DNA of 64,000 nucleotides from Sphaerotilus microaerophilus (GTDB taxonomy: Bacteria > Pseudomonadota > Gammaproteobacteria > Burkholderiales > Burkholderiaceae_C). A program made the position numbers and the translations under genes. The notes under the pieces were generated by a model. That model was not told the DNA's origin. It did no database searches and saw only the letters and a list, made by a program, of their open reading frames with translations. Below, one piece after another: positions 1 through 64,000 of this stretch (positions are counted from its first letter, which is position 1; each line of letters starts with the position of its first letter). Location: positions 4,216,001-4,280,000 of the forward strand of contig NZ_AP025730.1 of assembly GCF_023734135.1 (NCBI RefSeq), in the 5' to 3' direction.

Positions 1-311
1 AGGAGGACCCGCTCCGCCCGGTGCTGACGCTGGACGTCTGCGAGGACCTCACCCACGCGCCCTTCCCTGGCCTCAACCGGGCCCAGGCTGCGGTGATCGA
101 GGGCGCGGTGCTGGTCAGCCGCCTGCACCTGCTGCCGCTGGCACGCATCGAGCAGGAGATGGCGATCGGCCAGACCGCCATCGACCGGACCGCCTCGGCC
201 GCCGAGCACGAGGCATGGGGCTGGCTGTGCGAGGCGGTGGCCTACCACCGCGCGCACCAGAACGAGCCCCAGAACGACCATCAGAGCGATCGCCAGCAGG
301 TGGCTGCATGA
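1..311 (+). CDS. DUF447-family protein, C-terminal fragment
   Basis: The reading frame is open from the window edge, so only about the last 103 residues are visible and the true start lies upstream. The fragment, with its Leu-Thr-Leu-Asp-Val segment and conserved Asn-Arg-Ala-Gln-Ala helix, resembles the C-terminal part of DUF447 proteins, a flavoprotein-like family almost confined to methanogens and H4MPT-using methylotrophs. Its stop overlaps the next start (ATGA), so it is translationally coupled to the MfnB homologue. No biochemical role is established from what can be seen; the C1 role is inferred from neighbours. The family call rests on a short fragment. Confidence 0.6.
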   Translation, partial: EDPLRPVLTLDVCEDLTHAPFPGLNRAQAAVIEGAVLVSRLHLLPLARIEQEMAIGQTAIDRTASAAEHEAWGWLCEAVAYHRAHQNEPQNDHQSDRQQVAA

Positions 312-1054
312 GGGTCACGACGCCCCCAGCGACATCGCCCCCCACCCTGCGCGCCCTGGTCAGCGTGCGCAACCTCGACGAAGCGCTGCAGGCAGCCCGT
401 GCGGGCGTGGGCTTCATCGACCTGAAGGAGCCCTCGGACGGCGCGCTCGGCGGCCTGCCGGTGGCGGCGATCGGCCCGATCGTGCTGGCGCTGCGCCACG
501 CTGCGCCCGCCACCCCCGTGAGCGCCACCATCGGCGACTGGCCGGCCGACGCGCTGGCGCTGATCGAGCGGCAGGTGGCCCGCGTGGCGGCGACGGGCGT
601 GGACTTCGTCAAGGTCGGCATCGAGCCCGGCCCCGGCGCCGTGGCACTGGCCGAGGCGCTGGGCCGCCAGCGCCGCGCCGGCCTGCCGCTGGTGCCGGTG
701 CTGATCGCCGACCGGGCCATCGACGATGCGCTGCTGGAGCGGGTGCTGGCCCAGGGCTTTGCCGCCGTGATGCTCGACACCGCCGACAAGCGCGGCGGCT
801 CGCTGCTGCAGCGCCACGGCGACGCCCGGCTGGCCGAGGTGATCGCCCGCGTGCGCCAGGCCGGCAGCCTCATCGGCCTGGCCGGCGCCCTGCAGCTCGG
901 CGACCTGCCGCGGCTGCGCCAGCTGGCGCCGGACTTTACCGGCTTCCGCTCGGCCGTCTGCGCCGGGGACCGCCGGCTCGGGCTGGATGCCGCCCGGCTG
1001 GCCGGGTTGCTCGGCGCGCTGTCTCAGCCCGCCACGCAAGCGGTGGCCGCCTGA
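308..1054 (+). CDS. mfnB: MfnB-like (5-formyl-3-furyl)methyl phosphate synthase
   Basis: A 248-residue TIM-barrel protein of the DUF556/MfnB family. In methanogens MfnB condenses two glyceraldehyde-3-phosphate molecules into the furan phosphate core of methanofuran; methylotrophs use the analogue methylofuran. The family's three lysines appear in place: Lys40 in Asp-Leu-Lys-Glu-Pro, Lys102 in Phe-Val-Lys-Val-Gly and Lys161 in Asp-Thr-Ala-Asp-Lys, the last matching the Schiff-base lysine region. The start at 308 is chosen because it overlaps the preceding stop as ATGA and the family's conserved N-terminus begins shortly after; a longer upstream extension would overlap the DUF447 gene. It converges on the mfnE-like gene. 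Confidence 0.82.
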   Translation: MRVTTPPATSPPTLRALVSVRNLDEALQAARAGVGFIDLKEPSDGALGGLPVAAIGPIVLALRHAAPATPVSATIGDWPADALALIERQVARVAATGVDFVKVGIEPGPGAVALAEALGRQRRAGLPLVPVLIADRAIDDALLERVLAQGFAAVMLDTADKRGGSLLQRHGDARLAEVIARVRQAGSLIGLAGALQLGDLPRLRQLAPDFTGFRSAVCAGDRRLGLDAARLAGLLGALSQPATQAVAA

Positions 1055-1082
1055 CGCGGCACTGCCGCAGTGGCAGCCAGAC

Positions 1083-1709
1083 TCAGCGCCCCGCGCCCGC
1101 CGCGGCCTGCGCCGGCAGCGCCGCACGCTCGCCCGTCAGCAGCAGGCTGCGCAGGACCTCGGTCTGGTCCACGCTGAGCAGGTCGATCGGCACGCCGGCC
1201 CGGCGGGCCAGGCGGGCGAAGGCGGCGTCCAGCACCTCGTCGGCCACCAGCTGCTCCAGCGAGCGCCGTGGGTCCACGGCGCAGGCCTTCACCATCACCA
1301 GCCGCTCGGCGTTCAGCCGCTGCGCCAGCGCCAGCGCCATGCTGTCGCCGGTGACGCTCCAGTTGGTGGTGGCGTCGGCCTGGTCACGCAGGCGCTCCAG
1401 CGGCATCCACAGCGCCACGCCACCGCGGCGCAGCACCGGGGCGATGTCCGCCTCGCGCGCCACCCGCTGCAGCTGCGGCGCCAGGCCGTGCAGCAGGTAG
1501 CCGTTCTGCACCATCGCCAACACCGCCATGTTGTGCGCTGCCAGATCGTCCACGGCCCAGCGGGCCTGCAGCGCACGCACCTCGTCGGCCAGTGTGCCGC
1601 CGCCACAGACCAGCGCGATGCGCCCGCCCCCCAGCTGCGTGAGCAGCGCCAGCCACTGCGGCAGCGCGGCGTCGCTGCACAGGCTCCCACCGAGCTTGAC
1701 CACCCACAT
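1083..1709 (-). CDS. mfnE: MfnE-like amino-acid-kinase-family kinase
   Basis: A 208-residue protein opening with Val-Val-Lys-Leu-Gly-Gly-Ser-Leu, the nucleotide-binding start of the aspartate/uridylate kinase fold, and carrying a Val-Cys-Gly-Gly-Gly loop near residue 35. MfnE of methanogens phosphorylates aminomethylfuran-methyl phosphate to the diphosphate used for methanofuran assembly. The role here is inferred from fold plus position, since the gene lies with MfnB, MfnF and MfnD homologues. The ATG at 1709 overlaps the stop of the upstream mfnF-like gene (ATGA), which decides the start. It could otherwise be an amino-acid kinase of unknown substrate. Confidence 0.72.
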   Translation of the reverse strand: MWVVKLGGSLCSDAALPQWLALLTQLGGGRIALVCGGGTLADEVRALQARWAVDDLAAHNMAVLAMVQNGYLLHGLAPQLQRVAREADIAPVLRRGGVALWMPLERLRDQADATTNWSVTGDSMALALAQRLNAERLVMVKACAVDPRRSLEQLVADEVLDAAFARLARRAGVPIDLLSVDQTEVLRSLLLTGERAALPAQAAAGAGR

Positions 1710-2830
1710 CAGACGCGCTCCTTCTGGTTCTTCTTCTGCGCCTGGGCGAACAGCGCGGCCACCGCCACGCTGGGTGCACACAGCCTTGCCCCTCGCAAGA
1801 GCGCATCGTAGCGATCACCTCGGCCGATGGACGCCACATCTTGACCATAGTCAAGTTTAACCCCTTCGGCGGCACCGAACCGCTCCGGCAGGCGTTGCAG
1901 CAGGTCGGGCAGCAGGAAGGCCCCCGCCCCCGCCGCCACCACGGCGGCGCCGCGCAGGCCCAGCCGGTGGGCGTCCAGCACCCGGGCCAGCTCGGTGGCG
2001 ATCAGCGCCAGCTGGGCCTCACGCCAGGTGCGGGCAAAGGCGAGCCAGTCGGCGTCGCTGGCATCGCGCACGTCGCAGCCCACCATGCGCGCCAGCCGGG
2101 CACGGGTGGCTGCGGGCGTCTTGGCGGCCCCATCCGCAGCGGGGTGCAGGTCGTGGTCAGGATCGAGCTCGCCGGTGAGGCGATAGACGTCCGCGGCGGT
2201 GGCGAAGAACTCGTTCATCACGTTCAGCGCCTGGCCCTGCAAGGCGATGCGCTGCACCAGCGCGCACAGCGGCGTGCGCACCACGCCCTGGTAGACCAGC
2301 TCGCCGCTGGCCAGGCGGTCGCGGTCACTCAGGCTGTGGCCGAGCAGCTCGCCGCCGTCGAAGGCGATCAGGTCGGTGGTGGTGCTGCCGATGTCGACCA
2401 GCAGCCCGCGGCCGTGGCGCTGCGCTACATGCTGCGCGGTGGCGCGCCAGTTGGCCGAGGCGATCTCCGGCCAGGCCGCGCCCGCCTGCACCGGCGCCAC
2501 CCACTGCCCCGGCCCGGCGTACAGACGCACGCGGCCCGGCCACTGTGCCTCCAGCAGGGCGGCGATGCGCTGCACGCCGTCGGCCCGATCGGCGAACAGG
2601 TCGGTCATCTCGCCGGTCATCGTCACCGCATGCTGGGCATCCTGCGTCTGGGGCCAGCGTGCGCGCGCCTGCGCCAGGCCGTCCTCCAGGTGCTGCAGAC
2701 CCTGCCAGAGCGGGCAGACCCACTGAGCAACGTCCTGCACCTGCCCATCGACGAGCAGGCAGGCTTTCAGGTGGGCGCCACCAACGTCCCAGCCGATCAC
2801 GGCATCTGCTGCGGGCTCAGGCGATCGCAT
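1709..2830 (-). CDS. mfnF: H4MPT-linked C1 pathway protein, hydantoinase/oxoprolinase-like (MfnF-like)
   Basis: A 373-residue ASKHA-fold protein. The N-terminal Gly-Trp-Asp-Val-Gly-Gly-Ala-His-Leu-Lys and the central Asp-Ile-Gly-Ser-Thr-Thr-Thr-Asp are the two phosphate-binding loops of the hydantoinase/oxoprolinase family branch linked to H4MPT-dependent C1 transfer. The methanogen member MfnF couples aminomethylfuran diphosphate to glutamyl-tyramine to give the methanofuran core; the equivalent methylofuran step is inferred here. Its start at 2830 lies 14 bases inside the end of the ATP-grasp gene and its stop overlaps the start of the kinase gene, so three genes form one tightly coupled minus-strand operon. 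Confidence 0.78.
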   Translation of the reverse strand: MRSPEPAADAVIGWDVGGAHLKACLLVDGQVQDVAQWVCPLWQGLQHLEDGLAQARARWPQTQDAQHAVTMTGEMTDLFADRADGVQRIAALLEAQWPGRVRLYAGPGQWVAPVQAGAAWPEIASANWRATAQHVAQRHGRGLLVDIGSTTTDLIAFDGGELLGHSLSDRDRLASGELVYQGVVRTPLCALVQRIALQGQALNVMNEFFATAADVYRLTGELDPDHDLHPAADGAAKTPAATRARLARMVGCDVRDASDADWLAFARTWREAQLALIATELARVLDAHRLGLRGAAVVAAGAGAFLLPDLLQRLPERFGAAEGVKLDYGQDVASIGRGDRYDALLRGARLCAPSVAVAALFAQAQKKNQKERV

Positions 2831-3848
2831 CGGCCGCCTCCGCCGCTACCGCCACCGCTACCGGGTCGGTGGATCGCAGCGCCAGGATCTCGCCCGCCAC
2901 ATGGCGCCCCAGCGCCTGCGACAGCCCCACGTAGGCGCAGCTCACCCGCGCGTTGACCTCGATGGCCACCGGCCCGGCCTGCGGGTGCCAGACCAGGTCG
3001 ATGCCGACGAAGCCGCGCAGCCCGGGCAGGGCCCGCCAGGTGGCATCGGCCAGGGACTGCAGGCGCGGCCAGCGCGGATCGCTGCCGTCGGTGCAGAGGC
3101 GCTCGACGCCCTCGAAGGCCACCCGGCCGGCCGCATCCACGCCGATGTGCTGCCGGTTCAGGCTCAGCAGCTCGGCGCCGCGCTCACGACAGAGCAGCGA
3201 CAGGCTGAGCGCCTCGCCCTCCACCCAGGGCTGCAGCGTCACTGCCTCGCCGGCGGCGCGGCGGCGCTGCGCCAGCGCCTCGGCCGCAGCGTGGTCCGCC
3301 AGCACCTGCGTGGCCACCGCACCAGCGCCATCGTCGGGCTTGACCACCCAGCGCCGCGCCTGCGCCGCCCACATAGCGTCGAAAGGCGTGGCCACGCCCT
3401 GCCCCGCCAGCGCCTCCAGCGTGCGGGACTTGAGGGACGAGGTGGCCAACGCCAACGCGCTGCTGCCCAGCCAGGCGCGTGGCCCGGCCGCCTGTCGCAC
3501 CGCCGCCTCGCAGGCCGCCAGCAGCCCACCGCTCTCCGGCGCCACCACCCAGGCGGCGTCAAAACCGCGGGCCTGCGCCGCCAGGAAGGCCAGCAGGTCC
3601 TCGCCGGGTGCCGCCTGCAGGGCCCGCACGCGGGGGTCCTGCGACGCGACGACAGGCACTGCGGGCAGCGGCGCCGCGGCGCAGACGGCCACGCCGACCG
3701 ATCGAACCACCGTCGGCGGCAGCGCCAGCAGGTCGTGCATCATCGCGTCGCGCATCGCCACACCCAGCGGCATCAGCTCGGCCTCGGCCGGGTCGCCCTG
3801 CAGGCCGCCCGCGCTGAGGAACTCCAGCACCAGCACCGATGCGCTCAT
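2817..3848 (-). CDS. mfnD: ATP-grasp ligase, MfnD-like
   Basis: A 343-residue ATP-grasp protein. A nucleotide-binding lysine segment (Trp-Val-Val-Lys-Pro-Asp-Asp-Gly-Ala-Gly) and the C-terminal metal-binding Ile-Glu-Val-Asn-Ala-Arg are visible. MfnD of methanogens joins glutamate to tyramine during methanofuran synthesis; in bacterial methylofuran tyrosine is reported to replace tyramine, so the exact acceptor here is uncertain. The start at 3848 has a good AGGAG ribosome site about 8 bases upstream. It is the first gene of the mfnD-mfnF-mfnE operon and diverges from the HisA-like gene across about 30 bases. Confidence 0.72.
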   Translation of the reverse strand: MSASVLVLEFLSAGGLQGDPAEAELMPLGVAMRDAMMHDLLALPPTVVRSVGVAVCAAAPLPAVPVVASQDPRVRALQAAPGEDLLAFLAAQARGFDAAWVVAPESGGLLAACEAAVRQAAGPRAWLGSSALALATSSLKSRTLEALAGQGVATPFDAMWAAQARRWVVKPDDGAGAVATQVLADHAAAEALAQRRRAAGEAVTLQPWVEGEALSLSLLCRERGAELLSLNRQHIGVDAAGRVAFEGVERLCTDGSDPRWPRLQSLADATWRALPGLRGFVGIDLVWHPQAGPVAIEVNARVSCAYVGLSQALGRHVAGEILALRSTDPVAVAVAAEAADAIA

Positions 3849-3877
3849 TGCGCCTCTCCTTGACCGCCCTGACCGCC

Positions 3878-4615
3878 ATGTCCGCCCTCTTCCCTGCGGT
3901 TCCCGTGATCCCCGTGCTCGACCTGATGCGCGGCCAGGTCGTGCGCGCCGTGCGCGGCGAGCGCCAGCACTACCCGCCGATGCACTCGCAGCTGCGCGCC
4001 GGCAGCGACCCGGTCGAGCTGGCTCGCGCCCTGTGCCACCACACCGGCAGCGACCGGCTCTACATCGCCGACCTGGACGCCCTGCTCGGCGGTGAAGCGC
4101 AGACCGATGTGCTGCGCCGGCTGATTGCCGCACTGCCCGGCGTGCGCCTCTGGCTCGATGCCGGCTGGGCCGATGCCGCCGCCGCCCACGCGCTCTGGGC
4201 CGAGCTCGGTGCCGCGGGCGAGGCGATCGACCCCGTCTACGCCAGCGAGGCGCTGCGCGACGCCGCCGCGCTGGCGGGCTGCTTCACCGCCGACGATGCG
4301 CTGGGCACCCGCGCGCTGCTCTCGCTGGACCGGCGCGCCGGCCAGCCGCTGGACCGTGCCGGCTGCTGGCAGCGCCCCGACCTCTGGCCACAGCGCGTCA
4401 TCGTGATGACGCTGGAGCGCGTGGGCAGCGACGCCGGGCCGGACCTGCAGACCCTGCCGGCGCTGCACGGCCTGGCGCCACAGCGCCAGTTCATCGGCTC
4501 GGGCGGCATCCGCCACCCGGACGACCTGCGTGCCGCCGCCGGCACCGGCGCCACCGGCTGGCTGGTGGCCAGCGCGCTGCACGACGGCCGGCTGCCCGCA
4601 CAGGCGCGGCCCTGA
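3878..4615 (+). CDS. HisA/HisF-related TIM-barrel protein of the H4MPT cluster
   Basis: About 245 residues. The beginning Pro-Val-Ile-Pro-Val-Leu-Asp-Leu-Met-Arg-Gly-Gln-Val-Val resembles the HisA/HisF first strand, and the end carries an Ile-Gly-Ser-Gly-Gly-Ile-Arg phosphate-binding turn. Relatives of this kind accompany H4MPT and methanofuran genes in methanogens and methylotrophs and are distinct from true histidine-pathway HisA; the reaction is not established. An in-frame ATG at 3839 would overlap the divergent mfnD start, so 3878 is preferred, though no strong ribosome site supports either. The 209-base gap to fhcB shows no convincing promoter. Confidence 0.65.
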   Translation: MSALFPAVPVIPVLDLMRGQVVRAVRGERQHYPPMHSQLRAGSDPVELARALCHHTGSDRLYIADLDALLGGEAQTDVLRRLIAALPGVRLWLDAGWADAAAAHALWAELGAAGEAIDPVYASEALRDAAALAGCFTADDALGTRALLSLDRRAGQPLDRAGCWQRPDLWPQRVIVMTLERVGSDAGPDLQTLPALHGLAPQRQFIGSGGIRHPDDLRAAAGTGATGWLVASALHDGRLPAQARP

Positions 4616-4824
4616 AGGAAGATCTGGGCGAAGACTCATGGTCGGCTCGTTACAGGTTTCGTGCCACGCCGGCGAGGACCGATCGGCCGGCCTGGCGCGA
4701 CAGTCTGTGCCGCTGCGCGAGCGCCCGGGCCCCTGGGGCTGAACAGCCTGTCTCCCTGAAGGGCCCCGCTTACCCGGTCTGACCCGCCCGTGCCATGGCA
4801 TGGCGTTTGCCTCCGCCAGGGGCC

Positions 4825-6096
4825 ATGACCGATGACCGCACCGCGCCGGGCGCTGCCGACGCGCCCTGGACCTGCCCCTTCTGCCCCCTGCTCTGCGATG
4901 ACCGCAGCGCAGCGGCCCCCGGCTGCCCGAAGGCCGAGGCCGGGTTGGCCGCTTCGACGGTCGCGGCTGGGCCAGCCGAGACCAGTGCCCGCCTGCACGG
5001 CCAGCCCGTGCCGCGCGAGCAGGCCCTGCGCGTGGCGGCCGAGTGGCTGCACGCCGCCCGTCAGCCGCTGCTGGCGGGCTGGGGGGCGGACGTGGCGGCG
5101 GCCCGGGCGCTCTACCCGCTGGCCAGCCGCGTCGGCGCGATCTCGGACGTCTGTGGCGGCGAGCCGCTGGCCCAGGCCCTGCGCGCCCAGCAGGACCGCG
5201 GCGGCTACACCGCCACGCTGGCGGAGGTGCGCCGCCACGCCGACCTGATCGTCTGCGTGGGCAGCTGGCCGGCCGAGCGCGCGCCGCGGCTGTTCGAGCG
5301 CCTGCTGGCCGGCCGCGACACGCCGCCCGCGATCGTCGTGCTCGGCGACGGGGTCGATCCGCCGCGCTCGATCACGGTCGACGGGCGGAGCACCGACATC
5401 GAATGGCTGGCCCCCGGCCTGGACGGGCCGGCCACCGCCGCGCTGCTGCACCTGGCGCTGACCCGGCCGCAGCGCTGCGCCGACGCGCAGCTGCGCGCGC
5501 TGGCCGAGCGCCTGCGCAGCGCCCGCTACGCCGTGCTGGTCTGGGAGCCAGGCCAGCTCGGCGCTCAGGCCGGGCTGGTGATCGAGCGGCTGCAGGGCCT
5601 GATCGGCCGGCTGAACCTCAGCGGCCGGGCCGCCGGCTTCCCGCTCGGTGGGGCGGGCGGCGCGGCCACAGCCCAGGCGGTGCACACCTGGCTATCGGGC
5701 CTGCCGTTGCGCACACGGGTGGGCCCGCGCGGTCTGGAGCACGACACGCTGCGCCTGGCCAGCGAGCGCCTGCTGGCCGACCGCGCGGTGGACCTGCTGC
5801 TGTGGGTGGGCACTTTCCCGGACCAGCGCCCGCCCGATGGCGACCGCCCGCGCATCCTGCTCGGCCCACCCGCGCTGGCCCATGCGCTGGGGCACGAGTC
5901 GGCCACCGTCTTCCTGCCGGTCGGCACGCCGGGCGTCGACCACGCCGGCCACCTGGTGCGCTGCGACAGCGTGGTGATGCTGCCGCTGCAGGCGCTGCGG
6001 CACTCGACCTTGCCGTCGGTGGCCGAGACGGTGAACGCGCTGCGGACCGAGCTGCAACGGCTCGATGGGGTGGAAGTGACAGAGGTGGCGGCATGA
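4825..6096 (+). CDS. fhcB: Formyltransferase/hydrolase complex subunit B
   Basis: A 423-residue homologue of formylmethanofuran dehydrogenase subunit B, the catalytic molybdopterin-type subunit in methanogens. Bacterial Fhc does not carry out that redox reaction. The cysteine pattern C17-x2-C20-x3-C24 followed by C34 is present, but the segment matching the methanogen active-site Cys-His reads Asp-Val-Cys110-Gly-Gly-Glu-Pro, so the histidine is missing, as expected for a redox-inactive relative (comparison from memory of the family). The start at 4825 is preferred over one 10 codons upstream because the conserved N-terminus begins there. The stop overlaps fhcA (ATGA): first gene of fhcBADC. 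Confidence 0.85.
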   Translation: MTDDRTAPGAADAPWTCPFCPLLCDDRSAAAPGCPKAEAGLAASTVAAGPAETSARLHGQPVPREQALRVAAEWLHAARQPLLAGWGADVAAARALYPLASRVGAISDVCGGEPLAQALRAQQDRGGYTATLAEVRRHADLIVCVGSWPAERAPRLFERLLAGRDTPPAIVVLGDGVDPPRSITVDGRSTDIEWLAPGLDGPATAALLHLALTRPQRCADAQLRALAERLRSARYAVLVWEPGQLGAQAGLVIERLQGLIGRLNLSGRAAGFPLGGAGGAATAQAVHTWLSGLPLRTRVGPRGLEHDTLRLASERLLADRAVDLLLWVGTFPDQRPPDGDRPRILLGPPALAHALGHESATVFLPVGTPGVDHAGHLVRCDSVVMLPLQALRHSTLPSVAETVNALRTELQRLDGVEVTEVAA

Positions 6097-7802
6097 CCTG
6101 GACCCTGCTGCGCGGCGGCTGGCTGCACGACCCGACGAACGGCATCGACGGCGAGGTGCGCGACCTGGCGATCCAGGGCGGCCGCATCGTCCCCTTGCCG
6201 GCCGAGCCGCCCGCCGAGGTGATCGACGCCAGCGGCTGCATCGTCATGGCCGGCGGCATCGACCTGCACAGCCACATCGGCGGCGGCAAGGTGAACCTGG
6301 CCCGGATGCTGCTGCCCGAAGATCACCGCGACCGCATGACGGGTGGCGCCAACCCCTGCACGCCGGGAGACAACCCGCTGGAGCTGATCTCCTGCGGCCA
6401 CGCCACGCCCGGCACGCTGGCCACCGGCTACCGCTACGTGCAGATGGGCTACACGGCGGCCTTTGAGCCCGCGATGCTGGCGGCCAACGCCCGGCAGGCG
6501 CACATGGAGATGGGCGACACCCCCATCCTCGACCACGGCGCCTACGTGCTGCTGGGCAACGACGAGTATTTCCTCCAGCGCCTGGCCGAGGGCGCGCCGC
6601 CCGAGGAGATCCGCGACCTGATCGGCTGGACGCTGCATGCCAGCAAGGCCATGGGCATCAAGGTGGTCAACCCGGCCGGCATCTCGGCCTTCAAGTACCA
6701 CCAGCGCCGGCTGGACGTGGACGAGTCGCACGTGCACTGGGGCGTCACGCCCCGGCAGGTGGTGCAGGCCCTGGCGCGCGGGCTGACCGACCTGGGCGTG
6801 CCGCACCCGCTGCACATCCACGGCAGCAACCTGGGCGTGGCCGGCAACATCGCCAGCACCCTGGCCACCATCGACGCCCTCGAAGGCCTGCCCGCCCACC
6901 TGACGCACGTGCAGTTCCACGCCTACGGCCGGGAAGGACCGAAGAAGTTCTCCTCGGCCGCGCTGCAGCTGGTGGAGGCGGTGAACGCGCGGCCGCAGCT
7001 GTCCATCGACGTCGGCCAGATCCTGTTCGGCCAGACGGTCACCGCCTCGGGCGACACGATGCGCCAGCACGCCAACGCCGGGCTGGCCAGCCCGCGCAAG
7101 TGGATCGGCGCGGACATCGAGTGCGAGGCCGGCTGCGGCGTGGTGCCCTTTCGCTACCAGGAAAAGAGTTACGTCAACGCGCTGCAGTGGGCCATCGGGC
7201 TGGAAATCTTCCTGTCGGTGCGCAACCCCTGGCAGGTGGTGCTGACCACCGACCACCCCAACGGCGCGCCCTTCACCAGCTACCCGCACCTGATCCGCCT
7301 GCTGATGGACCGCCCCTTCCGCGAGGAACAGCTCGCCCGCCTGCACCCCGACGTCGCCGCCAACTCGGCGCTCAAGGACCTCAAGCGCGAACTCACGCTG
7401 CAGGAGATCGCGGTGATGACCCGCGCCGCCCCGGCGAAGCTGCTGGGCCTGAGCGACCGCGGCCACCTGGGCCCGGGCGCGGCGGCGGACATCGCCGTCT
7501 ACCGAGATGATCCGATCGACCGCGAGCGCATGTTCACCACGCCGGAGTGGGTCTTCAAGGACGGCCGCGTGGTGGCCCGCGCCGGGCGCATCACCGCCAC
7601 GCCGGTGGGCGGCACGCACTTCGTGACGCCGCGCTTCGACGACGCGCGCGACACGGGCTTCGCCGCGGCGCTGCGCGAGCGCATGGCGCGCAACGGCTCG
7701 CTGCACCCGCAGCACCTGGAGATCGGCCACGACGAGCTCTGCGCCTGCTGCCGTGGCGGCCGGTTGCTGCCGACCGAATGCTTCGAAGGAGCCTCGACAT
7801 GA
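6093..7802 (+). CDS. fhcA: Formyltransferase/hydrolase complex subunit A (amidohydrolase)
   Basis: A 569-residue amidohydrolase-fold protein of the FwdA/FhcA family. It hydrolyses formyl-methylofuran to free formate, the last step of H4MPT-dependent formaldehyde oxidation. Visible motifs are Asp-Leu-His59-Ser-His61-Ile-Gly-Gly (metal ligands of the first strand), a long block of conserved histidines around residues 245-280, and Leu-Thr-Thr-Asp-His-Pro-Asn-Gly near residue 385. The gene overlaps fhcB at its start and fhcD at its end by ATGA junctions, indicating stoichiometric coupled translation of the complex. Confidence 0.93.
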   Translation: MTWTLLRGGWLHDPTNGIDGEVRDLAIQGGRIVPLPAEPPAEVIDASGCIVMAGGIDLHSHIGGGKVNLARMLLPEDHRDRMTGGANPCTPGDNPLELISCGHATPGTLATGYRYVQMGYTAAFEPAMLAANARQAHMEMGDTPILDHGAYVLLGNDEYFLQRLAEGAPPEEIRDLIGWTLHASKAMGIKVVNPAGISAFKYHQRRLDVDESHVHWGVTPRQVVQALARGLTDLGVPHPLHIHGSNLGVAGNIASTLATIDALEGLPAHLTHVQFHAYGREGPKKFSSAALQLVEAVNARPQLSIDVGQILFGQTVTASGDTMRQHANAGLASPRKWIGADIECEAGCGVVPFRYQEKSYVNALQWAIGLEIFLSVRNPWQVVLTTDHPNGAPFTSYPHLIRLLMDRPFREEQLARLHPDVAANSALKDLKRELTLQEIAVMTRAAPAKLLGLSDRGHLGPGAAADIAVYRDDPIDRERMFTTPEWVFKDGRVVARAGRITATPVGGTHFVTPRFDDARDTGFAAALRERMARNGSLHPQHLEIGHDELCACCRGGRLLPTECFEGAST

Positions 7803-8734
7803 GTGACGAGGCATTGATCCTGAATGGGATCGCGGTGGACGACACCTTTGCCGAAGCCTTCCCGATGAAGGCCACGCGCATCGTCGTCACCGCCCACCGC
7901 ATGGAGTGGGCACGGCATGCGGGCGTGACGGCCACCGGCTTCGCCACCTCGGTGATCGCCTGCGGCTGCGAGGCCGGCATCGAGCGCGAACTGGGCCCCG
8001 ACGAGACGCCCGACGGCCGCCCCGGCGTGGCGCTGCTGATCTTCGCGATGAGCGGCAAGGAGCTGGCCAAGCAGCTGGAGCGCCGCGTCGGCCAGTGCGT
8101 GCTGACCTGTCCCACCACCGCCGTGTACGCGGGCCTTCACGAAGGCGAAGCCATCGGCCTGGGCAAGAACCTGCGCTTCTTCGGCGACGGCTGGCAGACC
8201 AGCAAGGTGATCGGCGGGCGGCGCTACTGGCGCGCGCCGGTGATGGACGGCGAATTCATCGCGCAGGAAACCACCGCGGTGGTCAAGGGCGTGGGCGGCG
8301 GCAACCTGCTGCTGCTGGCGCGCGACACCGACGCCGCTCTGGACGCCGCCGAGGCCGCCGTCGCCGCGATGCGCCGCGTGCCCGACGTGGTGATGCCCTT
8401 CCCCGGCGGCGTGGTGCGCTCCGGCTCCAAGGTGGGCAGCAAGTACCCGGCGCTGATGGCCTCCACCAACGACGCCTTCTGCCCCACGCTGGTCGGCCTG
8501 GCGTTGAAGAGCGAGCTCGACGAGCGCATCGGCTGCGTGATGGAGATCGTCATCGACGGATTGACCGAGGCCGCCGTGGGCGAGGCGATGCGCGTGGGCA
8601 TGAACGCCGTCATCGCACGCGGCGCCGACAGTGGCTTGATCCGCATCTCCGCCGGCAACTACGGCGGCAAGCTGGGGCCCTTCCACTTCCCGCTGCGGCG
8701 GTTGCTGGGCAGCACCGAAGGAGCGTCGGCATGA
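7799..8734 (+). CDS. fhcD: Formylmethanofuran:H4MPT formyltransferase subunit D
   Basis: A 311-residue Ftr-family protein that transfers the formyl group between H4MPT and methylofuran. Family landmarks are Arg-Ile-Val-Val-Thr-Ala near residue 27, the cysteine-rich Val-Ile-Ala-Cys-Gly-Cys-Glu-Ala block, and the C-terminal Asn-Tyr-Gly-Gly-Lys-Leu-Gly. Length matches the usual formyltransferase of about 300 residues. It starts inside the fhcA stop and its stop lies inside the fhcC start, so it is the third gene of the coupled fhcBADC operon. In the complex it supplies the formyl group that FhcA hydrolyses. Confidence 0.94.
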   Translation: MSDEALILNGIAVDDTFAEAFPMKATRIVVTAHRMEWARHAGVTATGFATSVIACGCEAGIERELGPDETPDGRPGVALLIFAMSGKELAKQLERRVGQCVLTCPTTAVYAGLHEGEAIGLGKNLRFFGDGWQTSKVIGGRRYWRAPVMDGEFIAQETTAVVKGVGGGNLLLLARDTDAALDAAEAAVAAMRRVPDVVMPFPGGVVRSGSKVGSKYPALMASTNDAFCPTLVGLALKSELDERIGCVMEIVIDGLTEAAVGEAMRVGMNAVIARGADSGLIRISAGNYGGKLGPFHFPLRRLLGSTEGASA

Positions 8735-9582
8735 ACGGCCATCGCCTGACCCTGCGCCAGCGCCTGCCGCTGCGGCTGGACCTGCGCGGCGTGCTGCCCG
8801 GCGCGCTGGCCGCGCTGGACCTCGCGGCGATCGAGCGCCTGCCGGTGGCCCACGGCCGCGAGTGGCTGCCGCTGGCCGAATGCTTCCACATCGAGGCCTT
8901 CGAGGCAGAAGAACCTGCCCTGCACCTCATCGGCGACCTCTCCCGCGTCGATCACCTCGGCTGGGGCTTGGCCGGCGGGGAGATCCTCGTCGACGGCCCC
9001 GTGGGCGACCACCTCGGCAGCACGATGCGCGCCGGCACGGTCCGCGTGCGCGGCTCGGCCGGCGACCTGGCCGGCGTGGAGATGGCCGGCGGCGAGCTGC
9101 ACATCGAGGGCGACGCCGGCCACTTCGTCGCCAGCACCTTGCCGGGCAGCATGGACGGCCTGCGCGGCGGGCTGATCTGCATCCACGGCCGGGCGGGCGA
9201 CCGGCTGGGCGACCGCATGCGCCGCGGCACGCTGATCGTCGGCGGGGACGTGGGCGACTTCGCCGCCTCCCGCCTGGTGGCCGGCAGCGTGCTGCTGGGC
9301 GGGGGCGCCGGCGCTCACCCCGGCTACGGCCAGCGCCGCGGTAGCCTGGTCTGGCTGCAGCCGGACGCGGCGCCCGCGCCACCCACCACCTTTGTGCCCG
9401 GCCAGGGCGACACCGCCGTGTTCTGGCAGCTCTTTGCCCGCGACCTGGCGGGCCTCGGAGCCCGCCACTTCGCCGGACAGGCCATCGCCGACGCGCTCGC
9501 CGCCCTGCCCGCCCGCCGCCCGCAGCGCTGGCGTGGCGACCTGGCGGTGGACGGCCAGGGTGAGTGGCTGCTGCCGCGCTGA
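8731..9582 (+). CDS. fhcC: Formyltransferase/hydrolase complex subunit C
   Basis: A 283-residue protein of the FwdC/FhcC family. The middle consists of repeated Gly-Asp-x-(Leu/Val/Ala)-Gly turns (for example residues 88-190) typical of the beta-helix fold shared with the C-terminal domain of glutamate synthase. It is the scaffold subunit of the Fhc complex. The start overlaps the fhcD stop as ATGA. A 45-base gap then separates it from the Fae paralogue, which probably belongs to the same transcript because no terminator hairpin is seen between them. Confidence 0.92.
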   Translation: MNGHRLTLRQRLPLRLDLRGVLPGALAALDLAAIERLPVAHGREWLPLAECFHIEAFEAEEPALHLIGDLSRVDHLGWGLAGGEILVDGPVGDHLGSTMRAGTVRVRGSAGDLAGVEMAGGELHIEGDAGHFVASTLPGSMDGLRGGLICIHGRAGDRLGDRMRRGTLIVGGDVGDFAASRLVAGSVLLGGGAGAHPGYGQRRGSLVWLQPDAAPAPPTTFVPGQGDTAVFWQLFARDLAGLGARHFAGQAIADALAALPARRPQRWRGDLAVDGQGEWLLPR

Positions 9583-9627
9583 ACCCCTTCCTTCTTCTTC
9601 CCGACGACCTGTTTTCCCGGAGACCCG

Positions 9628-10176
9628 ATGACCAGCCACCACCGCGCCCTGCCCTACACCTTCCACGCTGGCGAAGCCACCGTGCTGGCCGCCGAGGGCC
9701 AGTTCACCGACGCGATGCCCGAGATCCTGATCGGCCGCGTCGACGGCCCGGTCGGCCAAGCCTTTGCCAACATGATGGCGCAGAGCAAGGGCCACACCGC
9801 GATGTTCGCGATCCGCGCCTGCAACCAGCTGGTGCGCCCGGCCACGATCACCGTGCCGAAGGTGACGCTCAAGGACATGGCCAACATCGACCTCTTCGGC
9901 GGCGTGGTGCAGAGCGCCACCGCCGACGCGGTGCTGGACTGCGTGATCGAGGGCATCATCCCGCGGGACATGGTGGATGAGCTGTGCGTCGTCAGCCTGG
10001 TCTGGATCGACCCGCGCTGCGCCAAGGACCCGAACCTCGACAAGAAGGACATGTACCGCACCAACTACGAGGCCACCAAGCTGGCGCTGAAGCGCGCGCT
10101 GGCCAACGAGCCGACGATCGACGAGCTGATCGCCAACCGTGAGACGATCCGGCACGACATGAACGACTGGTCCTGA
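9628..10176 (+). CDS. Formaldehyde-activating enzyme paralogue lacking the catalytic His
   Basis: A 182-residue protein of the Fae family, whose classical member condenses formaldehyde with H4MPT. The C-terminal half is well conserved, including the Asn-Tyr-Glu-Ala-Thr-Lys-Leu-Ala segment. The N-terminal catalytic segment, which in Fae reads Val-Ala-His-Ile-Asp, is replaced by Asp28-Ala29-Met30-Pro31, so the general acid/base histidine is absent. This places it with Fae2/Fae3-type homologues of unsettled function rather than the true enzyme. It follows fhcC by 45 bases, and its stop is buried in the stem of a nested hairpin. Confidence 0.85.
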   Translation: MTSHHRALPYTFHAGEATVLAAEGQFTDAMPEILIGRVDGPVGQAFANMMAQSKGHTAMFAIRACNQLVRPATITVPKVTLKDMANIDLFGGVVQSATADAVLDCVIEGIIPRDMVDELCVVSLVWIDPRCAKDPNLDKKDMYRTNYEATKLALKRALANEPTIDELIANRETIRHDMNDWS

Positions 10177-10220
10177 CAAGGGCGCATGAACCGGCACCGG
10201 TTCCTGCAACCCTTGTCAGG
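10172..10220 (+). terminator. Nested hairpin after the Fae paralogue
   Basis: An 11-base perfect inverted repeat pairs 10172-10182 with 10210-10220, enclosing a second 7-base perfect stem (10188-10194 with 10197-10203). The outer stem covers the stop codon of the preceding gene, and the structure ends about 16 bases before the pabB start. There is no T-run, so it may be a processing or attenuation element rather than a simple intrinsic terminator. Confidence 0.5.
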
Positions 10221-10236
10221 GCGATGATTTGACTGC

Positions 10237-12183
10237 ATGACTAGCCTTCAGGAACCCTTCGCGCTGCTCGACGACGCCAGCGCCAGCGACGCCGCACCGA
10301 CCAGCCGGCTCTACACCGGCTTCGTGCGCGAGCACCGCTGCAGCGACCCGGCCGACCTGGATGCCACCTGGGCGGCGGTGCAGGCCGATCTCCGTGCGCC
10401 GGAACCCCTGCACGCCGTGCTGCTGGCCGACTACGAATGGGGCGCGCGGCTGATCGGCGCTGCGCACCGCCCGCCGCCGGCCGACGAGCCGGCCGCGCTG
10501 CGGGTGCTGATGTTCCGTCGGCTGCAGCGGCTGTCGGCCGAGGCGGTGACCGCCTGGCTGGCCGGGCAGGACGACGGCGCCCCGGCCGGCACGCTGGGCC
10601 TGACGCCGAGCGTGGACGACGCGGCCTTCGATGCGGCCATCGCCGCCATCCACGCCGCCATCGCCGATGGCGAGACCTACCAGGTCAACTACACCTACCG
10701 CCTCGACGGCCACGTCTGGGGCGAGCCGCTGGCGCTGTACCGCCGGCTGCGCGAGCGCCAGCCGGTGCCCTACGGTGCGCTGATCGCCCTGCCCGCGCGC
10801 GCCGACGACGCGCGGCGCTGGGTGCTGAGCCGCTCGCCGGAGCTCTTCCTGCGCCACGAGGCCGGCGTCGTCACCGCCCGGCCGATGAAGGGCACCGCGC
10901 GGCGCGTGGCCGGAGACCCGCTGGGCGACAGCGAAACCGCCCGCGAGCTGGCCGGCGACATCAAGAACCGGGCCGAGAACCTGATGATCGTCGACCTGCT
11001 GCGCAATGACCTGGGCCGCATCGCGCAAATCGGCTCGGTCCAGGTACCCCAGCTCTTCGAGATCGAGCCCTACGCCACCGTCTTCCAGATGACCTCCACC
11101 GTGATGGCCCGGCTGCAGCCGGCGGTGGACCTGCCCGCGCTGCTGCGCGCCACCTTCCCCTGCGGCTCGATCACCGGCGCGCCCAAGCGGCACACGATGC
11201 ACTGGATCGAGCGGCTGGAGTCCACCCCGCGCGGCCTGTACTGCGGCGCGATCGGATGGGCGGACGCAGCCGCGGACCTCAGCCAGCGCTGCGAGGACTT
11301 CTGCCTCAACGTCGCCATCCGCACCCTGACGCTGGGCGAGCCGAACCACGACCTGCACCCTGGCCTGCGCCCCCTGCGGCTGGGCGTGGGCGCCGGCATC
11401 GTGATGGACAGCGTGGCCGCCGACGAACGCGCCGAATGCCGGCTGAAGGCGCGCTTCCTCACCGCGCTGGACCCGGGCTTCGAGCTGTTCGAGACGATGC
11501 GCGGCGAGCCTCACTACGGCATCGCCCTGCTGGATGAACACCTGGCCCGGCTCGCGCGCAGTGCGCAGGAATTGGGCTTTGCCTTCGATGCGGAGGCCGC
11601 CCGCGCCCTCCTGGACGAAGCCACGCAGGCACTGACCGGCCCGACCCGGCTGCGCCTGGCGCTGGCGCACGACGGCCAGCTCAACCTGCGCCAGGCGCCG
11701 TTGGCCCCACTGCCCGCCGAGCGCGACGGCGCGTACGACGGTGGACACGGCGCGCCGGTGCGGCTGATCGTCTCGCCGCAGCGCCTGCCCGATGCCGCAC
11801 CGCTGGCGGCCTTCAAGACCACGCTGCGCGCGCACTACGATGCGGGCGTCACGGCCGCGGAGGCGCAGGGCGCCTTCGACAGCCTGTTCTTCACGCGCGA
11901 CGGCCGGCTGGTGGAGGGCGGGCGCAGCAGCGTCTTCCTGCGCCTGGACGGCCGCTGGTGGACCCCGCCGGTGAGCGACGGCGCCCTGCCTGGCGTGATG
12001 CGCGCCCAGCTGCTGGCCGACCCGCTCGTGGCGGCCGGCGAGCGCAGCCTGACCCTGGCCGACCTGCGGCGCGCCGAGGCGATCTGGGTCAGCAACGCCC
12101 TGCGCGGCGTGCTGCGCGCCGAACTGGCCCCGGGTCTACTTGCAGACCCGCTGGTGGCCGAGACCGCGATCCAGGCGAACTGA
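10237..12183 (+). CDS. pabB: Fused aminodeoxychorismate synthase component I / aminodeoxychorismate lyase
   Basis: A 648-residue fusion. Residues 1-410 are a chorismate-binding PabB domain with the hallmark Pro-Met-Lys-Gly-Thr (the lysine is the PabB nucleophile), Glu-Asn-Leu-Met-Ile-Val-Asp-Leu-Leu-Arg-Asn-Asp and Cys-Gly-Ser-Ile-Thr-Gly-Ala-Pro-Lys. Residues 410-648 resemble a class IV aminotransferase-fold PabC lyase. It makes p-aminobenzoate, which feeds both folate and H4MPT, so its place after the C1 genes suggests cofactor supply. The glutaminase partner PabA is not in the window. An ATG lies at 10237, downstream of the nested hairpin. Confidence 0.9.
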   Translation: MTSLQEPFALLDDASASDAAPTSRLYTGFVREHRCSDPADLDATWAAVQADLRAPEPLHAVLLADYEWGARLIGAAHRPPPADEPAALRVLMFRRLQRLSAEAVTAWLAGQDDGAPAGTLGLTPSVDDAAFDAAIAAIHAAIADGETYQVNYTYRLDGHVWGEPLALYRRLRERQPVPYGALIALPARADDARRWVLSRSPELFLRHEAGVVTARPMKGTARRVAGDPLGDSETARELAGDIKNRAENLMIVDLLRNDLGRIAQIGSVQVPQLFEIEPYATVFQMTSTVMARLQPAVDLPALLRATFPCGSITGAPKRHTMHWIERLESTPRGLYCGAIGWADAAADLSQRCEDFCLNVAIRTLTLGEPNHDLHPGLRPLRLGVGAGIVMDSVAADERAECRLKARFLTALDPGFELFETMRGEPHYGIALLDEHLARLARSAQELGFAFDAEAARALLDEATQALTGPTRLRLALAHDGQLNLRQAPLAPLPAERDGAYDGGHGAPVRLIVSPQRLPDAAPLAAFKTTLRAHYDAGVTAAEAQGAFDSLFFTRDGRLVEGGRSSVFLRLDGRWWTPPVSDGALPGVMRAQLLADPLVAAGERSLTLADLRRAEAIWVSNALRGVLRAELAPGLLADPLVAETAIQAN

Positions 12184-12203
12184 ACCCGCAGCACGAGCCG
12201 CCC

Positions 12204-12863
12204 ATGCAGCTGGCCCTGTTCGACCTGGACCACACGCTGATCCCCTTCGACAGCGGCATGGCCTGGACCGAGTGGCTGGCCGCCCGGGGCGTGCTACCGG
12301 CCGACGCCCCGCAGCGCCACCTGGACTGCTGCCGCGAGTACGTCGCCGGTCGGCAAGACATCTGCGGCCTGCACCGCGCCACCGTCGCACCGATCGCCCA
12401 CCTCGACCCGGTGGAGCTGGAGCGGCTGGCGCAGGGCTTTGCCGCGGCGATGTTGCCTCGGCTGCCCGCCGCCTCGCATGCCCTGGTGGCCCGCCACCAC
12501 CGCGCCGGGCATCGTTGCGTGCTGGTCACCGCGACCACCCGCTTCATCGGCGAAGTCTTCGCCAGCCTGTTCGGGCTGCATGACCTGATTGCCACCGAAT
12601 CGGCGCGCGACGACGCCGGCCACCTCACCGGCGAGATCGTCGGCGACCCCTGCTGGGGCCCGCACAAGATTGCCCACGTGGAAGGCTGGCTGGCCCGGCA
12701 GGCCGCCCCGCGACTGGCCGACTGCGCCTTCAGCGCCTTCTACAGCGACGCCGCCAGCGACCTGCCGCTGCTGCAGGCCGTGCAGCAGCCGGTGGCGGTG
12801 CGGCCGGACGAGCGGCTGCGCGGCGAGGCGCTGGCACGCGGCTGGCAAATCCTCCACGCCTGA
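12204..12863 (+). CDS. HAD-family phosphatase (SerB-like, HAD-IB)
   Basis: A 219-residue HAD hydrolase. Motif I is Phe-Asp-Leu-Asp-His-Thr-Leu at residues 5-11 with both catalytic aspartates. Motif II is Val-Thr-Ala-Thr, and motif IV is Tyr-Ser-Asp-Ala-Ala-Ser-Asp-Leu-Pro-Leu-Leu. This matches the HAD-IB branch related to phosphoserine phosphatase. The substrate is unknown. The start at 12204 lies 20 bases after the PabBC stop, so it is probably the last gene of that transcript. A dephosphorylation step in cofactor synthesis is possible but unproven. Confidence 0.85.
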   Translation: MQLALFDLDHTLIPFDSGMAWTEWLAARGVLPADAPQRHLDCCREYVAGRQDICGLHRATVAPIAHLDPVELERLAQGFAAAMLPRLPAASHALVARHHRAGHRCVLVTATTRFIGEVFASLFGLHDLIATESARDDAGHLTGEIVGDPCWGPHKIAHVEGWLARQAAPRLADCAFSAFYSDAASDLPLLQAVQQPVAVRPDERLRGEALARGWQILHA

Positions 12864-12973
12864 CGGGACTCCACGCCCCCTCACCGGGGCCCCGTGCCCT
12901 CTCAGGTCAATTGCCTGCTGACCTACACTCGCCGACTGGGCGAAAGTGAAAAATCAACAACGGGGTGTGGTCC

Positions 12974-17919
<4,946 letters not shown>

Positions 17920-17979
17920 CCTGACGCACCTGACGTGCGCGCGAGTGCCGGTGCGGGTGGGTTCCCGGTGCGCCCAGGG

Positions 17980-19248
17980 CTACCAGCGCCGCCCGCGCAA
18001 CTGCAGCAGCCGCTGCTCCAGCGCCTTGGTCGCCTGCTCGGGCGGGGTCGTGCCGGCCAGCACCTCATGCCCGGCCTGCCAGACGGCGCTGCTGACGGCG
18101 TCGTACTTCGGGCCGGTCACCGTGGCGGGCCGCGGCGTGGCCGTCTGCAACACCGGGTAGAGGCTGCCGAAGAAGGGCACCGCAGCCAGCACCTGCGGGT
18201 CCCGGTACAGGGCTGGCTGCGTGGGCAGGTAGGCACCGCGGATCGCGCGCTCCTTCTGCACCTCGTGGCTGGTCAGGTGCATCACCAGCGCCGCCGCCTC
18301 GCGCGGGTGGCGCGAGTAGCGGCTCACCGCCAGTTGCCAACCGCCCAGCGCCGCGGCGCCGTGGGTTGCGCCCTCGCCACGCGGCAGCACCTGCACCCCC
18401 ACCTTGCCCGCCACCGCGCTGCCCGGGGCCTGCAGCAGTGCCCAGGCGTAGGGCCAGTTGCGCATGAACAGCGCGTTGCCGTTCTGGAACAGCCGCCGGC
18501 TGTCCTCCTCGGCATGGTTCAGCACCCCGGCCGGGCTGATGCGCCCCACCCAGGATGCCGCCATGCGCAGCGCCTGCTGGGCCCGCGGGTTGTGGACCGA
18601 CACCCGCCCATCGTCCTCGACGATGCGCCCGCCGCCGTGGCTGGCCACCCACTCCAGCAGGTTGCAGGTCAGGCCCTCATAGGCCCGCCCCTGGAACAGC
18701 CAGCCCTGCATGCCCGGCCGCCCGGCGCGCCGCTCCGCGTCCTGGATCCTCGCCGCCGTGGCCGCCAGCGCCTCCCAGGTGGCCGGCGGCTGCTCGTCGT
18801 ACTTCTCAAGCAGGTCGCGCCGGTAGTAGAGCAGCCCGGCGTCGGCATACCAGGGCATCGCGAGCAGGCGGTTGCCATCCCGGTCGATCGCCAGCTGCGA
18901 GGCAAAGTGCGCCTGCTCCGCCCCACCGCTGTAGGGCCGCAGGTCCTGCAGGTGCGCCTTCACCAGCCCGGGCCAGACCACATCGATGGTGATCACATCC
19001 AGGTCCGGGCTGCGCGCCGAGAGGATCTGTCGCAGCAGCGCCAGCAGGTCGGTGGACGACTGCGGCGTGGTGAAGAAGCGCACCGTGTGGCCCGTGCGCG
19101 CCGCCCAGGCTTGCGCCGCCGCCTTGCAGAACTCGAAGTCCCGCCCCACCGTGCCGCAGGACAGCGTCAGCGTCACCGCCTGCGCCGCCCCGGCGGCCAG
19201 TCCCAGCAGCCCGGCCACCATGCCCTGCGCCACCCTGCGTCTCATCAT
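17980..19248 (-). CDS. Extracellular solute-binding protein, family 1
   Basis: A 422-residue protein with a typical signal peptide (Arg-Arg-Arg start, hydrophobic core and an Ala-Gln-Ala cleavage site near residue 24) and the fold of sugar-type ABC binding proteins: Asp-Leu-Asp-Val-Ile-Thr-Ile-Asp, Met-Pro-Trp-Tyr-Ala-Asp-Ala-Gly-Leu-Leu-Tyr-Tyr-Arg and Gly-Gly-Trp-Gln-Leu-Ala-Val-Ser. Binding proteins of this shape usually serve trehalose, maltose or polyol importers. No permease or ATPase gene lies beside it, so it is an orphan or feeds a sensor or distant transporter. Two adjacent ATGs (19248, 19245) are possible. It converges on the REC-GGDEF-EAL gene. Confidence 0.85.
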   Translation of the reverse strand: MMRRRVAQGMVAGLLGLAAGAAQAVTLTLSCGTVGRDFEFCKAAAQAWAARTGHTVRFFTTPQSSTDLLALLRQILSARSPDLDVITIDVVWPGLVKAHLQDLRPYSGGAEQAHFASQLAIDRDGNRLLAMPWYADAGLLYYRRDLLEKYDEQPPATWEALAATAARIQDAERRAGRPGMQGWLFQGRAYEGLTCNLLEWVASHGGGRIVEDDGRVSVHNPRAQQALRMAASWVGRISPAGVLNHAEEDSRRLFQNGNALFMRNWPYAWALLQAPGSAVAGKVGVQVLPRGEGATHGAAALGGWQLAVSRYSRHPREAAALVMHLTSHEVQKERAIRGAYLPTQPALYRDPQVLAAVPFFGSLYPVLQTATPRPATVTGPKYDAVSSAVWQAGHEVLAGTTPPEQATKALEQRLLQLRGRRW

Positions 19249-19402
19249 GTGCGCCCCGCTTTCTGTTGATGGCGGGATTTTGCATTTTCGGCAACCCCTG
19301 CGGCCGCCCCGCACCGCAACAGCCACCACCGGTGCGGCGGTGGTCACGGTGTCATCGTTGGATTGGCAGCACGGCTCGAAGTTCTCCGGGTGCGGAGCCG
19401 CT

Positions 19403-19714
19403 TCACTTGCGGTTCGCTGCCGGCACCACGCCGGCCAGGCTTTCACTGCCGGCGGCGTCCTCGATCGCCATGTGCATCTGGGCCACCGCCTCGGGCTCGC
19501 CCTTGATCGCAAAGGTATCGTGCTCGCAGTGTGGGCAGTGCGCGGCGAACGCCGCCTCGATGCCCCTCATGCCCGAGATGTCGATGGGCTGCAGCTCGGT
19601 GAGCTCGGCCTGGCAGTGGTTGCACTTGACGTACTTCGGTCGCAGCGACAACTGCCGCTCGATGGCGGCCTGTTTGCGTTGCTCGGGGGTACCGCGGAGT
19701 CTGGCTTGGCCCAT
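19403..19714 (-). CDS. Small zinc-ribbon-like hypothetical protein
   Basis: A 103-residue protein. The N-terminus, Met-Gly-Gln-Ala-Arg-Leu-Arg-Gly-Thr followed by basic helix residues, is a recurrent opening of small bacterial proteins and supports the start at 19714 over one six codons upstream. Two pairs of cysteines, Cys-Asn-His-Cys and Cys-Pro-His-Cys spaced by about 28 residues, suggest a zinc ribbon. Function is not recognised. Confidence 0.6.
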   Translation of the reverse strand: MGQARLRGTPEQRKQAAIERQLSLRPKYVKCNHCQAELTELQPIDISGMRGIEAAFAAHCPHCEHDTFAIKGEPEAVAQMHMAIEDAAGSESLAGVVPAANRK

Positions 19715-19751
19715 GCGCCGATTGTCCCTCACCCGCCGGCCCGCCCGAGCG

Positions 19752-20594
19752 TCAGGCGGATGCCTCGATGACCGGAGCGTCCCAGTGCTGTTCGAAGGAA
19801 CGCAGGCGGCCCATCTCGAACAGCAGCAGGCCCACCATGCCGAGGCTACCCAGCTGCGCCAGCATCACGCCCACGACGAAGGGGACGATGCCGATCCGGT
19901 CAGAGCGGGGCCCGTAGGCCGCCAGCAACGGGCCGGCCGCAAGGCTGACCAGCCAGAACAGCAGTCCGACGTAGAGCAGGAAGGCACCGACGCCGCGCAG
20001 CAGGCGCAGCCCGCGCCCGGCATGGGGCAGCGCCAGGGTGCCCGACCAGCGAAGCACGAGATACACCCGGTACAGGGCGAGCGCGACGAACAGCATCGGC
20101 ACCGCCGCGTTCAGCCACCGGAACCAGTTCCCGCCGGTGGCCAGGCTGACCCAGCTGGACGAGGCGATGCCGATGGGCAGCACGACGCTGAGGACCGTGC
20201 CCGCGTAGGCGATGCGCAGGGGCCAGGAGGCGACGCGCCCGGGCGGCGCGGCGAAGACCGACCCGTGCCCACCCCGGGGTGACATCGAAGACGACGGCCA
20301 TGCAGACGGTGGCAGCACCGAGGAGGGGGGCCCCGACAAATCCGCCTGATCGGGCGGATCGCCCGGATGGGGGGAATGCGGTGGGTGCGCAGCCGAGGGC
20401 ACCGGAGGCGCTGCCGCCGATGCGCGGGGTCGCGCCAGCGCCCGGGCAGCCTCGGTGGACTGCTGCTCGCGCTTCTTGCGCAGCGCACCCAGCACCTTGG
20501 CGTAGATGGCCCCGCAGGCGGGGCAGGCCGTCTGCTCGGTCAGGGTCTCGAATTGAGCCACAGCCCCGCACTTCAGGCAGGTGACCTCTTTCAT
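19752..20594 (-). CDS. Zinc-ribbon membrane protein, hypothetical
   Basis: A 280-residue protein. A zinc ribbon opens it (Cys-Leu-Lys-Cys then Cys-Pro-Ala-Cys at residues 6-27), followed by a Pro/Ala/Ser-rich linker (residues 45-105) and about four hydrophobic segments between 120 and 255. A GGGAG ribosome site lies close before ATG 20594. This layout, a cytoplasmic zinc finger joined to a small membrane domain, occurs in uncharacterised proteobacterial proteins; no function can be assigned. It has no obvious operon partner. Confidence 0.65.
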   Translation of the reverse strand: MKEVTCLKCGAVAQFETLTEQTACPACGAIYAKVLGALRKKREQQSTEAARALARPRASAAAPPVPSAAHPPHSPHPGDPPDQADLSGPPSSVLPPSAWPSSSMSPRGGHGSVFAAPPGRVASWPLRIAYAGTVLSVVLPIGIASSSWVSLATGGNWFRWLNAAVPMLFVALALYRVYLVLRWSGTLALPHAGRGLRLLRGVGAFLLYVGLLFWLVSLAAGPLLAAYGPRSDRIGIVPFVVGVMLAQLGSLGMVGLLLFEMGRLRSFEQHWDAPVIEASA

Positions 20595-20723
20595 GCTGCA
20601 CTCCCACGCTGGGAACCTGGGGGCAATTTACTCCGAACCAGCGGCTCGGGAAGCAGTGGCAGCAGGGATCGGCGGGGATCAGCGGGGATGGTGCGGCTGC
20701 GGCGCCACGCTGGCCGGGTCAGC

Positions 20724-20987
20724 TCACTCGGCGTCGGCGGGCAGCAGGCGCGTCACGACGTTGCCCGGCAGCGGCGTGGGCAACGCGCCGTCGGCCTTGC
20801 CGGCGAACTTCCAGCCCTGGGGCAGCTTGACGAAGACGAAGTTCGTCGGCGGGTCGATGAAGACGGTGTAGTCGGCGACGGCCGGAGCGGCGGCCGGCGT
20901 GGCGGCCACCACGGGAGCGGCGTAGGCCAGGAAGGCGGCAAAGAGCGGGGCCGACAGCAGGGCGGCAAAGGTGTAGGTGCGGTGCAT
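20724..20987 (-). CDS. Small exported hypothetical protein
   Basis: An 87-residue protein with a signal peptide (Met-His-Arg-Thr start, Ala/Leu core to about residue 28) and a short mature part containing Asp-Tyr-Thr-Val-Phe-Ile-Asp-Pro-Pro-Thr-Asn-Phe-Val-Phe-Val-Lys-Leu-Pro. Start 20987 is supported by a GGAGG ribosome site; an in-frame ATG eight codons upstream lacks one. Small exported proteins with this Pro-Pro-Thr motif are seen near respiratory or quinoprotein genes, but no function is known to me. It lies downstream of the methanol-oxidation cluster on the same strand. Confidence 0.6.
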   Translation of the reverse strand: MHRTYTFAALLSAPLFAAFLAYAAPVVAATPAAAPAVADYTVFIDPPTNFVFVKLPQGWKFAGKADGALPTPLPGNVVTRLLPADAE

Positions 20988-21141
20988 GGGATCCTCCGAT
21001 GGGTGGCGCATCGGTGGCTGCGGTGGCGGCCACCAAGCGCAACGGCGACCAGATGTGGTCGCCGTGACGGGACGGAGTATCTCATGACCAAGGGAAAACC
21101 CTAGACCAGCATCTCACGTTTTTTCCATTTCCAGCCTGACC

Positions 21142-21759
21142 TCACTGCTCCAGCCGCAGGATCTCCAGCTGCTCGGGCACGGTCTGGAAGGTGCCGGCAC
21201 CCGCCGGCATCTGCATCAGGGGCAGGCCGGTCTTGGCATCGAGCAGCCACACGCTGGGGTAGACCAGCAGGCGGGCGCGCTGGTCGCCGATGGCGCGCTG
21301 GAACTCGGCATAGGGGCCGTGGGCACCCTCGGTGCGCAGCACCAGCTGGCGCTCCAGCACGCTGAGCTGGCTGCGCAGGTCGACCAGCAGGTACTGGGCG
21401 CGAAAGTGCGGCAGCAGCTCGGCCGCGTGCGCGGCCAGGAAGGCCTCGTAGCGGCGGCAGTAGGGGCAGTCGCCGGCGCCGAGGTAGACGTACAGGTGCC
21501 GGCCCTCGCGGCGCGCGCGCTGCTGGGCGCCGCGCAGGTCGAACTCCCAGGGCGCCGGTTGGCCGTTGGGGCCGGGCGTACCGATGCGTGGCTCCACCAC
21601 CACGGCCTCGTAGGCGGCGGGCAGGCCGGCAGCGGCCCGGGTGCCCCAGAGCGCAAACGGCCCGGCCGCGGCGAGCTGCAGCCAGCGTCGGCGGTGGATG
21701 CGCCGACGGGTGATGCGCGGCAGGGGGTGCCGCGCGATGGGTGACCCGTCGGTGCTCAC
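21142..21759 (-). CDS. Tat-exported thioredoxin-like protein
   Basis: A 205-residue protein with a twin-arginine-type leader (Arg-Arg-Arg-Trp-Leu-Gln-Leu at about residues 23-29) and a thioredoxin fold with Cys98-Pro-Tyr-Cys101. It starts at a GTG whose GTGA overlaps the stop of the SoxYZ-like carrier gene, so the two are translationally coupled. A periplasmic redox partner that keeps the carrier cysteine reduced is a reasonable inference, by analogy with the SoxW thioredoxin that serves SoxYZ. It is the last clear gene of the methanol-oxidation accessory operon. Confidence 0.75.
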   Translation of the reverse strand: MSTDGSPIARHPLPRITRRRIHRRRWLQLAAAGPFALWGTRAAAGLPAAYEAVVVEPRIGTPGPNGQPAPWEFDLRGAQQRARREGRHLYVYLGAGDCPYCRRYEAFLAAHAAELLPHFRAQYLLVDLRSQLSVLERQLVLRTEGAHGPYAEFQRAIGDQRARLLVYPSVWLLDAKTGLPLMQMPAGAGTFQTVPEQLEILRLEQ

Positions 21760-22661
21760 GACGCTGCCGCCCCGGGCTGCCCCGTCAAATCGAGTGCCCC
21801 ACGGAAGCGCCCTTCCTTGCTGTCCTCCACCTCGGCGGTGAGCCGGCCCTCGGCACGCCCGTCCGCCGAGCGGCGCGGCAGGAAGTGGAAGCGCCAGCTG
21901 GGGTTCTCGCTGAGCGAGAAGTCGCCCTCGGCGTCGAACAGGCGCTCGCCGTCGTAGCGCACCCGGATCGAGCGCACGAAGTGCGGCGGGATGAACATCA
22001 CCGTGACCTGGTTCAACTCGAACCCGGTGTCATTGGGGTGCACCACGCTGACCTCGGCCGGGGTGGGCTGGCCGGCAGGGCGCAGGCCCTCGGGCAGCCG
22101 CAAGCGCGTCTGGCCGATCAGGTGCTGCGTCTCGCGGTTGGGCGGGGCGCTGCAGCCGCCGGAGACCTTCACGTAACGTGAGGCGAGGTGCAGGCTGCCG
22201 TCGCTGAGCTCGCTGATCACGCGCATGTGGCCATACTCGTCCACGCGCAGGCGGGTCTCGAAGTCCGCCTGGCCGAGCGCGGGTGTCAGGTCGAGCGTGG
22301 CGGCCAACGGCGAGGGGTTCTTGTCCACCAGCAGGGTCAGGCGGCGCACGAAGCGATCGGGCGCCTGCGGCAGCCGCGAGACGATCTTCACCGGCACCGA
22401 AGCGCCATAGGCCGCCCGCAGCGGCACGATGAGCTGAACCTGGCTGGCCGCACCGGTGGCGAGCGGCCGCCCGCCGAACAGCCGCTCACGCAGGCGCTCC
22501 CATTCGGGCGAGCTGCCGTCGTGGTCGATCTGGCTGGGCAGGCCGCCCGGCGCTGCAGCGGCCCGGGGCGCCCAGGGCGAACAGGCCAGCAGGGCAGCAG
22601 CGGCCAACAGGCGGCGGCGGTCCGGGTGCACGGTGTCGGCACCCGCGAGGGGCGGGGTCAT
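21756..22661 (-). CDS. Quinoprotein dehydrogenase-associated SoxYZ-like carrier (copy 1)
   Basis: A 301-residue exported protein in which SoxY-like and SoxZ-like domains are fused. The SoxY part (residues 40-185) carries Gly-Gly-Cys170-Ser-Ala-Pro, equivalent to the carrier cysteine of SoxY; the SoxZ-like beta-sandwich is residues 200-295 with the Pro-Pro-His-Phe-Val segment. Such fused carriers occur specifically beside PQQ alcohol dehydrogenase genes, and what they carry is unknown. It has an AAGGAGG ribosome site, overlaps the upstream metallo-hydrolase gene by ATGA and overlaps the thioredoxin gene at its end. A paralogue lies at 25927-26811. Confidence 0.85.
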   Translation of the reverse strand: MTPPLAGADTVHPDRRRLLAAAALLACSPWAPRAAAAPGGLPSQIDHDGSSPEWERLRERLFGGRPLATGAASQVQLIVPLRAAYGASVPVKIVSRLPQAPDRFVRRLTLLVDKNPSPLAATLDLTPALGQADFETRLRVDEYGHMRVISELSDGSLHLASRYVKVSGGCSAPPNRETQHLIGQTRLRLPEGLRPAGQPTPAEVSVVHPNDTGFELNQVTVMFIPPHFVRSIRVRYDGERLFDAEGDFSLSENPSWRFHFLPRRSADGRAEGRLTAEVEDSKEGRFRGALDLTGQPGAAAS

Positions 22662-23764
22662 GGGCCCTCCTTGTCCGGGCGGCGCAGCATGTCGCGCTCA
22701 TGGCGCAGGAACACGATCGAGGCATTGCGCCGGTGGATGGTGTCGTATTGGTCCCAGCCGGCAAAGGCGGGCAGCTCGGTGGCGTCGGCCACCTCGCTGA
22801 GCGGCGTGCCGGCCGCCAGCAGCGCGGCGGTGCGGGCCTCCAGCGCGTCGAGGTAGGCCGCGATGCGGCCGATCAGCGCCGCGGGTGCAAGCGGCCCGTG
22901 GCCGGGCACGATGCGCTGGAGCGGCAGCCCGCGCAGGGCGGCCAGCGCCGCGCGCCAGCCGGCGAAGTCGGCGTCCTGCACGTCGGGGATGGTGTCGGCA
23001 TCGAGCAGGCCACCGGCGAAGAGCGTGCCGCTGGGCCCGTCGAGCAGGGCCACGTCGCCCGGGCCGCTGGAGTGGGCCTGGGGGCCGAAGGTCAGCAGCT
23101 GCAGCGGCCGGCCAATGGCCTCGGCCAGCACCAGGCTGCCGGCCTCGATGGGTTCGTCGGGCTGCACCACCCGGCTGCCCTGCATCTCATCGGCACCGAG
23201 CACGCGCTGCAGCGTCTTCAGGCAGCCCTCGCAGCGCGCACGCATCAGCGACGCCGCGGCGGGGTGCATCGCCACCGGCACACCGGCTTCCTGGAAGGCC
23301 GCGGCACCGAAGACGAACTCCTGCCGCACGTGGGTGAGCAGCAGGCGCCGCACGGGCTGCGAGGACACGCGCCGCGCCGCCGCCAGCAGGGCCTGGCCGT
23401 GGCGCCAGGACACGCCGCTGTCGATGACCAGCGCGCCGCGCTCGCCGACGATGACGCCAGCGTTGCCGATGCGCCCGCGGTTGGCCGGGTCGACCTCGCC
23501 CGGGCGGCCGCGCGCCATCCAGACGCCCGGGGCAACGGGCTGCAGATCGACCTCATCGGGCACCGGTGCTGATGACGATGACGATGACGATGACGATGGC
23601 GCCGCCGACGCCGCGGCCCCGCCCACCAGCGCCACGCTGCCGCAGCCGCCCAGGACGCCCGCGGCCATACATGCACCCACGCCCGCACCCGCCGCGGCGA
23701 GCCAACGGCGGCGGCCCGGCTGCAGGACGCGGCCCGCTGGGAAGCAATCCGCTGCGGCAGTCAC
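22658..23764 (-). CDS. Quinoprotein relay system metallo-hydrolase-like protein, degenerate metal site
   Basis: A 368-residue exported protein of the metallo-beta-lactamase fold, related to SoxH-like hydrolases found with PQQ dehydrogenases. The leader combines Arg-Arg-Arg-Trp with a lipobox-like Gly-Gly-Cys near residue 41. A run of nine serines follows at about 56-64. The family zinc motif His-x-His-x-Asp-His reads His-Val-Arg-Gln-Glu-Phe, so three of its four ligands are gone, while later His and Asp positions (Phe-Gly-Pro-Gln-Ala-His, Phe-Ala-Gly-Gly-Leu-Leu-Asp, Pro-Gly-His-Gly-Pro) remain. It is probably not a conventional hydrolase. It starts at GTG 23764 and is coupled to the SoxYZ-like gene. 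Confidence 0.78.
   Translation of the reverse strand: MTAAADCFPAGRVLQPGRRRWLAAAGAGVGACMAAGVLGGCGSVALVGGAAASAAPSSSSSSSSSAPVPDEVDLQPVAPGVWMARGRPGEVDPANRGRIGNAGVIVGERGALVIDSGVSWRHGQALLAAARRVSSQPVRRLLLTHVRQEFVFGAAAFQEAGVPVAMHPAAASLMRARCEGCLKTLQRVLGADEMQGSRVVQPDEPIEAGSLVLAEAIGRPLQLLTFGPQAHSSGPGDVALLDGPSGTLFAGGLLDADTIPDVQDADFAGWRAALAALRGLPLQRIVPGHGPLAPAALIGRIAAYLDALEARTAALLAAGTPLSEVADATELPAFAGWDQYDTIHRRNASIVFLRHERDMLRRPDKEGP
23571..23598. repeat. Hexanucleotide microsatellite in the metallo-hydrolase gene
   Basis: About four and a half copies of the hexamer GATGAC (plus strand) encode alternating serine codons in the linker just after the lipoprotein leader. The repeat is in frame in units of two codons, so slippage would change linker length without breaking the protein. 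Confidence 0.8.
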
Positions 23765-23766
23765 GC

Positions 23767-24327
23767 CTAGCGGCCCTCAGCCAGCTTTTTCAGGTTGGCC
23801 AGCCCGCTCTGGTAGACGCCGGTCACGGCACGCACCGCGGCCTCGTCGTTCTGGTCCGGTGGCGGGTCGTTGTTCGGAAAACCGCGGTAGAAGGCACCGC
23901 GCCACTCGACCTGGCTCTTGCTGGCGTCGCCGGTCACGCGGATCGTCGAGGTGTAGTTGGTCACCGGCAGCGCGCCGCCGTTCTTGGCGCGGTAGCTGTA
24001 CTTCATTTGCGCGGCGTCGTAGGACTCCAGCGTCTCGACCAGCTCGCCGCCGCCCTTGATCTTCACCAGCCGCACCGAGCCGACCTCGTTGCCCTTGTCG
24101 GCCGGGCTGTCCACGACGGCGGGGTGCCAGTCCTTCAGCGCCGCATAGGAGGCGATCAGCGACCAGACCTTGGCGGCCGGGGCATCGATGGCGATGGTCT
24201 CGACCGCCTTCTGGCGCGTCGGGCCGTGGGCGGCGACGGGGGGTGCGAAGGTCGCCAACGCGACCGCCGTGGCCGCGACCAGGGCACCGGCTGCCAACGG
24301 GAAAAGTGGGAGGGTTCGTCGTCTCAT
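23767..24327 (-). CDS. SRPBCC-family exported protein (MxaD-like)
   Basis: A 186-residue protein with a signal peptide (Met-Arg-Arg-Arg start, cleavage near Ala-His-Gly) and a polyketide-cyclase/START-like fold: the N-terminal Ala-Val-Glu-Thr-Ile-Ala-Ile-Asp-Ala-Pro-Ala-Ala-Lys-Val-Trp is characteristic. MxaD, a similar periplasmic protein, helps methanol dehydrogenase pass electrons to cytochrome c. Two starts compete: ATG 24339 overlaps the upstream stop, while ATG 24327 has a strong GAGGAG site six bases away and begins with the charged leader; 24327 is chosen. It lies between the YVTN protein and the metallo-hydrolase homologue. Confidence 0.78.
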   Translation of the reverse strand: MRRRTLPLFPLAAGALVAATAVALATFAPPVAAHGPTRQKAVETIAIDAPAAKVWSLIASYAALKDWHPAVVDSPADKGNEVGSVRLVKIKGGGELVETLESYDAAQMKYSYRAKNGGALPVTNYTSTIRVTGDASKSQVEWRGAFYRGFPNNDPPPDQNDEAAVRAVTGVYQSGLANLKKLAEGR

Positions 24328-24335
24328 GCTGCTCC

Positions 24336-25325
24336 TCATGGGGTCGGGGAAATCAGGGGGGCCGCGATGAAGGCGCCGAAGCCGCGCGGGTTGCGCCCCA
24401 CGGGAATGTCGGCCAGGCGCCGCCCGCTGGCGGCGTCGAGCACGCTGACGCTGTCGTCCATCCAGTTGACGACGTAGACCCACTCGCCGTGCGCCGCGAC
24501 GCCCTCGGGGTAGCCGAAGCCCTCCAGCGTCGTGCGCAACGCCAGCGTCTGTGCATCGAACACGCTCACCGAGTCGGCGTGCTGGTTGGTGACGTAGAGC
24601 AGCCGCCCGCCGTCGGCCAGCGCGGCACCGTAGGGCGCTCGGCCGGTGGGCCGGGTGGCGATGACGCGGCGGCTGGCGGTGTCGATCACGCTCAGGTCGT
24701 CGCTCTCGACGTTGAGCACGTACAGGCGCTGGCGCGGCGTGTCCAGCAGCAGGGCAAAGGGATGCGTGCCCACGCCGATGCGCGCCAGCACCGCCTGCGT
24801 GGCCACGTCGACCAGCGCGACACGGTCCTCGTCGCGCTCGGCCACCCAGGCGGCAGAGCCATCCGGCAGCGCCGCCACACCGGCGGGCGCGCGGCCCAGC
24901 GGCACCTGGGCGATCTGGGCCCGGCCGGCCGTGTCGTAGACGCGCAGGCGCTGGCCGAACCAGTCGGCCACGAAGAGCCGCCGGCCATCGGCGCTGGCGT
25001 CCAGCCCCACCGCGCCCTGCCCGGCCGCAAAGCTGCCCCGCGGCTGCTGCGTGAGCATGTCGATCACCGTGACAGTGTGTGCCGCGGCGTTCGCCACGTA
25101 GACCTCGCCCCGCGCGCCGGCCGCCACCACGCCGGCGGGGGAGGCGCCCACCGCCGCCGTGGCCACCACGCGCTGGGCGGCCAGGTCGATCACGCTGACG
25201 TCGTGGCTGCCCTGGTTGGTGATGTAGGCGAAGGGCGCGCCCATCGCTGCCGGGCCCGCGGCTTGCAGCAGGAAGGCGATCGACCCCACTGCGAGGAAAC
25301 GCCCATGCCCAACCCGGCCCCCCAT
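24336..25325 (-). CDS. YVTN-family beta-propeller protein
   Basis: A 329-residue exported protein built of about seven repeats of the Tyr-Val-Thr-Asn type (for example Ala-Tyr-Ile-Thr-Asn, Val-Tyr-Val-Ala-Asn, Leu-Tyr-Val-Thr-Asn, Val-Tyr-Val-Val-Asn-Trp). This gives a seven-bladed propeller like those encoded with quinoprotein dehydrogenases and nitrite reductases. It has a signal peptide at residues 1-30. The ATG at 25325 lies 20 bases inside the divergent DUF3280 gene; a GTG at 25289 would avoid the overlap but loses the charged leader. The role is unknown, perhaps a periplasmic binding or scaffolding protein of the relay. Confidence 0.75.
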   Translation of the reverse strand: MGGRVGHGRFLAVGSIAFLLQAAGPAAMGAPFAYITNQGSHDVSVIDLAAQRVVATAAVGASPAGVVAAGARGEVYVANAAAHTVTVIDMLTQQPRGSFAAGQGAVGLDASADGRRLFVADWFGQRLRVYDTAGRAQIAQVPLGRAPAGVAALPDGSAAWVAERDEDRVALVDVATQAVLARIGVGTHPFALLLDTPRQRLYVLNVESDDLSVIDTASRRVIATRPTGRAPYGAALADGGRLLYVTNQHADSVSVFDAQTLALRTTLEGFGYPEGVAAHGEWVYVVNWMDDSVSVLDAASGRRLADIPVGRNPRGFGAFIAAPLISPTP

Positions 25326-25898
25326 TCCGCCCAGGCGCTGGCGCGCCGCCGCCTCATCACCGCCCTGCCGCTGGGCATCGTCGCCCCAGCGCTGTGGGCG
25401 CAGGCCGATCCATCGGGCCCACCGGCACTGGCCTTCGTCGGCTTCGAACTGATCGACGACCAGCCCGACCCGGCCCGTCTGCCGGTGCACCAGGCCCGTC
25501 TGGCGCAGGTCAGCCGCCAGATGGCCGACGGGCTGGCCGAGCGGGGGCTGTACCGCGTGGTCGACCTGGCGGCGCGGCCCACCGCGCAGCAGGCCCTGCA
25601 GCGCGCGCGCGCCGAGAACGAGTACCTGCACCGCTGCAACGGCTGCCTGGCGGGCATCGGCGCGGCGGCCAGCGCACCGCTGGTGGGGGTGGGCTGGGTG
25701 CAGCGCGTCAGCAACCTGATCCTGAACCTCAACCTGGCGGTCTGGGCCGTCGACCCCGCCGGAGGCGAGGACCGCATGACGCTGACCAAGTCGGTGGACA
25801 TCCGCGGCGACAACGACGAGTCCTGGCGCCGTGGCGTGGCCTACATGCTGCGCGACATGGCGGAGCGGCGCGCGCGCCAGCCGCGCTACGGGCTGTGA
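25305..25898 (+). CDS. DUF3280-type exported protein
   Basis: A 197-residue protein with a signal peptide (Ala-Arg-Arg-Arg-Leu-Ile-Thr near residue 13, cleavage around Trp-Ala-Gln-Ala) and a mature region matching DUF3280: Val-Gly-Phe-Glu-Leu-Ile-Asp-Asp-Gln, a Cys-Asn-Gly-Cys pair, and a C-terminal Asp-Asp-Glu-Ser-Trp-Arg-Arg-Gly. Members commonly occur in PQQ/methanol oxidation clusters; function is unknown. It is the only plus-strand gene in the minus-strand cluster. Its 5' end overlaps the divergent propeller gene, and it converges on the second SoxYZ-like gene. Confidence 0.75.
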   Translation: MPNPAPHSAQALARRRLITALPLGIVAPALWAQADPSGPPALAFVGFELIDDQPDPARLPVHQARLAQVSRQMADGLAERGLYRVVDLAARPTAQQALQRARAENEYLHRCNGCLAGIGAAASAPLVGVGWVQRVSNLILNLNLAVWAVDPAGGEDRMTLTKSVDIRGDNDESWRRGVAYMLRDMAERRARQPRYGL

Positions 25899-25926
25899 GT
25901 CGACGAGGTGACCCGTTGCGGTCATC

Positions 25927-26811
25927 TCAGCGTGAACCCGGCCAATCCGCACTGCCGCTGAAGCGGCGCTCGCGCGTGTCGACCACCTCGGCGCGCAGGG
26001 GCTCGGTGCCGCGAGGCACGAAGTGCAGCCGCAGGCTGGGGTTTTCGCTGAGCGCGAAGTCCAGGTCGGCCGCCAGCAGCAGCCGCTCGCCCTGCCAGAG
26101 CCGCGCGCTGCGCACGTAGTGCGCGGGGGTGTACTGGCGGGTGAGCTGGTTCATCGCCATGCCGGAGTGGTTGGGGTGCTGCACGGTCCAGTCCAGCGTC
26201 GCGGGTTCCCCCGCTGCACCCGTGCCGGCCGGCGTAGCTGCAGGGGCCGGCGTGATGCGAAAGAGCATGCGCCCCATCGCCGCGGCCTGCTGGGCCTCGT
26301 CGCCGCCAGCCGGGGCGGAGCAGCCGCCCGCGGCCTTGACGAATCGCAGCGCCATCCACAGGCGCCCGTCGGCGGTCTCGCCGATCACGCGCACGAAGCT
26401 GTACTCGTCGACGCGCACGCGGGTTTCGAGGTCGGGCAGCGCGCCGTCGGGCGGCAGATCGAACATCGCAGCGATCGGCGAGGGGTTCTGGTCGATCACC
26501 AGCGTCAGCCGGCGCAGGGCGTCACGGCCCAGCCCCGCACTGGCGATGCCGATGGCGCTGCGCATCGCCACGGGCACGAAGGCCGGGTCGGGCGCGCGGG
26601 CCGGCGCACTCAGCGCGAGGCGATCGGCCGCGGCCAGCTCGATGGGCCGCTCACCCCAGAGCGAGGCCCGCACGGCCTGCCAGCGCGGGCTGGTCTCGGG
26701 CTGGTCGCTGCGGGGCACCTGGGCCCGGCTGGCCCCGGGCAGCGCGACTGCACCGGCCCACAGCAGCCCCGGCAGGGCTCGGCGGCGCAGGGAAGGCAGG
26801 TGGTCAGGCAT
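25927..26811 (-). CDS. Quinoprotein dehydrogenase-associated SoxYZ-like carrier (copy 2)
   Basis: A 294-residue paralogue of the 21756-22661 gene. It has a signal peptide ending at Ser-Arg-Ala-Gln near residue 31, a SoxY-like part with Gly-Gly-Cys164-Ser-Ala-Pro, and a SoxZ-like C-terminal part containing His-Pro-Asn-His-Ser-Gly and Tyr-Val-Arg-Ser. The carrier-cysteine motif is intact in both copies, and the shared Asp-Gln-Asn-Pro-Ser-Pro-Ile-Ala segment makes the paralogy clear, but overall similarity looks modest. Two copies in one cluster suggest separate partners or substrates. It ends next to the divergent DUF3280 gene. Confidence 0.83.
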   Translation of the reverse strand: MPDHLPSLRRRALPGLLWAGAVALPGASRAQVPRSDQPETSPRWQAVRASLWGERPIELAAADRLALSAPARAPDPAFVPVAMRSAIGIASAGLGRDALRRLTLVIDQNPSPIAAMFDLPPDGALPDLETRVRVDEYSFVRVIGETADGRLWMALRFVKAAGGCSAPAGGDEAQQAAAMGRMLFRITPAPAATPAGTGAAGEPATLDWTVQHPNHSGMAMNQLTRQYTPAHYVRSARLWQGERLLLAADLDFALSENPSLRLHFVPRGTEPLRAEVVDTRERRFSGSADWPGSR

Positions 26812-26860
26812 GGGGGGGCTCGCGATCGGGGCGCGATTCAGAGAATGATTCAGGGGCAGG

Positions 26861-27277
26861 TCAGGGCGTGACGAAGCAGGCCTTCTTCACCTTGGCCTGC
26901 AGGGCGCGGTAGCGCCGCACCCCCACCTGCAGCGACTCGGTCTCGCGGATGTAGGCGCCCCGCTCGCCACCGATGCTGCTGGCGTTGGCGGCGGTCGACA
27001 TGTCGACGTAGTCGTTGAACGGCACCTCCTGGGCGAGGCGGTCCAGCGCGCAGGCGCACTTGTTGACCATCTCGTAGTGCGGCCCGGGGTGGCTGCGCAT
27101 GCACTCCTGCACGTAGAGCACACGGTCCACCGTGGGGTAGCCGTCCAGGTGCGTGGCGGGTGCGGCAGGGGATTCAGACAAGGCAGCACAGCCCGACAAG
27201 GCGGCCAGCGCCACGGCCAGCGCCCCCGTACGGACGACGGCACGGCGGGCAGTGCGAAAAACGGTGGCGACGGTCAT
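26861..27277 (-). CDS. Small lipoprotein of the methanol-oxidation cluster
   Basis: A 138-residue protein with a lipoprotein leader ending Leu-Ser-Gly-Cys near residue 28. The mature part has four further cysteines, including a Cys-Ala-Cys pair in Lys-Cys-Ala-Cys-Ala-Leu-Asp, and a Tyr-Val-Gln-Glu-Cys-Met segment. It resembles uncharacterised conserved proteins found beside xox/PQQ genes. The ATG at 27277 gives a normal leader; a TTG immediately after the upstream stop is an alternative. Function is unknown. Confidence 0.65.
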   Translation of the reverse strand: MTVATVFRTARRAVVRTGALAVALAALSGCAALSESPAAPATHLDGYPTVDRVLYVQECMRSHPGPHYEMVNKCACALDRLAQEVPFNDYVDMSTAANASSIGGERGAYIRETESLQVGVRRYRALQAKVKKACFVTP

Positions 27278-27313
27278 GGGGGAACAGGTTCGGGGCAAAC
27301 GGGCTCGGGACAA

Positions 27314-28093
27314 TCAACGCAGGGCAGAGGTGACCCGGGTGGCGGCGGCAGCGCCGTCGATCAGCAGCTCTTCCTCGATCAGCGGTGCAGCAGCCCCCTT
27401 CTCGCCCGCTTCAGCCGGCACGACGCTGCGGATCGAGACCACCGCGCCGGCCACCGCGTCCGACAGCACGAAGGTGTATTGCTTGCGCACGAAGCGCTCG
27501 AACTTCGCCCGGTTGGGGTCGTCCAGGTAGGGCTCGATGCGGATCTCGCGGGCCGCCACCGCCCGGCCGCGGTAGGTGACGGTCACGTCGCGCACGCTGG
27601 CCGACTGGTACAGCGCCATGCGGATGCGCTTGCGGAAGTAGGTGATCGAGCCCTTGGTGCGCGCCTTCATGTCGCGGATGTCGTGCTCCAGGAAGTACAG
27701 CGTCACCGGGTTGCCCTCAGCCTGCTCGATGTCGGGCAGCGACACCCGGCGCGCGCCACTGAGGAACTCGCCGCTGGCGGTGCAGCAGGCGTTGCCCGCC
27801 GCGGGGCGCTGCAGGCGGATGCTCACCCGGTCCTCGAAGCCCTCCTCCAGCGAGCCGCTCTTGCGGAAGCGGTACTGCAGCGTCGCCGGGGCCTTGACCA
27901 GGCCGAACTGCGGGCTCATCAGCAGCAGGCGCTCGGCGGTCGAGAAGTCCTTGGCTGCCGGCTCGGCAGGCGGCGCCAGCGGCGCGGCCGGCTGATCGAT
28001 GGCCTGGGCGCCGACCACCGCAGGCAGCACCGCGAGGAGCGCCGCCAACACGGCACCCGAAACCAGGAACGAGGTCCTACGCATTGCAGTCAT
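27314..28093 (-). CDS. Exported hypothetical protein of the methanol-oxidation cluster
   Basis: A 259-residue protein with a signal peptide (Met-Arg-Arg-Thr start, cleavage after Val-Gly-Ala-Gln). The mature region has Leu-Leu-Leu-Met-Ser-Pro-Gln-Phe, a Cys-Cys pair (Gly-Asn-Ala-Cys-Cys-Thr-Ala-Ser) and a basic central stretch. It looks like a beta-rich periplasmic protein. I do not recognise a named family. It lies 19 bases after xoxJ and is followed directly by the lipoprotein gene, so it is in the xoxFGJ transcript by position. A GGAG site precedes the ATG at 28093. Confidence 0.65.
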   Translation of the reverse strand: MTAMRRTSFLVSGAVLAALLAVLPAVVGAQAIDQPAAPLAPPAEPAAKDFSTAERLLLMSPQFGLVKAPATLQYRFRKSGSLEEGFEDRVSIRLQRPAAGNACCTASGEFLSGARRVSLPDIEQAEGNPVTLYFLEHDIRDMKARTKGSITYFRKRIRMALYQSASVRDVTVTYRGRAVAAREIRIEPYLDDPNRAKFERFVRKQYTFVLSDAVAGAVVSIRSVVPAEAGEKGAAAPLIEEELLIDGAAAATRVTSALR

Positions 28094-28112
28094 CACAGCT
28101 CCATGGCCTCGG

Positions 28113-28982
28113 TCAGCGCAGCGGCGCCCCGGCGTCGTCCACCAGCGGCACGCGGTACTCGCGCAGCACCGCCTGGATCTCGTCGCGGCGGCTGTCGAGC
28201 AGCTGCTCGACCTGCTGCTTCCACTCGCGCTCGCCGTGGCGCACGCCCATCGCCATCGCGTAGTCGAACCTCACGCCCGGCTCGGAGCGCATTGGCAGCA
28301 CCTGCAGCAGGGGCTCCTTGACGCGCTTGGCGAAGAAGCCAGCGATCGGCCCCCAGACGATGGCCGCGTCGATCTTGCCGGCGGCCAGCTCGGTCTCCAA
28401 CAGCTGTCCGGGGTACTGCGCCGGGTCGGGGCTCATCATCAGGTAGGGCACACCCTGGTCGACCAGCCCATGTTTTGCCAGCCAGGCCGAGGCCGGCGTG
28501 CGGTCGAACAGGCCGATGCGCAGCTTCTTCAGCTGCTCGGGCGGCAGCGCCAGGAAGTCATCGACCGACTTCACGGCGTCCAGCCCCCGCCCCTGCGCAT
28601 ACACGAGTGCGTAGGTGGAGCGATAGTAGGGCTTGGTGACCGACACCTGGTCGAAGCCCACTGGCACGCCCATCACGATGTCGCAGGGGTAGTCCTCGCC
28701 GGGCAGCTTGTAGCGCAGGGTGTTGCGGATGAAGGCCATGCGCGCCGGGAAGGAGTAGTAGGTCACCGGCAGGCCCATGGCACGGCCGAAGACCTCGGCC
28801 AGCCGGTTCTCGATGCCCTCGGCGGCCAGGTTGGAGAAGGGCAGGTTGTTCGGGTCCTGGCACACGCGCAGGGCCCGGCGGGCGTCGCCGTCCTGGGCCG
28901 ATGCGGCCAGCGACAACGCCGCAGCACCTGCCAGGCCCACCAGGAAACGCAGCGTTGCGACGAACCGGCGCGGGATCATCAT
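28113..28982 (-). CDS. xoxJ: XoxJ-type periplasmic binding protein
   Basis: A 289-residue protein with a signal peptide and the fold of family 3 solute-binding proteins: it begins Leu-Arg-Val-Cys-Gln-Asp-Pro-Asn-Asn-Leu-Pro-Phe-Ser-Asn, the hallmark of the quinoprotein-associated MoxJ/XoxJ family, and has Ile-Val-Trp-Gly-Pro-Ile-Ala-Gly-Phe-Phe-Ala near residue 210. XoxJ is thought to bind and activate XoxF rather than a small solute. Three consecutive possible starts exist; the ATG at 28982 overlaps the xoxG stop (TGATG) and is preferred. Confidence 0.9.
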   Translation of the reverse strand: MMIPRRFVATLRFLVGLAGAAALSLAASAQDGDARRALRVCQDPNNLPFSNLAAEGIENRLAEVFGRAMGLPVTYYSFPARMAFIRNTLRYKLPGEDYPCDIVMGVPVGFDQVSVTKPYYRSTYALVYAQGRGLDAVKSVDDFLALPPEQLKKLRIGLFDRTPASAWLAKHGLVDQGVPYLMMSPDPAQYPGQLLETELAAGKIDAAIVWGPIAGFFAKRVKEPLLQVLPMRSEPGVRFDYAMAMGVRHGEREWKQQVEQLLDSRRDEIQAVLREYRVPLVDDAGAPLR

Positions 28983-29380
28983 CACTTGGCCTCTTCCACC
29001 TTCGAGCGGGTGATCGCCCCATCGGAGCGACCCTTGAGGTAGGCATAGAGGTGGTCGATGTTGTCCATCACGACCGGGCTGGCGCCAAAGCTCTGCATGC
29101 CCTTGTCGAGCCGGCCATCGCGCACCGTCTTGACGAACTCATCCTTGGTCAGCACCTTCAGACTGTTGACCAGCGAGGGGCCGACCATGCCCTCCTGGTT
29201 GGCGCCGTGGCAGCGGTCGCAGGCGGCCTGGCGCCAGGTGCGGAAGCCCTTCATCGTGTTGGCATCCACCTTGTAGCCGTCCACCACCGTGTACAGCGGG
29301 GTTTCGACCTTGTTTTGCGCCGAGACGCCGGACGCCATTGCGGCCAGGACCAGGGGCAGGACCAGGGTGGCAGATCTCAT
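28982..29380 (-). CDS. xoxG: XoxG cytochrome c, electron acceptor of XoxF
   Basis: A 132-residue periplasmic c-type cytochrome with a signal peptide to Val-Ser-Ala-Gln (residue 22), one haem site Cys-Asp-Arg-Cys-His, and a likely distal methionine in Gly-Met-Gln-Ser-Phe. It accepts electrons from the PQQ cofactor of XoxF and passes them to the terminal oxidase. Length and order (xoxF-xoxG-xoxJ) are as in other betaproteobacteria. The ATG at 29380 is preceded by a GGAAGA site; longer upstream extensions lack a leader. It is separated from xoxF by 272 bases with a terminator-like hairpin. Confidence 0.9.
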   Translation of the reverse strand: MRSATLVLPLVLAAMASGVSAQNKVETPLYTVVDGYKVDANTMKGFRTWRQAACDRCHGANQEGMVGPSLVNSLKVLTKDEFVKTVRDGRLDKGMQSFGASPVVMDNIDHLYAYLKGRSDGAITRSKVEEAK

Positions 29381-29554
29381 GTCTTCCGGTCTTTCCGAAA
29401 CAGTAGGTGGGTGAATCAGGAGGCAGTGGCCAGCGCCCAGGGCGCATAGCCACTGCATCGGTCGTCGATCGGTGGCGGTGACACGCTGGCCTCACAGCGG
29501 ACAACGTCACGCGCCGTGGCCGGGCCGTCGGGGTTCACCCTGGAGCCCGGGTAA

Positions 29555-29574
29555 GCCCCCGCCTGCACGGGGGC
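29555..29574 (-). terminator. GC-rich hairpin between xoxF and xoxG
   Basis: A 7-base perfect stem (29555-29561 with 29568-29574) and 6-base loop lie about 80 bases after the xoxF stop, within a 272-base gap without genes. There is no T-run. It may attenuate readthrough, or stabilise the xoxF message so that the enzyme is made in excess over XoxG and XoxJ. Confidence 0.4.
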
Positions 29575-29652
29575 CGGAACACAGGGAGGCCGAGGCACGA
29601 GGCCGAGCGGGACCATCGGGCCGGGCGACGCACAGCCCGGCCCTCAGGACGC

Positions 29653-31485
29653 TCAGTTCGGCAGTGCAAACACGGTCAGGGAACCACCCAGCTCGGTGTA
29701 CTGGCTCAGCTCCTTGTAGCCGCCCACCGCACCCAGGCCGTCCTGGTCCTTCTCCAGGCCAGCGGCCATGCCGATGCCGGCCCAGCCACCGATGCCCGAG
29801 AACACGCCCAGGTACTGCTTGCCCTTGTGCTCATAGGTGAACACGTTGCCGATGATCCCGGAGGGCGTCTTGAACTTGAACAACTCCTTCTTGATGTCGT
29901 TCTTGTCCACGCACTTCAGGTAGCCCTCCAGCGTGCCGTAGCAGCTCAGCCCGCCCGCGGTGTTGAGCGAGCCGCTCCACACCGAGAACTTCTCGGCCTT
30001 GGACTGCACGATCTTGCCAGCGCTGGCATCCCAGGTGATGTAGTTGCCCATGCCACCATGGCTGTTCGGCGCGGGGAACATCGACAGGGTGGCGCCCACG
30101 TAGGGCTGGCCGGCGGTGTACTCGACCTTGAACGGCTCGTAGTCCATGCAGACGTGGTTGGTCGGCACGTAGAAGAGCTTGGTCTCGGGGTCGAACGACG
30201 CCGGCTGCTGGTCCTTGGAGCCCAGCGCGGCCGGGCAGATGCCCTTGGTGTTGACGTCCGGGCCGTTCTGCGCGGTCGAGTACTGCTTGACCACCTGCGG
30301 GCGACCGGTCTTCATGTCCACGTGCGTGGCCCAGTTCACCTTCGGGTCGTACTTCTCGGCCACCAGCAGGGCACCGTTGGTGCGGTCCATGGTGTACGCG
30401 AAGCCGTTGCGGTCAAAGTGCACCAGCGCCTTGGTCGGACGGCCCTTGACGTTGATGTCGGCCAGGATCATCTCGTTGATGCCGTCGAAGTCCCACTCGT
30501 CGTAGGGCGTCATCTGGTAGACCCAGTTGACCTTGCCCGAGTCGACGTCACGCGACCAGATCGACATCGTCCACTTGTTGTCGCCGGGGCGCTGGGCCGG
30601 GTTCCAGGTGGAGGGGTTGCCGGTGCCGTAGAACACCGCATTCAGGCCCTTGTCATAGCTGTACCAGCCCCAGGTGGTGCCGCCGCCGATCTTCCACTGG
30701 TCACCCTGCCAGGTCTTGAGCGAGCTGTCACGGCCCACCGGGGTGACCTTGCCGTCGGCCCAGGTGGTGGTCCTGTCGGGGTCGATCAGCATCTCGGCGT
30801 CGGGGCCGACCGAGTAGCCCTTCCAGACCTGCTTGCCGGAGTTGATGTCGTAGGCCGCCAGGAAGCCGCGCACGCCCCACTCGCCGCCGGAGATGCCGGT
30901 GATCACCTTGTCCTTGAAGACGTGCGGCGCATTGGTGTTGACCGCGCCCAGCTTCGGGTCGCCGTTCTTGACCGACCAGATCACCTTGCCCGTCTTGGCA
31001 TCCAGCGCCACCAGGTTGGAGTCCGCCTGCTGCAGGAACACCTTGCCCTCGGCATAAGCCAGGCCGCGGTTCACCGTGTCGCAGCACATCTGCGGGATCA
31101 CGGCCGGATCCTGCTTGGGCTCGTACTTCCACTTGATCTTCTGCGTGTCGAGGTCGATCGCGAAGACCTTGTTCGGGAAGGGCGAGTGCAGGAACATGGT
31201 CCCGTCGATCACCAGCGGCGAACCTTCATGGCCGCGCAGCACGCCGGTCGAGAACGTCCAGGCCACCTGCATCTTGCCGACGTTGCCCTTGTTGATCTGC
31301 TTGAGCTTGCTGTAACGCTGGTTGTACATGTCACCAGCCTGCATCGCCCAGTTGTTCGCGTTGGCGATGTTCTTCTCGACGTCGGCATTGGCCAGGGCCA
31401 GCGCCGGTACGCCCAGGAGTGCCATGCCTGCGCTGCCGATCAGCCAACGACTCTTTGCACGACTTGCACGAGCTGCTTTTTTCAC
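29653..31485 (-). CDS. xoxF: XoxF, lanthanide-dependent PQQ methanol dehydrogenase
   Basis: A 610-residue periplasmic quinoprotein that oxidises methanol. It starts at GTG 31485, fixed by an AAGGAG site (31494-31499) and a following Lys-Lys...Ala-Leu-Ala-Asn-Ala signal peptide. The vicinal disulfide Cys134-Cys135 that stacks on PQQ is present. The catalytic Asp332 and the extra Asp334 in Trp-Asp-Phe-Asp-Gly identify the lanthanide-binding XoxF type as opposed to calcium MxaF. Eight Trp-docking repeats of the propeller can be followed. Sequence character looks like clade XoxF5, but that is a judgement from memory. No mxaF or mxaI is in the window. Confidence 0.96.
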
Positions 31486-31946
31486 GGATGTGTCTCCTTG
31501 CTCACAGGTGGTCTTCGGACGTGGGAGGGACCCTGAGGCCGCCGGCAACCACCGTAACTCGGCGCGTCCCGCTCACCCTGCTGTGAACTGCAACTCGTGT
31601 GCCCGCGCCGGGAAGCGTTCCCGACCACAGGGCCGGTGAACGGGGCGCTCACCATGTTCCGCGCCGACCCGCAGGCGTGAAAACCCTTGTTTTTGCCCTC
31701 CCGATCGGCTGCCCGGGACCCGACGTGGCCGCGCAGCTCTGCTGCAGCGCGTGAGAACCGGCCGGTCTGCCACCGGGCGTGGGTGGAACCTAGGGAAAGA
31801 CCGGAGAGCGGATCGGGTGGTCGATGCCGGTCGCACTCGCTATGGGCCGGCCCCGGGGCGGGGTGCCGCCGCAGGCTTCCTCAGTTTCGGGACAGAGTGT
31901 TCCGAGCCACTGTGCAACGCCTGTGCAGGCGTCGCACGGGAAGCCG
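31486..31946. promoter_or_regulatory. 461-base xoxF upstream region
   Basis: No credible gene lies here. It must carry the xoxF promoter and 5' leader (minus strand). The xoxF ribosome site is at 31494-31499. No close match to a sigma-70 promoter was found by eye, which fits a gene dependent on an activator (xox genes are commonly under two-component or lanthanide-responsive control). A strong palindrome sits at the far end, next to the pterin dehydratase stop. Confidence 0.5.
31912..31937 (-). terminator. Palindrome downstream of the pterin dehydratase gene
   Basis: A 26-base inverted repeat with arms of 12 bases, one mismatch and a 2-base centre begins 10 bases past the dehydratase stop (read on the minus strand). 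It may end that transcript or be a protein-binding operator for xoxF. The near-absence of a loop favours a DNA-binding site or a long-range hairpin over a classical terminator. Confidence 0.4.
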
Positions 31947-32336
31947 TCAGTCGGGCTTGATGTACCGGAATCGCGGGTCGTCCGGCGGCCCCGGCAGCGC
32001 TGAGCCAGGTTCATCCCCCGGGCGCCAGAGCACGACCTCATCGATCTTGCGCGCCAGCGCGAAATCCTTCTCCGTGATGCCGCGCGCTGCATGGTTCATC
32101 AGCTTGACGGTCACGAAGGCGTACGACACCACCAGGTCCGGGTGATGCCACGCCGCCTCGGCCAGGTGGCCGATGGCGTTCACCACCATGAGTGTCCCCT
32201 TCCAGCCGTGGGTGCGGTACTTGCGCCGGATCCAGCCGTCCTCGAAGGTCCATGCGGGCAGCTCTGCCGACAGCCGCTGAACCACCTCATCGGGCGGAAT
32301 GACCTCGTCGGCCTCACGTTTGCGCCAGGTCGTCAT
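31947..32336 (-). CDS. Pterin-4a-carbinolamine dehydratase family protein
   Basis: A 129-residue protein with the family core His-His-Pro-Asp near residue 72 and a second histidine in Leu-Met-Asn-His-Ala-Ala-Arg-Gly-Ile-Thr near residue 92. PCD enzymes dehydrate 4a-hydroxypterins; in methylotrophs homologues occur with H4MPT or XoxF genes and may recycle pterin cofactors. ATG 32336 has a strong AGGAGGT site 8-9 bases upstream; an extension to 32429 has none. It lies upstream of xoxF on the same strand. The C-terminal Gly/Pro-rich tail of about 20 residues is longer than usual. Confidence 0.82.
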   Translation of the reverse strand: MTTWRKREADEVIPPDEVVQRLSAELPAWTFEDGWIRRKYRTHGWKGTLMVVNAIGHLAEAAWHHPDLVVSYAFVTVKLMNHAARGITEKDFALARKIDEVVLWRPGDEPGSALPGPPDDPRFRYIKPD

Positions 32337-32460
32337 GTGAACCACCTCCTGCGCCCGGCCGGCCGCAGGCGCCCAGTGCGCCACGCACGGCCGGGAACCG
32401 CAGGGTGATTGGGCCCCAGGGAGACTCACCTGACGGGCGAGGGGTCTTGCGACCGAACAA

Positions 32461-33474
32461 TCAACCGCGCGGCAGGACCTCAGGGTTCAGCACCGTGGGC
32501 GGCGCGCCTCCGGTCAGCGCGGCGATGAGGTTGTCCGCGGCAAGGTTCGCCATGGCCAGGCGGGTGGGCCGGCTGGCGCTGCCGATGTGCGGCAGCAGCA
32601 CGACGTTGGGCAGCTCCAGCAGCGCAGGATGCAGCGCCGGCTCGTTCTCGTAGACGTCAAGGCCAGCCGCGGCGATCACGCCCTGGCGCAGCGCCACGGC
32701 CAGCGCCGCATCGTCGACGATGCCGCCGCGCGCGATGTTGGTCAGCGTGGCGGTGGGCTTCATCTCGGCCAGCTCGGCCGCGCCGATGGCGTGGTGGCTG
32801 GCCGGCGAGTAAGGCAGCACGAGCACGAGGTGGTCGGCCTCGCGCAGCAGCTCCAGCTTGCTGACCCAGCGCGCGCCCAGCGGTGCCTCCTGGTCGTCCG
32901 GCAGGCGCGAGCGGTTGTGATAGACCACCTTCATGCCGAAGCCCAACGCGCCGCGGCGGGCAATCGCCTGGCCGATGCGGCCCATGCCGAGGATGCCCAG
33001 CGTGGCGCCGAACACGTCCTGGCCGCAGAACTGGTCGACGCTCCAGCGCGTCCACTCGCCGCGGCGCAGCGAGCGCTCGGCCTCGCTCATGCGGCGGGCG
33101 GCAGCCATCATCAGCGCGAAGCCGAGGTCGGCCGTGGTCTCGGTCAGCACGTCGGGCGCGTTGCTCACCAGCACGCCGCGCGCCGTGCAGGCGGCCACGT
33201 CGATGTTGTTGTAGCCCACCGCCAACGTGCAGACGGCACGAAGGTCCGGGCAGGCGTCGAGCAGCGCGGCGTCGATGCGCTCACCGGTGGTGATGAACGC
33301 GCCGGCGCAGCCCTGCAGCCGCTCGATCAGCTGCGCGCGGCTCCAGGCATCGTCGTCGTCGTTGCTGCACACATCGAAGTGCAGTCGCAGCCGAGCCACC
33401 ACCTCGGGGAAGACCTGGCGGGCCACCAACACCCGCGGCACGGTGACAGGGGACATGGCGTTCATGGCAGTCAT
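32461..33474 (-). CDS. Glyoxylate/hydroxypyruvate reductase (2-hydroxyacid dehydrogenase)
   Basis: A 337-residue D-isomer-specific 2-hydroxyacid dehydrogenase. The NAD(P) site is Leu-Gly-Ile-Leu-Gly-Met-Gly-Arg-Ile-Gly-Gln near residue 160. The catalytic Arg (Asn-Ile-Ala-Arg-Gly-Gly), Glu (Asp-Val-Tyr-Glu-Asn-Glu-Pro) and His (Leu-Leu-Pro-His-Ile-Gly-Ser) are all present. It most resembles GhrB/GyaR enzymes that reduce hydroxypyruvate or glyoxylate to glycerate or glycolate, a step of the serine cycle for C1 assimilation. Five bases separate it from the antiporter gene, so they are probably co-transcribed. Several early ATGs (codons 1, 4, 7) are possible. Confidence 0.87.
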   Translation of the reverse strand: MTAMNAMSPVTVPRVLVARQVFPEVVARLRLHFDVCSNDDDDAWSRAQLIERLQGCAGAFITTGERIDAALLDACPDLRAVCTLAVGYNNIDVAACTARGVLVSNAPDVLTETTADLGFALMMAAARRMSEAERSLRRGEWTRWSVDQFCGQDVFGATLGILGMGRIGQAIARRGALGFGMKVVYHNRSRLPDDQEAPLGARWVSKLELLREADHLVLVLPYSPASHHAIGAAELAEMKPTATLTNIARGGIVDDAALAVALRQGVIAAAGLDVYENEPALHPALLELPNVVLLPHIGSASRPTRLAMANLAADNLIAALTGGAPPTVLNPEVLPRG

Positions 33475-33479
33475 CGCGG

Positions 33480-34952
33480 TCAGCGGAACCAGATCAGCGT
33501 CATCAACCCGAACAGCGGGATCAGCAGCACCGCGCTCCAGGCCATGTAGCCAAAGAAGCTGGGCATCTTCACGCCACGTTCCTCGGCAATCGCCTTGACC
33601 ATCAGGTTGGGGGCATTGCCGATGTAGCTGTTGGCACCCATGAAGACCGAGCCGGCGGACACGGCGGCCAGCACCGGCGCGAGCGTGGTCATCATGACCG
33701 CCGGATCACCGCCAGCGAGGTTGAAGAACACCAGGTAGGTCGGCGCGTTGTCCAGGAAGGACGACAGCAGCCCCGAGGCCCAGAAGTACATCGCCGGGAT
33801 CGGCTGGCCATCCAGTGCGGTCACCAGCTGCACCACCGGCGCGAAGGCGCCCGCCGTGCCGGCCTTGAGCATCGCCAGCACGGGCGTGATGGTGATGAAG
33901 ATGCCCGCGAAGAGCTTGGCCACCTCGGCCATGGGCGCCCAGCTGAACTCGTTTTGCTGACGGGCACGCACGGGCGTGAGGTACAGCGACAGGCCGATGA
34001 TGACCAGCAGGGCGGCGTCGCGCAGCAGCTGTTCCAGTCCCACCGGGGTGCCGGCGATGTCGTAGGAGACGCCCGGTTTCCAGGTGCCGGACATGAGCAC
34101 CAGCGCCACGATGCCCAGCAGGAACAGGAAGTTGACCTTGCCCTCCATGCCGAAGCTGGGTGTATCCGGGGTCGGGTCGATCTTCTCGACCCCTTCACGG
34201 CGGTAGTACCAGGTGTCGACGAGGAAGAACAAAGCCAGCAGCGCACCGATCAGGAACAGCGTTTCAGGGAAGAGATTGCGCAGGGTCCAGGTGAACTCCA
34301 CGCCCTTCAGGAAGCCCAGGAACAGCGGCGGGTCGCCCAGCGGCGTGAGCGAGCCCCCGGCATTGCTCACGATGAAGATGAAGAACACGACCACGTGGGC
34401 GTTGTGGCGCCGGTTGTCGTTGGCACGGATGAGGGGGCGGATCATCAACATCGACGCGCCGGTGGTGCCCATGAAGCTGGCCAGCACCGCGCCAATGGCC
34501 ATCAGCAGGCTGTTGAAGGCCGGGCTGCCATGGAAGTTGCCCCGGATGTAGATCCCCCCCGCCACGGTGAACAGCGCCGTGAGCAGGACGATGAAGGGGA
34601 TGTACTCGGCCACCAGGGCGTGCACCAGGCCAGCACCGGCCACGGCGGGGCCGAAGAGGGCCGCAAAGGGCAGCAGGAAGGCCAGCGACCAGGCCGCGGT
34701 GATCTTGCCGTAGTGGTGGTGCCATATGAAGGGCGCCAGCAGCGGGAACAGCGCGATCGACAGCAACACGCCGGCAAAGGGCAGGCTCCACCAGCCCGCG
34801 AGGCGGGCACCGTCGATATCGGCGGCCTGCGCAGCCAGTGGCAGCAGCGTGAAGGCAGCGGCGCCCAGCAGGCGGGCAGCACGGGAACGAGACAGCAGCA
34901 AGGTACGCACCTCGGTCGTGGTTCTGTCGGGGCTCGGGTGCGATTCAGCCAT
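33480..34952 (-). CDS. NhaD-type sodium:proton antiporter
   Basis: A 490-residue membrane protein with about 12 hydrophobic segments. Conserved stretches are Phe-Met-Gly-Thr-Thr-Gly-Ala-Ser, Ser-Asn-Ala-Gly-Gly-Ser-Leu-Thr-Pro-Leu-Gly-Asp-Pro-Pro-Leu (half-repeat re-entrant loop) and Phe-Leu-Asp-Asn-Ala-Pro-Thr-Tyr, all typical of the ion-transporter superfamily branch with NhaD and citrate/arsenite carriers. A Na+/H+ exchange role is the family default. The ATG at 34952 overlaps the upstream nitroreductase stop by 8 bases. Translation is likely coupled to both neighbours. Confidence 0.82.
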   Translation of the reverse strand: MAESHPSPDRTTTEVRTLLLSRSRAARLLGAAAFTLLPLAAQAADIDGARLAGWWSLPFAGVLLSIALFPLLAPFIWHHHYGKITAAWSLAFLLPFAALFGPAVAGAGLVHALVAEYIPFIVLLTALFTVAGGIYIRGNFHGSPAFNSLLMAIGAVLASFMGTTGASMLMIRPLIRANDNRRHNAHVVVFFIFIVSNAGGSLTPLGDPPLFLGFLKGVEFTWTLRNLFPETLFLIGALLALFFLVDTWYYRREGVEKIDPTPDTPSFGMEGKVNFLFLLGIVALVLMSGTWKPGVSYDIAGTPVGLEQLLRDAALLVIIGLSLYLTPVRARQQNEFSWAPMAEVAKLFAGIFITITPVLAMLKAGTAGAFAPVVQLVTALDGQPIPAMYFWASGLLSSFLDNAPTYLVFFNLAGGDPAVMMTTLAPVLAAVSAGSVFMGANSYIGNAPNLMVKAIAEERGVKMPSFFGYMAWSAVLLIPLFGLMTLIWFR

Positions 34953-35652
34953 GGAACTGGGTGAAGCCGGCCACCGGCTCACGATCGGTGACCAGCGTGT
35001 TCTCGACCGCGTCCGGATCGGCCCAGCCGAGTGCCATGCCGCAGACCACCATCTGGTTGGGCGGCAGCTGCAGCTGCTCGGCGATCAGCCGGTGGTACTG
35101 GGTGAAGGCCGCCTGCGGGCAGGTGTCCAGGCCACGGGCACGCGCGGCGACCATGATGTTCTGCAGGAACATGCCGTAGTCCAGCCAGGAGCCCTGCGCC
35201 ATCACGCGGTCGATCGTGAAGATCAGACCCACCGGCGCGCCGAAGAAGCTGTAGTTGCGCCCGTGCTGCGCGTGCATGCGCGCCCGGTCGGCCTTGCCGA
35301 TGCCCAGCAGGCCGTAGAGGTCCCAGCCGACCTTGCGGCGCCGGTCGATGAAGGGCGACTGCCACTGCGTCGGGTAATAGGGGTATTCCTCGCTGTGCTG
35401 GGCGGCCTCGGCCGGGTCGTTGTGCGCGGCGGTGATGCGTTCGCTGAAGGCGCGCAGCGCCTCGCCGGTCAGCACGTGCACCTGCCAGGGCTGGGTGTTG
35501 GTGCCCGAGGGCGCACGGGCGGACACCTGCAGGATCGCCTCGATGGTCTCGCGCGGCACCGGCCGGTCGAGGTAGGCGCGCATCGAGTGGCGCGACGTGA
35601 TGGCGGCATCGACCGCGGCGGTGTCGGCGGGGCTGGGAGCGGAACGGGTCAT
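34945..35652 (-). CDS. Nitroreductase-family flavoenzyme
   Basis: A 235-residue FMN-dependent nitroreductase. It shows Ser-Arg-His-Ser-Met-Arg-Ala-Tyr (phosphate-binding start), Ala-Pro-Ser-Gly-Thr-Asn-Thr-Gln-Pro-Trp and a C-terminal Gly-Met-Ala-Leu-Gly-Trp-Ala-Asp-Pro, the signature set of the NfnB/BluB-like superfamily. The physiological substrate is not deducible. ATG 35652 is chosen because the conserved region starts soon after. It is the first gene of a three-gene run with the antiporter and the hydroxyacid dehydrogenase. Confidence 0.87.
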   Translation of the reverse strand: MTRSAPSPADTAAVDAAITSRHSMRAYLDRPVPRETIEAILQVSARAPSGTNTQPWQVHVLTGEALRAFSERITAAHNDPAEAAQHSEEYPYYPTQWQSPFIDRRRKVGWDLYGLLGIGKADRARMHAQHGRNYSFFGAPVGLIFTIDRVMAQGSWLDYGMFLQNIMVAARARGLDTCPQAAFTQYHRLIAEQLQLPPNQMVVCGMALGWADPDAVENTLVTDREPVAGFTQFHG

Positions 35653-35683
35653 CGGCGGCTGGGCGTGAGAGTCAGACGGTGCA

Positions 35684-36673
35684 TTATTCCCGCTCGGCGG
35701 CTCCAACCGGGCCGGGGTTTGCCTGCGCATGGCGCTGCGCCGCGCAGGCCTGCCAGCCGGCCAGGGCGATCTCCACGGTCTGCAACTGCACGGCCACGGT
35801 GTCCTCGATGCGCTCGCCGTAGCCGCCACCCATCGTCAGCACCAGCGGGATGCGGCGCTCCTGCGCGGCCGCCAGCACGCGCCGGTCGCGCTCGGCCACG
35901 CCCGCGGGCGTGAGCGCCAGGCGCCCGAGCCGGTCGGTGGCCAGCACGTCGGCTCCGGCCTGGTAGAAGATCAGCCCGGGCGGGCCACCGTGCCGCACGT
36001 CGTGGTCGGCCCACAGGCGCGCCAGCGCCGCATCCAGCGCGCCGAGGTAGTCGGCATCGCCGCAGCCATCAGGCAGGTCCACGTCCAGGTCGCCGGCCAC
36101 CTTGCGGAAGGGGAAGTTCTTCGCGCCATGCAGCGACAGGGTGTAGACGCTGGGGTCGTCGGCAAAGATCGCCGCGGTGCCGTTGCCCTGGTGCACGTCC
36201 AGGTCGATCACCGCCACGGGCAGGGCGCCGCGACCGGCACGGAAGTACTCGGCCTGTATCAGCCGCGCCGCCACCGCGATGTCGTTGAAGACGCAGAAGC
36301 CGCCCCCGGCCGCGGCGCTGGCGTGGTGGGTGCCCCCCGCCAGGTTGGCCGCCACGCCCTCACGGAGCGCGGCACGGGCGGCCTGGATCGTGGCGCCCAC
36401 CGAGCGGCGCGCGCGCTCGGCCATGCCGGGCGACCAGGGAAAGCCGATCTCGCGCAGCTGGGCCGGCGTCAGCCAGCCTTCGAGCACCGCGGCGATGTAC
36501 TCGGGCGCATGGACCAGCGCCAGCTCGCCCTCGCTGGCCGGCTCGGCTGCGCGCAACTGCAGCTGCGGCAGCTGCTGCGCCACCGCCTCGCGCAGCAGCC
36601 GGTACTTGTCCATCGGAAACCGGTGGCCCGGCGGCAGCACAGGCACCGTGTGGTCGGCATGGAAGGCGCGCAT
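35684..36673 (-). CDS. Histone-deacetylase-family amidohydrolase
   Basis: A 329-residue arginase/deacetylase-fold protein. The zinc and charge-relay residues are visible: Gly-Gly-Thr-His-His-Ala-Ser (tandem histidines near 122), Asp-Leu-Asp-Val-His (zinc ligands Asp and His near 175), Gln-Ala-Gly-Ala-Asp (third ligand) and Met-Gly-Gly-Gly-Tyr (catalytic tyrosine). Bacterial members deacetylate acetylpolyamines, acetoin-related compounds or proteins; the substrate here is unknown. It sits 31 bases upstream of the nitroreductase gene. Confidence 0.88.
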   Translation of the reverse strand: MRAFHADHTVPVLPPGHRFPMDKYRLLREAVAQQLPQLQLRAAEPASEGELALVHAPEYIAAVLEGWLTPAQLREIGFPWSPGMAERARRSVGATIQAARAALREGVAANLAGGTHHASAAAGGGFCVFNDIAVAARLIQAEYFRAGRGALPVAVIDLDVHQGNGTAAIFADDPSVYTLSLHGAKNFPFRKVAGDLDVDLPDGCGDADYLGALDAALARLWADHDVRHGGPPGLIFYQAGADVLATDRLGRLALTPAGVAERDRRVLAAAQERRIPLVLTMGGGYGERIEDTVAVQLQTVEIALAGWQACAAQRHAQANPGPVGAAERE

Positions 36674-36707
36674 GGCGGGATTGTCCCCGCCAGCGTGGCG
36701 TCCAGCG

Positions 36708-37835
36708 TCAGCGCTTCACGCCCGTGATGCCGATCTCCACGCGGCGGTTCGGCTGCAGGCAGTCGGTGAGCTGCGGGGTCTGGCGCTGGCCGGGGCACTG
36801 CACCACCGGGTCGGCGGAGCCCTTTCCCGCAGCGGTGATCTTCGTGGTGACACCCTTGCGCTCCAGGTAGGCCTTGATCACGTCGGCGCGGTCCTGCGAC
36901 AGCTGGGCGTTGTAGGCCTCGGTGCCCAGGCGGTCGGTGTAGCCGACGAGCTCGATCTGGTCGACGCGCTCGTACACCTTGTTCAGCCGCGTCACGAGCT
37001 GGTCGAGCTGGCCACGCCCGCCGGGCAGCAGGTCGGCCTCGCTGCGGCGGTCGAAGGCGAAGAGCACGCTGGCGCCGAGGATGATGGTCTCCTTCACCAC
37101 CGGCGGCGGGGGCGGCACCGGGGCAGGCGGCGGGGGAGGAGGTGGTGGTGCCGGCGGCTCGGCACGACGGCCCGCGCCGGTCTCGAAGTCGAGCGGATCG
37201 GGCTGGTCGCAGCTCAGTGCGCCCGCGCTGGCGGCACCCACCAGGTCCTCGGCGATCTGCACGTAGGGCTTGGCGTGCCGCCAGCCCTGCTGGTTCTGCT
37301 CGTTGCCGGCGTGCACCAGTTCCACCTCGGCGCAGGCCACCTGCTGCTGCACGCAGGCCCAGCCGGCACCCTTCTTCAGCGCGCCGGTGGTGGTCCAGAG
37401 GTCGTCACGCAGCTTGAGCGCATCGTTGACCAGCGGCGTCTGGAAGGCAGGGTTGGCCGCATCCCGCGGATTGGCGCCGCTGGCCAGGTAGCTGGTGATG
37501 GCCTCGGACTGCCTCAGCGCCTCCTGCGGGAAGGCCGAGCGGTCGTTGCGGGTGTACTCGTGGAAGCTCACGTCCAGCCAGCACTGCGCCTTGGCGATGC
37601 TGTAGCTGCGCAGCGGCTGCTTGCCCGTGGCGTTGAGCGCACGGATCGCCTCCTGCTGCTTCTGGTAGCCCTGGTGATCGGCGGCCACGCTGCCGTCGGT
37701 CTGGCTGCCGCGGTTCGAGAGGTCGGCCGCCCCCGCGGCCGCTGTCAGGCCTGCGGCGGTCAGTCCGAGCAGGACGGCCCTGCGGACCAGGGTGGGCCGC
37801 AGGGAGAAGGAAGAAGTGGCGTCGAGGAGTCGCAT
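36708..37835 (-). CDS. OmpA-family peptidoglycan-binding protein of the giant-protein operon
   Basis: A 375-residue exported protein with a signal peptide at residues 1-36. A helical N-terminal domain (40-225) contains several cysteines and an Asn-Glu-Gln-Asn-Gln-Gln-Gly-Trp-Arg-His segment. A proline-rich spacer follows (about 235-258), then an OmpA C-terminal domain (270-375) with Gly-Tyr-Thr-Asp-Arg-Leu-Gly, Leu-Ser-Gln-Asp-Arg-Ala and Asn-Arg-Arg-Val-Glu-Ile for peptidoglycan binding. It lies 23 bases after the barrel gene and is the third gene of that operon. A role in tethering the surface assembly to the cell wall is inferred. Confidence 0.85.
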   Translation of the reverse strand: MRLLDATSSFSLRPTLVRRAVLLGLTAAGLTAAAGAADLSNRGSQTDGSVAADHQGYQKQQEAIRALNATGKQPLRSYSIAKAQCWLDVSFHEYTRNDRSAFPQEALRQSEAITSYLASGANPRDAANPAFQTPLVNDALKLRDDLWTTTGALKKGAGWACVQQQVACAEVELVHAGNEQNQQGWRHAKPYVQIAEDLVGAASAGALSCDQPDPLDFETGAGRRAEPPAPPPPPPPPAPVPPPPPVVKETIILGASVLFAFDRRSEADLLPGGRGQLDQLVTRLNKVYERVDQIELVGYTDRLGTEAYNAQLSQDRADVIKAYLERKGVTTKITAAGKGSADPVVQCPGQRQTPQLTDCLQPNRRVEIGITGVKR

Positions 37836-37858
37836 GGTGAGGGATTCCGGGTCGGGGC

Positions 37859-40800
37859 TCAGCGCGGCAGGCTGCGGTTGACGGCCGGGTTGCTGCCCTC
37901 GAAGAGGTCGGCGTCGAACTTGAAGCGCAGGCGCAGGTAGGCGCCGCGGGCGGTGTAGTCGCTGGACAGGTCGCGGTCGCTGAAGCCGGTGACGTTGTAG
38001 CCTGCCGACAGCCAGAGGTTGCTGCGCAGCAGGTAGCCAAGCTCGGCGCCGACCGAGTGCTGGCGCGCACTGCCGTCCTGGCCGCTGGCCCGGCCGGTCA
38101 TCACTGCGGCCTGCAGTCCCAGGTCGATGTTCTCGGTGACGTCGTAAATCAGCCGGCCGCCCAGCAGCCAAGCGGTGTAGCGGTCACTGCCGCCGCCTTC
38201 GGTGTTGGGGTACTGCTCGGCCACGCGCTTGGCTGCCAGCCGGGAGGACCACCACCAAGGGCGACTCGGGTGTCCGTTGAACTGCACGGCGCCCACGTGC
38301 ACGCGTCGCCACTCCTCCGTGGCGTTGATGTTGCTTTCGGCCTTGTATTCGTACTTGCCGAGCGCATCGAGCCGGTTGTGGTCCACCGGCCGCCAGGCCA
38401 GGCCGAACTGCAGGCGGTCCTGCCAGCCATCGGCCTTGGCACCATGGTTGTCGGTGGCCAGGTAGTAGTTGCGTGCCAGCGCAGTCCAGTCACGGTCCAG
38501 CTTGCGCGCCACGGTGACGGTGCTCAGCCAGCTGTCCTGCACGCTGGGCGGCGTGACGCCGGCGGTGCCATCGGGCGTGTCCAGGCGGCGCCACTCCAGC
38601 CGGGCGCTGGCCTTCCACCACTCGCTGGCGGTGTAGTCCACCCCGCCGGTGAGCGCCGTGGCGTTCTGGCCGCTGCCGGTCAGGATCTTCAGCCGCTCGG
38701 CGCCGGTGTGCAGCAGCACGCCGTCCGTGAGGTGCCAGGCGTTGCGCAGGCCGGAGGCGATCTGCGCGCCGCGGCCGTCGCTGGCATCGCGCAGGCGGTA
38801 CTCGCTGAACACCGCGCCGCCCTCCATGTAGGCGGAGTCGATGCCGAAGGCCACCGCGCTGCTGTGGCCGGCGCTGTCGAGCGCGTAGCGCGAGGCCAGC
38901 CCGGTCTGCGACTCGGCGCGCGCATACAGCCGCGTGCGCTCGGCCGCCTGCAGACCCACCAGCAGCTCGCTGCGCCGGCGCGAATCGCCGTCGATCGAGG
39001 CCTCGTGCTGCGCCGCGACCGTCACCTGCGGGTTGACCTGGTAGGTCGCGCCCACGAAGGCCGTGGTCGCCTCCAGGTCCGGGACGGCGCCGGGCGCCAC
39101 GCTGGCACTGAGGGCCGAGGCATTGTTCAGGTTGATCAACGTGCTGCTGCCGGCGCCGCTGAAACCGCCGCCCGAGCCGGCACCGAAGTAGCTGCCCGGA
39201 TCCGGGTTGGCGGCGATGCTGGCGGTGGAGCCGGCTAGGCGGCCGCGCTCCTGCATCTGCCGCAGGCCGCCACCGACGACCAGGGCCGGCGTGACCTGCA
39301 CCTTCGCCCCGAGCGAGACGCCGTTGCGGCTGGCGTCGGTGGTCAGGTCCTCGGTGCGCTGGGCCTCGGCTTCGAGCGACACGCGCTCGCTGACCGGCAG
39401 CGACGCGCTGGCGCCGCCCTGGCGCGTGCCGGGCTGCACGCCCGCCGCACGGTTGGCAAATTCGGCATCGGCCTGGTTGAAGAAGGCACGCGCCTTGAAG
39501 GACTCGCCCGCGTGGTTCAGTTCCACCCGGGCCGCCCGCCCGTTGGTGGTGTCCAACGGCGCGGTCACTGGCGAGGGCACGACCAGCGCCAGCGCCGCCA
39601 GGTTGGCCTCGGTGTAGGCCAGCTCGGCGGTCAGCGTGGTCCTGGGCGTCAGCTGCACGCCCGCGTTGACGCTGGCCAGCCGGAAGGGCGAGGCCGGGTT
39701 GCGGTCCACCACCAGGCTGCCACCCACCGTGGCGCGCTCGCCGAGGTTGATCTGGCCGTCCGCGCCGGCCAGCCAGAAGGCCTCACCGCCCTGGTCCACC
39801 TCGTAGCTGACGCGCAGGCTGATCGGGTTGCCGTTGGCGTCAATGCTGGCCAGCGGGCGCGTCAGCAGGATGCGGCCGCTGAAGGGCTCGAAGCTGTAGT
39901 CGTTCAGCCGCGCCAGCGCCGTCACCGACAGGATGGTGTTGAGGTGGTTGCGGTCGCGCACCACGATCTCCACCTTCTCGCTGTTCTCCAGCGCACTGGT
40001 GTTGCTGACCGCAAAGGGCCCGGAGGTACCGTTGGCGGCCACTTCCTCCACGACCTGCTTGAGCGTGTCGCGGCTGATGAAGACGTTGCCGAAGCCCTCG
40101 GCGCGCTCGACGTGGCCACGCACCCCGGTCACCGTGCGGTTGTAGACGCCCAACTGGCGCAGCCGGTTGCCCGCCACCACGCCGCCGCCGGCGGCCTGGG
40201 CAAAGCCATCGCCGGTGGCGAAATCGCCGTAGAGCAGGTAGTTGCGCCGCTGGTCGATGCGCACGAAGAGCTTGGACGAGCTCTTGGCCTCGAAGCCCTT
40301 GACGGCGCTGTCGCCATAGACCGGGTAGAACTCCTCGGGCCGGATGTCGCGCAGCAGGCGGGCACGGGTTTCCTTGTCGCTGTCGTAGGCCAGGGTCAGC
40401 AGCGCATCGCCGCGGATCTTGCCCTTCAGGAACAGCGCCGCCCGGCCGGCCACGTTGCCGCGCCCGTCGTCGAAGCGGCGGCTCCACTGCGTCAGCTCGG
40501 TCTCGAAGCCGTCTTCCAGCCTTGCGGGCGCCACCGCGCTGTCGTAGCGGCGGCGGGTCGTGCCGATCACACCCTCAATCAAACCGGCGGCCACCATCTC
40601 GCGCAGGTCGGGCGCGAACTCGATCGTGCCGTCCACCGTCGCCGCACCGGCGGTGAGGCGCAGGCGGACGTCGCCCGGCTGGGCCGGCGCCACCAGGCTG
40701 AAGCTGGCCTCGCCGTCGACCACCTTGAGCTGCGTGCCGGGCACGCGCCGGTCGGCGTCCTTGTGCGTAGGGCCAAATTCGTCGGTGGGCGCACCCGCCA

Positions 40801-41278
40801 TCTGCAGCCGGGCACCGAGCGCGGCGCCATCGTGCTCGATGGTAACCAGCACCGGCGCCTTCAGCGGCGTGCCGTCACGGCCCATCACCTTGACCTTCAC
40901 GAGCACCGGCGTCACGCCGTCGGCCGGGGCACCGGCACCGTGCACCTCCACCTTCAGCTGCGCGACCTCGGCGTTGCCGGCGTAATTGCCGGTCAGCACC
41001 GCGGCGGGCGGCGTGCCGGCCGGTTCGGCCAGCACGGGACGGTAACGATGGCCGGGGCTACCGGGGCTACCGGGGCTGCCAGCGTCGCCGCCCAGCGCCG
41101 CGGAGGTCTGGGCCAGGGCGGGCGCCCAACCGGCACAGGTACCGGCGCAGACACAGGCCGCCGCCCAGGCCAGGCGGCGCAGCGCAACCTCCGGCCGGCG
41201 CGTGGCCGGGATGGATCGGATCGAATTCAAGGAACGGGTCCGCCCTGCACGGGAGGACGGGGACATGTGCTTGCTCAT
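37859..41278 (-). CDS. Large outer-membrane-barrel-like protein of the giant-protein operon
   Basis: A 1,139-residue exported protein. The start at 41278 has an AGGAGG ribosome site; the leader ends at Ala-Leu-Ala-Gln near residue 57. Residues 85-225 look like one or two Ig-like domains. Residues 270-520 hold a conserved segment (Tyr-Gly-Asp-Phe and Tyr-Ser-Phe-Glu-Pro-Phe-Ser-Gly-Arg-Ile-Leu-Leu-Thr-Arg-Pro). The rest (520-1139) is a run of alternating amphipathic strands rich in Tyr/Trp, with the last strand ending in Lys-Phe-Asp, as expected for a beta-barrel. It starts 16 bases after the giant gene. Export or anchoring of that protein is plausible but inferred. Confidence 0.78.
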   Translation of the reverse strand: MSKHMSPSSRAGRTRSLNSIRSIPATRRPEVALRRLAWAAACVCAGTCAGWAPALAQTSAALGGDAGSPGSPGSPGHRYRPVLAEPAGTPPAAVLTGNYAGNAEVAQLKVEVHGAGAPADGVTPVLVKVKVMGRDGTPLKAPVLVTIEHDGAALGARLQMAGAPTDEFGPTHKDADRRVPGTQLKVVDGEASFSLVAPAQPGDVRLRLTAGAATVDGTIEFAPDLREMVAAGLIEGVIGTTRRRYDSAVAPARLEDGFETELTQWSRRFDDGRGNVAGRAALFLKGKIRGDALLTLAYDSDKETRARLLRDIRPEEFYPVYGDSAVKGFEAKSSSKLFVRIDQRRNYLLYGDFATGDGFAQAAGGGVVAGNRLRQLGVYNRTVTGVRGHVERAEGFGNVFISRDTLKQVVEEVAANGTSGPFAVSNTSALENSEKVEIVVRDRNHLNTILSVTALARLNDYSFEPFSGRILLTRPLASIDANGNPISLRVSYEVDQGGEAFWLAGADGQINLGERATVGGSLVVDRNPASPFRLASVNAGVQLTPRTTLTAELAYTEANLAALALVVPSPVTAPLDTTNGRAARVELNHAGESFKARAFFNQADAEFANRAAGVQPGTRQGGASASLPVSERVSLEAEAQRTEDLTTDASRNGVSLGAKVQVTPALVVGGGLRQMQERGRLAGSTASIAANPDPGSYFGAGSGGGFSGAGSSTLINLNNASALSASVAPGAVPDLEATTAFVGATYQVNPQVTVAAQHEASIDGDSRRRSELLVGLQAAERTRLYARAESQTGLASRYALDSAGHSSAVAFGIDSAYMEGGAVFSEYRLRDASDGRGAQIASGLRNAWHLTDGVLLHTGAERLKILTGSGQNATALTGGVDYTASEWWKASARLEWRRLDTPDGTAGVTPPSVQDSWLSTVTVARKLDRDWTALARNYYLATDNHGAKADGWQDRLQFGLAWRPVDHNRLDALGKYEYKAESNINATEEWRRVHVGAVQFNGHPSRPWWWSSRLAAKRVAEQYPNTEGGGSDRYTAWLLGGRLIYDVTENIDLGLQAAVMTGRASGQDGSARQHSVGAELGYLLRSNLWLSAGYNVTGFSDRDLSSDYTARGAYLRLRFKFDADLFEGSNPAVNRSLPR

Positions 41279-41294
41279 GCTGCGCCCTCCTGGT

Positions 41295-43586
41295 TCACGG
41301 TTGACGGGCCGGCGGCTGGGTGGCGCCGGACGAGGTCGGCGTCTGCGACACCGGGGTGTTCAGAGTCTGGCCGGTGGCCGTCTGGCCGGGGTCGGACGGT
41401 GGCGCCTTGCCACCGTCGCGCCGAGGCTTGACGGCCCCAGGCTCGCCCTGCCCGGCCGCATCGCCACGCTGGTCGGCACTGTCGGTCGCCTGCTGCGGCG
41501 CGGTGACGCGCTTGCCGTCGAACTTCAGCACCCGGCCACCCTGCTTCTCGGTGTCGAGTGCGCCGGTGTCGCCGCGCGCGCGCCGCGCCTTGACCTGCTC
41601 GGTCACGGTGGGCGAGCAGCTGCCCTCGATGAAGTCGGCCCGGTGCAGCTCGCCGTTCTTCAGGTCGAGGAACAGGCTGCCCGCGTCGCCCGCGTTGCGG
41701 CTGGAGCTGGTGACCAGGCGGCTGCCGCGCGGCAGCGTGGTCTGGTCAACCACCAGCACGTGGGTGCGTGGCGGCAGGCCGCAGTGGCTGTACTTGCCTT
41801 CCACGTCGGTGACGAAGCTGGTGCCGTCCTGCAGGTACAGGCGCACGCCGGGGATGCCGGGCTCCTCCGCGTCCTGCATGTGATTGTGGTTGCAGTCGCT
41901 GTAGACCTTGCCGACCACGCAGGCCTCGTTGGCGAAGACGCCGCCGGTCACCTGCACGCGGTGCTGCGCCTCGTTAGAGCACACCTCGCCGCGCGCCGCG
42001 GTGCAGTTGCCGCCCGGCTGGCTGGTGGCCCGGGCGCGGTTGATGCCGGTGCCCTGCTGCGCCCCCACACCCACGCGCACCCGGTAGCTCAGCACCTGCT
42101 GCGCGCCCGGCGCCATCGCCTTGAGCGTGAAGCGCAGCACCGGGCCCGGCTTGCCAGTCGGGTCGGTGAGCGTCACGCCGTCGAGCTGCGCGGTGCCGTC
42201 GATGTAGCGCAGGCCCGCGGGCAGCGTGTCGACCAGCTCGATGGTGTTGAGCACGCCCACGCCACTGTCGCTGCGCTTGACCGTGATGGTGTAGCGCATC
42301 GAGTCGCCCACCTCGGCACGGCTGCGGTCGCCGGTCTTGGTGACGAACAGCGCCGGACGCACCGCGGCGTCGAGCGGGATGTGGTTGTTCACCACGTCCG
42401 GCCCGGCGGTCGGGTTCAGCGGCATGCGCAGGTAGTACACCGTGGACTGGCTGCCGGTGGGTGCAGCGTTCTGCGCCTGCACCGTGCACACCCCACCAAA
42501 TGCCGCATTGCTGCACCCCCCCGGGATGGCAAGTGCACCCGCTGCGGGCGGGATCTCGCTGCTCAGCGCGTAGCCGGCCGGCGGCGTCACCCGCAGCTGG
42601 TACTCGGCCGTGCCCGGGCAGCCCGCCGGCACCGGCGAGTTCAGCAGCAGGCTGTAGCCGCCGTCGATGCCACCTGTGCCCACCGTGGTGGTGACGGCGT
42701 TGATACCCCCTACCACGCACTGGGTCGGCACCAGGGCACCTGCAGCGGTCAGCAGTTCCACCTTCGCACCGGCCAGCGGCTGGCGCGTGTCGGCGGCGTA
42801 GACCACGCCGGCCGGATCCAGCGGCAGGTTCTGGTTGGTGCGCGTGCGTCCACCCGCCGGGATGGTGATGCCCTGGATGACCCCGCCCGGCACCACGCCG
42901 CTGGACGGGTCGGCGCTCGGGTCGTTGCCACCCGCCGGGTCGGCCGAGATCGGCCGGCCGTAGTAGGCGCCGTTCACCGCATCGCGGAAGCGCACCGAGT
43001 AGCCGTTGCCAGGCGTCAGGCCATCGACGCGGTAGCTGCCATCGGCGGCGCTGCGCGTGGTGGCCACCAACCTGCCGCTGGCATCGAGCACCTCGACCAC
43101 GATACCGGCCAGCACGTTGTCGCCGCCGTCGAATACGCGGTTGTGGTTCTGGTCGATCCACACCCGACCGCTCACCGCGCCGGCCTGCTGCACGGGCGTC
43201 GGGTCAGTCGCGCCGTTGTTGCCCGTGTGCGTGGGCAGATCGGGCTCGCCGCCACCAGTCACCGCGACCTGGTTGACGAGGGCAGTGCCGGCAGCGATCG
43301 TGCAGGTGCCGCTGGCATCGGGCGAGCGGCAGGCGCCCGCGGCCACGTCCACCAGCAGGGTGATGTCGGGCGCACGCGTCGCCACAGCGCCGCTGGCCGC
43401 CGCAATCACTTCGCTGCGGGTGCAACGGGCCACTGCATTGCCAAGCAGCGTCGCGCTGCAGTCCCAACCGCTGCCGGTGGGCACGGCCGCGACCGTCATG
43501 CCAGCCGGCAGGCGGTCGACGACGGTGTAGCTCGCACTGCTGGCCGCGTCACCGCGGTTGGACACCACGATGGTGTAGGTGCCCAC
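41295..43586 (-). CDS. C-terminal part of the giant repeat protein, displaced by a frameshift
   Basis: About 763 residues that continue, in another frame, the protein read from 52977. They begin in the middle of a DUF11 domain (Gly-Thr-Tyr-Thr-Ile-Val-Val-Ser-Asn-Arg-Gly), with no leader or ribosome site, so this is not an independent gene. Later parts are an SdrD B-like domain (Gly-Arg-Val-Trp-Ile-Asp-Gln-Asn-His-Asn), further DUF11-type domains, a second SdrD B-like unit (Lys-Val-Tyr-Ser-Asp-Cys-Asn-His-Asn), then a low-complexity Gln/Thr/Pro tail. Removing one base at 43589-43594 joins the halves into one frame of 3,893 codons plus stop. Confidence 0.85.
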   Translation of the reverse strand: MGTYTIVVSNRGDAASSASYTVVDRLPAGMTVAAVPTGSGWDCSATLLGNAVARCTRSEVIAAASGAVATRAPDITLLVDVAAGACRSPDASGTCTIAAGTALVNQVAVTGGGEPDLPTHTGNNGATDPTPVQQAGAVSGRVWIDQNHNRVFDGGDNVLAGIVVEVLDASGRLVATTRSAADGSYRVDGLTPGNGYSVRFRDAVNGAYYGRPISADPAGGNDPSADPSSGVVPGGVIQGITIPAGGRTRTNQNLPLDPAGVVYAADTRQPLAGAKVELLTAAGALVPTQCVVGGINAVTTTVGTGGIDGGYSLLLNSPVPAGCPGTAEYQLRVTPPAGYALSSEIPPAAGALAIPGGCSNAAFGGVCTVQAQNAAPTGSQSTVYYLRMPLNPTAGPDVVNNHIPLDAAVRPALFVTKTGDRSRAEVGDSMRYTITVKRSDSGVGVLNTIELVDTLPAGLRYIDGTAQLDGVTLTDPTGKPGPVLRFTLKAMAPGAQQVLSYRVRVGVGAQQGTGINRARATSQPGGNCTAARGEVCSNEAQHRVQVTGGVFANEACVVGKVYSDCNHNHMQDAEEPGIPGVRLYLQDGTSFVTDVEGKYSHCGLPPRTHVLVVDQTTLPRGSRLVTSSSRNAGDAGSLFLDLKNGELHRADFIEGSCSPTVTEQVKARRARGDTGALDTEKQGGRVLKFDGKRVTAPQQATDSADQRGDAAGQGEPGAVKPRRDGGKAPPSDPGQTATGQTLNTPVSQTPTSSGATQPPARQP

Positions 43587-46500
43587 GTCCCCCCTCGGTG
43601 AACACCGCCGGGCTGTGCGTCTTGGCGACCACCAGGTCCGGCGCGCCCTGCACCTGCACCGTGAGGGTGGCGGTGTCGCAGGCCGTGGCGAGCTCGACGC
43701 TGCACAGCCGGTAGCTCAGCGCATAGCGGCCCGATGCCGTACCAGCGGGCACCTGGATGCGCCCGCTGGCGTCCAGGCTCACACCCACCAGCCCGCCAGC
43801 GTCGGTGAGCGTCGCCGTCACCGCTGGCACACTCGCCACCACGCCGCCCACCCGGTCGTTCGGCCAGACGTCGATCGCGCCGCCGGTGGATGCCACCGTG
43901 ACCAGGCCGTCGTCCACTGCGTCGATCAGCTTCGCGCTGGCCGTTGCGGTGTTGTTGGCCAGGTCGGCATCGTTGAGCGCACCCGTGGTGCCGGTGAGCG
44001 TGACGCTGGTATCGACCTCCGCCGTCCCGCCCGGTACGCCCGGCGCGGTGTAGCTGAAGCGGCAGACAATTGCCTCGCCAGAGGCCAGCGTTGCCGGCGC
44101 CACCGGGGCGCAGGTGACCGCGCTGATGCGACCGACGCTGGCGTTCGGCACGCAGGTCGGCGACGTTGCTGCCGCGCCGCCAGCCGCATTGCGGCAGGTG
44201 AGTGCAACGTCGGCCACCACCTGGCCCGGGCTGAGCACGGCCGGCAGGCCGCTGATCACCGCGGCCATGTCCGCGCTCTGCGCCGTCACGATCAGGGTGG
44301 CGGTGTCGCAGGTAGTCTGGTTCGGGCTCGGGGCGCAGACTTGGTAGTTGACCGTGCAGGTCCCGCTGGCCGGTACGTCGTAGGTCGCCGTGCCGCTGCC
44401 GCTCACGCCCGGGTTGGCGCAGCTGCCGCCCGCAACGATGCTGAACACGCTGCCCGACGGGTACTGGTCGTTGGTCGCCAGGTTGCTGCTCTGGCCCTTG
44501 CTGCCGCCGGGGTGGGCGGCGCTGTCGTCCACCGCGTCGATGACCGTCGCGCTGGCGGCCGCGTTGTTGTTCGCCGGGTTGCTGTCGTTGCTCGCCCCGG
44601 TGCTGCCCGCCACGCCGACGCTGGTGGTCGGCTCGTCGGCCCCGCCCTGGCTGCCGTTGATCGTCAGGTTGAAACTGCAGACGATGGCCGCTCCCGCCGC
44701 CACGTTGCCGCCCGGCGTCGGGCTGCACACCGGCGTGCTCGCCGTCGCTCCCGTCACCGTGCCCAGCGCGCAGGCTGCCGCCGTGGCGCTGCTGCTCGTC
44801 GACACGTTCGTGCAGGTCAGCGTCACGCCGTTGACCACCTGGCCCGGGCGAACCTGGCTCGGCAGGCCGCTGATGGCCGCGGCCATGTCCGCGCTCTGCG
44901 CCGTCACGATCAGGGTGGCGGTGTCGCAGGTGGCCTGGTTCGGGCTCGGGGCGCAGACCTGGTAGTTGACCGTGCAGCTGCCGGTGTTCGGCACGTCGTA
45001 GGTCGCCGTGCCGCTGCCGCTCACGCCCGGGTTGGCGCAGCTGCCGCCCGCAACGACGCTGAACACGCTGCCCGACGGGTACTGGTCGTTGGTCGCCAGG
45101 TTGCTGCTCTGGCCCTTGCTGCCGCCGGGGTGGGCGGCGCTGTCGTCCACCGCGTCGATGACCGTCGCGCTGGCCGCCGCGTTGTTGTTCGCCGGGTTGC
45201 TGTCGTTGCTCGCCCCGGTGCTGCCCGCCACGCCGACGCTGGTGGTCGGCTCGTCGGCTCCGCCCTGGTTGCCGTTGACCGTCAGGTTGAAGCTGCAGAC
45301 GATGGCCGCTCCCGCCGCCACGTTGCCGCCCGGCGTCGGGCTGCACACCGGTGTGCTCGCCGTCGCTCCCGTCACCGTGCCCAGCGCGCAGACTGCCGCC
45401 GTGGCGCTGGTGCTCGTGGACAGGTTGGTGCAGGTCAGTGTCAAGCCGTTGACCACCTGGCCCGGGCGAACCTGGCTCGGAAGGCCGCTGATCACCGCGG
45501 CCATGTCCGCGCTCTGCGCCGTGACGGTCAGGGTGGCAGTGTCGCAGGTGCCCTGGTTCGGGCTCGGGGCGCAGACCTGGTAGTTGACCGTGCAGCTGCC
45601 GGTGTTCGGCACGTCGTAGGTCGCCGTGCCGCTGCCGCTCACGCCCGGGTTGGCGCAGCTGCCGCCCGCAACGATGCTGAACACGCTGCCTGACGGGTAC
45701 TGGTCGTTGGTCGCCAGGTTGCTGCTCTGGCCCTTGCTGCCGCCGGGGTGGGCGGCGCTGTCGTCCACCGCGTCGATGACCGTCGCGCTGGCCGCCGCGT
45801 TGTTGTTCGCCGGGTTGCTGTCGTTGCTCGCCCCGGTGCTGCCCGCCACGCTGACGCTGGTGGTCGGCTCGTCGGCTCCGCCCTGGTTGCCGTTGACCGT
45901 CAGGTTGAAGCTGCAGACGATGGCCGCTCCCGCCGCCACGTTGCCGCCCGGCGTCGGGCTGCACACCGGCGTGCTCGCCGTCGCTCCCGTCACCGTGCCC
46001 AGCGCGCAGACTGCCGCCGTGGCGCTGGTGCTCGTGGACAGGTTGGTGCAGGTCAGTGTCAAGCCGTTGACCACCTGGCCCGGGCGAACCTGGCTCGGCA
46101 GGCCGCTGATCACCGCGGCCATGTCGGGAGGTGAGGTCACGTTGAGGGTCGCCGTGGCCTGGTCGCAGGCCGCCGGGGTCTGCGCCGGGTTGCTGCAGAT
46201 CTGGTAGGTCAGCACGTAGCTGCCCACCGGCGTGGCCGCGCTGCTGCTGAGCACGCCGGTGGCGGTGTTGAAGCTCAGCCCGGTCACTGCCGGCAGGCTG
46301 ATCTGGCTGAGCGTCACATTGCTGGTGCTGGCCAGCGCCGTGCCGACCTGGTCGTTGCCGAGCACGCTCAGGCTGGTGGCGGTGCCCGCCGGGGTGCTGA
46401 CCGCCGCGTCGTCGATCGCGTCGAGGGTCTCGACGCTGTCGGTCGCGCTGTTGTCCGCCGTGCTGCCCGCCGGTTCGTTGGCCGCGCTGGTGGTCGCGGT

Positions 46501-49500
46501 CACCGTGACGCTGGTGGGCACGGCGTTCGTGCCGCTGTTGGCCGTGCCCGGCTGGGTGTAGCTGATCGGGCAGGTCAGCGTCGCGCTCGCCGGCAGGCTG
46601 GCCGCGCTGCCGCTGCTGGCCGTGCAGGCTCCGACCGTGACGGCCACGGCTGCGCCGGTGCTGTCTTGCGCGCTGGCGGTGCAGGTGGCGTTGGTGGCTG
46701 CGCCGCCACCGCTGTTGGTGCAGGTGATGCTGCCGCTGACGCTGGCGCCCGGGCCGGTCACGCTCGGAGCGATCGCCACCACCGGGGTCATGTTCGGGCC
46801 GGCGGTGACGTTGATCGTCGCCGTGGCCTGGTCGCAGGCCGCCGGGGTCTGCGCCGGGTTGCTGCAGATCTGGTAGGTCAGCACGTAGCTGCCCACCGGC
46901 GTCGCGGCCGTGACGGCCATCGTGCCGGTGGTCGTGCTGAAGCTCAGCCCGGTCACTGCCGGCAGGCTGATCTGGCTGAGCGTCACATTGCTGGTGCTGG
47001 CCAGCGCCGTGCCGACCTGGTCGTTGCCGAGCACGCTCAGGCTGGTGGCGGTGCCCGCCGGGGTGCTGACCGCCGCGTCGTCGATCGCGTCGAGGGTCTC
47101 GACGCTGTCGGTCGCGCTGTTGTCCGCCGTGCTGCCCGCCGGTTCGTTGGCCGCGCTGGTGGTCGCGGTCACCGTGACGCTGGTGGGCACGGCGTTCGTG
47201 CCGCTGTTGGCCGTGCCCGGCTGGGTGTAGCTGATCGGGCAGGTCAGGGTAGCGTTCACCGGCAGACTCGCTGCGCTGCCGCTCGATGCGGTGCACGCGC
47301 CGACCGTCACGGCCACGCTGGCGCCCGTGCTGTCGAGGGCGCTGGCCGTGCAGGTGGCGCTCGTGGCTGCGCCGCCGCCGCTGTTGGTGCAGGTGATGCT
47401 GCCGCTGACGCTCGCGCCCGGGCCGGCGATCGTCGGGGCGATGGCCACCACCGGGGTCATGTTGGGGCCGGCGGTGACGTCGATCGTCGCCGTGGCCTGG
47501 TCGCAGGCCGCCGGGGTCTGCGCCGGGTTGCTGCAGATCTGGTAGGTCAGCACGTAGCTGCCCACCGGCGTGGCCGCGCTGCTGCTGAGCACGCCGGTGG
47601 CGGTGTTGAAGCTCAGCCCGGTCACTGCCGGCAGGCTGATCTGGCTGAGCGTCACATTGCTGGTGCTGGCCAGCGCCGTGCCGACCTGGTCGTTGCCGAG
47701 CACGCTCAGGCTGGTGGCGGTGCCCGCCGGGGTGCTGACCGCCGCGTCGTCGATCGCGTCGAGGGTCTCGACGCTGTCGGTCGCGCTGTTGTCCGCCGTG
47801 CTGCCCGCCGGTTCGTTGGCCGCGCTGGTGGTCGCGGTCACCGTGACGCTGGTGGGCACGGCGTTCGTGCCGCTGTTGGCCGTGCCCGGCTGGGTGTAGC
47901 TGATCGGGCAGGTCAGGGTAGCGTTCACCGGCAGACTCGCTGCGCTGCCGCTCGATGCGGTGCACGCGCCGACCGTCACGGCCACGCTGGCGCCCGTGCT
48001 GTCGAGGGCGCTGGCCGTGCAGGTGGCGCTCGTGGCTGCGCCGCCGCCGCTGTTGGTGCAGGTGATGCTGCCGCTGACGCTCGCGCCCGGGCCGGCGATC
48101 GTCGGGGCGATGGCCACCACCGGGGTCATGTTGGGGCCGGCGGTGACGTCGATCGTCGCCGTGGCCTGGTCGCAGGCCGCCGGGGTCTGCGCCGGGTTGC
48201 TGCAGATCTGGTAGGTCAGCACGTAGCTGCCCACCGGCGTGGCCGCGCTGCTGCTGAGCACGCCGGTGGCGGTGTTGAAGCTCAGCCCGGTCACTGCCGG
48301 CAGGCTGATCTGGCTGAGCGTCACATTGCTGGTGCTGGCCAGCGCCGTGCCGACCTGGTCGTTGCCGAGCACGCTCAGGCTGGTGGCGGTGCCCGCCGGG
48401 GTGCTGACCGCCGCGTCGTCGATCGCGTCGAGGGTCTCGACGCTGTCGGTCGCGCTGTTGTCTGCCGTGCTGCCCGCCGGTTCGTTGGCCGCGCTGGTGG
48501 TGGCCGTCACGGTGACGCTGGTGGGCACGGCGTTGGTCCCGCTGTTGGCGCTGCCCGGCTGGGTGTAGCTGATCGGGCAGCTCAGCGTCGCGCTCGCCGG
48601 CAGGCTGGCCGCGCTGCCGCTGCTGGCCGTGCAGGCTCCGACCGTGACGGCCACGGCTGCGCCGGTGCTGTCTTGCGCGCTGGCGGTGCAGGTGGCGTTG
48701 GTGGCTGCGCCGCCACCGCTGTTGGTGCAGGTGATGCTGCCGCTGACGCTGGCGCCCGGGCCGGTCACGCTCGGAGCGATCGCCACCACCGGGGTCATGT
48801 TCGGGCCGGCGGTGACGTTGATCGTCGCCGTGGCCTGGTCGCAGGCCGCCGGGCTCTGCGCCGGGTTGCTGCAGATCTGGTAGGTCAGCACGTAGCTGCC
48901 CACCGGCGTGGCCGCGCTGCTGCTGAGCACGCCGGTGGCGGTGTTGAAGCTCAGCCCGGTCACTGCCGGCAGGCTGATCTGGCTGAGCGTCACATTGCTG
49001 GTGCTGGCCAGCGCCGTGCCGACCTGGTCGTTGCCGAGCACGCTCAGGCTGGTGGCGGTGCCCGCCGGGGTGCTGACCGCCGCGTCGTCGATCGCGTCGA
49101 GGGTCTCGACGCTGTCGGTCGCGCTGTTGTCTGCCGTGCTGCCCGCCGGTTCGTTGGCGGCGCTGGTGGTGGCCGTCACGGTGACGCTGGTGGGCACGGC
49201 GTTCGTGCCGCTGTTGGCCGTGCCCGGCTGGGTGTAGCTGATCGGGCAGCTCAGGGTGGCGCTCGCCGGCAGGCTGGCTGCGCTGCCGCTCGAAGCGGTG
49301 CAGGCGCCGACCGTGACCGCCACGGCGGCGCCGGTGCTGTCTTGCGCGCTGGCGGTGCAGGTGGCGCTGGTGGCTGCGGCCGAGCCGGCGTTGGTGCAGG
49401 TGATGCTGCCGCTGACGCTCGCGCCCGAGCCGGCCACGCTCGGAGCGATGGCCACCACCGGGGTCATGTTGGGGCCGGCGGTGACGTCGATCGTCGCCGT

Positions 49501-52500
49501 GGCTTGGTCGCAGGCCGCCGGGCTCTGCGCCGGGTTGCTGCAGATCTGGTAGGTCAGCACGTAGCTGCCCACCGGCGTCGCGGCCGTGACGGCCATCGTG
49601 CTGGTGGCGGTGTTGAAGCTCAGGCCGGCCACTGCCGGCAGGCTGATCTGGCTGAGCGTGACGTTGCTGGTGCTGGCCAGCGCCGTGCCGACCTGGTCGT
49701 TGCCGAGCACGCTCACGCTGGTGGCCGTGCCCGCCGGGGTGCTGACCGCCGCGTCGTCGATCGCGTCGAGGGTCTCGACGCTGTCGGTCGCGCTGTTGTC
49801 TGCCGTGCTGCCCGCCGGTTCGTTGGCGGCGCTGGTGGTGGCCGTCACGGTGACGCTGGTGGGCACGGCGTTCGTGCCGCTGTTGGCCGTGCCCGGCTGG
49901 GTGTAGCTGATCGGGCAGCTCAGGGTGGCGCTCGCCGGCAGGCTGGCTGCGCTGCCGCTCGAAGCGGTGCAGGCGCCGACCGTGACCGCCACGGCCGCGC
50001 CGGTGCTGTCTTGCGCGCTGGCGGTGCAGGTGGCGCTGGTGGCTGCGGCCGAGCCGGCGTTGGTGCAGGTGATGCTGCCGCTGACGCTCGCGCCGGGGCC
50101 GGCCACGCTCGGAGCGATGGCCACCACCGTCGTCATGTTGGGGCCGGCGGTGACGTCGATCGTCGCCGTGGCCTGGTCACAGGCCGCCGGGCTCTGCGCC
50201 GGGTTGCTGCAGATCTGGTAGGTCAGCACGTAGCTGCCCACCGGCGTCGCGGCCGTGACGGCCATCGTGCCGGTGGTCGTGCTGAAGCTCAGACCGGCCA
50301 CTGCCGGCAGGCTGATCTGGCTGAGCGTCACATTGCTGGTGCTGGCCAGCGCCGTGCCGACCTGGTCGTTGCCGAGCACGCTCACGCTGGTGGCCGTGCC
50401 CGCCGGGGTGCTGACCGCCGCGTCGTCGATCGCGTCGAGGGTCTCGACGCTGTCGGTCGCGCTGTTGTCTGCCGTGCTGCCTGAGGGCTCGTTGCTCGCG
50501 CTGGTCGTGGCCGTCACCGTGACGCTGGTGGGCGCCGCGTTGGTGCCGCTGTTGGCCGTGCCCGGCTGGGTGTAGCTGATCGGGCAGCTCAGCGTCGCGC
50601 TCGCCGGCAGGCTGGCCGCGCTGCCGCTGCTGGCCGTGCAGGCGCCGACCGTGACCGCCACGGCCGCGCCGGTGCTGTCCAGCGCGCTGGCCGTGCAGGT
50701 GGCGCTGGTGGCTGCGCCGCCGCCGCTGTTGGTGCAGGTGATGTTGCCGCTGACGCTCGCGCCCGGGCCGGCGATCGTCGGGGCGATGGCCACCACCGTC
50801 GTCATGTTGGGGCCGGCGGTGACGTTGATCGTCGCCGTGGCCTGGTCGCAGGCCGCCGGGGTCTGCGCCGGGTTGCTGCAGATCTGGTAGGTCAGCACGT
50901 AGCTGCCCACCGGGGTGGCTGCGCTGCTGCTGAGCACGCCGGTGGCGGTGTTGAAGCTCAGCCCGGTCACACTCGGCAGGCTGACCTGCGTGAGCGTGAC
51001 GTTGCCGGTGTTGGCCAACGCCGTGCCGACCTGGTCGTTGCCGAGCACGCTCACACTGGTGGCGGTGCCCGCCGGGGTGCTGACCGCCGCGTCGTCGATC
51101 GCGTCGATCGTGTCCACGCTGTCGGTCGCGCTGTTGTCTGCCGTGCTGCCCGCCGGTTCGTTGGCGGCACTGGTGGTCGCGGTCACCGTGACGCTGGTGG
51201 GCACGGCGTTGGTGCCGCTGTTGGCCGTGCCGGGCTGGGTGTAGCTGATCGGGCAGGTCAGCGTCGCGCTCGCCGGCAGGCTGGCCGCGCTGCCGCTGCT
51301 GGCCGTGCAGGCGCCGACCGTGACCGCCACGGCCGCGCCAGCGCTGTCCAGCGCGCTGGCCGTGCAGGTGGCGCTGGTGGCTGCGCCGCCGCCGCTGTTG
51401 GTGCAGGTGATGTTGCCGCTGACGCTCGCGCCCGGGCCGGCGATCGTCGGGGCGATGGCCACCACCGTCGTCATGTTGGGGCCGGCGGTGACGTTGATCG
51501 TCGCCGTGGCCTGGTCGCAGGCCGCCGGGGTCTGCGCCGGGTTGCTGCAGATCTGGTAGGTCAGCACGTAGCTGCCCACCGGCGTCGCGGCCGTGACGGC
51601 CATCGTGCCGGTGGTCGTGCTGAAGCTCAGGCCGGCCACTGCCGGCAGGCTGATCTGGCTGAGCGTGACGTTGCTGGTACTGGCCAGCACGGTGCCGACC
51701 TGGTCGTTGCCGAGCACGCTCACGCTGGTGGCCGTGCCCGCCGGGGTGCTGACCGCCGTGTCGTCGATCGCGTCGATCGTGTCCACGCTGTCAGTCGCGC
51801 TGTTGTCCGCCGTGCTGCCCGCCGGTTCGTTGGCGGCACTGGTGGTCGCGGTCACCGTGACGCCGGTGGGCGCCGCGTTGGTGCCGCTGTTGGCCGTGCC
51901 CGGCTGGGTGTAGCTGATCGGGCAGCTCAGCGTCGCGCTCGCCGGCAGGCTGGCCGCGCTGCCGCTGCTGGCCGTGCAGGCGCCGACCGTGACCGCCACG
52001 GCCGCGCCAGCGCTGTCCAGCGCGCTGGCCGTGCAGGTGGCGCTGGTGGCTGCCGACGTTCCCCGGTTCGTGCAAACCAAGCTGCCGTTCACGGTCGAAC
52101 CCGGACCGGCCACCGTCGGGGCGATCGTCACGGCCGCCGTCATGTTCGGTGCCACGAGGATGCCGCCCTGCATGCCGAACAGGCGGGGCAGGTACGCGGT
52201 CCCACCCGAACCGGCCGCAGGGATTTCTCCCCCGAACGCAAAGGTCATTGACGAGACCCCGGCGCTGTAATTGGCTTCTGCTGCCACGGATGCGGGGGCG
52301 GTCGCGAGCGAATAGGTCGGGTAATTGCCGACGGCCGAACAACCGATCAAGGCGTCCGCGGTGGTACACACCTTTGCTCTGAAAGCCACACCGCCGTCGT
52401 AGGCTGTCGCCGACTCGAGCTGGGACCCGGCAATCACCGTGACGGATGGCGGCATGTACTCGATGCGCTCCGTCACCCCACCGGTGATCGAACTCAGGTT

Positions 52501-52977
52501 GCCATCGGTGTCGATGCTGCGCAAGTACACCGGCACATCGATCGGATCCGCGGCCGTTCCCCCCACCGTCACAAAATCCAGCCGGAACACCACCTGGGAT
52601 GCGTTGCTCGCGAGGTTGGGCAGCATCACCTGCCCCTCGAAGTAGCTGGCGCCGGTGGTGTAGCTGGGCGCCTGACTGACCGTCGCGCCGCCACGCAGGC
52701 TCACGACCGTGACCAGCAGGTCGCGGTTGCGGTTGCCCGTTGCAGCCAGATCGCCGGCGGCGATCACGTTGCTGTAGCGGGTCACGCTGCCGACCTGCGT
52801 GCAGTCCGCAGACTGGCAAGCCCACGACGACCACACGAAAGACGCGGCCTCGGCCGACGACCCGAAGGGCGCCACGGCCAACCAGCCCATCGCAGCCAGG
52901 ACGAGACAGCGCGAGGCAAAACACAGAGTGTGCAACCGGCGTCCAGCCCAACGCACCCAAGATCCGAAGTCACCCAT
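43549..52977 (-). CDS. Giant exported repeat protein, N-terminal part
   Basis: A 3,142-residue reading frame. After a long leader (charged start, hydrophobic core to Ala-Glu-Ala-Ala near residue 44) comes a unique domain (45-277), then nine A units of 223 residues, three B units of 206 and one diverged DUF11-like unit. Each A unit combines a DUF11-like Ig domain with a Big_9/cadherin-like domain carrying Val-Leu-Gly-Asn-Asp-Gln, and holds six cysteines; each B unit holds eight. The frame ends soon after a homopolymer slip. The protein is probably surface-exposed, an adhesin or structural filament. Start 52977 is chosen over 53106 because the leader begins there. It heads the operon with the barrel and OmpA genes. 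Confidence 0.88.
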   Translation of the reverse strand: MGDFGSWVRWAGRRLHTLCFASRCLVLAAMGWLAVAPFGSSAEAASFVWSSWACQSADCTQVGSVTRYSNVIAAGDLAATGNRNRDLLVTVVSLRGGATVSQAPSYTTGASYFEGQVMLPNLASNASQVVFRLDFVTVGGTAADPIDVPVYLRSIDTDGNLSSITGGVTERIEYMPPSVTVIAGSQLESATAYDGGVAFRAKVCTTADALIGCSAVGNYPTYSLATAPASVAAEANYSAGVSSMTFAFGGEIPAAGSGGTAYLPRLFGMQGGILVAPNMTAAVTIAPTVAGPGSTVNGSLVCTNRGTSAATSATCTASALDSAGAAVAVTVGACTASSGSAASLPASATLSCPISYTQPGTANSGTNAAPTGVTVTATTSAANEPAGSTADNSATDSVDTIDAIDDTAVSTPAGTATSVSVLGNDQVGTVLASTSNVTLSQISLPAVAGLSFSTTTGTMAVTAATPVGSYVLTYQICSNPAQTPAACDQATATINVTAGPNMTTVVAIAPTIAGPGASVSGNITCTNSGGGAATSATCTASALDSAGAAVAVTVGACTASSGSAASLPASATLTCPISYTQPGTANSGTNAVPTSVTVTATTSAANEPAGSTADNSATDSVDTIDAIDDAAVSTPAGTATSVSVLGNDQVGTALANTGNVTLTQVSLPSVTGLSFNTATGVLSSSAATPVGSYVLTYQICSNPAQTPAACDQATATINVTAGPNMTTVVAIAPTIAGPGASVSGNITCTNSGGGAATSATCTASALDSTGAAVAVTVGACTASSGSAASLPASATLSCPISYTQPGTANSGTNAAPTSVTVTATTSASNEPSGSTADNSATDSVETLDAIDDAAVSTPAGTATSVSVLGNDQVGTALASTSNVTLSQISLPAVAGLSFSTTTGTMAVTAATPVGSYVLTYQICSNPAQSPAACDQATATIDVTAGPNMTTVVAIAPSVAGPGASVSGSITCTNAGSAAATSATCTASAQDSTGAAVAVTVGACTASSGSAASLPASATLSCPISYTQPGTANSGTNAVPTSVTVTATTSAANEPAGSTADNSATDSVETLDAIDDAAVSTPAGTATSVSVLGNDQVGTALASTSNVTLSQISLPAVAGLSFNTATSTMAVTAATPVGSYVLTYQICSNPAQSPAACDQATATIDVTAGPNMTPVVAIAPSVAGSGASVSGSITCTNAGSAAATSATCTASAQDSTGAAVAVTVGACTASSGSAASLPASATLSCPISYTQPGTANSGTNAVPTSVTVTATTSAANEPAGSTADNSATDSVETLDAIDDAAVSTPAGTATSLSVLGNDQVGTALASTSNVTLSQISLPAVTGLSFNTATGVLSSSAATPVGSYVLTYQICSNPAQSPAACDQATATINVTAGPNMTPVVAIAPSVTGPGASVSGSITCTNSGGGAATNATCTASAQDSTGAAVAVTVGACTASSGSAASLPASATLSCPISYTQPGSANSGTNAVPTSVTVTATTSAANEPAGSTADNSATDSVETLDAIDDAAVSTPAGTATSLSVLGNDQVGTALASTSNVTLSQISLPAVTGLSFNTATGVLSSSAATPVGSYVLTYQICSNPAQTPAACDQATATIDVTAGPNMTPVVAIAPTIAGPGASVSGSITCTNSGGGAATSATCTASALDSTGASVAVTVGACTASSGSAASLPVNATLTCPISYTQPGTANSGTNAVPTSVTVTATTSAANEPAGSTADNSATDSVETLDAIDDAAVSTPAGTATSLSVLGNDQVGTALASTSNVTLSQISLPAVTGLSFNTATGVLSSSAATPVGSYVLTYQICSNPAQTPAACDQATATIDVTAGPNMTPVVAIAPTIAGPGASVSGSITCTNSGGGAATSATCTASALDSTGASVAVTVGACTASSGSAASLPVNATLTCPISYTQPGTANSGTNAVPTSVTVTATTSAANEPAGSTADNSATDSVETLDAIDDAAVSTPAGTATSLSVLGNDQVGTALASTSNVTLSQISLPAVTGLSFSTTTGTMAVTAATPVGSYVLTYQICSNPAQTPAACDQATATINVTAGPNMTPVVAIAPSVTGPGASVSGSITCTNSGGGAATNATCTASAQDSTGAAVAVTVGACTASSGSAASLPASATLTCPISYTQPGTANSGTNAVPTSVTVTATTSAANEPAGSTADNSATDSVETLDAIDDAAVSTPAGTATSLSVLGNDQVGTALASTSNVTLSQISLPAVTGLSFNTATGVLSSSAATPVGSYVLTYQICSNPAQTPAACDQATATLNVTSPPDMAAVISGLPSQVRPGQVVNGLTLTCTNLSTSTSATAAVCALGTVTGATASTPVCSPTPGGNVAAGAAIVCSFNLTVNGNQGGADEPTTSVSVAGSTGASNDSNPANNNAAASATVIDAVDDSAAHPGGSKGQSSNLATNDQYPSGSVFSIVAGGSCANPGVSGSGTATYDVPNTGSCTVNYQVCAPSPNQGTCDTATLTVTAQSADMAAVISGLPSQVRPGQVVNGLTLTCTNLSTSTSATAAVCALGTVTGATASTPVCSPTPGGNVAAGAAIVCSFNLTVNGNQGGADEPTTSVGVAGSTGASNDSNPANNNAAASATVIDAVDDSAAHPGGSKGQSSNLATNDQYPSGSVFSVVAGGSCANPGVSGSGTATYDVPNTGSCTVNYQVCAPSPNQATCDTATLIVTAQSADMAAAISGLPSQVRPGQVVNGVTLTCTNVSTSSSATAAACALGTVTGATASTPVCSPTPGGNVAAGAAIVCSFNLTINGSQGGADEPTTSVGVAGSTGASNDSNPANNNAAASATVIDAVDDSAAHPGGSKGQSSNLATNDQYPSGSVFSIVAGGSCANPGVSGSGTATYDVPASGTCTVNYQVCAPSPNQTTCDTATLIVTAQSADMAAVISGLPAVLSPGQVVADVALTCRNAAGGAAATSPTCVPNASVGRISAVTCAPVAPATLASGEAIVCRFSYTAPGVPGGTAEVDTSVTLTGTTGALNDADLANNTATASAKLIDAVDDGLVTVASTGGAIDVWPNDRVGGVVASVPAVTATLTDAGGLVGVSLDASGRIQVPAGTASGRYALSYRLCSVELATACDTATLTVQVQGAPDLVVAKTHSPAVFTEGGRGHLHHRGVQPR
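43589..43594. other. Homopolymer frameshift site in the giant gene
   Basis: Six consecutive C on the plus strand (G on the coding strand) fall inside a conserved DUF11 domain. With five, the coding frame reads Phe-Thr-Glu-Gly-Asp-Val-Gly-Thr-Tyr-Thr-Ile and runs on without a stop to 41295; with six it turns off-frame and stops at 43549. This can be a sequencing error, a fixed mutation or a phase-variable tract. Confidence 0.85.
44268..46121 (-). repeat. Three tandem 618-bp repeats (B units)
   Basis: Three direct repeats of 618 bases (206 codons) encode units beginning Asp-Met-Ala-Ala-Val-Ile-Ser-Gly-Leu-Pro. They are nearly identical, with few base changes, and a fourth, strongly diverged unit follows toward the C-terminus (about 43620-44267). 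Each holds eight cysteines. Confidence 0.9.
46122..52146 (-). repeat. Nine tandem 669-bp repeats (A units)
   Basis: Nine direct repeats of about 669 bases (223 codons) encode the A units. Boundaries recur at 669 bases with small compensated length differences. Units toward the 3' end of the gene are most alike: bases about 46,940-47,793 and 47,609-48,462 match throughout at an offset of 669, pointing to recent duplication or gene conversion. The repeat also creates long spurious plus-strand open frames. Confidence 0.93.
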
Positions 52978-53402
52978 CGTCAGCCTTGTATCGCTTCGTC
53001 GGCGCCCCCACGGCCGTGGCGGCAAGGATGACGGCCGACCTGGCACGACAGCCCAGGCCCCTGCAGCCCGGTGCCGTGAAATCCACCGCAGCGCCATCCG
53101 CATCAAATAGTTTCAACTGGTCGCCAACCTGAGCCACCGCACAGCGGCCTGCTTCAGCCACCATGGATCGACGCCGCCCCCGACAGGTCTGGAGACCTGC
53201 CCGAGCCGCCTCACCGTGTCATCAGTCGCATGCCTCCGGTCGAGCCACACCAAAAGTGCGAAGTTCGATCTCAGGAATTGAACAAATCTTACAGTGCATC
53301 AGCAGATTACAACATGGCGCACACGTTTGTTGGCAATCACCAACCCGCCCGCTCAAGGGGGAATGGCGCCGCAATCTGTGCAGATTTCTCACCCCAGGGC
53401 AT
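52978..53402. promoter_or_regulatory. 425-base region upstream of the giant gene
   Basis: No gene was recognised. It holds the promoter and leader of the giant-protein operon (minus strand). The patch from about 53270 to 53345 is markedly more AT-rich than its surroundings and contains weak promoter-like hexamers on the minus strand, none convincing. AT-rich patches of this kind are favoured by H-NS-type proteins, one of which is encoded at 60404-60709, but a link is speculative. Confidence 0.45.
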
Positions 53403-54104
53403 TCAGCCCCAGAGATCGAGCGGAGGGTCGGTGGCCACGGCGAACAGCAACTCGCGCCGGCCGACCCAGCCCAAGGGATGGCCCTGGGCGTCGACCACGG
53501 GCACCCCGGGCAGGCCGGTGTCGACCAGCACGGCGGCGATCCGGCGCAGCTCGGTGTCGGGCTGGGCGGCCGGAATCGGGCTGCGCAGCAACTGCCCTGC
53601 CGTGCGGCCGGACCGTTCCCGCCAGCTTTGCACACCGCGCTGCATCGCCGCCAGCAGGCGCGCATTGCCCAGATCGGCACCAGCGGCAACGCCAGCCAGA
53701 TGCTCGCCCAGCAGCGTGGGCCAGGCGGGACCGAGCAGATCGTGCCGGGACACCAGGCCGACCAACGCCCCCTGCGCGTCGGTCACCAGCAGCTGGCGCA
53801 CGGCACGCCGCTCCAGCTCACCCCAGATTTCCACCAGAGGGGCATCGATGCCCACGCAGATGGCAGGCCGGGCCATGATCTCGCCGGCCAGGCGCACACG
53901 CCGTGGCGGTACGGGCGTGTCGCCGCTCTCCCCGGCGTAGGCATGCAGCGCGGAGATTCGCTGCGCCGACGGTTGCAACGCCGCCTCGCCCGGCATCGGG
54001 GGGTCGATCGCTCGACTGCGCTCCACCGGGCGCACAGGCTCCAGCAGATCCTGACCCACCCAGGCCGACCTGCCGGCCAAACCGTACACGTGGAACATGG
54101 CCAT
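53403..54104 (-). CDS. CBS-domain protein
   Basis: A 233-residue cytoplasmic protein with two CBS domains. The first is at about 85-140 (Ile-Met-Ala-Arg-Pro-Ala-Ile-Cys-Val, Gln-Leu-Leu-Val-Thr-Asp) and the second at about 170-230 (Leu-Leu-Arg-Ser-Pro-Ile-Pro, Gly-Val-Pro-Val-Val-Asp). CBS pairs bind adenine nucleotides and act as energy or ionic-strength sensors. The ATG at 54104 has a GGGAG site; a second ATG is two codons later. It diverges from the P-type ATPase gene across a 180-base shared promoter region, suggesting joint control. Confidence 0.85.
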   Translation of the reverse strand: MAMFHVYGLAGRSAWVGQDLLEPVRPVERSRAIDPPMPGEAALQPSAQRISALHAYAGESGDTPVPPRRVRLAGEIMARPAICVGIDAPLVEIWGELERRAVRQLLVTDAQGALVGLVSRHDLLGPAWPTLLGEHLAGVAAGADLGNARLLAAMQRGVQSWRERSGRTAGQLLRSPIPAAQPDTELRRIAAVLVDTGLPGVPVVDAQGHPLGWVGRRELLFAVATDPPLDLWG

Positions 54105-54284
54105 GCGCTCCCGCGGTGATCCCGGCACCGAGCATAGCGCCGCACGACGAGGCCCCGAACGTGACAGGCCTGCAGCAAAGGGAGGACGCTTGATCAGGCA
54201 GGACTGAACACCAACCGGACAGCGAGGATACTTCCAGCACCCTGCCCGGCCGCCACGCGGCCCAGCGACCGAACCCCGCCGACC

Positions 54285-57104
54285 ATGGCCCTGGATCCCA
54301 CGCCCACCACCGCCCGCCCCGCCACCGCCGATACACCGCCAGAAGCCGCCGACCACCGCAGCGGCACCTCCGGTGTGCCGCCGCTTGTGCCAGCCCGGCC
54401 TCACCTGATGAGCTCGGCCGACGTGGCTGCCCACCTGCAGGTACACCCCAGCCGCGGCCTGCACGGGCAGGAAGTGGCCGATCGCAGGGCCCTGCACGGC
54501 CCGAACGAGCTGCCCGAGGCGCGCCCGGTGAGCTGGTGGCGCCGGCTGGCCGAGGCCTTCGGCGACTTCATGATCCTGGCCCTGCTCGCCGCTGCCGCGG
54601 TCGCCTGGGCGATGGGTGAGCGCACCGACGCGATCGTGATCCTGCTGATCGTGCTGCTGAATGCCGCGGTGGGCCTGTTCCAGCAATACCGGGCCGACCA
54701 GGCCCTGGCCGCCTTGCGCGGCCTGAGCACGCCCATGGCGCTGGTGCGCCGCGACGGCCAGGCCCAGCCCGTGGCCGCCCATGAACTGGTGCCTGGCGAC
54801 GTGGTACTGATCGAAGCCGGCAACCTGGTGCCGGCCGACCTGCGCCTGCACGACACCGCCAGGCTGCGCGTCGATGAAGCGGCGCTGACCGGTGAATCCG
54901 TGCCAGTGGACAAGCACAGCGCGGCCCTGGCGGCACACCCCGATGGCGAGCACCCGGTGGGCGACCGGCTCAACCTGGCCTTCCGCGGCACGCTGGTCAC
55001 GCAGGGCCGCGGCGAGGGGCTGGTGGTGGCAACCGGTGCGGCCACCCAGCTGGGCCAGGTGGCCGTCCTGCTGGACCGCACGGATCAGCGCAGCACGCCG
55101 CTGCAGCAGCGCCTGTCGGGCCTGGGCAAGCGGCTGTCACTGGTGGTGCTGGTGATCTGTGCGGTGGTATTTGCCTTTGGCCTGCTGCGCGGCGAGCCGC
55201 CGCTGCTGATGGCGCTGACAGCGATCTCACTGGCCGTGGCGGCGATCCCCGAAGCCCTGCCAGCGGTGGTGGCGGTGCTGCTCGCGCTGGGCGCGCGCCG
55301 CATGGCGCAGGCCAACGCGCTGGTCAAGCGCCTGCCGGCGGTCGAGACGATGGGTTCGGTCAGCACGATCTGCTCGGACAAGACCGGCACCCTGACGCAG
55401 AACCGCATGCGCGTGGCAAGCATCCACCTGCTGCCCGACGACCTCCCCACGCCCACGCGCACCGCCGAAGCGGCACTGTGGCGTGCGGTGATCCTGTGCA
55501 GCGACGCCCATCCTCGCCCCGATGCCAAAGACGTCGCCGAATCGGAGGGCTGGCTCGGCGATCCGACCGAGACGGCCCTGGTCGCCGCTGCGGCGGCCAC
55601 CGGCCGTTACGACTTGGCGGCACTGCGCGAACGCCTGCCCCGCGCGCACGAATGGCCCTTCGATGCCGAGCGCAAGCGCATGAGCACGCTGCACCCGCGC
55701 CACCGCGACAGCGGCTGGCTGCTGGTGACCAAGGGGGCGCCCGAGGGCGTGCTGCCCCTGTGCAGCAGCTTTCCCTCGCTGCCAGGCGACGCCGCCCACG
55801 CCAACCAGCCTGAAGACCTGCTTTCGGAGCCTGGCGTCCAGCGCGGCGCCTGGATGGCGCTCGCACAGGGCCTCGCCAGCCAGGGCCTGCGTGTCCTGGC
55901 CTTCGCCCAGCGGCGTTGGCCGGCCGAGACCACGCTGGACACGCTGCGCCAGCTCGACTGCAACCAGGCCGAGGCGCAACTGGAGCTTCTCGGCCTGATC
56001 GGCCTGATCGACCCGCCCCGCCCCGAGGCGGCCCAGGCCGTGGCGCAGTGCCGTGCCGCGGGCATCACCCCGGTGATGATCACCGGCGACCACCCCGCCA
56101 CGGCGCTGGCGATCGCCCGCCAGCTGGGCATCGTCGAGGACCGGACCGCCTCCCCCCATGACCGGGCGCTGGTGCTGACTGGCCCGGAGCTGGCCCGGCT
56201 GGACGACACCCAGCTCGCGGCGATGGCCCCGTCCTGCCGCGTCTACGCCCGCGTCGACCCGGCACAGAAGGTGCGCATCGTCGATGCGCTGCAGTCGAGC
56301 GGCGCCTATGTGGCGATGACCGGCGACGGCGTCAATGACGCGCCCGCGTTGCAGCGCGCCGACATCGGGGTGGCCATGGGCCGCAGCGGCACCGACGTGG
56401 CCCGCGAGGCCGCCGCGCTGGTGCTCCTGGACGACCGCTTCGCCACCATCGTCGCCGCGGTGCGCGAGGGCCGGCGCATCTTCGACAACATCCGCAAATT
56501 CGTGCGCTATGCGCTCACGGGCAACTCGGCCGAGATCTGGCTGCTCTTCCTGGCCCCGCTGCTGGGCATGCCGCTGCCGCTGCTGCCCATCCACATCCTC
56601 TGGGTGAACCTCGTGACGGACGGCCTGCCGGGCCTGGCCCTGGCGCAGGAGCCCGCCGAGCCGGGCGTCATGCAGCGCCCGCCCCGACCGCCGCAGGAGA
56701 CGCTGTTCGCCCACGGCCTGTGGCAGCACGCGCTGTGGGTGGGCCTGCTGATGGGCGGCCTCAGCCTGGGCGTGCAGGCATGGGCGCTGGCGCAGCAGAA
56801 CCCCGCTTGGCAGACGATGGTGTTCACCTCGATCACCCTGGGCCAGATGGGCCATGTGCTGGTGATCCGCTCCGAGACGGTGCCGCTGTGGCGTCTTGGC
56901 CTGCGCAGCAACCTTGCACTCACCGCTGCCGTGGCGCTCACGCTGCTGCTGCAACTGGCGGTGATCTACTTGCCGCCGCTGCAGGCGATCTTCCACACCC
57001 AGGCCTTGAGCCCGGCCGAATTGGGACTCTGCGTGCTGGGCGCCGCGGTCGTGATGGCGGCAGTGGAAATCGAGAAGGCCTGGCGGCGGCGGCCCGGGCG
57101 CTGA
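54285..57104 (+). CDS. P-type cation-transporting ATPase (P2-like)
   Basis: A 939-residue membrane pump. It has an N-terminal cation-ATPase domain (40-110), Thr-Gly-Glu-Ser actuator loop near 206, membrane motif Pro-Glu-Ala-Leu-Pro-Ala-Val, phosphorylation site Asp-Lys-Thr-Gly-Thr-Leu-Thr near 366, Lys-Gly-Ala-Pro-Glu nucleotide site, Thr-Gly-Asp-Gly-Val-Asn-Asp-Ala-Pro hinge, and six C-terminal membrane segments. No N-terminal Cys-x-x-Cys metal domains are present, so it belongs with calcium/Na+/H+-type P2 pumps rather than copper or zinc exporters; the ion is uncertain. It carries a Pro/Thr-rich N-terminal extension of about 40 residues. It is divergent from the CBS protein. Confidence 0.92.
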   Translation: MALDPTPTTARPATADTPPEAADHRSGTSGVPPLVPARPHLMSSADVAAHLQVHPSRGLHGQEVADRRALHGPNELPEARPVSWWRRLAEAFGDFMILALLAAAAVAWAMGERTDAIVILLIVLLNAAVGLFQQYRADQALAALRGLSTPMALVRRDGQAQPVAAHELVPGDVVLIEAGNLVPADLRLHDTARLRVDEAALTGESVPVDKHSAALAAHPDGEHPVGDRLNLAFRGTLVTQGRGEGLVVATGAATQLGQVAVLLDRTDQRSTPLQQRLSGLGKRLSLVVLVICAVVFAFGLLRGEPPLLMALTAISLAVAAIPEALPAVVAVLLALGARRMAQANALVKRLPAVETMGSVSTICSDKTGTLTQNRMRVASIHLLPDDLPTPTRTAEAALWRAVILCSDAHPRPDAKDVAESEGWLGDPTETALVAAAAATGRYDLAALRERLPRAHEWPFDAERKRMSTLHPRHRDSGWLLVTKGAPEGVLPLCSSFPSLPGDAAHANQPEDLLSEPGVQRGAWMALAQGLASQGLRVLAFAQRRWPAETTLDTLRQLDCNQAEAQLELLGLIGLIDPPRPEAAQAVAQCRAAGITPVMITGDHPATALAIARQLGIVEDRTASPHDRALVLTGPELARLDDTQLAAMAPSCRVYARVDPAQKVRIVDALQSSGAYVAMTGDGVNDAPALQRADIGVAMGRSGTDVAREAAALVLLDDRFATIVAAVREGRRIFDNIRKFVRYALTGNSAEIWLLFLAPLLGMPLPLLPIHILWVNLVTDGLPGLALAQEPAEPGVMQRPPRPPQETLFAHGLWQHALWVGLLMGGLSLGVQAWALAQQNPAWQTMVFTSITLGQMGHVLVIRSETVPLWRLGLRSNLALTAAVALTLLLQLAVIYLPPLQAIFHTQALSPAELGLCVLGAAVVMAAVEIEKAWRRRPGR

Positions 57105-57138
57105 ACGTTCAGCAGGCCAGGCGGCCGCCCGAAAACAA

Positions 57139-57174
57139 GAAGCCGCCGGCGACGACAAGGTCTCTGGCGGCTTC
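57139..57174 (+). terminator. Hairpin after the P-type ATPase gene
   Basis: A 9-base perfect stem pairs 57139-57147 with 57166-57174, with an 18-base loop, 35 bases after the ATPase stop. It lies between convergent genes. The loop is long and there is no T-run. Confidence 0.45.
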
Positions 57175-57193
57175 GAAGCAAGCACCCTCAGAT

Positions 57194-57210
57194 CCCGGCC
57201 GACGGCCGGG
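57194..57210 (-). terminator. GC-rich hairpin after the TRAP operon
   Basis: A 7-base perfect stem (57194-57200 with 57204-57210) with a 3-base loop lies just past the dctP stop on the minus strand. It probably ends the dctQMP transcript. Confidence 0.55.
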
Positions 57211-57218
57211 CGAGGCGA

Positions 57219-58259
57219 TTACTTGGCGGAGTACTGCTTGATCAACGCACGGGCTTCCTCGAACAGCCTCTTGCCGTCTTGGCCCTTGGCAGTGACCGTC
57301 TTGATCCACTCGTCGTCGATCTGCTCCGTCACCTTGACCCAGCGCTGGTACTCGGCCTGGTCGATGAAGGTGATCTTCTGGCCAGCGTCGCGGGCGATCT
57401 TCTGGTGCGGGCCGACGATCGCGTCGAACGCCGACTCACCCGCCCAGGCGGAGGTCGCCAGGCCGGAGTTGTCGTCGATCACCTTCTTCAGGTCCGCCGG
57501 CAGGCTGTCGTACTTGGCCTAGTTCATCGCGAAGGCAAAGATCGTGTTGGCCATGCGCGGCATGCCGGGGCTGGTGTCGAGCGCGAACTTGGCGATCTCC
57601 TGCAGCTTGATGGAAGGAGCACCTTCCCAGGGCACGCTGGCACCGTCGATCACGCCCTTGGAGAGCGACTCGGGCACCGCCGGCAGCGGCATCTGCACCG
57701 GCACCGCCCCCATCGCTGCGATCATCTGCGAGTTGATGCGCGTAGCGGCACGGATCTTCAGGCCCTTCAAGTCTTCCAGCTTGGTGACGTTCTTGTCACG
57801 AAAGTGCAGCAAGGTACCGTCGTGGACGTGGTTGAAGATCAACTTGACGCCCTTGAACTCGTCCAGCGCATTCTTCTGGATGTAGGTGTACAGCGCCTGG
57901 CTGCTGCCCTTCGAGGTCGTGGTCATGAACGGCAGCTCGAACACCTCGGACTTCGTGAACCGGCCCGCCGCGTAGGTGGGCACCGACCAGACGATGTCAG
58001 CCACGCCGTCACGGGCCTGGTCCATCAGCTGCGCCGGCGTACCGCCAAGCTGCATCGAAGGATAGATCTGGCACTTCAGGCGATCCTTGGACTCCTTCTG
58101 CACCTTGTCGCACCAGGGCTGGATGAGCTTGACCTGGGAGCTGGAGGTGCTGGGCAGGAAGTGGTGCACCTTGAGCACCACCTGCTGGGCCTGGGCGCCG
58201 AAGGCACTGGCGACCAGGGCGGCGGCCACGGCCAGCTTGGGAACGATCCTCGATGTCAT
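57219..58259 (-). pseudogene. dctP: TRAP transporter binding protein interrupted by an in-frame stop
   Basis: A DctP-type periplasmic binding protein with a signal peptide (cleavage after Ala-Gln-Ala, residue 25) and the family Arg-Ala-Ala-Thr-Arg-Ile-Asn core. The frame is open over 246 codons, then has TAG at 57519-57521, and resumes in the same frame with a normal DctP end for another 99 codons. The stop occupies a position where Lys (AAG) is expected, so one substitution explains it. Without the last 99 residues the protein would lack its closing helices. It could be a true nonsense mutation, a base-call error or rare readthrough. It is the last gene of the dctQMP operon. Confidence 0.85.
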
Positions 58260-58322
58260 GTCTGTCTCCTATCTCTGATTGCTAAGGTCGGGATTGAGGC
58301 CGAGATGCTGCCGCGCAATCCG

Positions 58323-59651
58323 TCAGCCGAAAGACCGGACGAGCACCAGCGAGACGCTCGGGAAGAGCACCAACGCCACGATGCGCACGAAGTCCGACAG
58401 CAGGAAGGGCACCACCCCCTTGAACGTGTCCGTCAGGGGCACGTCCTTCGCGAGGCGGTTGATGATGTAAACGTTCATCCCCACGGGAGGGTGGACAAGG
58501 CCGATCTCCACCACCATCAGCGCCAGGATACCGAACCAGACCGACTTGTCCGTCGGGTTCAAGCCCCAGAAGTCCAGGCCCATGATCATCGGGTAGAAGA
58601 TCGGGATGGTCAGCAGGATCATCGCCAGCGAGTCCATCACGCAACCCAGGAAGATGTAGATCACCAGGATCGCGGTGAGCACCAGCAACGGCGGCAGGCC
58701 GCTGCCCTGCACCCAGGTGGCCAGCTCGGCCGGCATCTGCGACAGCGCCAGTGCGGTATTGAGCATGTCTGCACCCATCAGCACCAGGAAGATCATCGCC
58801 GTGGCCTGGGCCGTGCCCAGCGCGCTGTCCATCAAGCCCTTCAGGCGCATGCCGCCGGTGAGGAACGCCAGCACGCCGCAAGCGGCGGCGCCGATTGCCG
58901 CGGCCTCGGTGGGGTTGGCCCAACCACCGTAGATGCCCACGATCACTACCACGAAGACCAGCAGCACCGGCAGCACCTCGATCAGCGCCTTGATGCGCTG
59001 CGGCCAGGGCGTGCGATCACCGGCCGGGCCGATGTGCGGCTTCCAGGCCACCAGGATCTGAATGACGAGCATGTAGCCCACCATCGCGATGATCCCCGGC
59101 AGCACGGCGGCCATGAAGAGCTTGCCGATCGACTCCTGCGTCAGGATGGCATAGATCACCAGCGGCACCGACGGCGGGATCATGATGCCCAGCGTGCCAC
59201 CTGCGGCCAAGGCCCCGGTGGCGAGGCTGCCGGCATAGCCATGACGCTTGAGCTCAGGCAGGGCCACCTGGCCCATCGTCGCGGCAGTAGCAAGAGATGA
59301 GCCGCAAATCGCCCCGAAGCCCGCGCAGGCGCCCACTGCCGCCATCGCAATGCCGCCGCGCCGGTGCCCCAGGAAGGCACTCACGAAACGGAACAGGCTG
59401 CGGCTCAGGCCGCCATGGGTGGCGAACTGCCCCATCAGCATGAACAGCGGCAGCACCGCCAGGTCGTAGTTCGACAGCCGGGCATAAGCGGCGTTCTTCA
59501 GCGTGTTCAGCAGGCCAGCACTCTCGCCGCCATTGAGAAAGATGTAGCCACCCGCCCCCGCCATGAACATCGCAATACCGATGGGCACGCGCACCACCAA
59601 CAGGACCATGAGAGCCAGGAAGATGAAGCCCCCGACGGCAATACCGCTCAT
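58323..59651 (-). CDS. dctM: TRAP transporter large permease
   Basis: A 442-residue DctM-type permease with about 12-13 membrane segments. Family blocks are Ala-Gly-Phe-Gly-Ala-Ile-Cys-Gly-Ser-Ser-Leu-Ala-Thr-Ala-Ala-Thr-Met, Gly-Thr-Leu-Gly-Ile-Met-Ile-Pro-Pro-Ser and Gly-Leu-Val-His-Pro-Pro-Val-Gly-Met-Asn. It imports organic acids using the ion gradient together with DctP and DctQ. Its ATG at 59651 overlaps the dctQ stop (ATGA). The substrate is not predictable from sequence. Confidence 0.93.
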   Translation of the reverse strand: MSGIAVGGFIFLALMVLLVVRVPIGIAMFMAGAGGYIFLNGGESAGLLNTLKNAAYARLSNYDLAVLPLFMLMGQFATHGGLSRSLFRFVSAFLGHRRGGIAMAAVGACAGFGAICGSSLATAATMGQVALPELKRHGYAGSLATGALAAGGTLGIMIPPSVPLVIYAILTQESIGKLFMAAVLPGIIAMVGYMLVIQILVAWKPHIGPAGDRTPWPQRIKALIEVLPVLLVFVVVIVGIYGGWANPTEAAAIGAAACGVLAFLTGGMRLKGLMDSALGTAQATAMIFLVLMGADMLNTALALSQMPAELATWVQGSGLPPLLVLTAILVIYIFLGCVMDSLAMILLTIPIFYPMIMGLDFWGLNPTDKSVWFGILALMVVEIGLVHPPVGMNVYIINRLAKDVPLTDTFKGVVPFLLSDFVRIVALVLFPSVSLVLVRSFG

Positions 59652-60196
59652 TTCACTGCCCCCTTGCCGACGTGCGTGATGAAGTGGAAACACATGTAGA
59701 ATCCAGCCGCGGCCAACAGCGCAAAGCCCGGCACCATCAGCACCTGGGCCACCCACACCGGCCAACCCAGGATCGCCGAGGTTTCGCCGTATTCCTTGAG
59801 GTTCATCGCGCCGATCCAGGTGCGCCAAGTGATCAACACACCAAACAGCGCCACGAGCAGCGAGCCGAAGGCGTCCAGCCAGGCCACCGTGCGCGGGTTC
59901 CAGTTCTGTGTGAAGAAGTCCACCTTCACGTCATTTCGCGTGAGATGGCAGTAGGCGAAGAAGGCGGCCGCACCGACGGCCGAACCCATCTGCATCAGTT
60001 CCAGGTCACCGGGCACCGGCGTGGCAGCCAGCTTGCGACCGACGATGGACACGATCGACATATTCACCAGCGCCACAAAGATCAGCCCGCCGAGCACCGA
60101 GCCCAGCTTGCACAGCCACACCAGCGCTCGCCCCACGGGACCAAAGCCGGCAAAGGCATCACCGGGCGCATCCGGCATCGGTTCTTGCATCGTCAT
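59648..60196 (-). CDS. dctQ: TRAP transporter small permease
   Basis: A 182-residue membrane protein with four hydrophobic segments and the DctQ landmark Arg-Lys-Leu...Pro-Gly-Asp-Leu-Glu-Leu-Met in the first third, followed by Phe-Phe-Ala-Tyr-Cys-His-Leu-Thr-Arg-Asn-Asp-Val-Lys-Val-Asp. It is the first gene of the dctQMP operon. The 207 bases upstream hold a small palindrome (60322-60338, 6-base arms) that could be an operator, but no confident promoter was seen. Confidence 0.9.
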   Translation of the reverse strand: MTMQEPMPDAPGDAFAGFGPVGRALVWLCKLGSVLGGLIFVALVNMSIVSIVGRKLAATPVPGDLELMQMGSAVGAAAFFAYCHLTRNDVKVDFFTQNWNPRTVAWLDAFGSLLVALFGVLITWRTWIGAMNLKEYGETSAILGWPVWVAQVLMVPGFALLAAAGFYMCFHFITHVGKGAVK

Positions 60197-60403
60197 CTCC
60201 TCGTTGTCGCCCGGTGGCTTCTTTCCCGCAGTCCGGACAGGGTCTGTCCCACGCCAAGCGCAGGCGGCGCGATTGTGGCGATGCCGAGCAATGCCGTCCA
60301 GGCAAAGTCAAACCTACCTGATATGCCTCACCGGCATAGGATCATGGCCACTCCGCGGCTTTTCCCGGCACTGCTGCCACGTCTGTGCGGGACGGGCGCA
60401 GCT

Positions 60404-60709
60404 TCAGACAGAAACCGTCGAGGCCTCGCCATCCGGCTGCGCGGCACGGCGAAGTTCATCCACCGTGTAGCCCTCGCGCAGCAGTGCGGCGCGAAGCCAG
60501 TCGGGCTGCCCACCCTCGCCGTCCCACGTCAGTCCAGAGACGGGATGACGATAGCGGAGAACAGGCGCCGCCTTCGCAAGCGGCATCACGGTCGGCTTGC
60601 CTCGCAGCTCATGCAGACTGATCTGCCAGAAATCCATCAGCCGGCGGATCTTTCGGATCGCAACGAGCTTTTCTGGATCTTCGATCGAGACGAGGTCCTG
60701 GTTTTTCAT
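60404..60709 (-). CDS. H-NS-family DNA-binding protein
   Basis: A 101-residue protein. The C-terminal 45 residues match the H-NS DNA-binding fold: Tyr-Arg-His-Pro-Val-Ser-Gly-Leu-Thr-Trp-Asp-Gly-Glu-Gly-Gly-Gln-Pro-Asp-Trp-Leu. The usual basic AT-hook-like core (Gln/Arg-Gly-Arg) reads Glu-Gly-Gly-Gln, so minor-groove affinity may be altered. The N-terminal half is shorter than in standard H-NS. The ATG at 60709 gives the whole domain; an extension to 60805 would add a hydrophobic stretch unlike the family. Confidence 0.72.
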   Translation of the reverse strand: MKNQDLVSIEDPEKLVAIRKIRRLMDFWQISLHELRGKPTVMPLAKAAPVLRYRHPVSGLTWDGEGGQPDWLRAALLREGYTVDELRRAAQPDGEASTVSV

Positions 60710-60862
60710 CGACGACTGCAATGGGCTGACAACGGTCCCCAGAACGGGGACGAACAAGACAATTGGGCAACTGCAGATCAGCAGACTATAAAACCAGCGC
60801 CACACAACCTGTGCCCGGGGTTGTCATCAAGGGGGTTTGTCAGCCGACCGCCCAAGGTAGCC

Positions 60863-60868
60863 TACAAT
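60863..60868 (+). promoter_or_regulatory. Candidate -10 element of the SRP RNA gene
   Basis: TACAAT lies eight bases before the inferred 5' end of the SRP RNA. A TTGTCA at 60837-60842 could be the -35, but at 20 bases the spacing is long. Confidence 0.5.
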
Positions 60869-60875
60869 CGCCGTT

Positions 60876-60971
60876 GACGGGCCTCCCTGCATGGGGGCGC
60901 GGCCAACCGGGTCAGGTCGGGAACGAAGCAGCCCTAACCGTTAGCACTCAGTGCCAGGGTTCAGGCTCGTC
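60876..60971 (+). ncRNA. ffs: 4.5S signal recognition particle RNA
   Basis: About 96 bases. The invariant domain IV core is present: a GGTCAGGTC strand, the GGAAC-type tetraloop region and GAAGCAGCC on the return strand (60910-60938). The ends pair over nine bases (60876-60884 with 60963-60971, one G-U pair) and set the limits. It binds Ffh and targets membrane proteins to FtsY. The last two bases overlap the stop codon of the convergent HDOD gene. Confidence 0.93.
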
Positions 60972-62715
60972 ACCTTCTCAAGCTCGAGCCAGGCGAATCA
61001 GCCTCCTGCTTCAGCGCTTTCTGCGTTGCCAGCTGTGATCGCTCGGCTGCACTTCGCAGGTCGACGGCCTTGACATCCAGCGTCCTGGCATAGCGAGCAG
61101 CGACGTGCTCCAAATCGCGCTCCATCGACAATCCCACGCGTTGCCAGGCATCGAGCGTCTCGCCGGCACAACTCGCCACCAGCCGCACCCAGTCGGGTGC
61201 ATGCTGGGGCACCCGGACAGCTTGGTCACGCCCCAGAGGCGTTGCCAACAGCTCCAACCCCTGGTCTGCCCCCCACTGGCGTAGCACGGCACGCCCCAAT
61301 GCGGGCAGTTCCACGCCGATCACCAGCCGGGCCGCCAGGGCCTCGTCAGGCTCGGACTCAGGCCGTTCGTCGCCCTCCTCGACCCGTGGTGCTGGCCGCA
61401 TGAGTGCGGCGATCTGGGCCGCCTCGTCCGGGAAGTGGTACAGCACCAACAAGCGACCGAGCTGCTGCAGTTGCGCCGCCAGCGAGACCATGTCGAGCGG
61501 CAGTCCCGCAGGAGCCAGCAGCCGGGCCAGCAAGCTGACCTGACGCGCACGCAGCAGGGCAACCCGTAGAGGCGCCGCCTGGGTGGCGGGCAGCAATCCG
61601 GGCCAGGGCCTGAGCGCGCCGGCGGCACGCCGCACCCCCCGGAGGCCGATGAGCTGCACGGCACGCCCCACGCTGGTGACCGGGTCGGCATCCGGTGCCC
61701 GCTGCGCTGCGGTGTTGAGCTGCCGCAGCAGCTCCAGCGCCAGGGCCGGATCCTCCAGGATCAGCTCCACCACCGACTGGAGCGGCTCCGAATCCATCCC
61801 GACGACTTTGGACACCCGGGCCGCGAGACCTGGCAAGGCGGGCAGGTGACCCGCCGCCCGCGAGCGCGCCAACAGGATGGCAAGCACGTTCGCGCGGCCC
61901 TCGGCGGCGTTCTGGCGCCACTCGTCAACGGCGCGAAAGAGACTGCGCGCACTCAGGTAACGCCGCGACGCCTGCGTGGCAGTCGCCCGATCGACGATGG
62001 CGGCCAGCACCTCCGGTACCGGCTGGGGCAGCGTGGCCGGCAGGCGCACCGGCTCGCGTACCAGACGACCCAGCACGGACGGCAAATCGGCCTCTCCCAG
62101 CGGTGGTGTGCCGCTGAGCAACTGATGCATCAGCAGGCCGACGCCAAGCACGTCCCGTTCGCTGGCAACCCCGCCTTCAGTCAGCGGTGGCGGCGCCACC
62201 ACTGCCAGGCCCCAGGGGATCACGCGGCCGGCGCGATCGATCAGCAGGCTGTGCAGGCCGACATCGCCGTGCGTGAGGCCCGCGTCGTGCGCCGCAGCCA
62301 GTCCGTCCAGGACATCACTGCACCAACTGGCGATATCCAGCGCCGTGTTGACCTCGGCACGCCCGTTCAACCACTCTCCCAATGTCTGGGCGCCCTGGCG
62401 AGGCTGACAGGCCACATAGAGCCAGCCGGCGTACTGCCCGATCTCGGAAGGTGCCTGCAGCCGCGGATGGTCGATGCGCGCGGCACGTCGCGCCGCATCG
62501 AGCGCCCGCTTGAGGCCCTCGGCGCCCGCAGAACTGGCTCGCCGCGGCAGCATCAGCAGCACATCCTGCATGCTGCGCGAATCCTCGGCCAGCCAGGCCA
62601 TCGTGAGGGAACTGCGTCCGAGCAACCGCTTCAGCCCGAAGGGACCGAAGCGGCGCTGCGTGATCTGCGCGGGGAAACCGGGCTGGCTGGCCGATGAGGG
62701 CTGCAAAGCGTTCAT
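60970..62715 (-). CDS. Pseudokinase-HDOD fusion protein
   Basis: A 581-residue protein. Residues 20-270 resemble a eukaryotic-type Ser/Thr kinase: the catalytic loop region reads Thr-His-Gly-Asp-Val-Gly-Leu-His-Ser, where His-Arg-Asp-Leu-Lys-Pro-x-Asn is expected, and the DFG position reads Pro-Trp-Gly, so it is probably a pseudokinase. Residues 290-520 are an HDOD domain (Pro-Ala-Leu-Pro-Gly-Leu-Ala-Ala-Arg-Val, Leu-Ile-Gly-Leu-Arg-Gly-Val-Arg), a signalling relative of HD phosphohydrolases lacking the metal site. ATG 62715 is chosen because kinase-like sequence starts soon after. Such proteins often act in motility or c-di-GMP signalling; the partner is unknown. Confidence 0.8.
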   Translation of the reverse strand: MNALQPSSASQPGFPAQITQRRFGPFGLKRLLGRSSLTMAWLAEDSRSMQDVLLMLPRRASSAGAEGLKRALDAARRAARIDHPRLQAPSEIGQYAGWLYVACQPRQGAQTLGEWLNGRAEVNTALDIASWCSDVLDGLAAAHDAGLTHGDVGLHSLLIDRAGRVIPWGLAVVAPPPLTEGGVASERDVLGVGLLMHQLLSGTPPLGEADLPSVLGRLVREPVRLPATLPQPVPEVLAAIVDRATATQASRRYLSARSLFRAVDEWRQNAAEGRANVLAILLARSRAAGHLPALPGLAARVSKVVGMDSEPLQSVVELILEDPALALELLRQLNTAAQRAPDADPVTSVGRAVQLIGLRGVRRAAGALRPWPGLLPATQAAPLRVALLRARQVSLLARLLAPAGLPLDMVSLAAQLQQLGRLLVLYHFPDEAAQIAALMRPAPRVEEGDERPESEPDEALAARLVIGVELPALGRAVLRQWGADQGLELLATPLGRDQAVRVPQHAPDWVRLVASCAGETLDAWQRVGLSMERDLEHVAARYARTLDVKAVDLRSAAERSQLATQKALKQEADSPGSSLRR

Positions 62716-62973
62716 GCAGGGCGGTCGACGGAGAAGGCCCTTCTGCGCACACGCAGGGCCGATCGTGCGCATTGGAACCGCGCCCCCGCAAGCAGGATCT
62801 GCCGAACAGCAGCGCGATCCCGCCCGATTCCGCGGGAACAACGTCGAGTCGTCAACGACGGACCCGGCAGCACCCGGTAACGCCCGTCCATCGGTGCTCC
62901 AGGCGGCTTCGTGCCAGAATCACGGCCATTGGCCGATGCTTCGGTCTGCCTTCAGCCACCCACGGAAGCTTTC

Positions 62974-63303
62974 ATGAGCAGCGATCTCATCAAACACGTT
63001 TCGGATGCTTCGTTCGAATTGGACGTGATCAAGTCGGACAAGCCGGTTCTGGTCGATTACTGGGCCGAGTGGTGCGGCCCCTGCAAGATGATTGCGCCCC
63101 TCCTGGACGATGTAGCCAGCCAGTTCAGCGATCAGTTGCAGGTGGCAAAGATGAACGTGGACGAGAATCGTGCTGTGCCGGCCCAGTTCGGCATCCGCGG
63201 CATCCCGACGTTGATGATCTTCAAGAACGGCCAGCTGGCTGCCACGCGCGTCGGTGCACTGAGCAAGGTGCAGTTGACTGAATTCGTCTCCCAGAATCTA
63301 TAA
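62974..63303 (+). CDS. trxA: Thioredoxin
   Basis: A 109-residue thioredoxin with the redox site Trp33-Cys34-Gly35-Pro36-Cys37 and the cis-proline in Gly-Ile-Pro-Thr-Leu. It reduces disulfides in the cytoplasm. Start 62974 gives the standard length; an in-frame ATG 21 codons upstream would add a non-conserved extension. It precedes rho, the usual trxA-rho arrangement in betaproteobacteria. The 258 bases upstream, shared with the divergent HDOD gene, contain its promoter but no element I could define with confidence. Confidence 0.96.
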   Translation: MSSDLIKHVSDASFELDVIKSDKPVLVDYWAEWCGPCKMIAPLLDDVASQFSDQLQVAKMNVDENRAVPAQFGIRGIPTLMIFKNGQLAATRVGALSKVQLTEFVSQNL

Positions 63304-63304
63304 T
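63274..63304 (+). promoter_or_regulatory. Candidate rho promoter inside the trxA end
   Basis: TTGACT (63274-63279) and TATAAT (63299-63304) lie 19 bases apart across the trxA stop. Both hexamers are close to the sigma-70 consensus although spacing is two bases longer than ideal. It would place the rho transcript start near 63311, just before the leader hairpin. Confidence 0.5.
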
Positions 63305-63312
63305 TGGTGCTC

Positions 63313-63339
63313 GCGAAGCCAGAATCTGTCTGGTTTCGC
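63313..63339 (+). terminator. Hairpin in the trxA-rho gap
   Basis: An 11-base stem with one G-U pair (63313-63323 with 63329-63339) and a 5-base loop lies nine bases after the trxA stop. There is no following T-run. It may be a trxA terminator, or part of the rho leader, where rho expression is often autoregulated. Confidence 0.5.
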
Positions 63340-63560
63340 CTCCAGCCACTGTGCGCAGGAGCGTGAAACGGGTCGCAAGCATTGCAGCGCCCTCACCTCT
63401 CACGATCGCGCACAGCGTCGGCTCACCTTCCCCACCTTGCATTGCCACCCCGAGCTGATCGGCCTCCGCTCAGGTGCATCGCTCGGGTCCCCAGGTGACC
63501 GACCTTCCGGCATGCGTTGAGGGCCAGACGCAGCCTCGAATTCCAGGGTTCGCCCTTCCC

Positions 63561-64000
63561 ATGCATCTTTCCGAACTGAAGGCACAGCACATCTCGGCAC
63601 TCGTCAAGATGGCTGAAACGCTCGAGATCGAGAACGCCAGCCGCATGCGCAAGCAGGAGCTGATGTTCGCCATCATGAAGAAGCGCGCCCGGCAGGGTGA
63701 GCAGATCTTCGGCGACGGCGTGCTTGAGGTGTTGCCGGACGGCTTCGGCTTCCTGCGCGCACTGGACGCCAGCTTCCTGGCGAGCACGGACGACATCTAC
63801 CTCTCGCCCAGCCAGATCAGGCGCTTCAACCTCCACACTGGCGACATGGTCGAGGGTGAGGTGCGCGTGCCCAAGGATGGCGAGCGCTACTTTGCCCTCG
63901 TCAAGGTGGACCGCGTCAACGACATGACGCCGGAGGAGAGCAAGAACAAGATCATGTTCGAGAACTTGACGCCGCTGTTCCCCAAGGAACAGTTCAAGCT
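63561..64000 (+). CDS. rho: Transcription termination factor Rho, N-terminal part
   Basis: The first 146 residues are present; the gene runs off the window. The N-terminal helical domain ([17 protein letters not shown]) and the RNA-binding cold-shock fold ([24 protein letters not shown]) are closely like E. coli Rho. It is an ATP-driven RNA translocase that ends transcription. The 257-base leader between trxA and rho contains a promoter candidate and a hairpin. Confidence 0.97.

What the first reader, a model, noticed from the sequence alone, without database searches (positions are those of the whole stretch)
36708..52977. Giant Cys-rich repeat protein + barrel + OmpA: a candidate undescribed surface system
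Three exported proteins are encoded in one operon with 16- and 23-base gaps: a giant multi-Ig-domain protein, a barrel-like outer-membrane protein with Ig-like front domains, and an OmpA-type cell-wall binder with a proline-rich spacer. Together they look like fibre, membrane station and wall anchor. No autotransporter, FhaC, type I or type IX secretion partner is visible, so the export route is open. The repeat units have 6 or 8 cysteines each, so disulfide cross-linking into a rigid sheath- or fibre-like layer is conceivable.
Basis: partly seen in the sequence, partly recalled or inferred. Interest (0 to 1): 0.8.

Follow-up and report, generated by a model that had tools for sequence, protein, structure and literature searches.

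The report
Surface fibre with own membrane station
A widespread but apparently undescribed set of three bacterial envelope proteins - a giant repeat fibre, a very large outer-membrane barrel and a cell-wall clamp - is encoded side by side here and as one fused protein in other bacteria, which suggests a self-contained way of putting long fibres on the cell surface.

Summary
The three-gene operon is real. The host matches Sphaerotilus microaerophilus FB-5T, a sheath former. Gaps (16, 23 bases) and Cys counts (6 or 8 per unit) are exact, but in this assembly the giant gene lies in two overlapping frames.

The genes travel together: of the 80 related loci kept, 74 have a giant just upstream of the barrel and 72 an OmpA-type gene just downstream. 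More telling, relatives carry the modules fused: giant+barrel, OmpA+barrel, and all three in one ~2,000-residue chain. The barrel is predicted as an invasin-like Ig domain plus about 36-40 strands; no Pfam or NCBIfam model fits the window's protein above cut-off.

Best reading: a DUF11/CLIPPER-stalk surface fibre with its own outer-membrane station and peptidoglycan clamp. That the barrel also exports the fibre is plausible, unproven. Disulfide cross-linking into a sheath is not supported: Cys pair up within domains, the system occurs in genera not known for sheaths, and it is patchy in the host's own genus. Closest in print: a CLIPPER+OmpA fibrillar adhesin of Acinetobacter. Seven literature searches (three with capped lists) showed no paper on the barrel-containing system.

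The parts
43549..52977 (-). giant repeat protein, first reading frame (3142 aa from ATG 52977; ORF opens at 53106): signal sequence, N-terminal domain, 13 two-domain Ig-like units
52150..52977 (-). signal sequence and N-terminal domain (residues 1-276, 6 Cys); of 20 giants whose N-termini I read, a similar domain was seen by eye only in the Sphaerotilus-group ones (L144, L145, L146); possible distal tip
46129..52149 (-). nine 223-residue units, 6 Cys each
44275..46128 (-). three 206-residue units, 8 Cys each
43589..43594 (-). run of six G at which the giant's open frame changes
41295..43586 (-). giant protein, second reading frame (763 aa): DUF11, SdrD_B-like, DUF11, SdrD_B-like, low-complexity tail
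42018..42347 (-). DUF11 (CLIPPER) domain, homologous to crystal structure 9ifr; Lys, Asp and Asn counterparts present
41607..41930 (-). last conserved SdrD_B-like domain of the giant; marker used for the presence profile
41469..41495 (-). conserved C-terminal linear motif (QQATDSADQ here; consensus about QxTDSANQ)
37859..41278 (-). outer-membrane barrel protein, 1139 aa, no Pfam/NCBIfam family above cut-off
40604..40972 (-). invasin-type (Big_1-like) Ig domain, residues 103-225
37916..40594 (-). predicted beta-barrel, residues about 229-1121, about 36-40 strands
36708..37835 (-). OmpA-type protein, 375 aa
37203..37706 (-). conserved N-terminal domain of the OmpA-type protein (probably helical, not modelled), almost confined to barrel-bearing genomes
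36711..37085 (-). OmpA domain with the peptidoglycan-binding Asp and Arg positions

Best explanation
A surface-fibre system made of three parts. The giant protein is a fibrillar-adhesin-like stalk of about 30 Ig-like domains, each braced by disulfides inside the domain and, next to the base, by DUF11/CLIPPER domains likely to hold isopeptide bonds. Its conserved C-terminal SdrD_B-like domain and TDSANQ tail dock on the barrel protein, whose invasin-type Ig domain and very large barrel form the outer-membrane station. The OmpA-type protein ties the station to peptidoglycan so that the fibre can bear load. Shown: co-occurrence, gene order, fusions, conserved wall-binding residues. Inferred: docking, surface exposure, adhesion. 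Less certain (about 0.35): the barrel is also the export channel, as when stalk and barrel are one chain.
For: Operon and order: giant immediately upstream of the barrel in 74 of 80 loci, OmpA-type gene immediately downstream in 72, both in 67. Of the six without an upstream giant, L042, L072 and L077 have a giant-type ORF downstream by phmmer (L042 weakly, E 2.5e-9), L078 one by eye, and L014 and L031 start at the contig edge. Presence across 60 relatives: barrel and giant C-terminal domain 18 together, 1 giant only, 41 neither (Fisher 2e-14); barrel and OmpA N-terminal domain 15 together, 3 and 1 alone, 41 neither (2e-10); relatedness is not corrected for. Barrel and Ig predictions. Asp/Arg of the OmpA domain in 70 of 70 proteins that cover it, of 73. 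DUF11 to 9ifr, E 7.9e-7. Cys pair covariation.
Against: No experiment. No binding domain is recognised on the giant. In the one-chain forms the OmpA domain lies between stalk and barrel; if it binds peptidoglycan, the stalk must either cross the membrane just before it or stay in the periplasm, and sequence does not say which. Three of 80 loci (L029, L045, L051) have room downstream but no OmpA-type gene; L042 ends inside a giant and cannot be judged. G056 has the OmpA N-terminal domain without a barrel. The window's OmpA protein finds none of the 120 one-chain proteins directly. The giant frame is broken in the host's own assembly. The barrel model is of middling confidence (pLDDT 76.5, pTM 0.71), its fold matches are loose, and its closure was not inspected.
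Confidence: 0.6

Rival explanations
1. The assembly is an envelope scaffold rather than an adhesin: the barrel plus OmpA protein fastens the outer membrane to peptidoglycan and the repeat protein lies in the periplasm or forms a coat, as the Deinococcus SlpA/SDBC layer does.
Against: Stalks of about 30 Ig-like domains would be over 100 nm if extended (my estimate of 3.5-4.5 nm a domain), too long to stand in a periplasm. Giant length, Cys content and N-terminal domains vary strongly between species, as in surface fibres. No S-layer-homology domain is among the Pfam matches of the four window ORFs scanned.
Confidence: 0.2
2. Structural protein of the Sphaerotilus sheath, cross-linked by disulfides.
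For: The host is a sheath former (PMC11087309, passages). Giants of the Sphaerotilus group are richer in Cys, about 25-29 per 1000 residues in the main copies, against mostly 9-17 elsewhere (window 26.8). Sheath genes of this group are said to be not well understood (PMC13386937, passages).
Against: Even, pairwise covarying, apparently intradomain Cys. Genera not known to me as sheath formers have the operon. Five of 13 genomes of the genus lack a full-length barrel, four of them 99-100% complete. The frame is broken in the assembly of a strain that forms sheaths.
Confidence: 0.07
3. The giant leaves the cell by another route and uses the barrel only as a dock, or the barrel is an unrelated porin kept in the operon.
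For: I found no reported export function for the barrel family; stalk and barrel are separate genes in the window and in nearly all loci.
Against: Stalk and barrel are fused in many lineages, and the giant's C-terminal domain is present in 18 of 18 barrel-bearing relatives.
Confidence: 0.13
4. In FB-5 itself the locus is a decaying remnant.
For: Frame change in the giant; open through the same domain in 25 of 25 aligned relatives.
Against: The rest of the giant, both partner genes and near-identical repeats are kept; a slip in a G run can also be a phase switch or an assembly error.
Confidence: 0.15

Closest known systems
Gram-negative CLIPPER (DUF11) fibrillar adhesin B9T28_05395 of Acinetobacter silvestris (PMC12617251; structure 9ifr)
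   Same: [quoted passage not shown] the window's DUF11 domain is a sequence homologue of 9ifr.
   Different: There the OmpA-like domain is in the same chain and no barrel is mentioned in the passages I read; here the anchor is a separate protein and a large barrel protein is added.
All-in-one 'OmpA family / DUF11 domain-containing / conserved repeat domain' proteins of about 2000 aa (e.g. Desulfosudis oleivorans, P0238)
   Same: Same modules: DUF11, SdrD_B-like, OmpA domain, homologous Ig-barrel part.
   Different: One chain instead of three genes; shorter stalk; the OmpA domain is not a close relative of the window's OmpA protein (0 of 120 by direct phmmer). No characterisation found.
Type IX secretion translocon SprA (36-strand barrel, PMC10994853, passages)
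   Same: Very large barrel, comparable strand number; low-scoring fold match (8gl6_A).
   Different: No SprA family match; T9SS is called specific to Bacteroidetes (PMC7463736, abstract in the search listing).
Deinococcus SlpA / S-layer deinoxanthin-binding complex
   Same: Large trimeric barrel tied to the cell wall (recalled); among the top fold matches.
   Different: Different wall anchor and no giant DUF11 partner (recalled); fold match too loose to show kinship.
Inverse autotransporters (intimin/invasin)
   Different: Ig domain before the barrel instead of after it (recalled), barrel about three times larger, no inverse-autotransporter barrel family among the Pfam matches.

Membership tests
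CLIPPER/DUF11 fibrillar adhesin (Gram-negative) | DUF11/CLIPPER domain(s) in a long exported protein | tested here: met
   PF01345, E 3.7e-15, two stretches in the second frame; homology to 9ifr
CLIPPER/DUF11 fibrillar adhesin (Gram-negative) | repetitive Ig-like stalk | tested here: met
   13 repeat units; their Ig-like fold is inferred from sequence, not modelled
CLIPPER/DUF11 fibrillar adhesin (Gram-negative) | recognisable adhesive domain | tested here: inconclusive
   no binding domain recognised in either frame; N-terminal domain not modelled
CLIPPER/DUF11 fibrillar adhesin (Gram-negative) | intramolecular isopeptide bond | tested here: inconclusive
   Lys, Asp and Asn align with those of 9ifr; the paper's Asp number differs by one from my count; bond not shown
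OmpA-type peptidoglycan binder | OmpA domain with Asp and Arg for peptidoglycan | tested here: met
   PF00691 above cut-off; Asp/Arg in 70 of 70 covered, of 73; role of the two residues recalled
Outer-membrane beta-barrel protein | predicted closed barrel of amphipathic strands | tested here: inconclusive
   strands and porin-type fold matches; closure only suggested by alignments that span the first and last strands
Type V autotransporter or inverse autotransporter | translocator barrel sequence family | tested here: not met
   not among the three Pfam matches of the window's protein at E up to 10, nor among the 25 families listed for 32 members (capped list; HMMER filters drop weak matches)
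Type IX translocon SprA | SprA sequence family | tested here: not met
   as above; no NCBIfam match up to E 0.1; the own-genome search for SprA_N was uninformative because its control was silent
Type IX translocon SprA | SprA fold | tested here: inconclusive
   8gl6_A TM 0.20/0.12
Fimbrial usher | usher sequence family | tested here: not met
   [not shown]
Deinococcus SlpA/SDBC | SlpA-like barrel fold | tested here: inconclusive
   [not shown]

The most novel reading that the evidence does not exclude
The barrel family is a new class of outer-membrane exporter: one protein of about 36-40 strands, comparable in size to the type IX translocon but in Pseudomonadota and other phyla, that threads and then anchors its own giant fibre. 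It exists as a one-chain, two-gene and three-gene system, the split system using a C-terminal TDSANQ peptide to recruit the fibre.
Probability: 0.3. Interest if true: 0.88.

Novelty: new variant of a known kind. Interest (0 to 1): 0.68.

Why it matters
A fibre, membrane-station and wall-clamp set found in Burkholderiales and Xanthomonadales and, fused, in several further groups would be a common but unnamed part of the Gram-negative surface. If the barrel exports the fibre it adds a secretion class with an unusually large pore; if not, the fusions still give a clear topology puzzle that one surface-labelling experiment can settle. It would also give a meaning to a large protein family (2119 relatives at E up to 1e-3; where the 120 listed ones carry a name it is mostly 'hypothetical protein').

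Tried and rejected
Sheath hypothesis: rejected as the general role (distribution and Cys pattern). SprA membership: no family match; low TM. Sequence searches of solved structures with the barrel alignments found relatives only of the Ig domain, besides one chance-level hit. Conserved neighbours: clustering the ORFs of the 80 loci gave no widespread further partner besides the three genes; some large clusters look like antisense ORFs of these GC-rich genes, and longest-ORF selection may have hidden real neighbours. Pfam hits on the first giant frame (Glyco_hydro_49, Glucodextran_N, Srbc and two below cut-off) have no stretch that passes on its own and were set aside as compositional. A proline-rich spacer is not a general trait: my pattern found it in 17 of 73 OmpA-type proteins. 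The first AlphaFold model was superseded. Paper searches: seven aimed at this system (searches found nothing; one listed 14 of 14; others listed 15 of 6203, 12 of 429 and 8 of 3326, so they prove little), three on sheaths or SprA (17, 28, 85); open-licence PMC only. Papers: passages only of PMC13386937, PMC11087309, PMC10787695, PMC11224092 and PMC10994853; passages and section 7 of PMC12617251; PMC7463736 only in a search listing.

Limits: the 80 loci are the best 80 of 195 confirmed and include several from one genome (three Massilia species appear twice), so they are not 80 independent genomes. The 40 loci were chosen by me from the hits, and six are the same records as loci. ORFs in my scripts run stop to stop, so lengths are upper bounds. 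The class search (54 of 369 genomes with a match) scored at most two candidates per genome.
Full report
Where it is. The window is part of a 6,058,019-base genome in two contigs with completeness 99.99 and contamination 0.26. These figures match Sphaerotilus microaerophilus FB-5T (6.06 Mbp, chromosome and plasmid, same completeness and contamination; passages of PMC11087309), a sheath former sequenced with PacBio HiFi. The identification is an inference from these matches.

What is there. On the minus strand lie a giant repeat gene (start 52977, stop 41295), a 1139-residue barrel gene and a 375-residue OmpA-type gene, with gaps of 16 and 23 bases. The giant has nine 223-residue units with six Cys each at the same positions, three 206-residue units with eight and one last unit with six. 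Near the C-terminus come DUF11 and SdrD_B-like domains. In this assembly the frame changes at a run of six G (43589-43594) inside a DUF11-type domain. In 25 of 25 relatives in which this domain could be aligned, of 83 distinct giants given to the call, the frame stays open through it. I searched the two pieces apart and mended nothing.

Are the three genes one system? A scan of genome contigs with the barrel alignment confirmed 195 relatives, of which the best 80 were kept: Sphaerotilus, Undibacterium, Janthinobacterium, Massilia, Collimonas, Rhodoferax, Variovorax, Stenotrophomonas, Lysobacter, Xanthomonas and others. A giant lies immediately upstream in 74, an OmpA-type gene immediately downstream in 72, both in 67. 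The six without an upstream giant: L042 (weak), L072 and L077 have a giant-type ORF downstream by phmmer, L078 has one by eye, and L014 and L031 start at the contig edge. The eight without OmpA: L037, L040, L043 and L055 run out of contig, L042 ends inside a giant, and L029, L045 and L051 have room but no such gene. In 60 relatives, barrel, giant C-terminal domain and OmpA N-terminal domain occur in 18, 19 and 16 genomes; barrel and giant domain are shared by 18, barrel and OmpA domain by 15 (Fisher tests, uncorrected for relatedness; weak barrel hits in G002, G008, G010 and G028 and a weak giant hit in G045 were counted as absent). Exceptions are G056 (OmpA domain without barrel) and G050 (part of the giant domain, repeated, without barrel); G020, G040 and G057 have a barrel without the OmpA N-terminal domain. 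In G044 the giant match lies about 6 kb downstream of the barrel and the OmpA-type gene about 1 Mb away.

Fusions. This is the strongest new evidence. One split case, L170, consists of short overlapping ORFs and may be a broken fusion. L065 (Stenotrophomonas humi) shows a fusion inside a group that is otherwise split, without a signal sequence at the joint (by eye). In L159 an OmpA domain and the barrel share one ORF, with the giant a separate ORF. A search with a remote barrel returned 1781 proteins, of which the best 120 were listed: 120 of 120 match the barrel profile, 118 of 120 the giant's C-terminal part, and 83 of 120 carry PF00691 by my count of the listing. Pfam scans of five of them give the order DUF11 and SdrD_B-like, then OmpA, with the barrel last, in the three longest (P0121, P0238, P0225; one DUF11 and all SdrD_B matches are below the curated cut-offs); P0156 lacks the DUF11 match and P0228 both. 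The direct search with the window's OmpA protein matched none of the 120, so the OmpA domain there is the same Pfam family, not a close relative. Named members come from Gammaproteobacteria, Deltaproteobacteria, Desulfosudis oleivorans (Desulfobacterota, recalled) and Nitrospirota.

The OmpA protein. Its Asp and Arg, which bind peptidoglycan in OmpA (recalled), are kept in 70 of 70 sequences that cover them, of 73. Its N-terminal domain (KAQCWLDVSFHEYTRNDRS...) is almost confined to barrel-bearing genomes: 15 of 16. In two loci (L153, L156) the downstream gene keeps this domain but is too short to hold an OmpA domain as well (not scanned).

The giant. A linear motif of the form QxTDSANQ, near variants included, lies 17-72 residues from the C-terminus in 73 of 88 giants, or 68 of 83 once five records counted twice are removed; further variants can be seen by eye in L050, L052, L070 and L072, and in the linker of L065. 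N-terminal domains differ between genera. Cys pattern: of the four Cys positions in the second domain of a unit, the optional two occur together in 17 of the 18 domains that have either (phi 0.96; 51 domains from 12 of 84 proteins searched, 13 of them the window's own, so not independent), which points to a bond within the domain. In the first domain three Cys are invariant; the third in order falls in two neighbouring alignment columns and is missing from both in 6 of 51 domains, through misalignment or real loss, so evenness is not proven for every relative. Main giants of the Sphaerotilus group have about 25-29 Cys per 1000 residues (a second copy, L149, has 18; the partial L003 22), Janthinobacterium about 18-23, most others 9-17, with some short or partial ones up to 23 and three Massilia copies near 5.5. 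The window's DUF11 domain matches 9ifr with Lys, Asp and Asn aligned; the paper's number for Asp differs by one from my count.

How it most likely works. A DUF11/CLIPPER-stalk fibre is displayed at an outer-membrane station that is clamped to the wall. A literature precedent for the role is that DUF11 proteins are held to stabilise cell aggregates in Methanothermobacter (stated in passages of PMC10787695 and PMC12617251). Whether the barrel exports the fibre is open. In the one-chain form the OmpA domain lies between stalk and barrel, so either the stalk passes through the membrane ahead of a retained OmpA domain or the stalk stays inside.

Sheath. The host is a sheath former, but the barrel is missing or only weakly matched in 5 of 13 same-genus genomes, four of them 99-100% complete, and present in genera not known to me as sheath formers, so it is not a general sheath factor. 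A Sphaerotilus-specific use of the Cys-rich stalk cannot be excluded.

Verdict. The system is a widespread, modular, apparently unnamed variant of Gram-negative fibrillar adhesins with a barrel family that I found in no paper. The bolder claim, a new export class, is testable and not excluded.

Noticed in passing
43589-43594 (-): Frame change of the giant gene at a run of six G in the deposited assembly of a strain whose sheath formation is described as easily lost; phase variation, mutation or assembly slip.
   Followed up: partly
L065:1973-13216: Natural in-frame fusion of giant and barrel in Stenotrophomonas humi, keeping the TDSANQ motif in the linker and without a signal sequence there (by eye), inside a group with split genes.
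   Followed up: partly
L159:6603-11690: OmpA domain and barrel in one ORF next to a separate giant: a further partition of the three modules.
   Followed up: partly
   Followed up: no
L153, L156: Downstream partner keeps the conserved N-terminal domain of the OmpA-type protein but is too short for an OmpA domain, suggesting that this domain is the barrel's true partner.
   Followed up: no
35684-36673 (-): A histone-deacetylase-like gene (PF00850) follows the OmpA-type gene on the same strand after a short gap; no such neighbour was seen to recur widely in the related loci.
   Followed up: no
52150-52977 (-): N-terminal domain of the giant resembling, by eye, those of Sphaerotilus-group giants L144-L146 and not seen in the other giants read (20 read); possible tip domain.
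   Followed up: no
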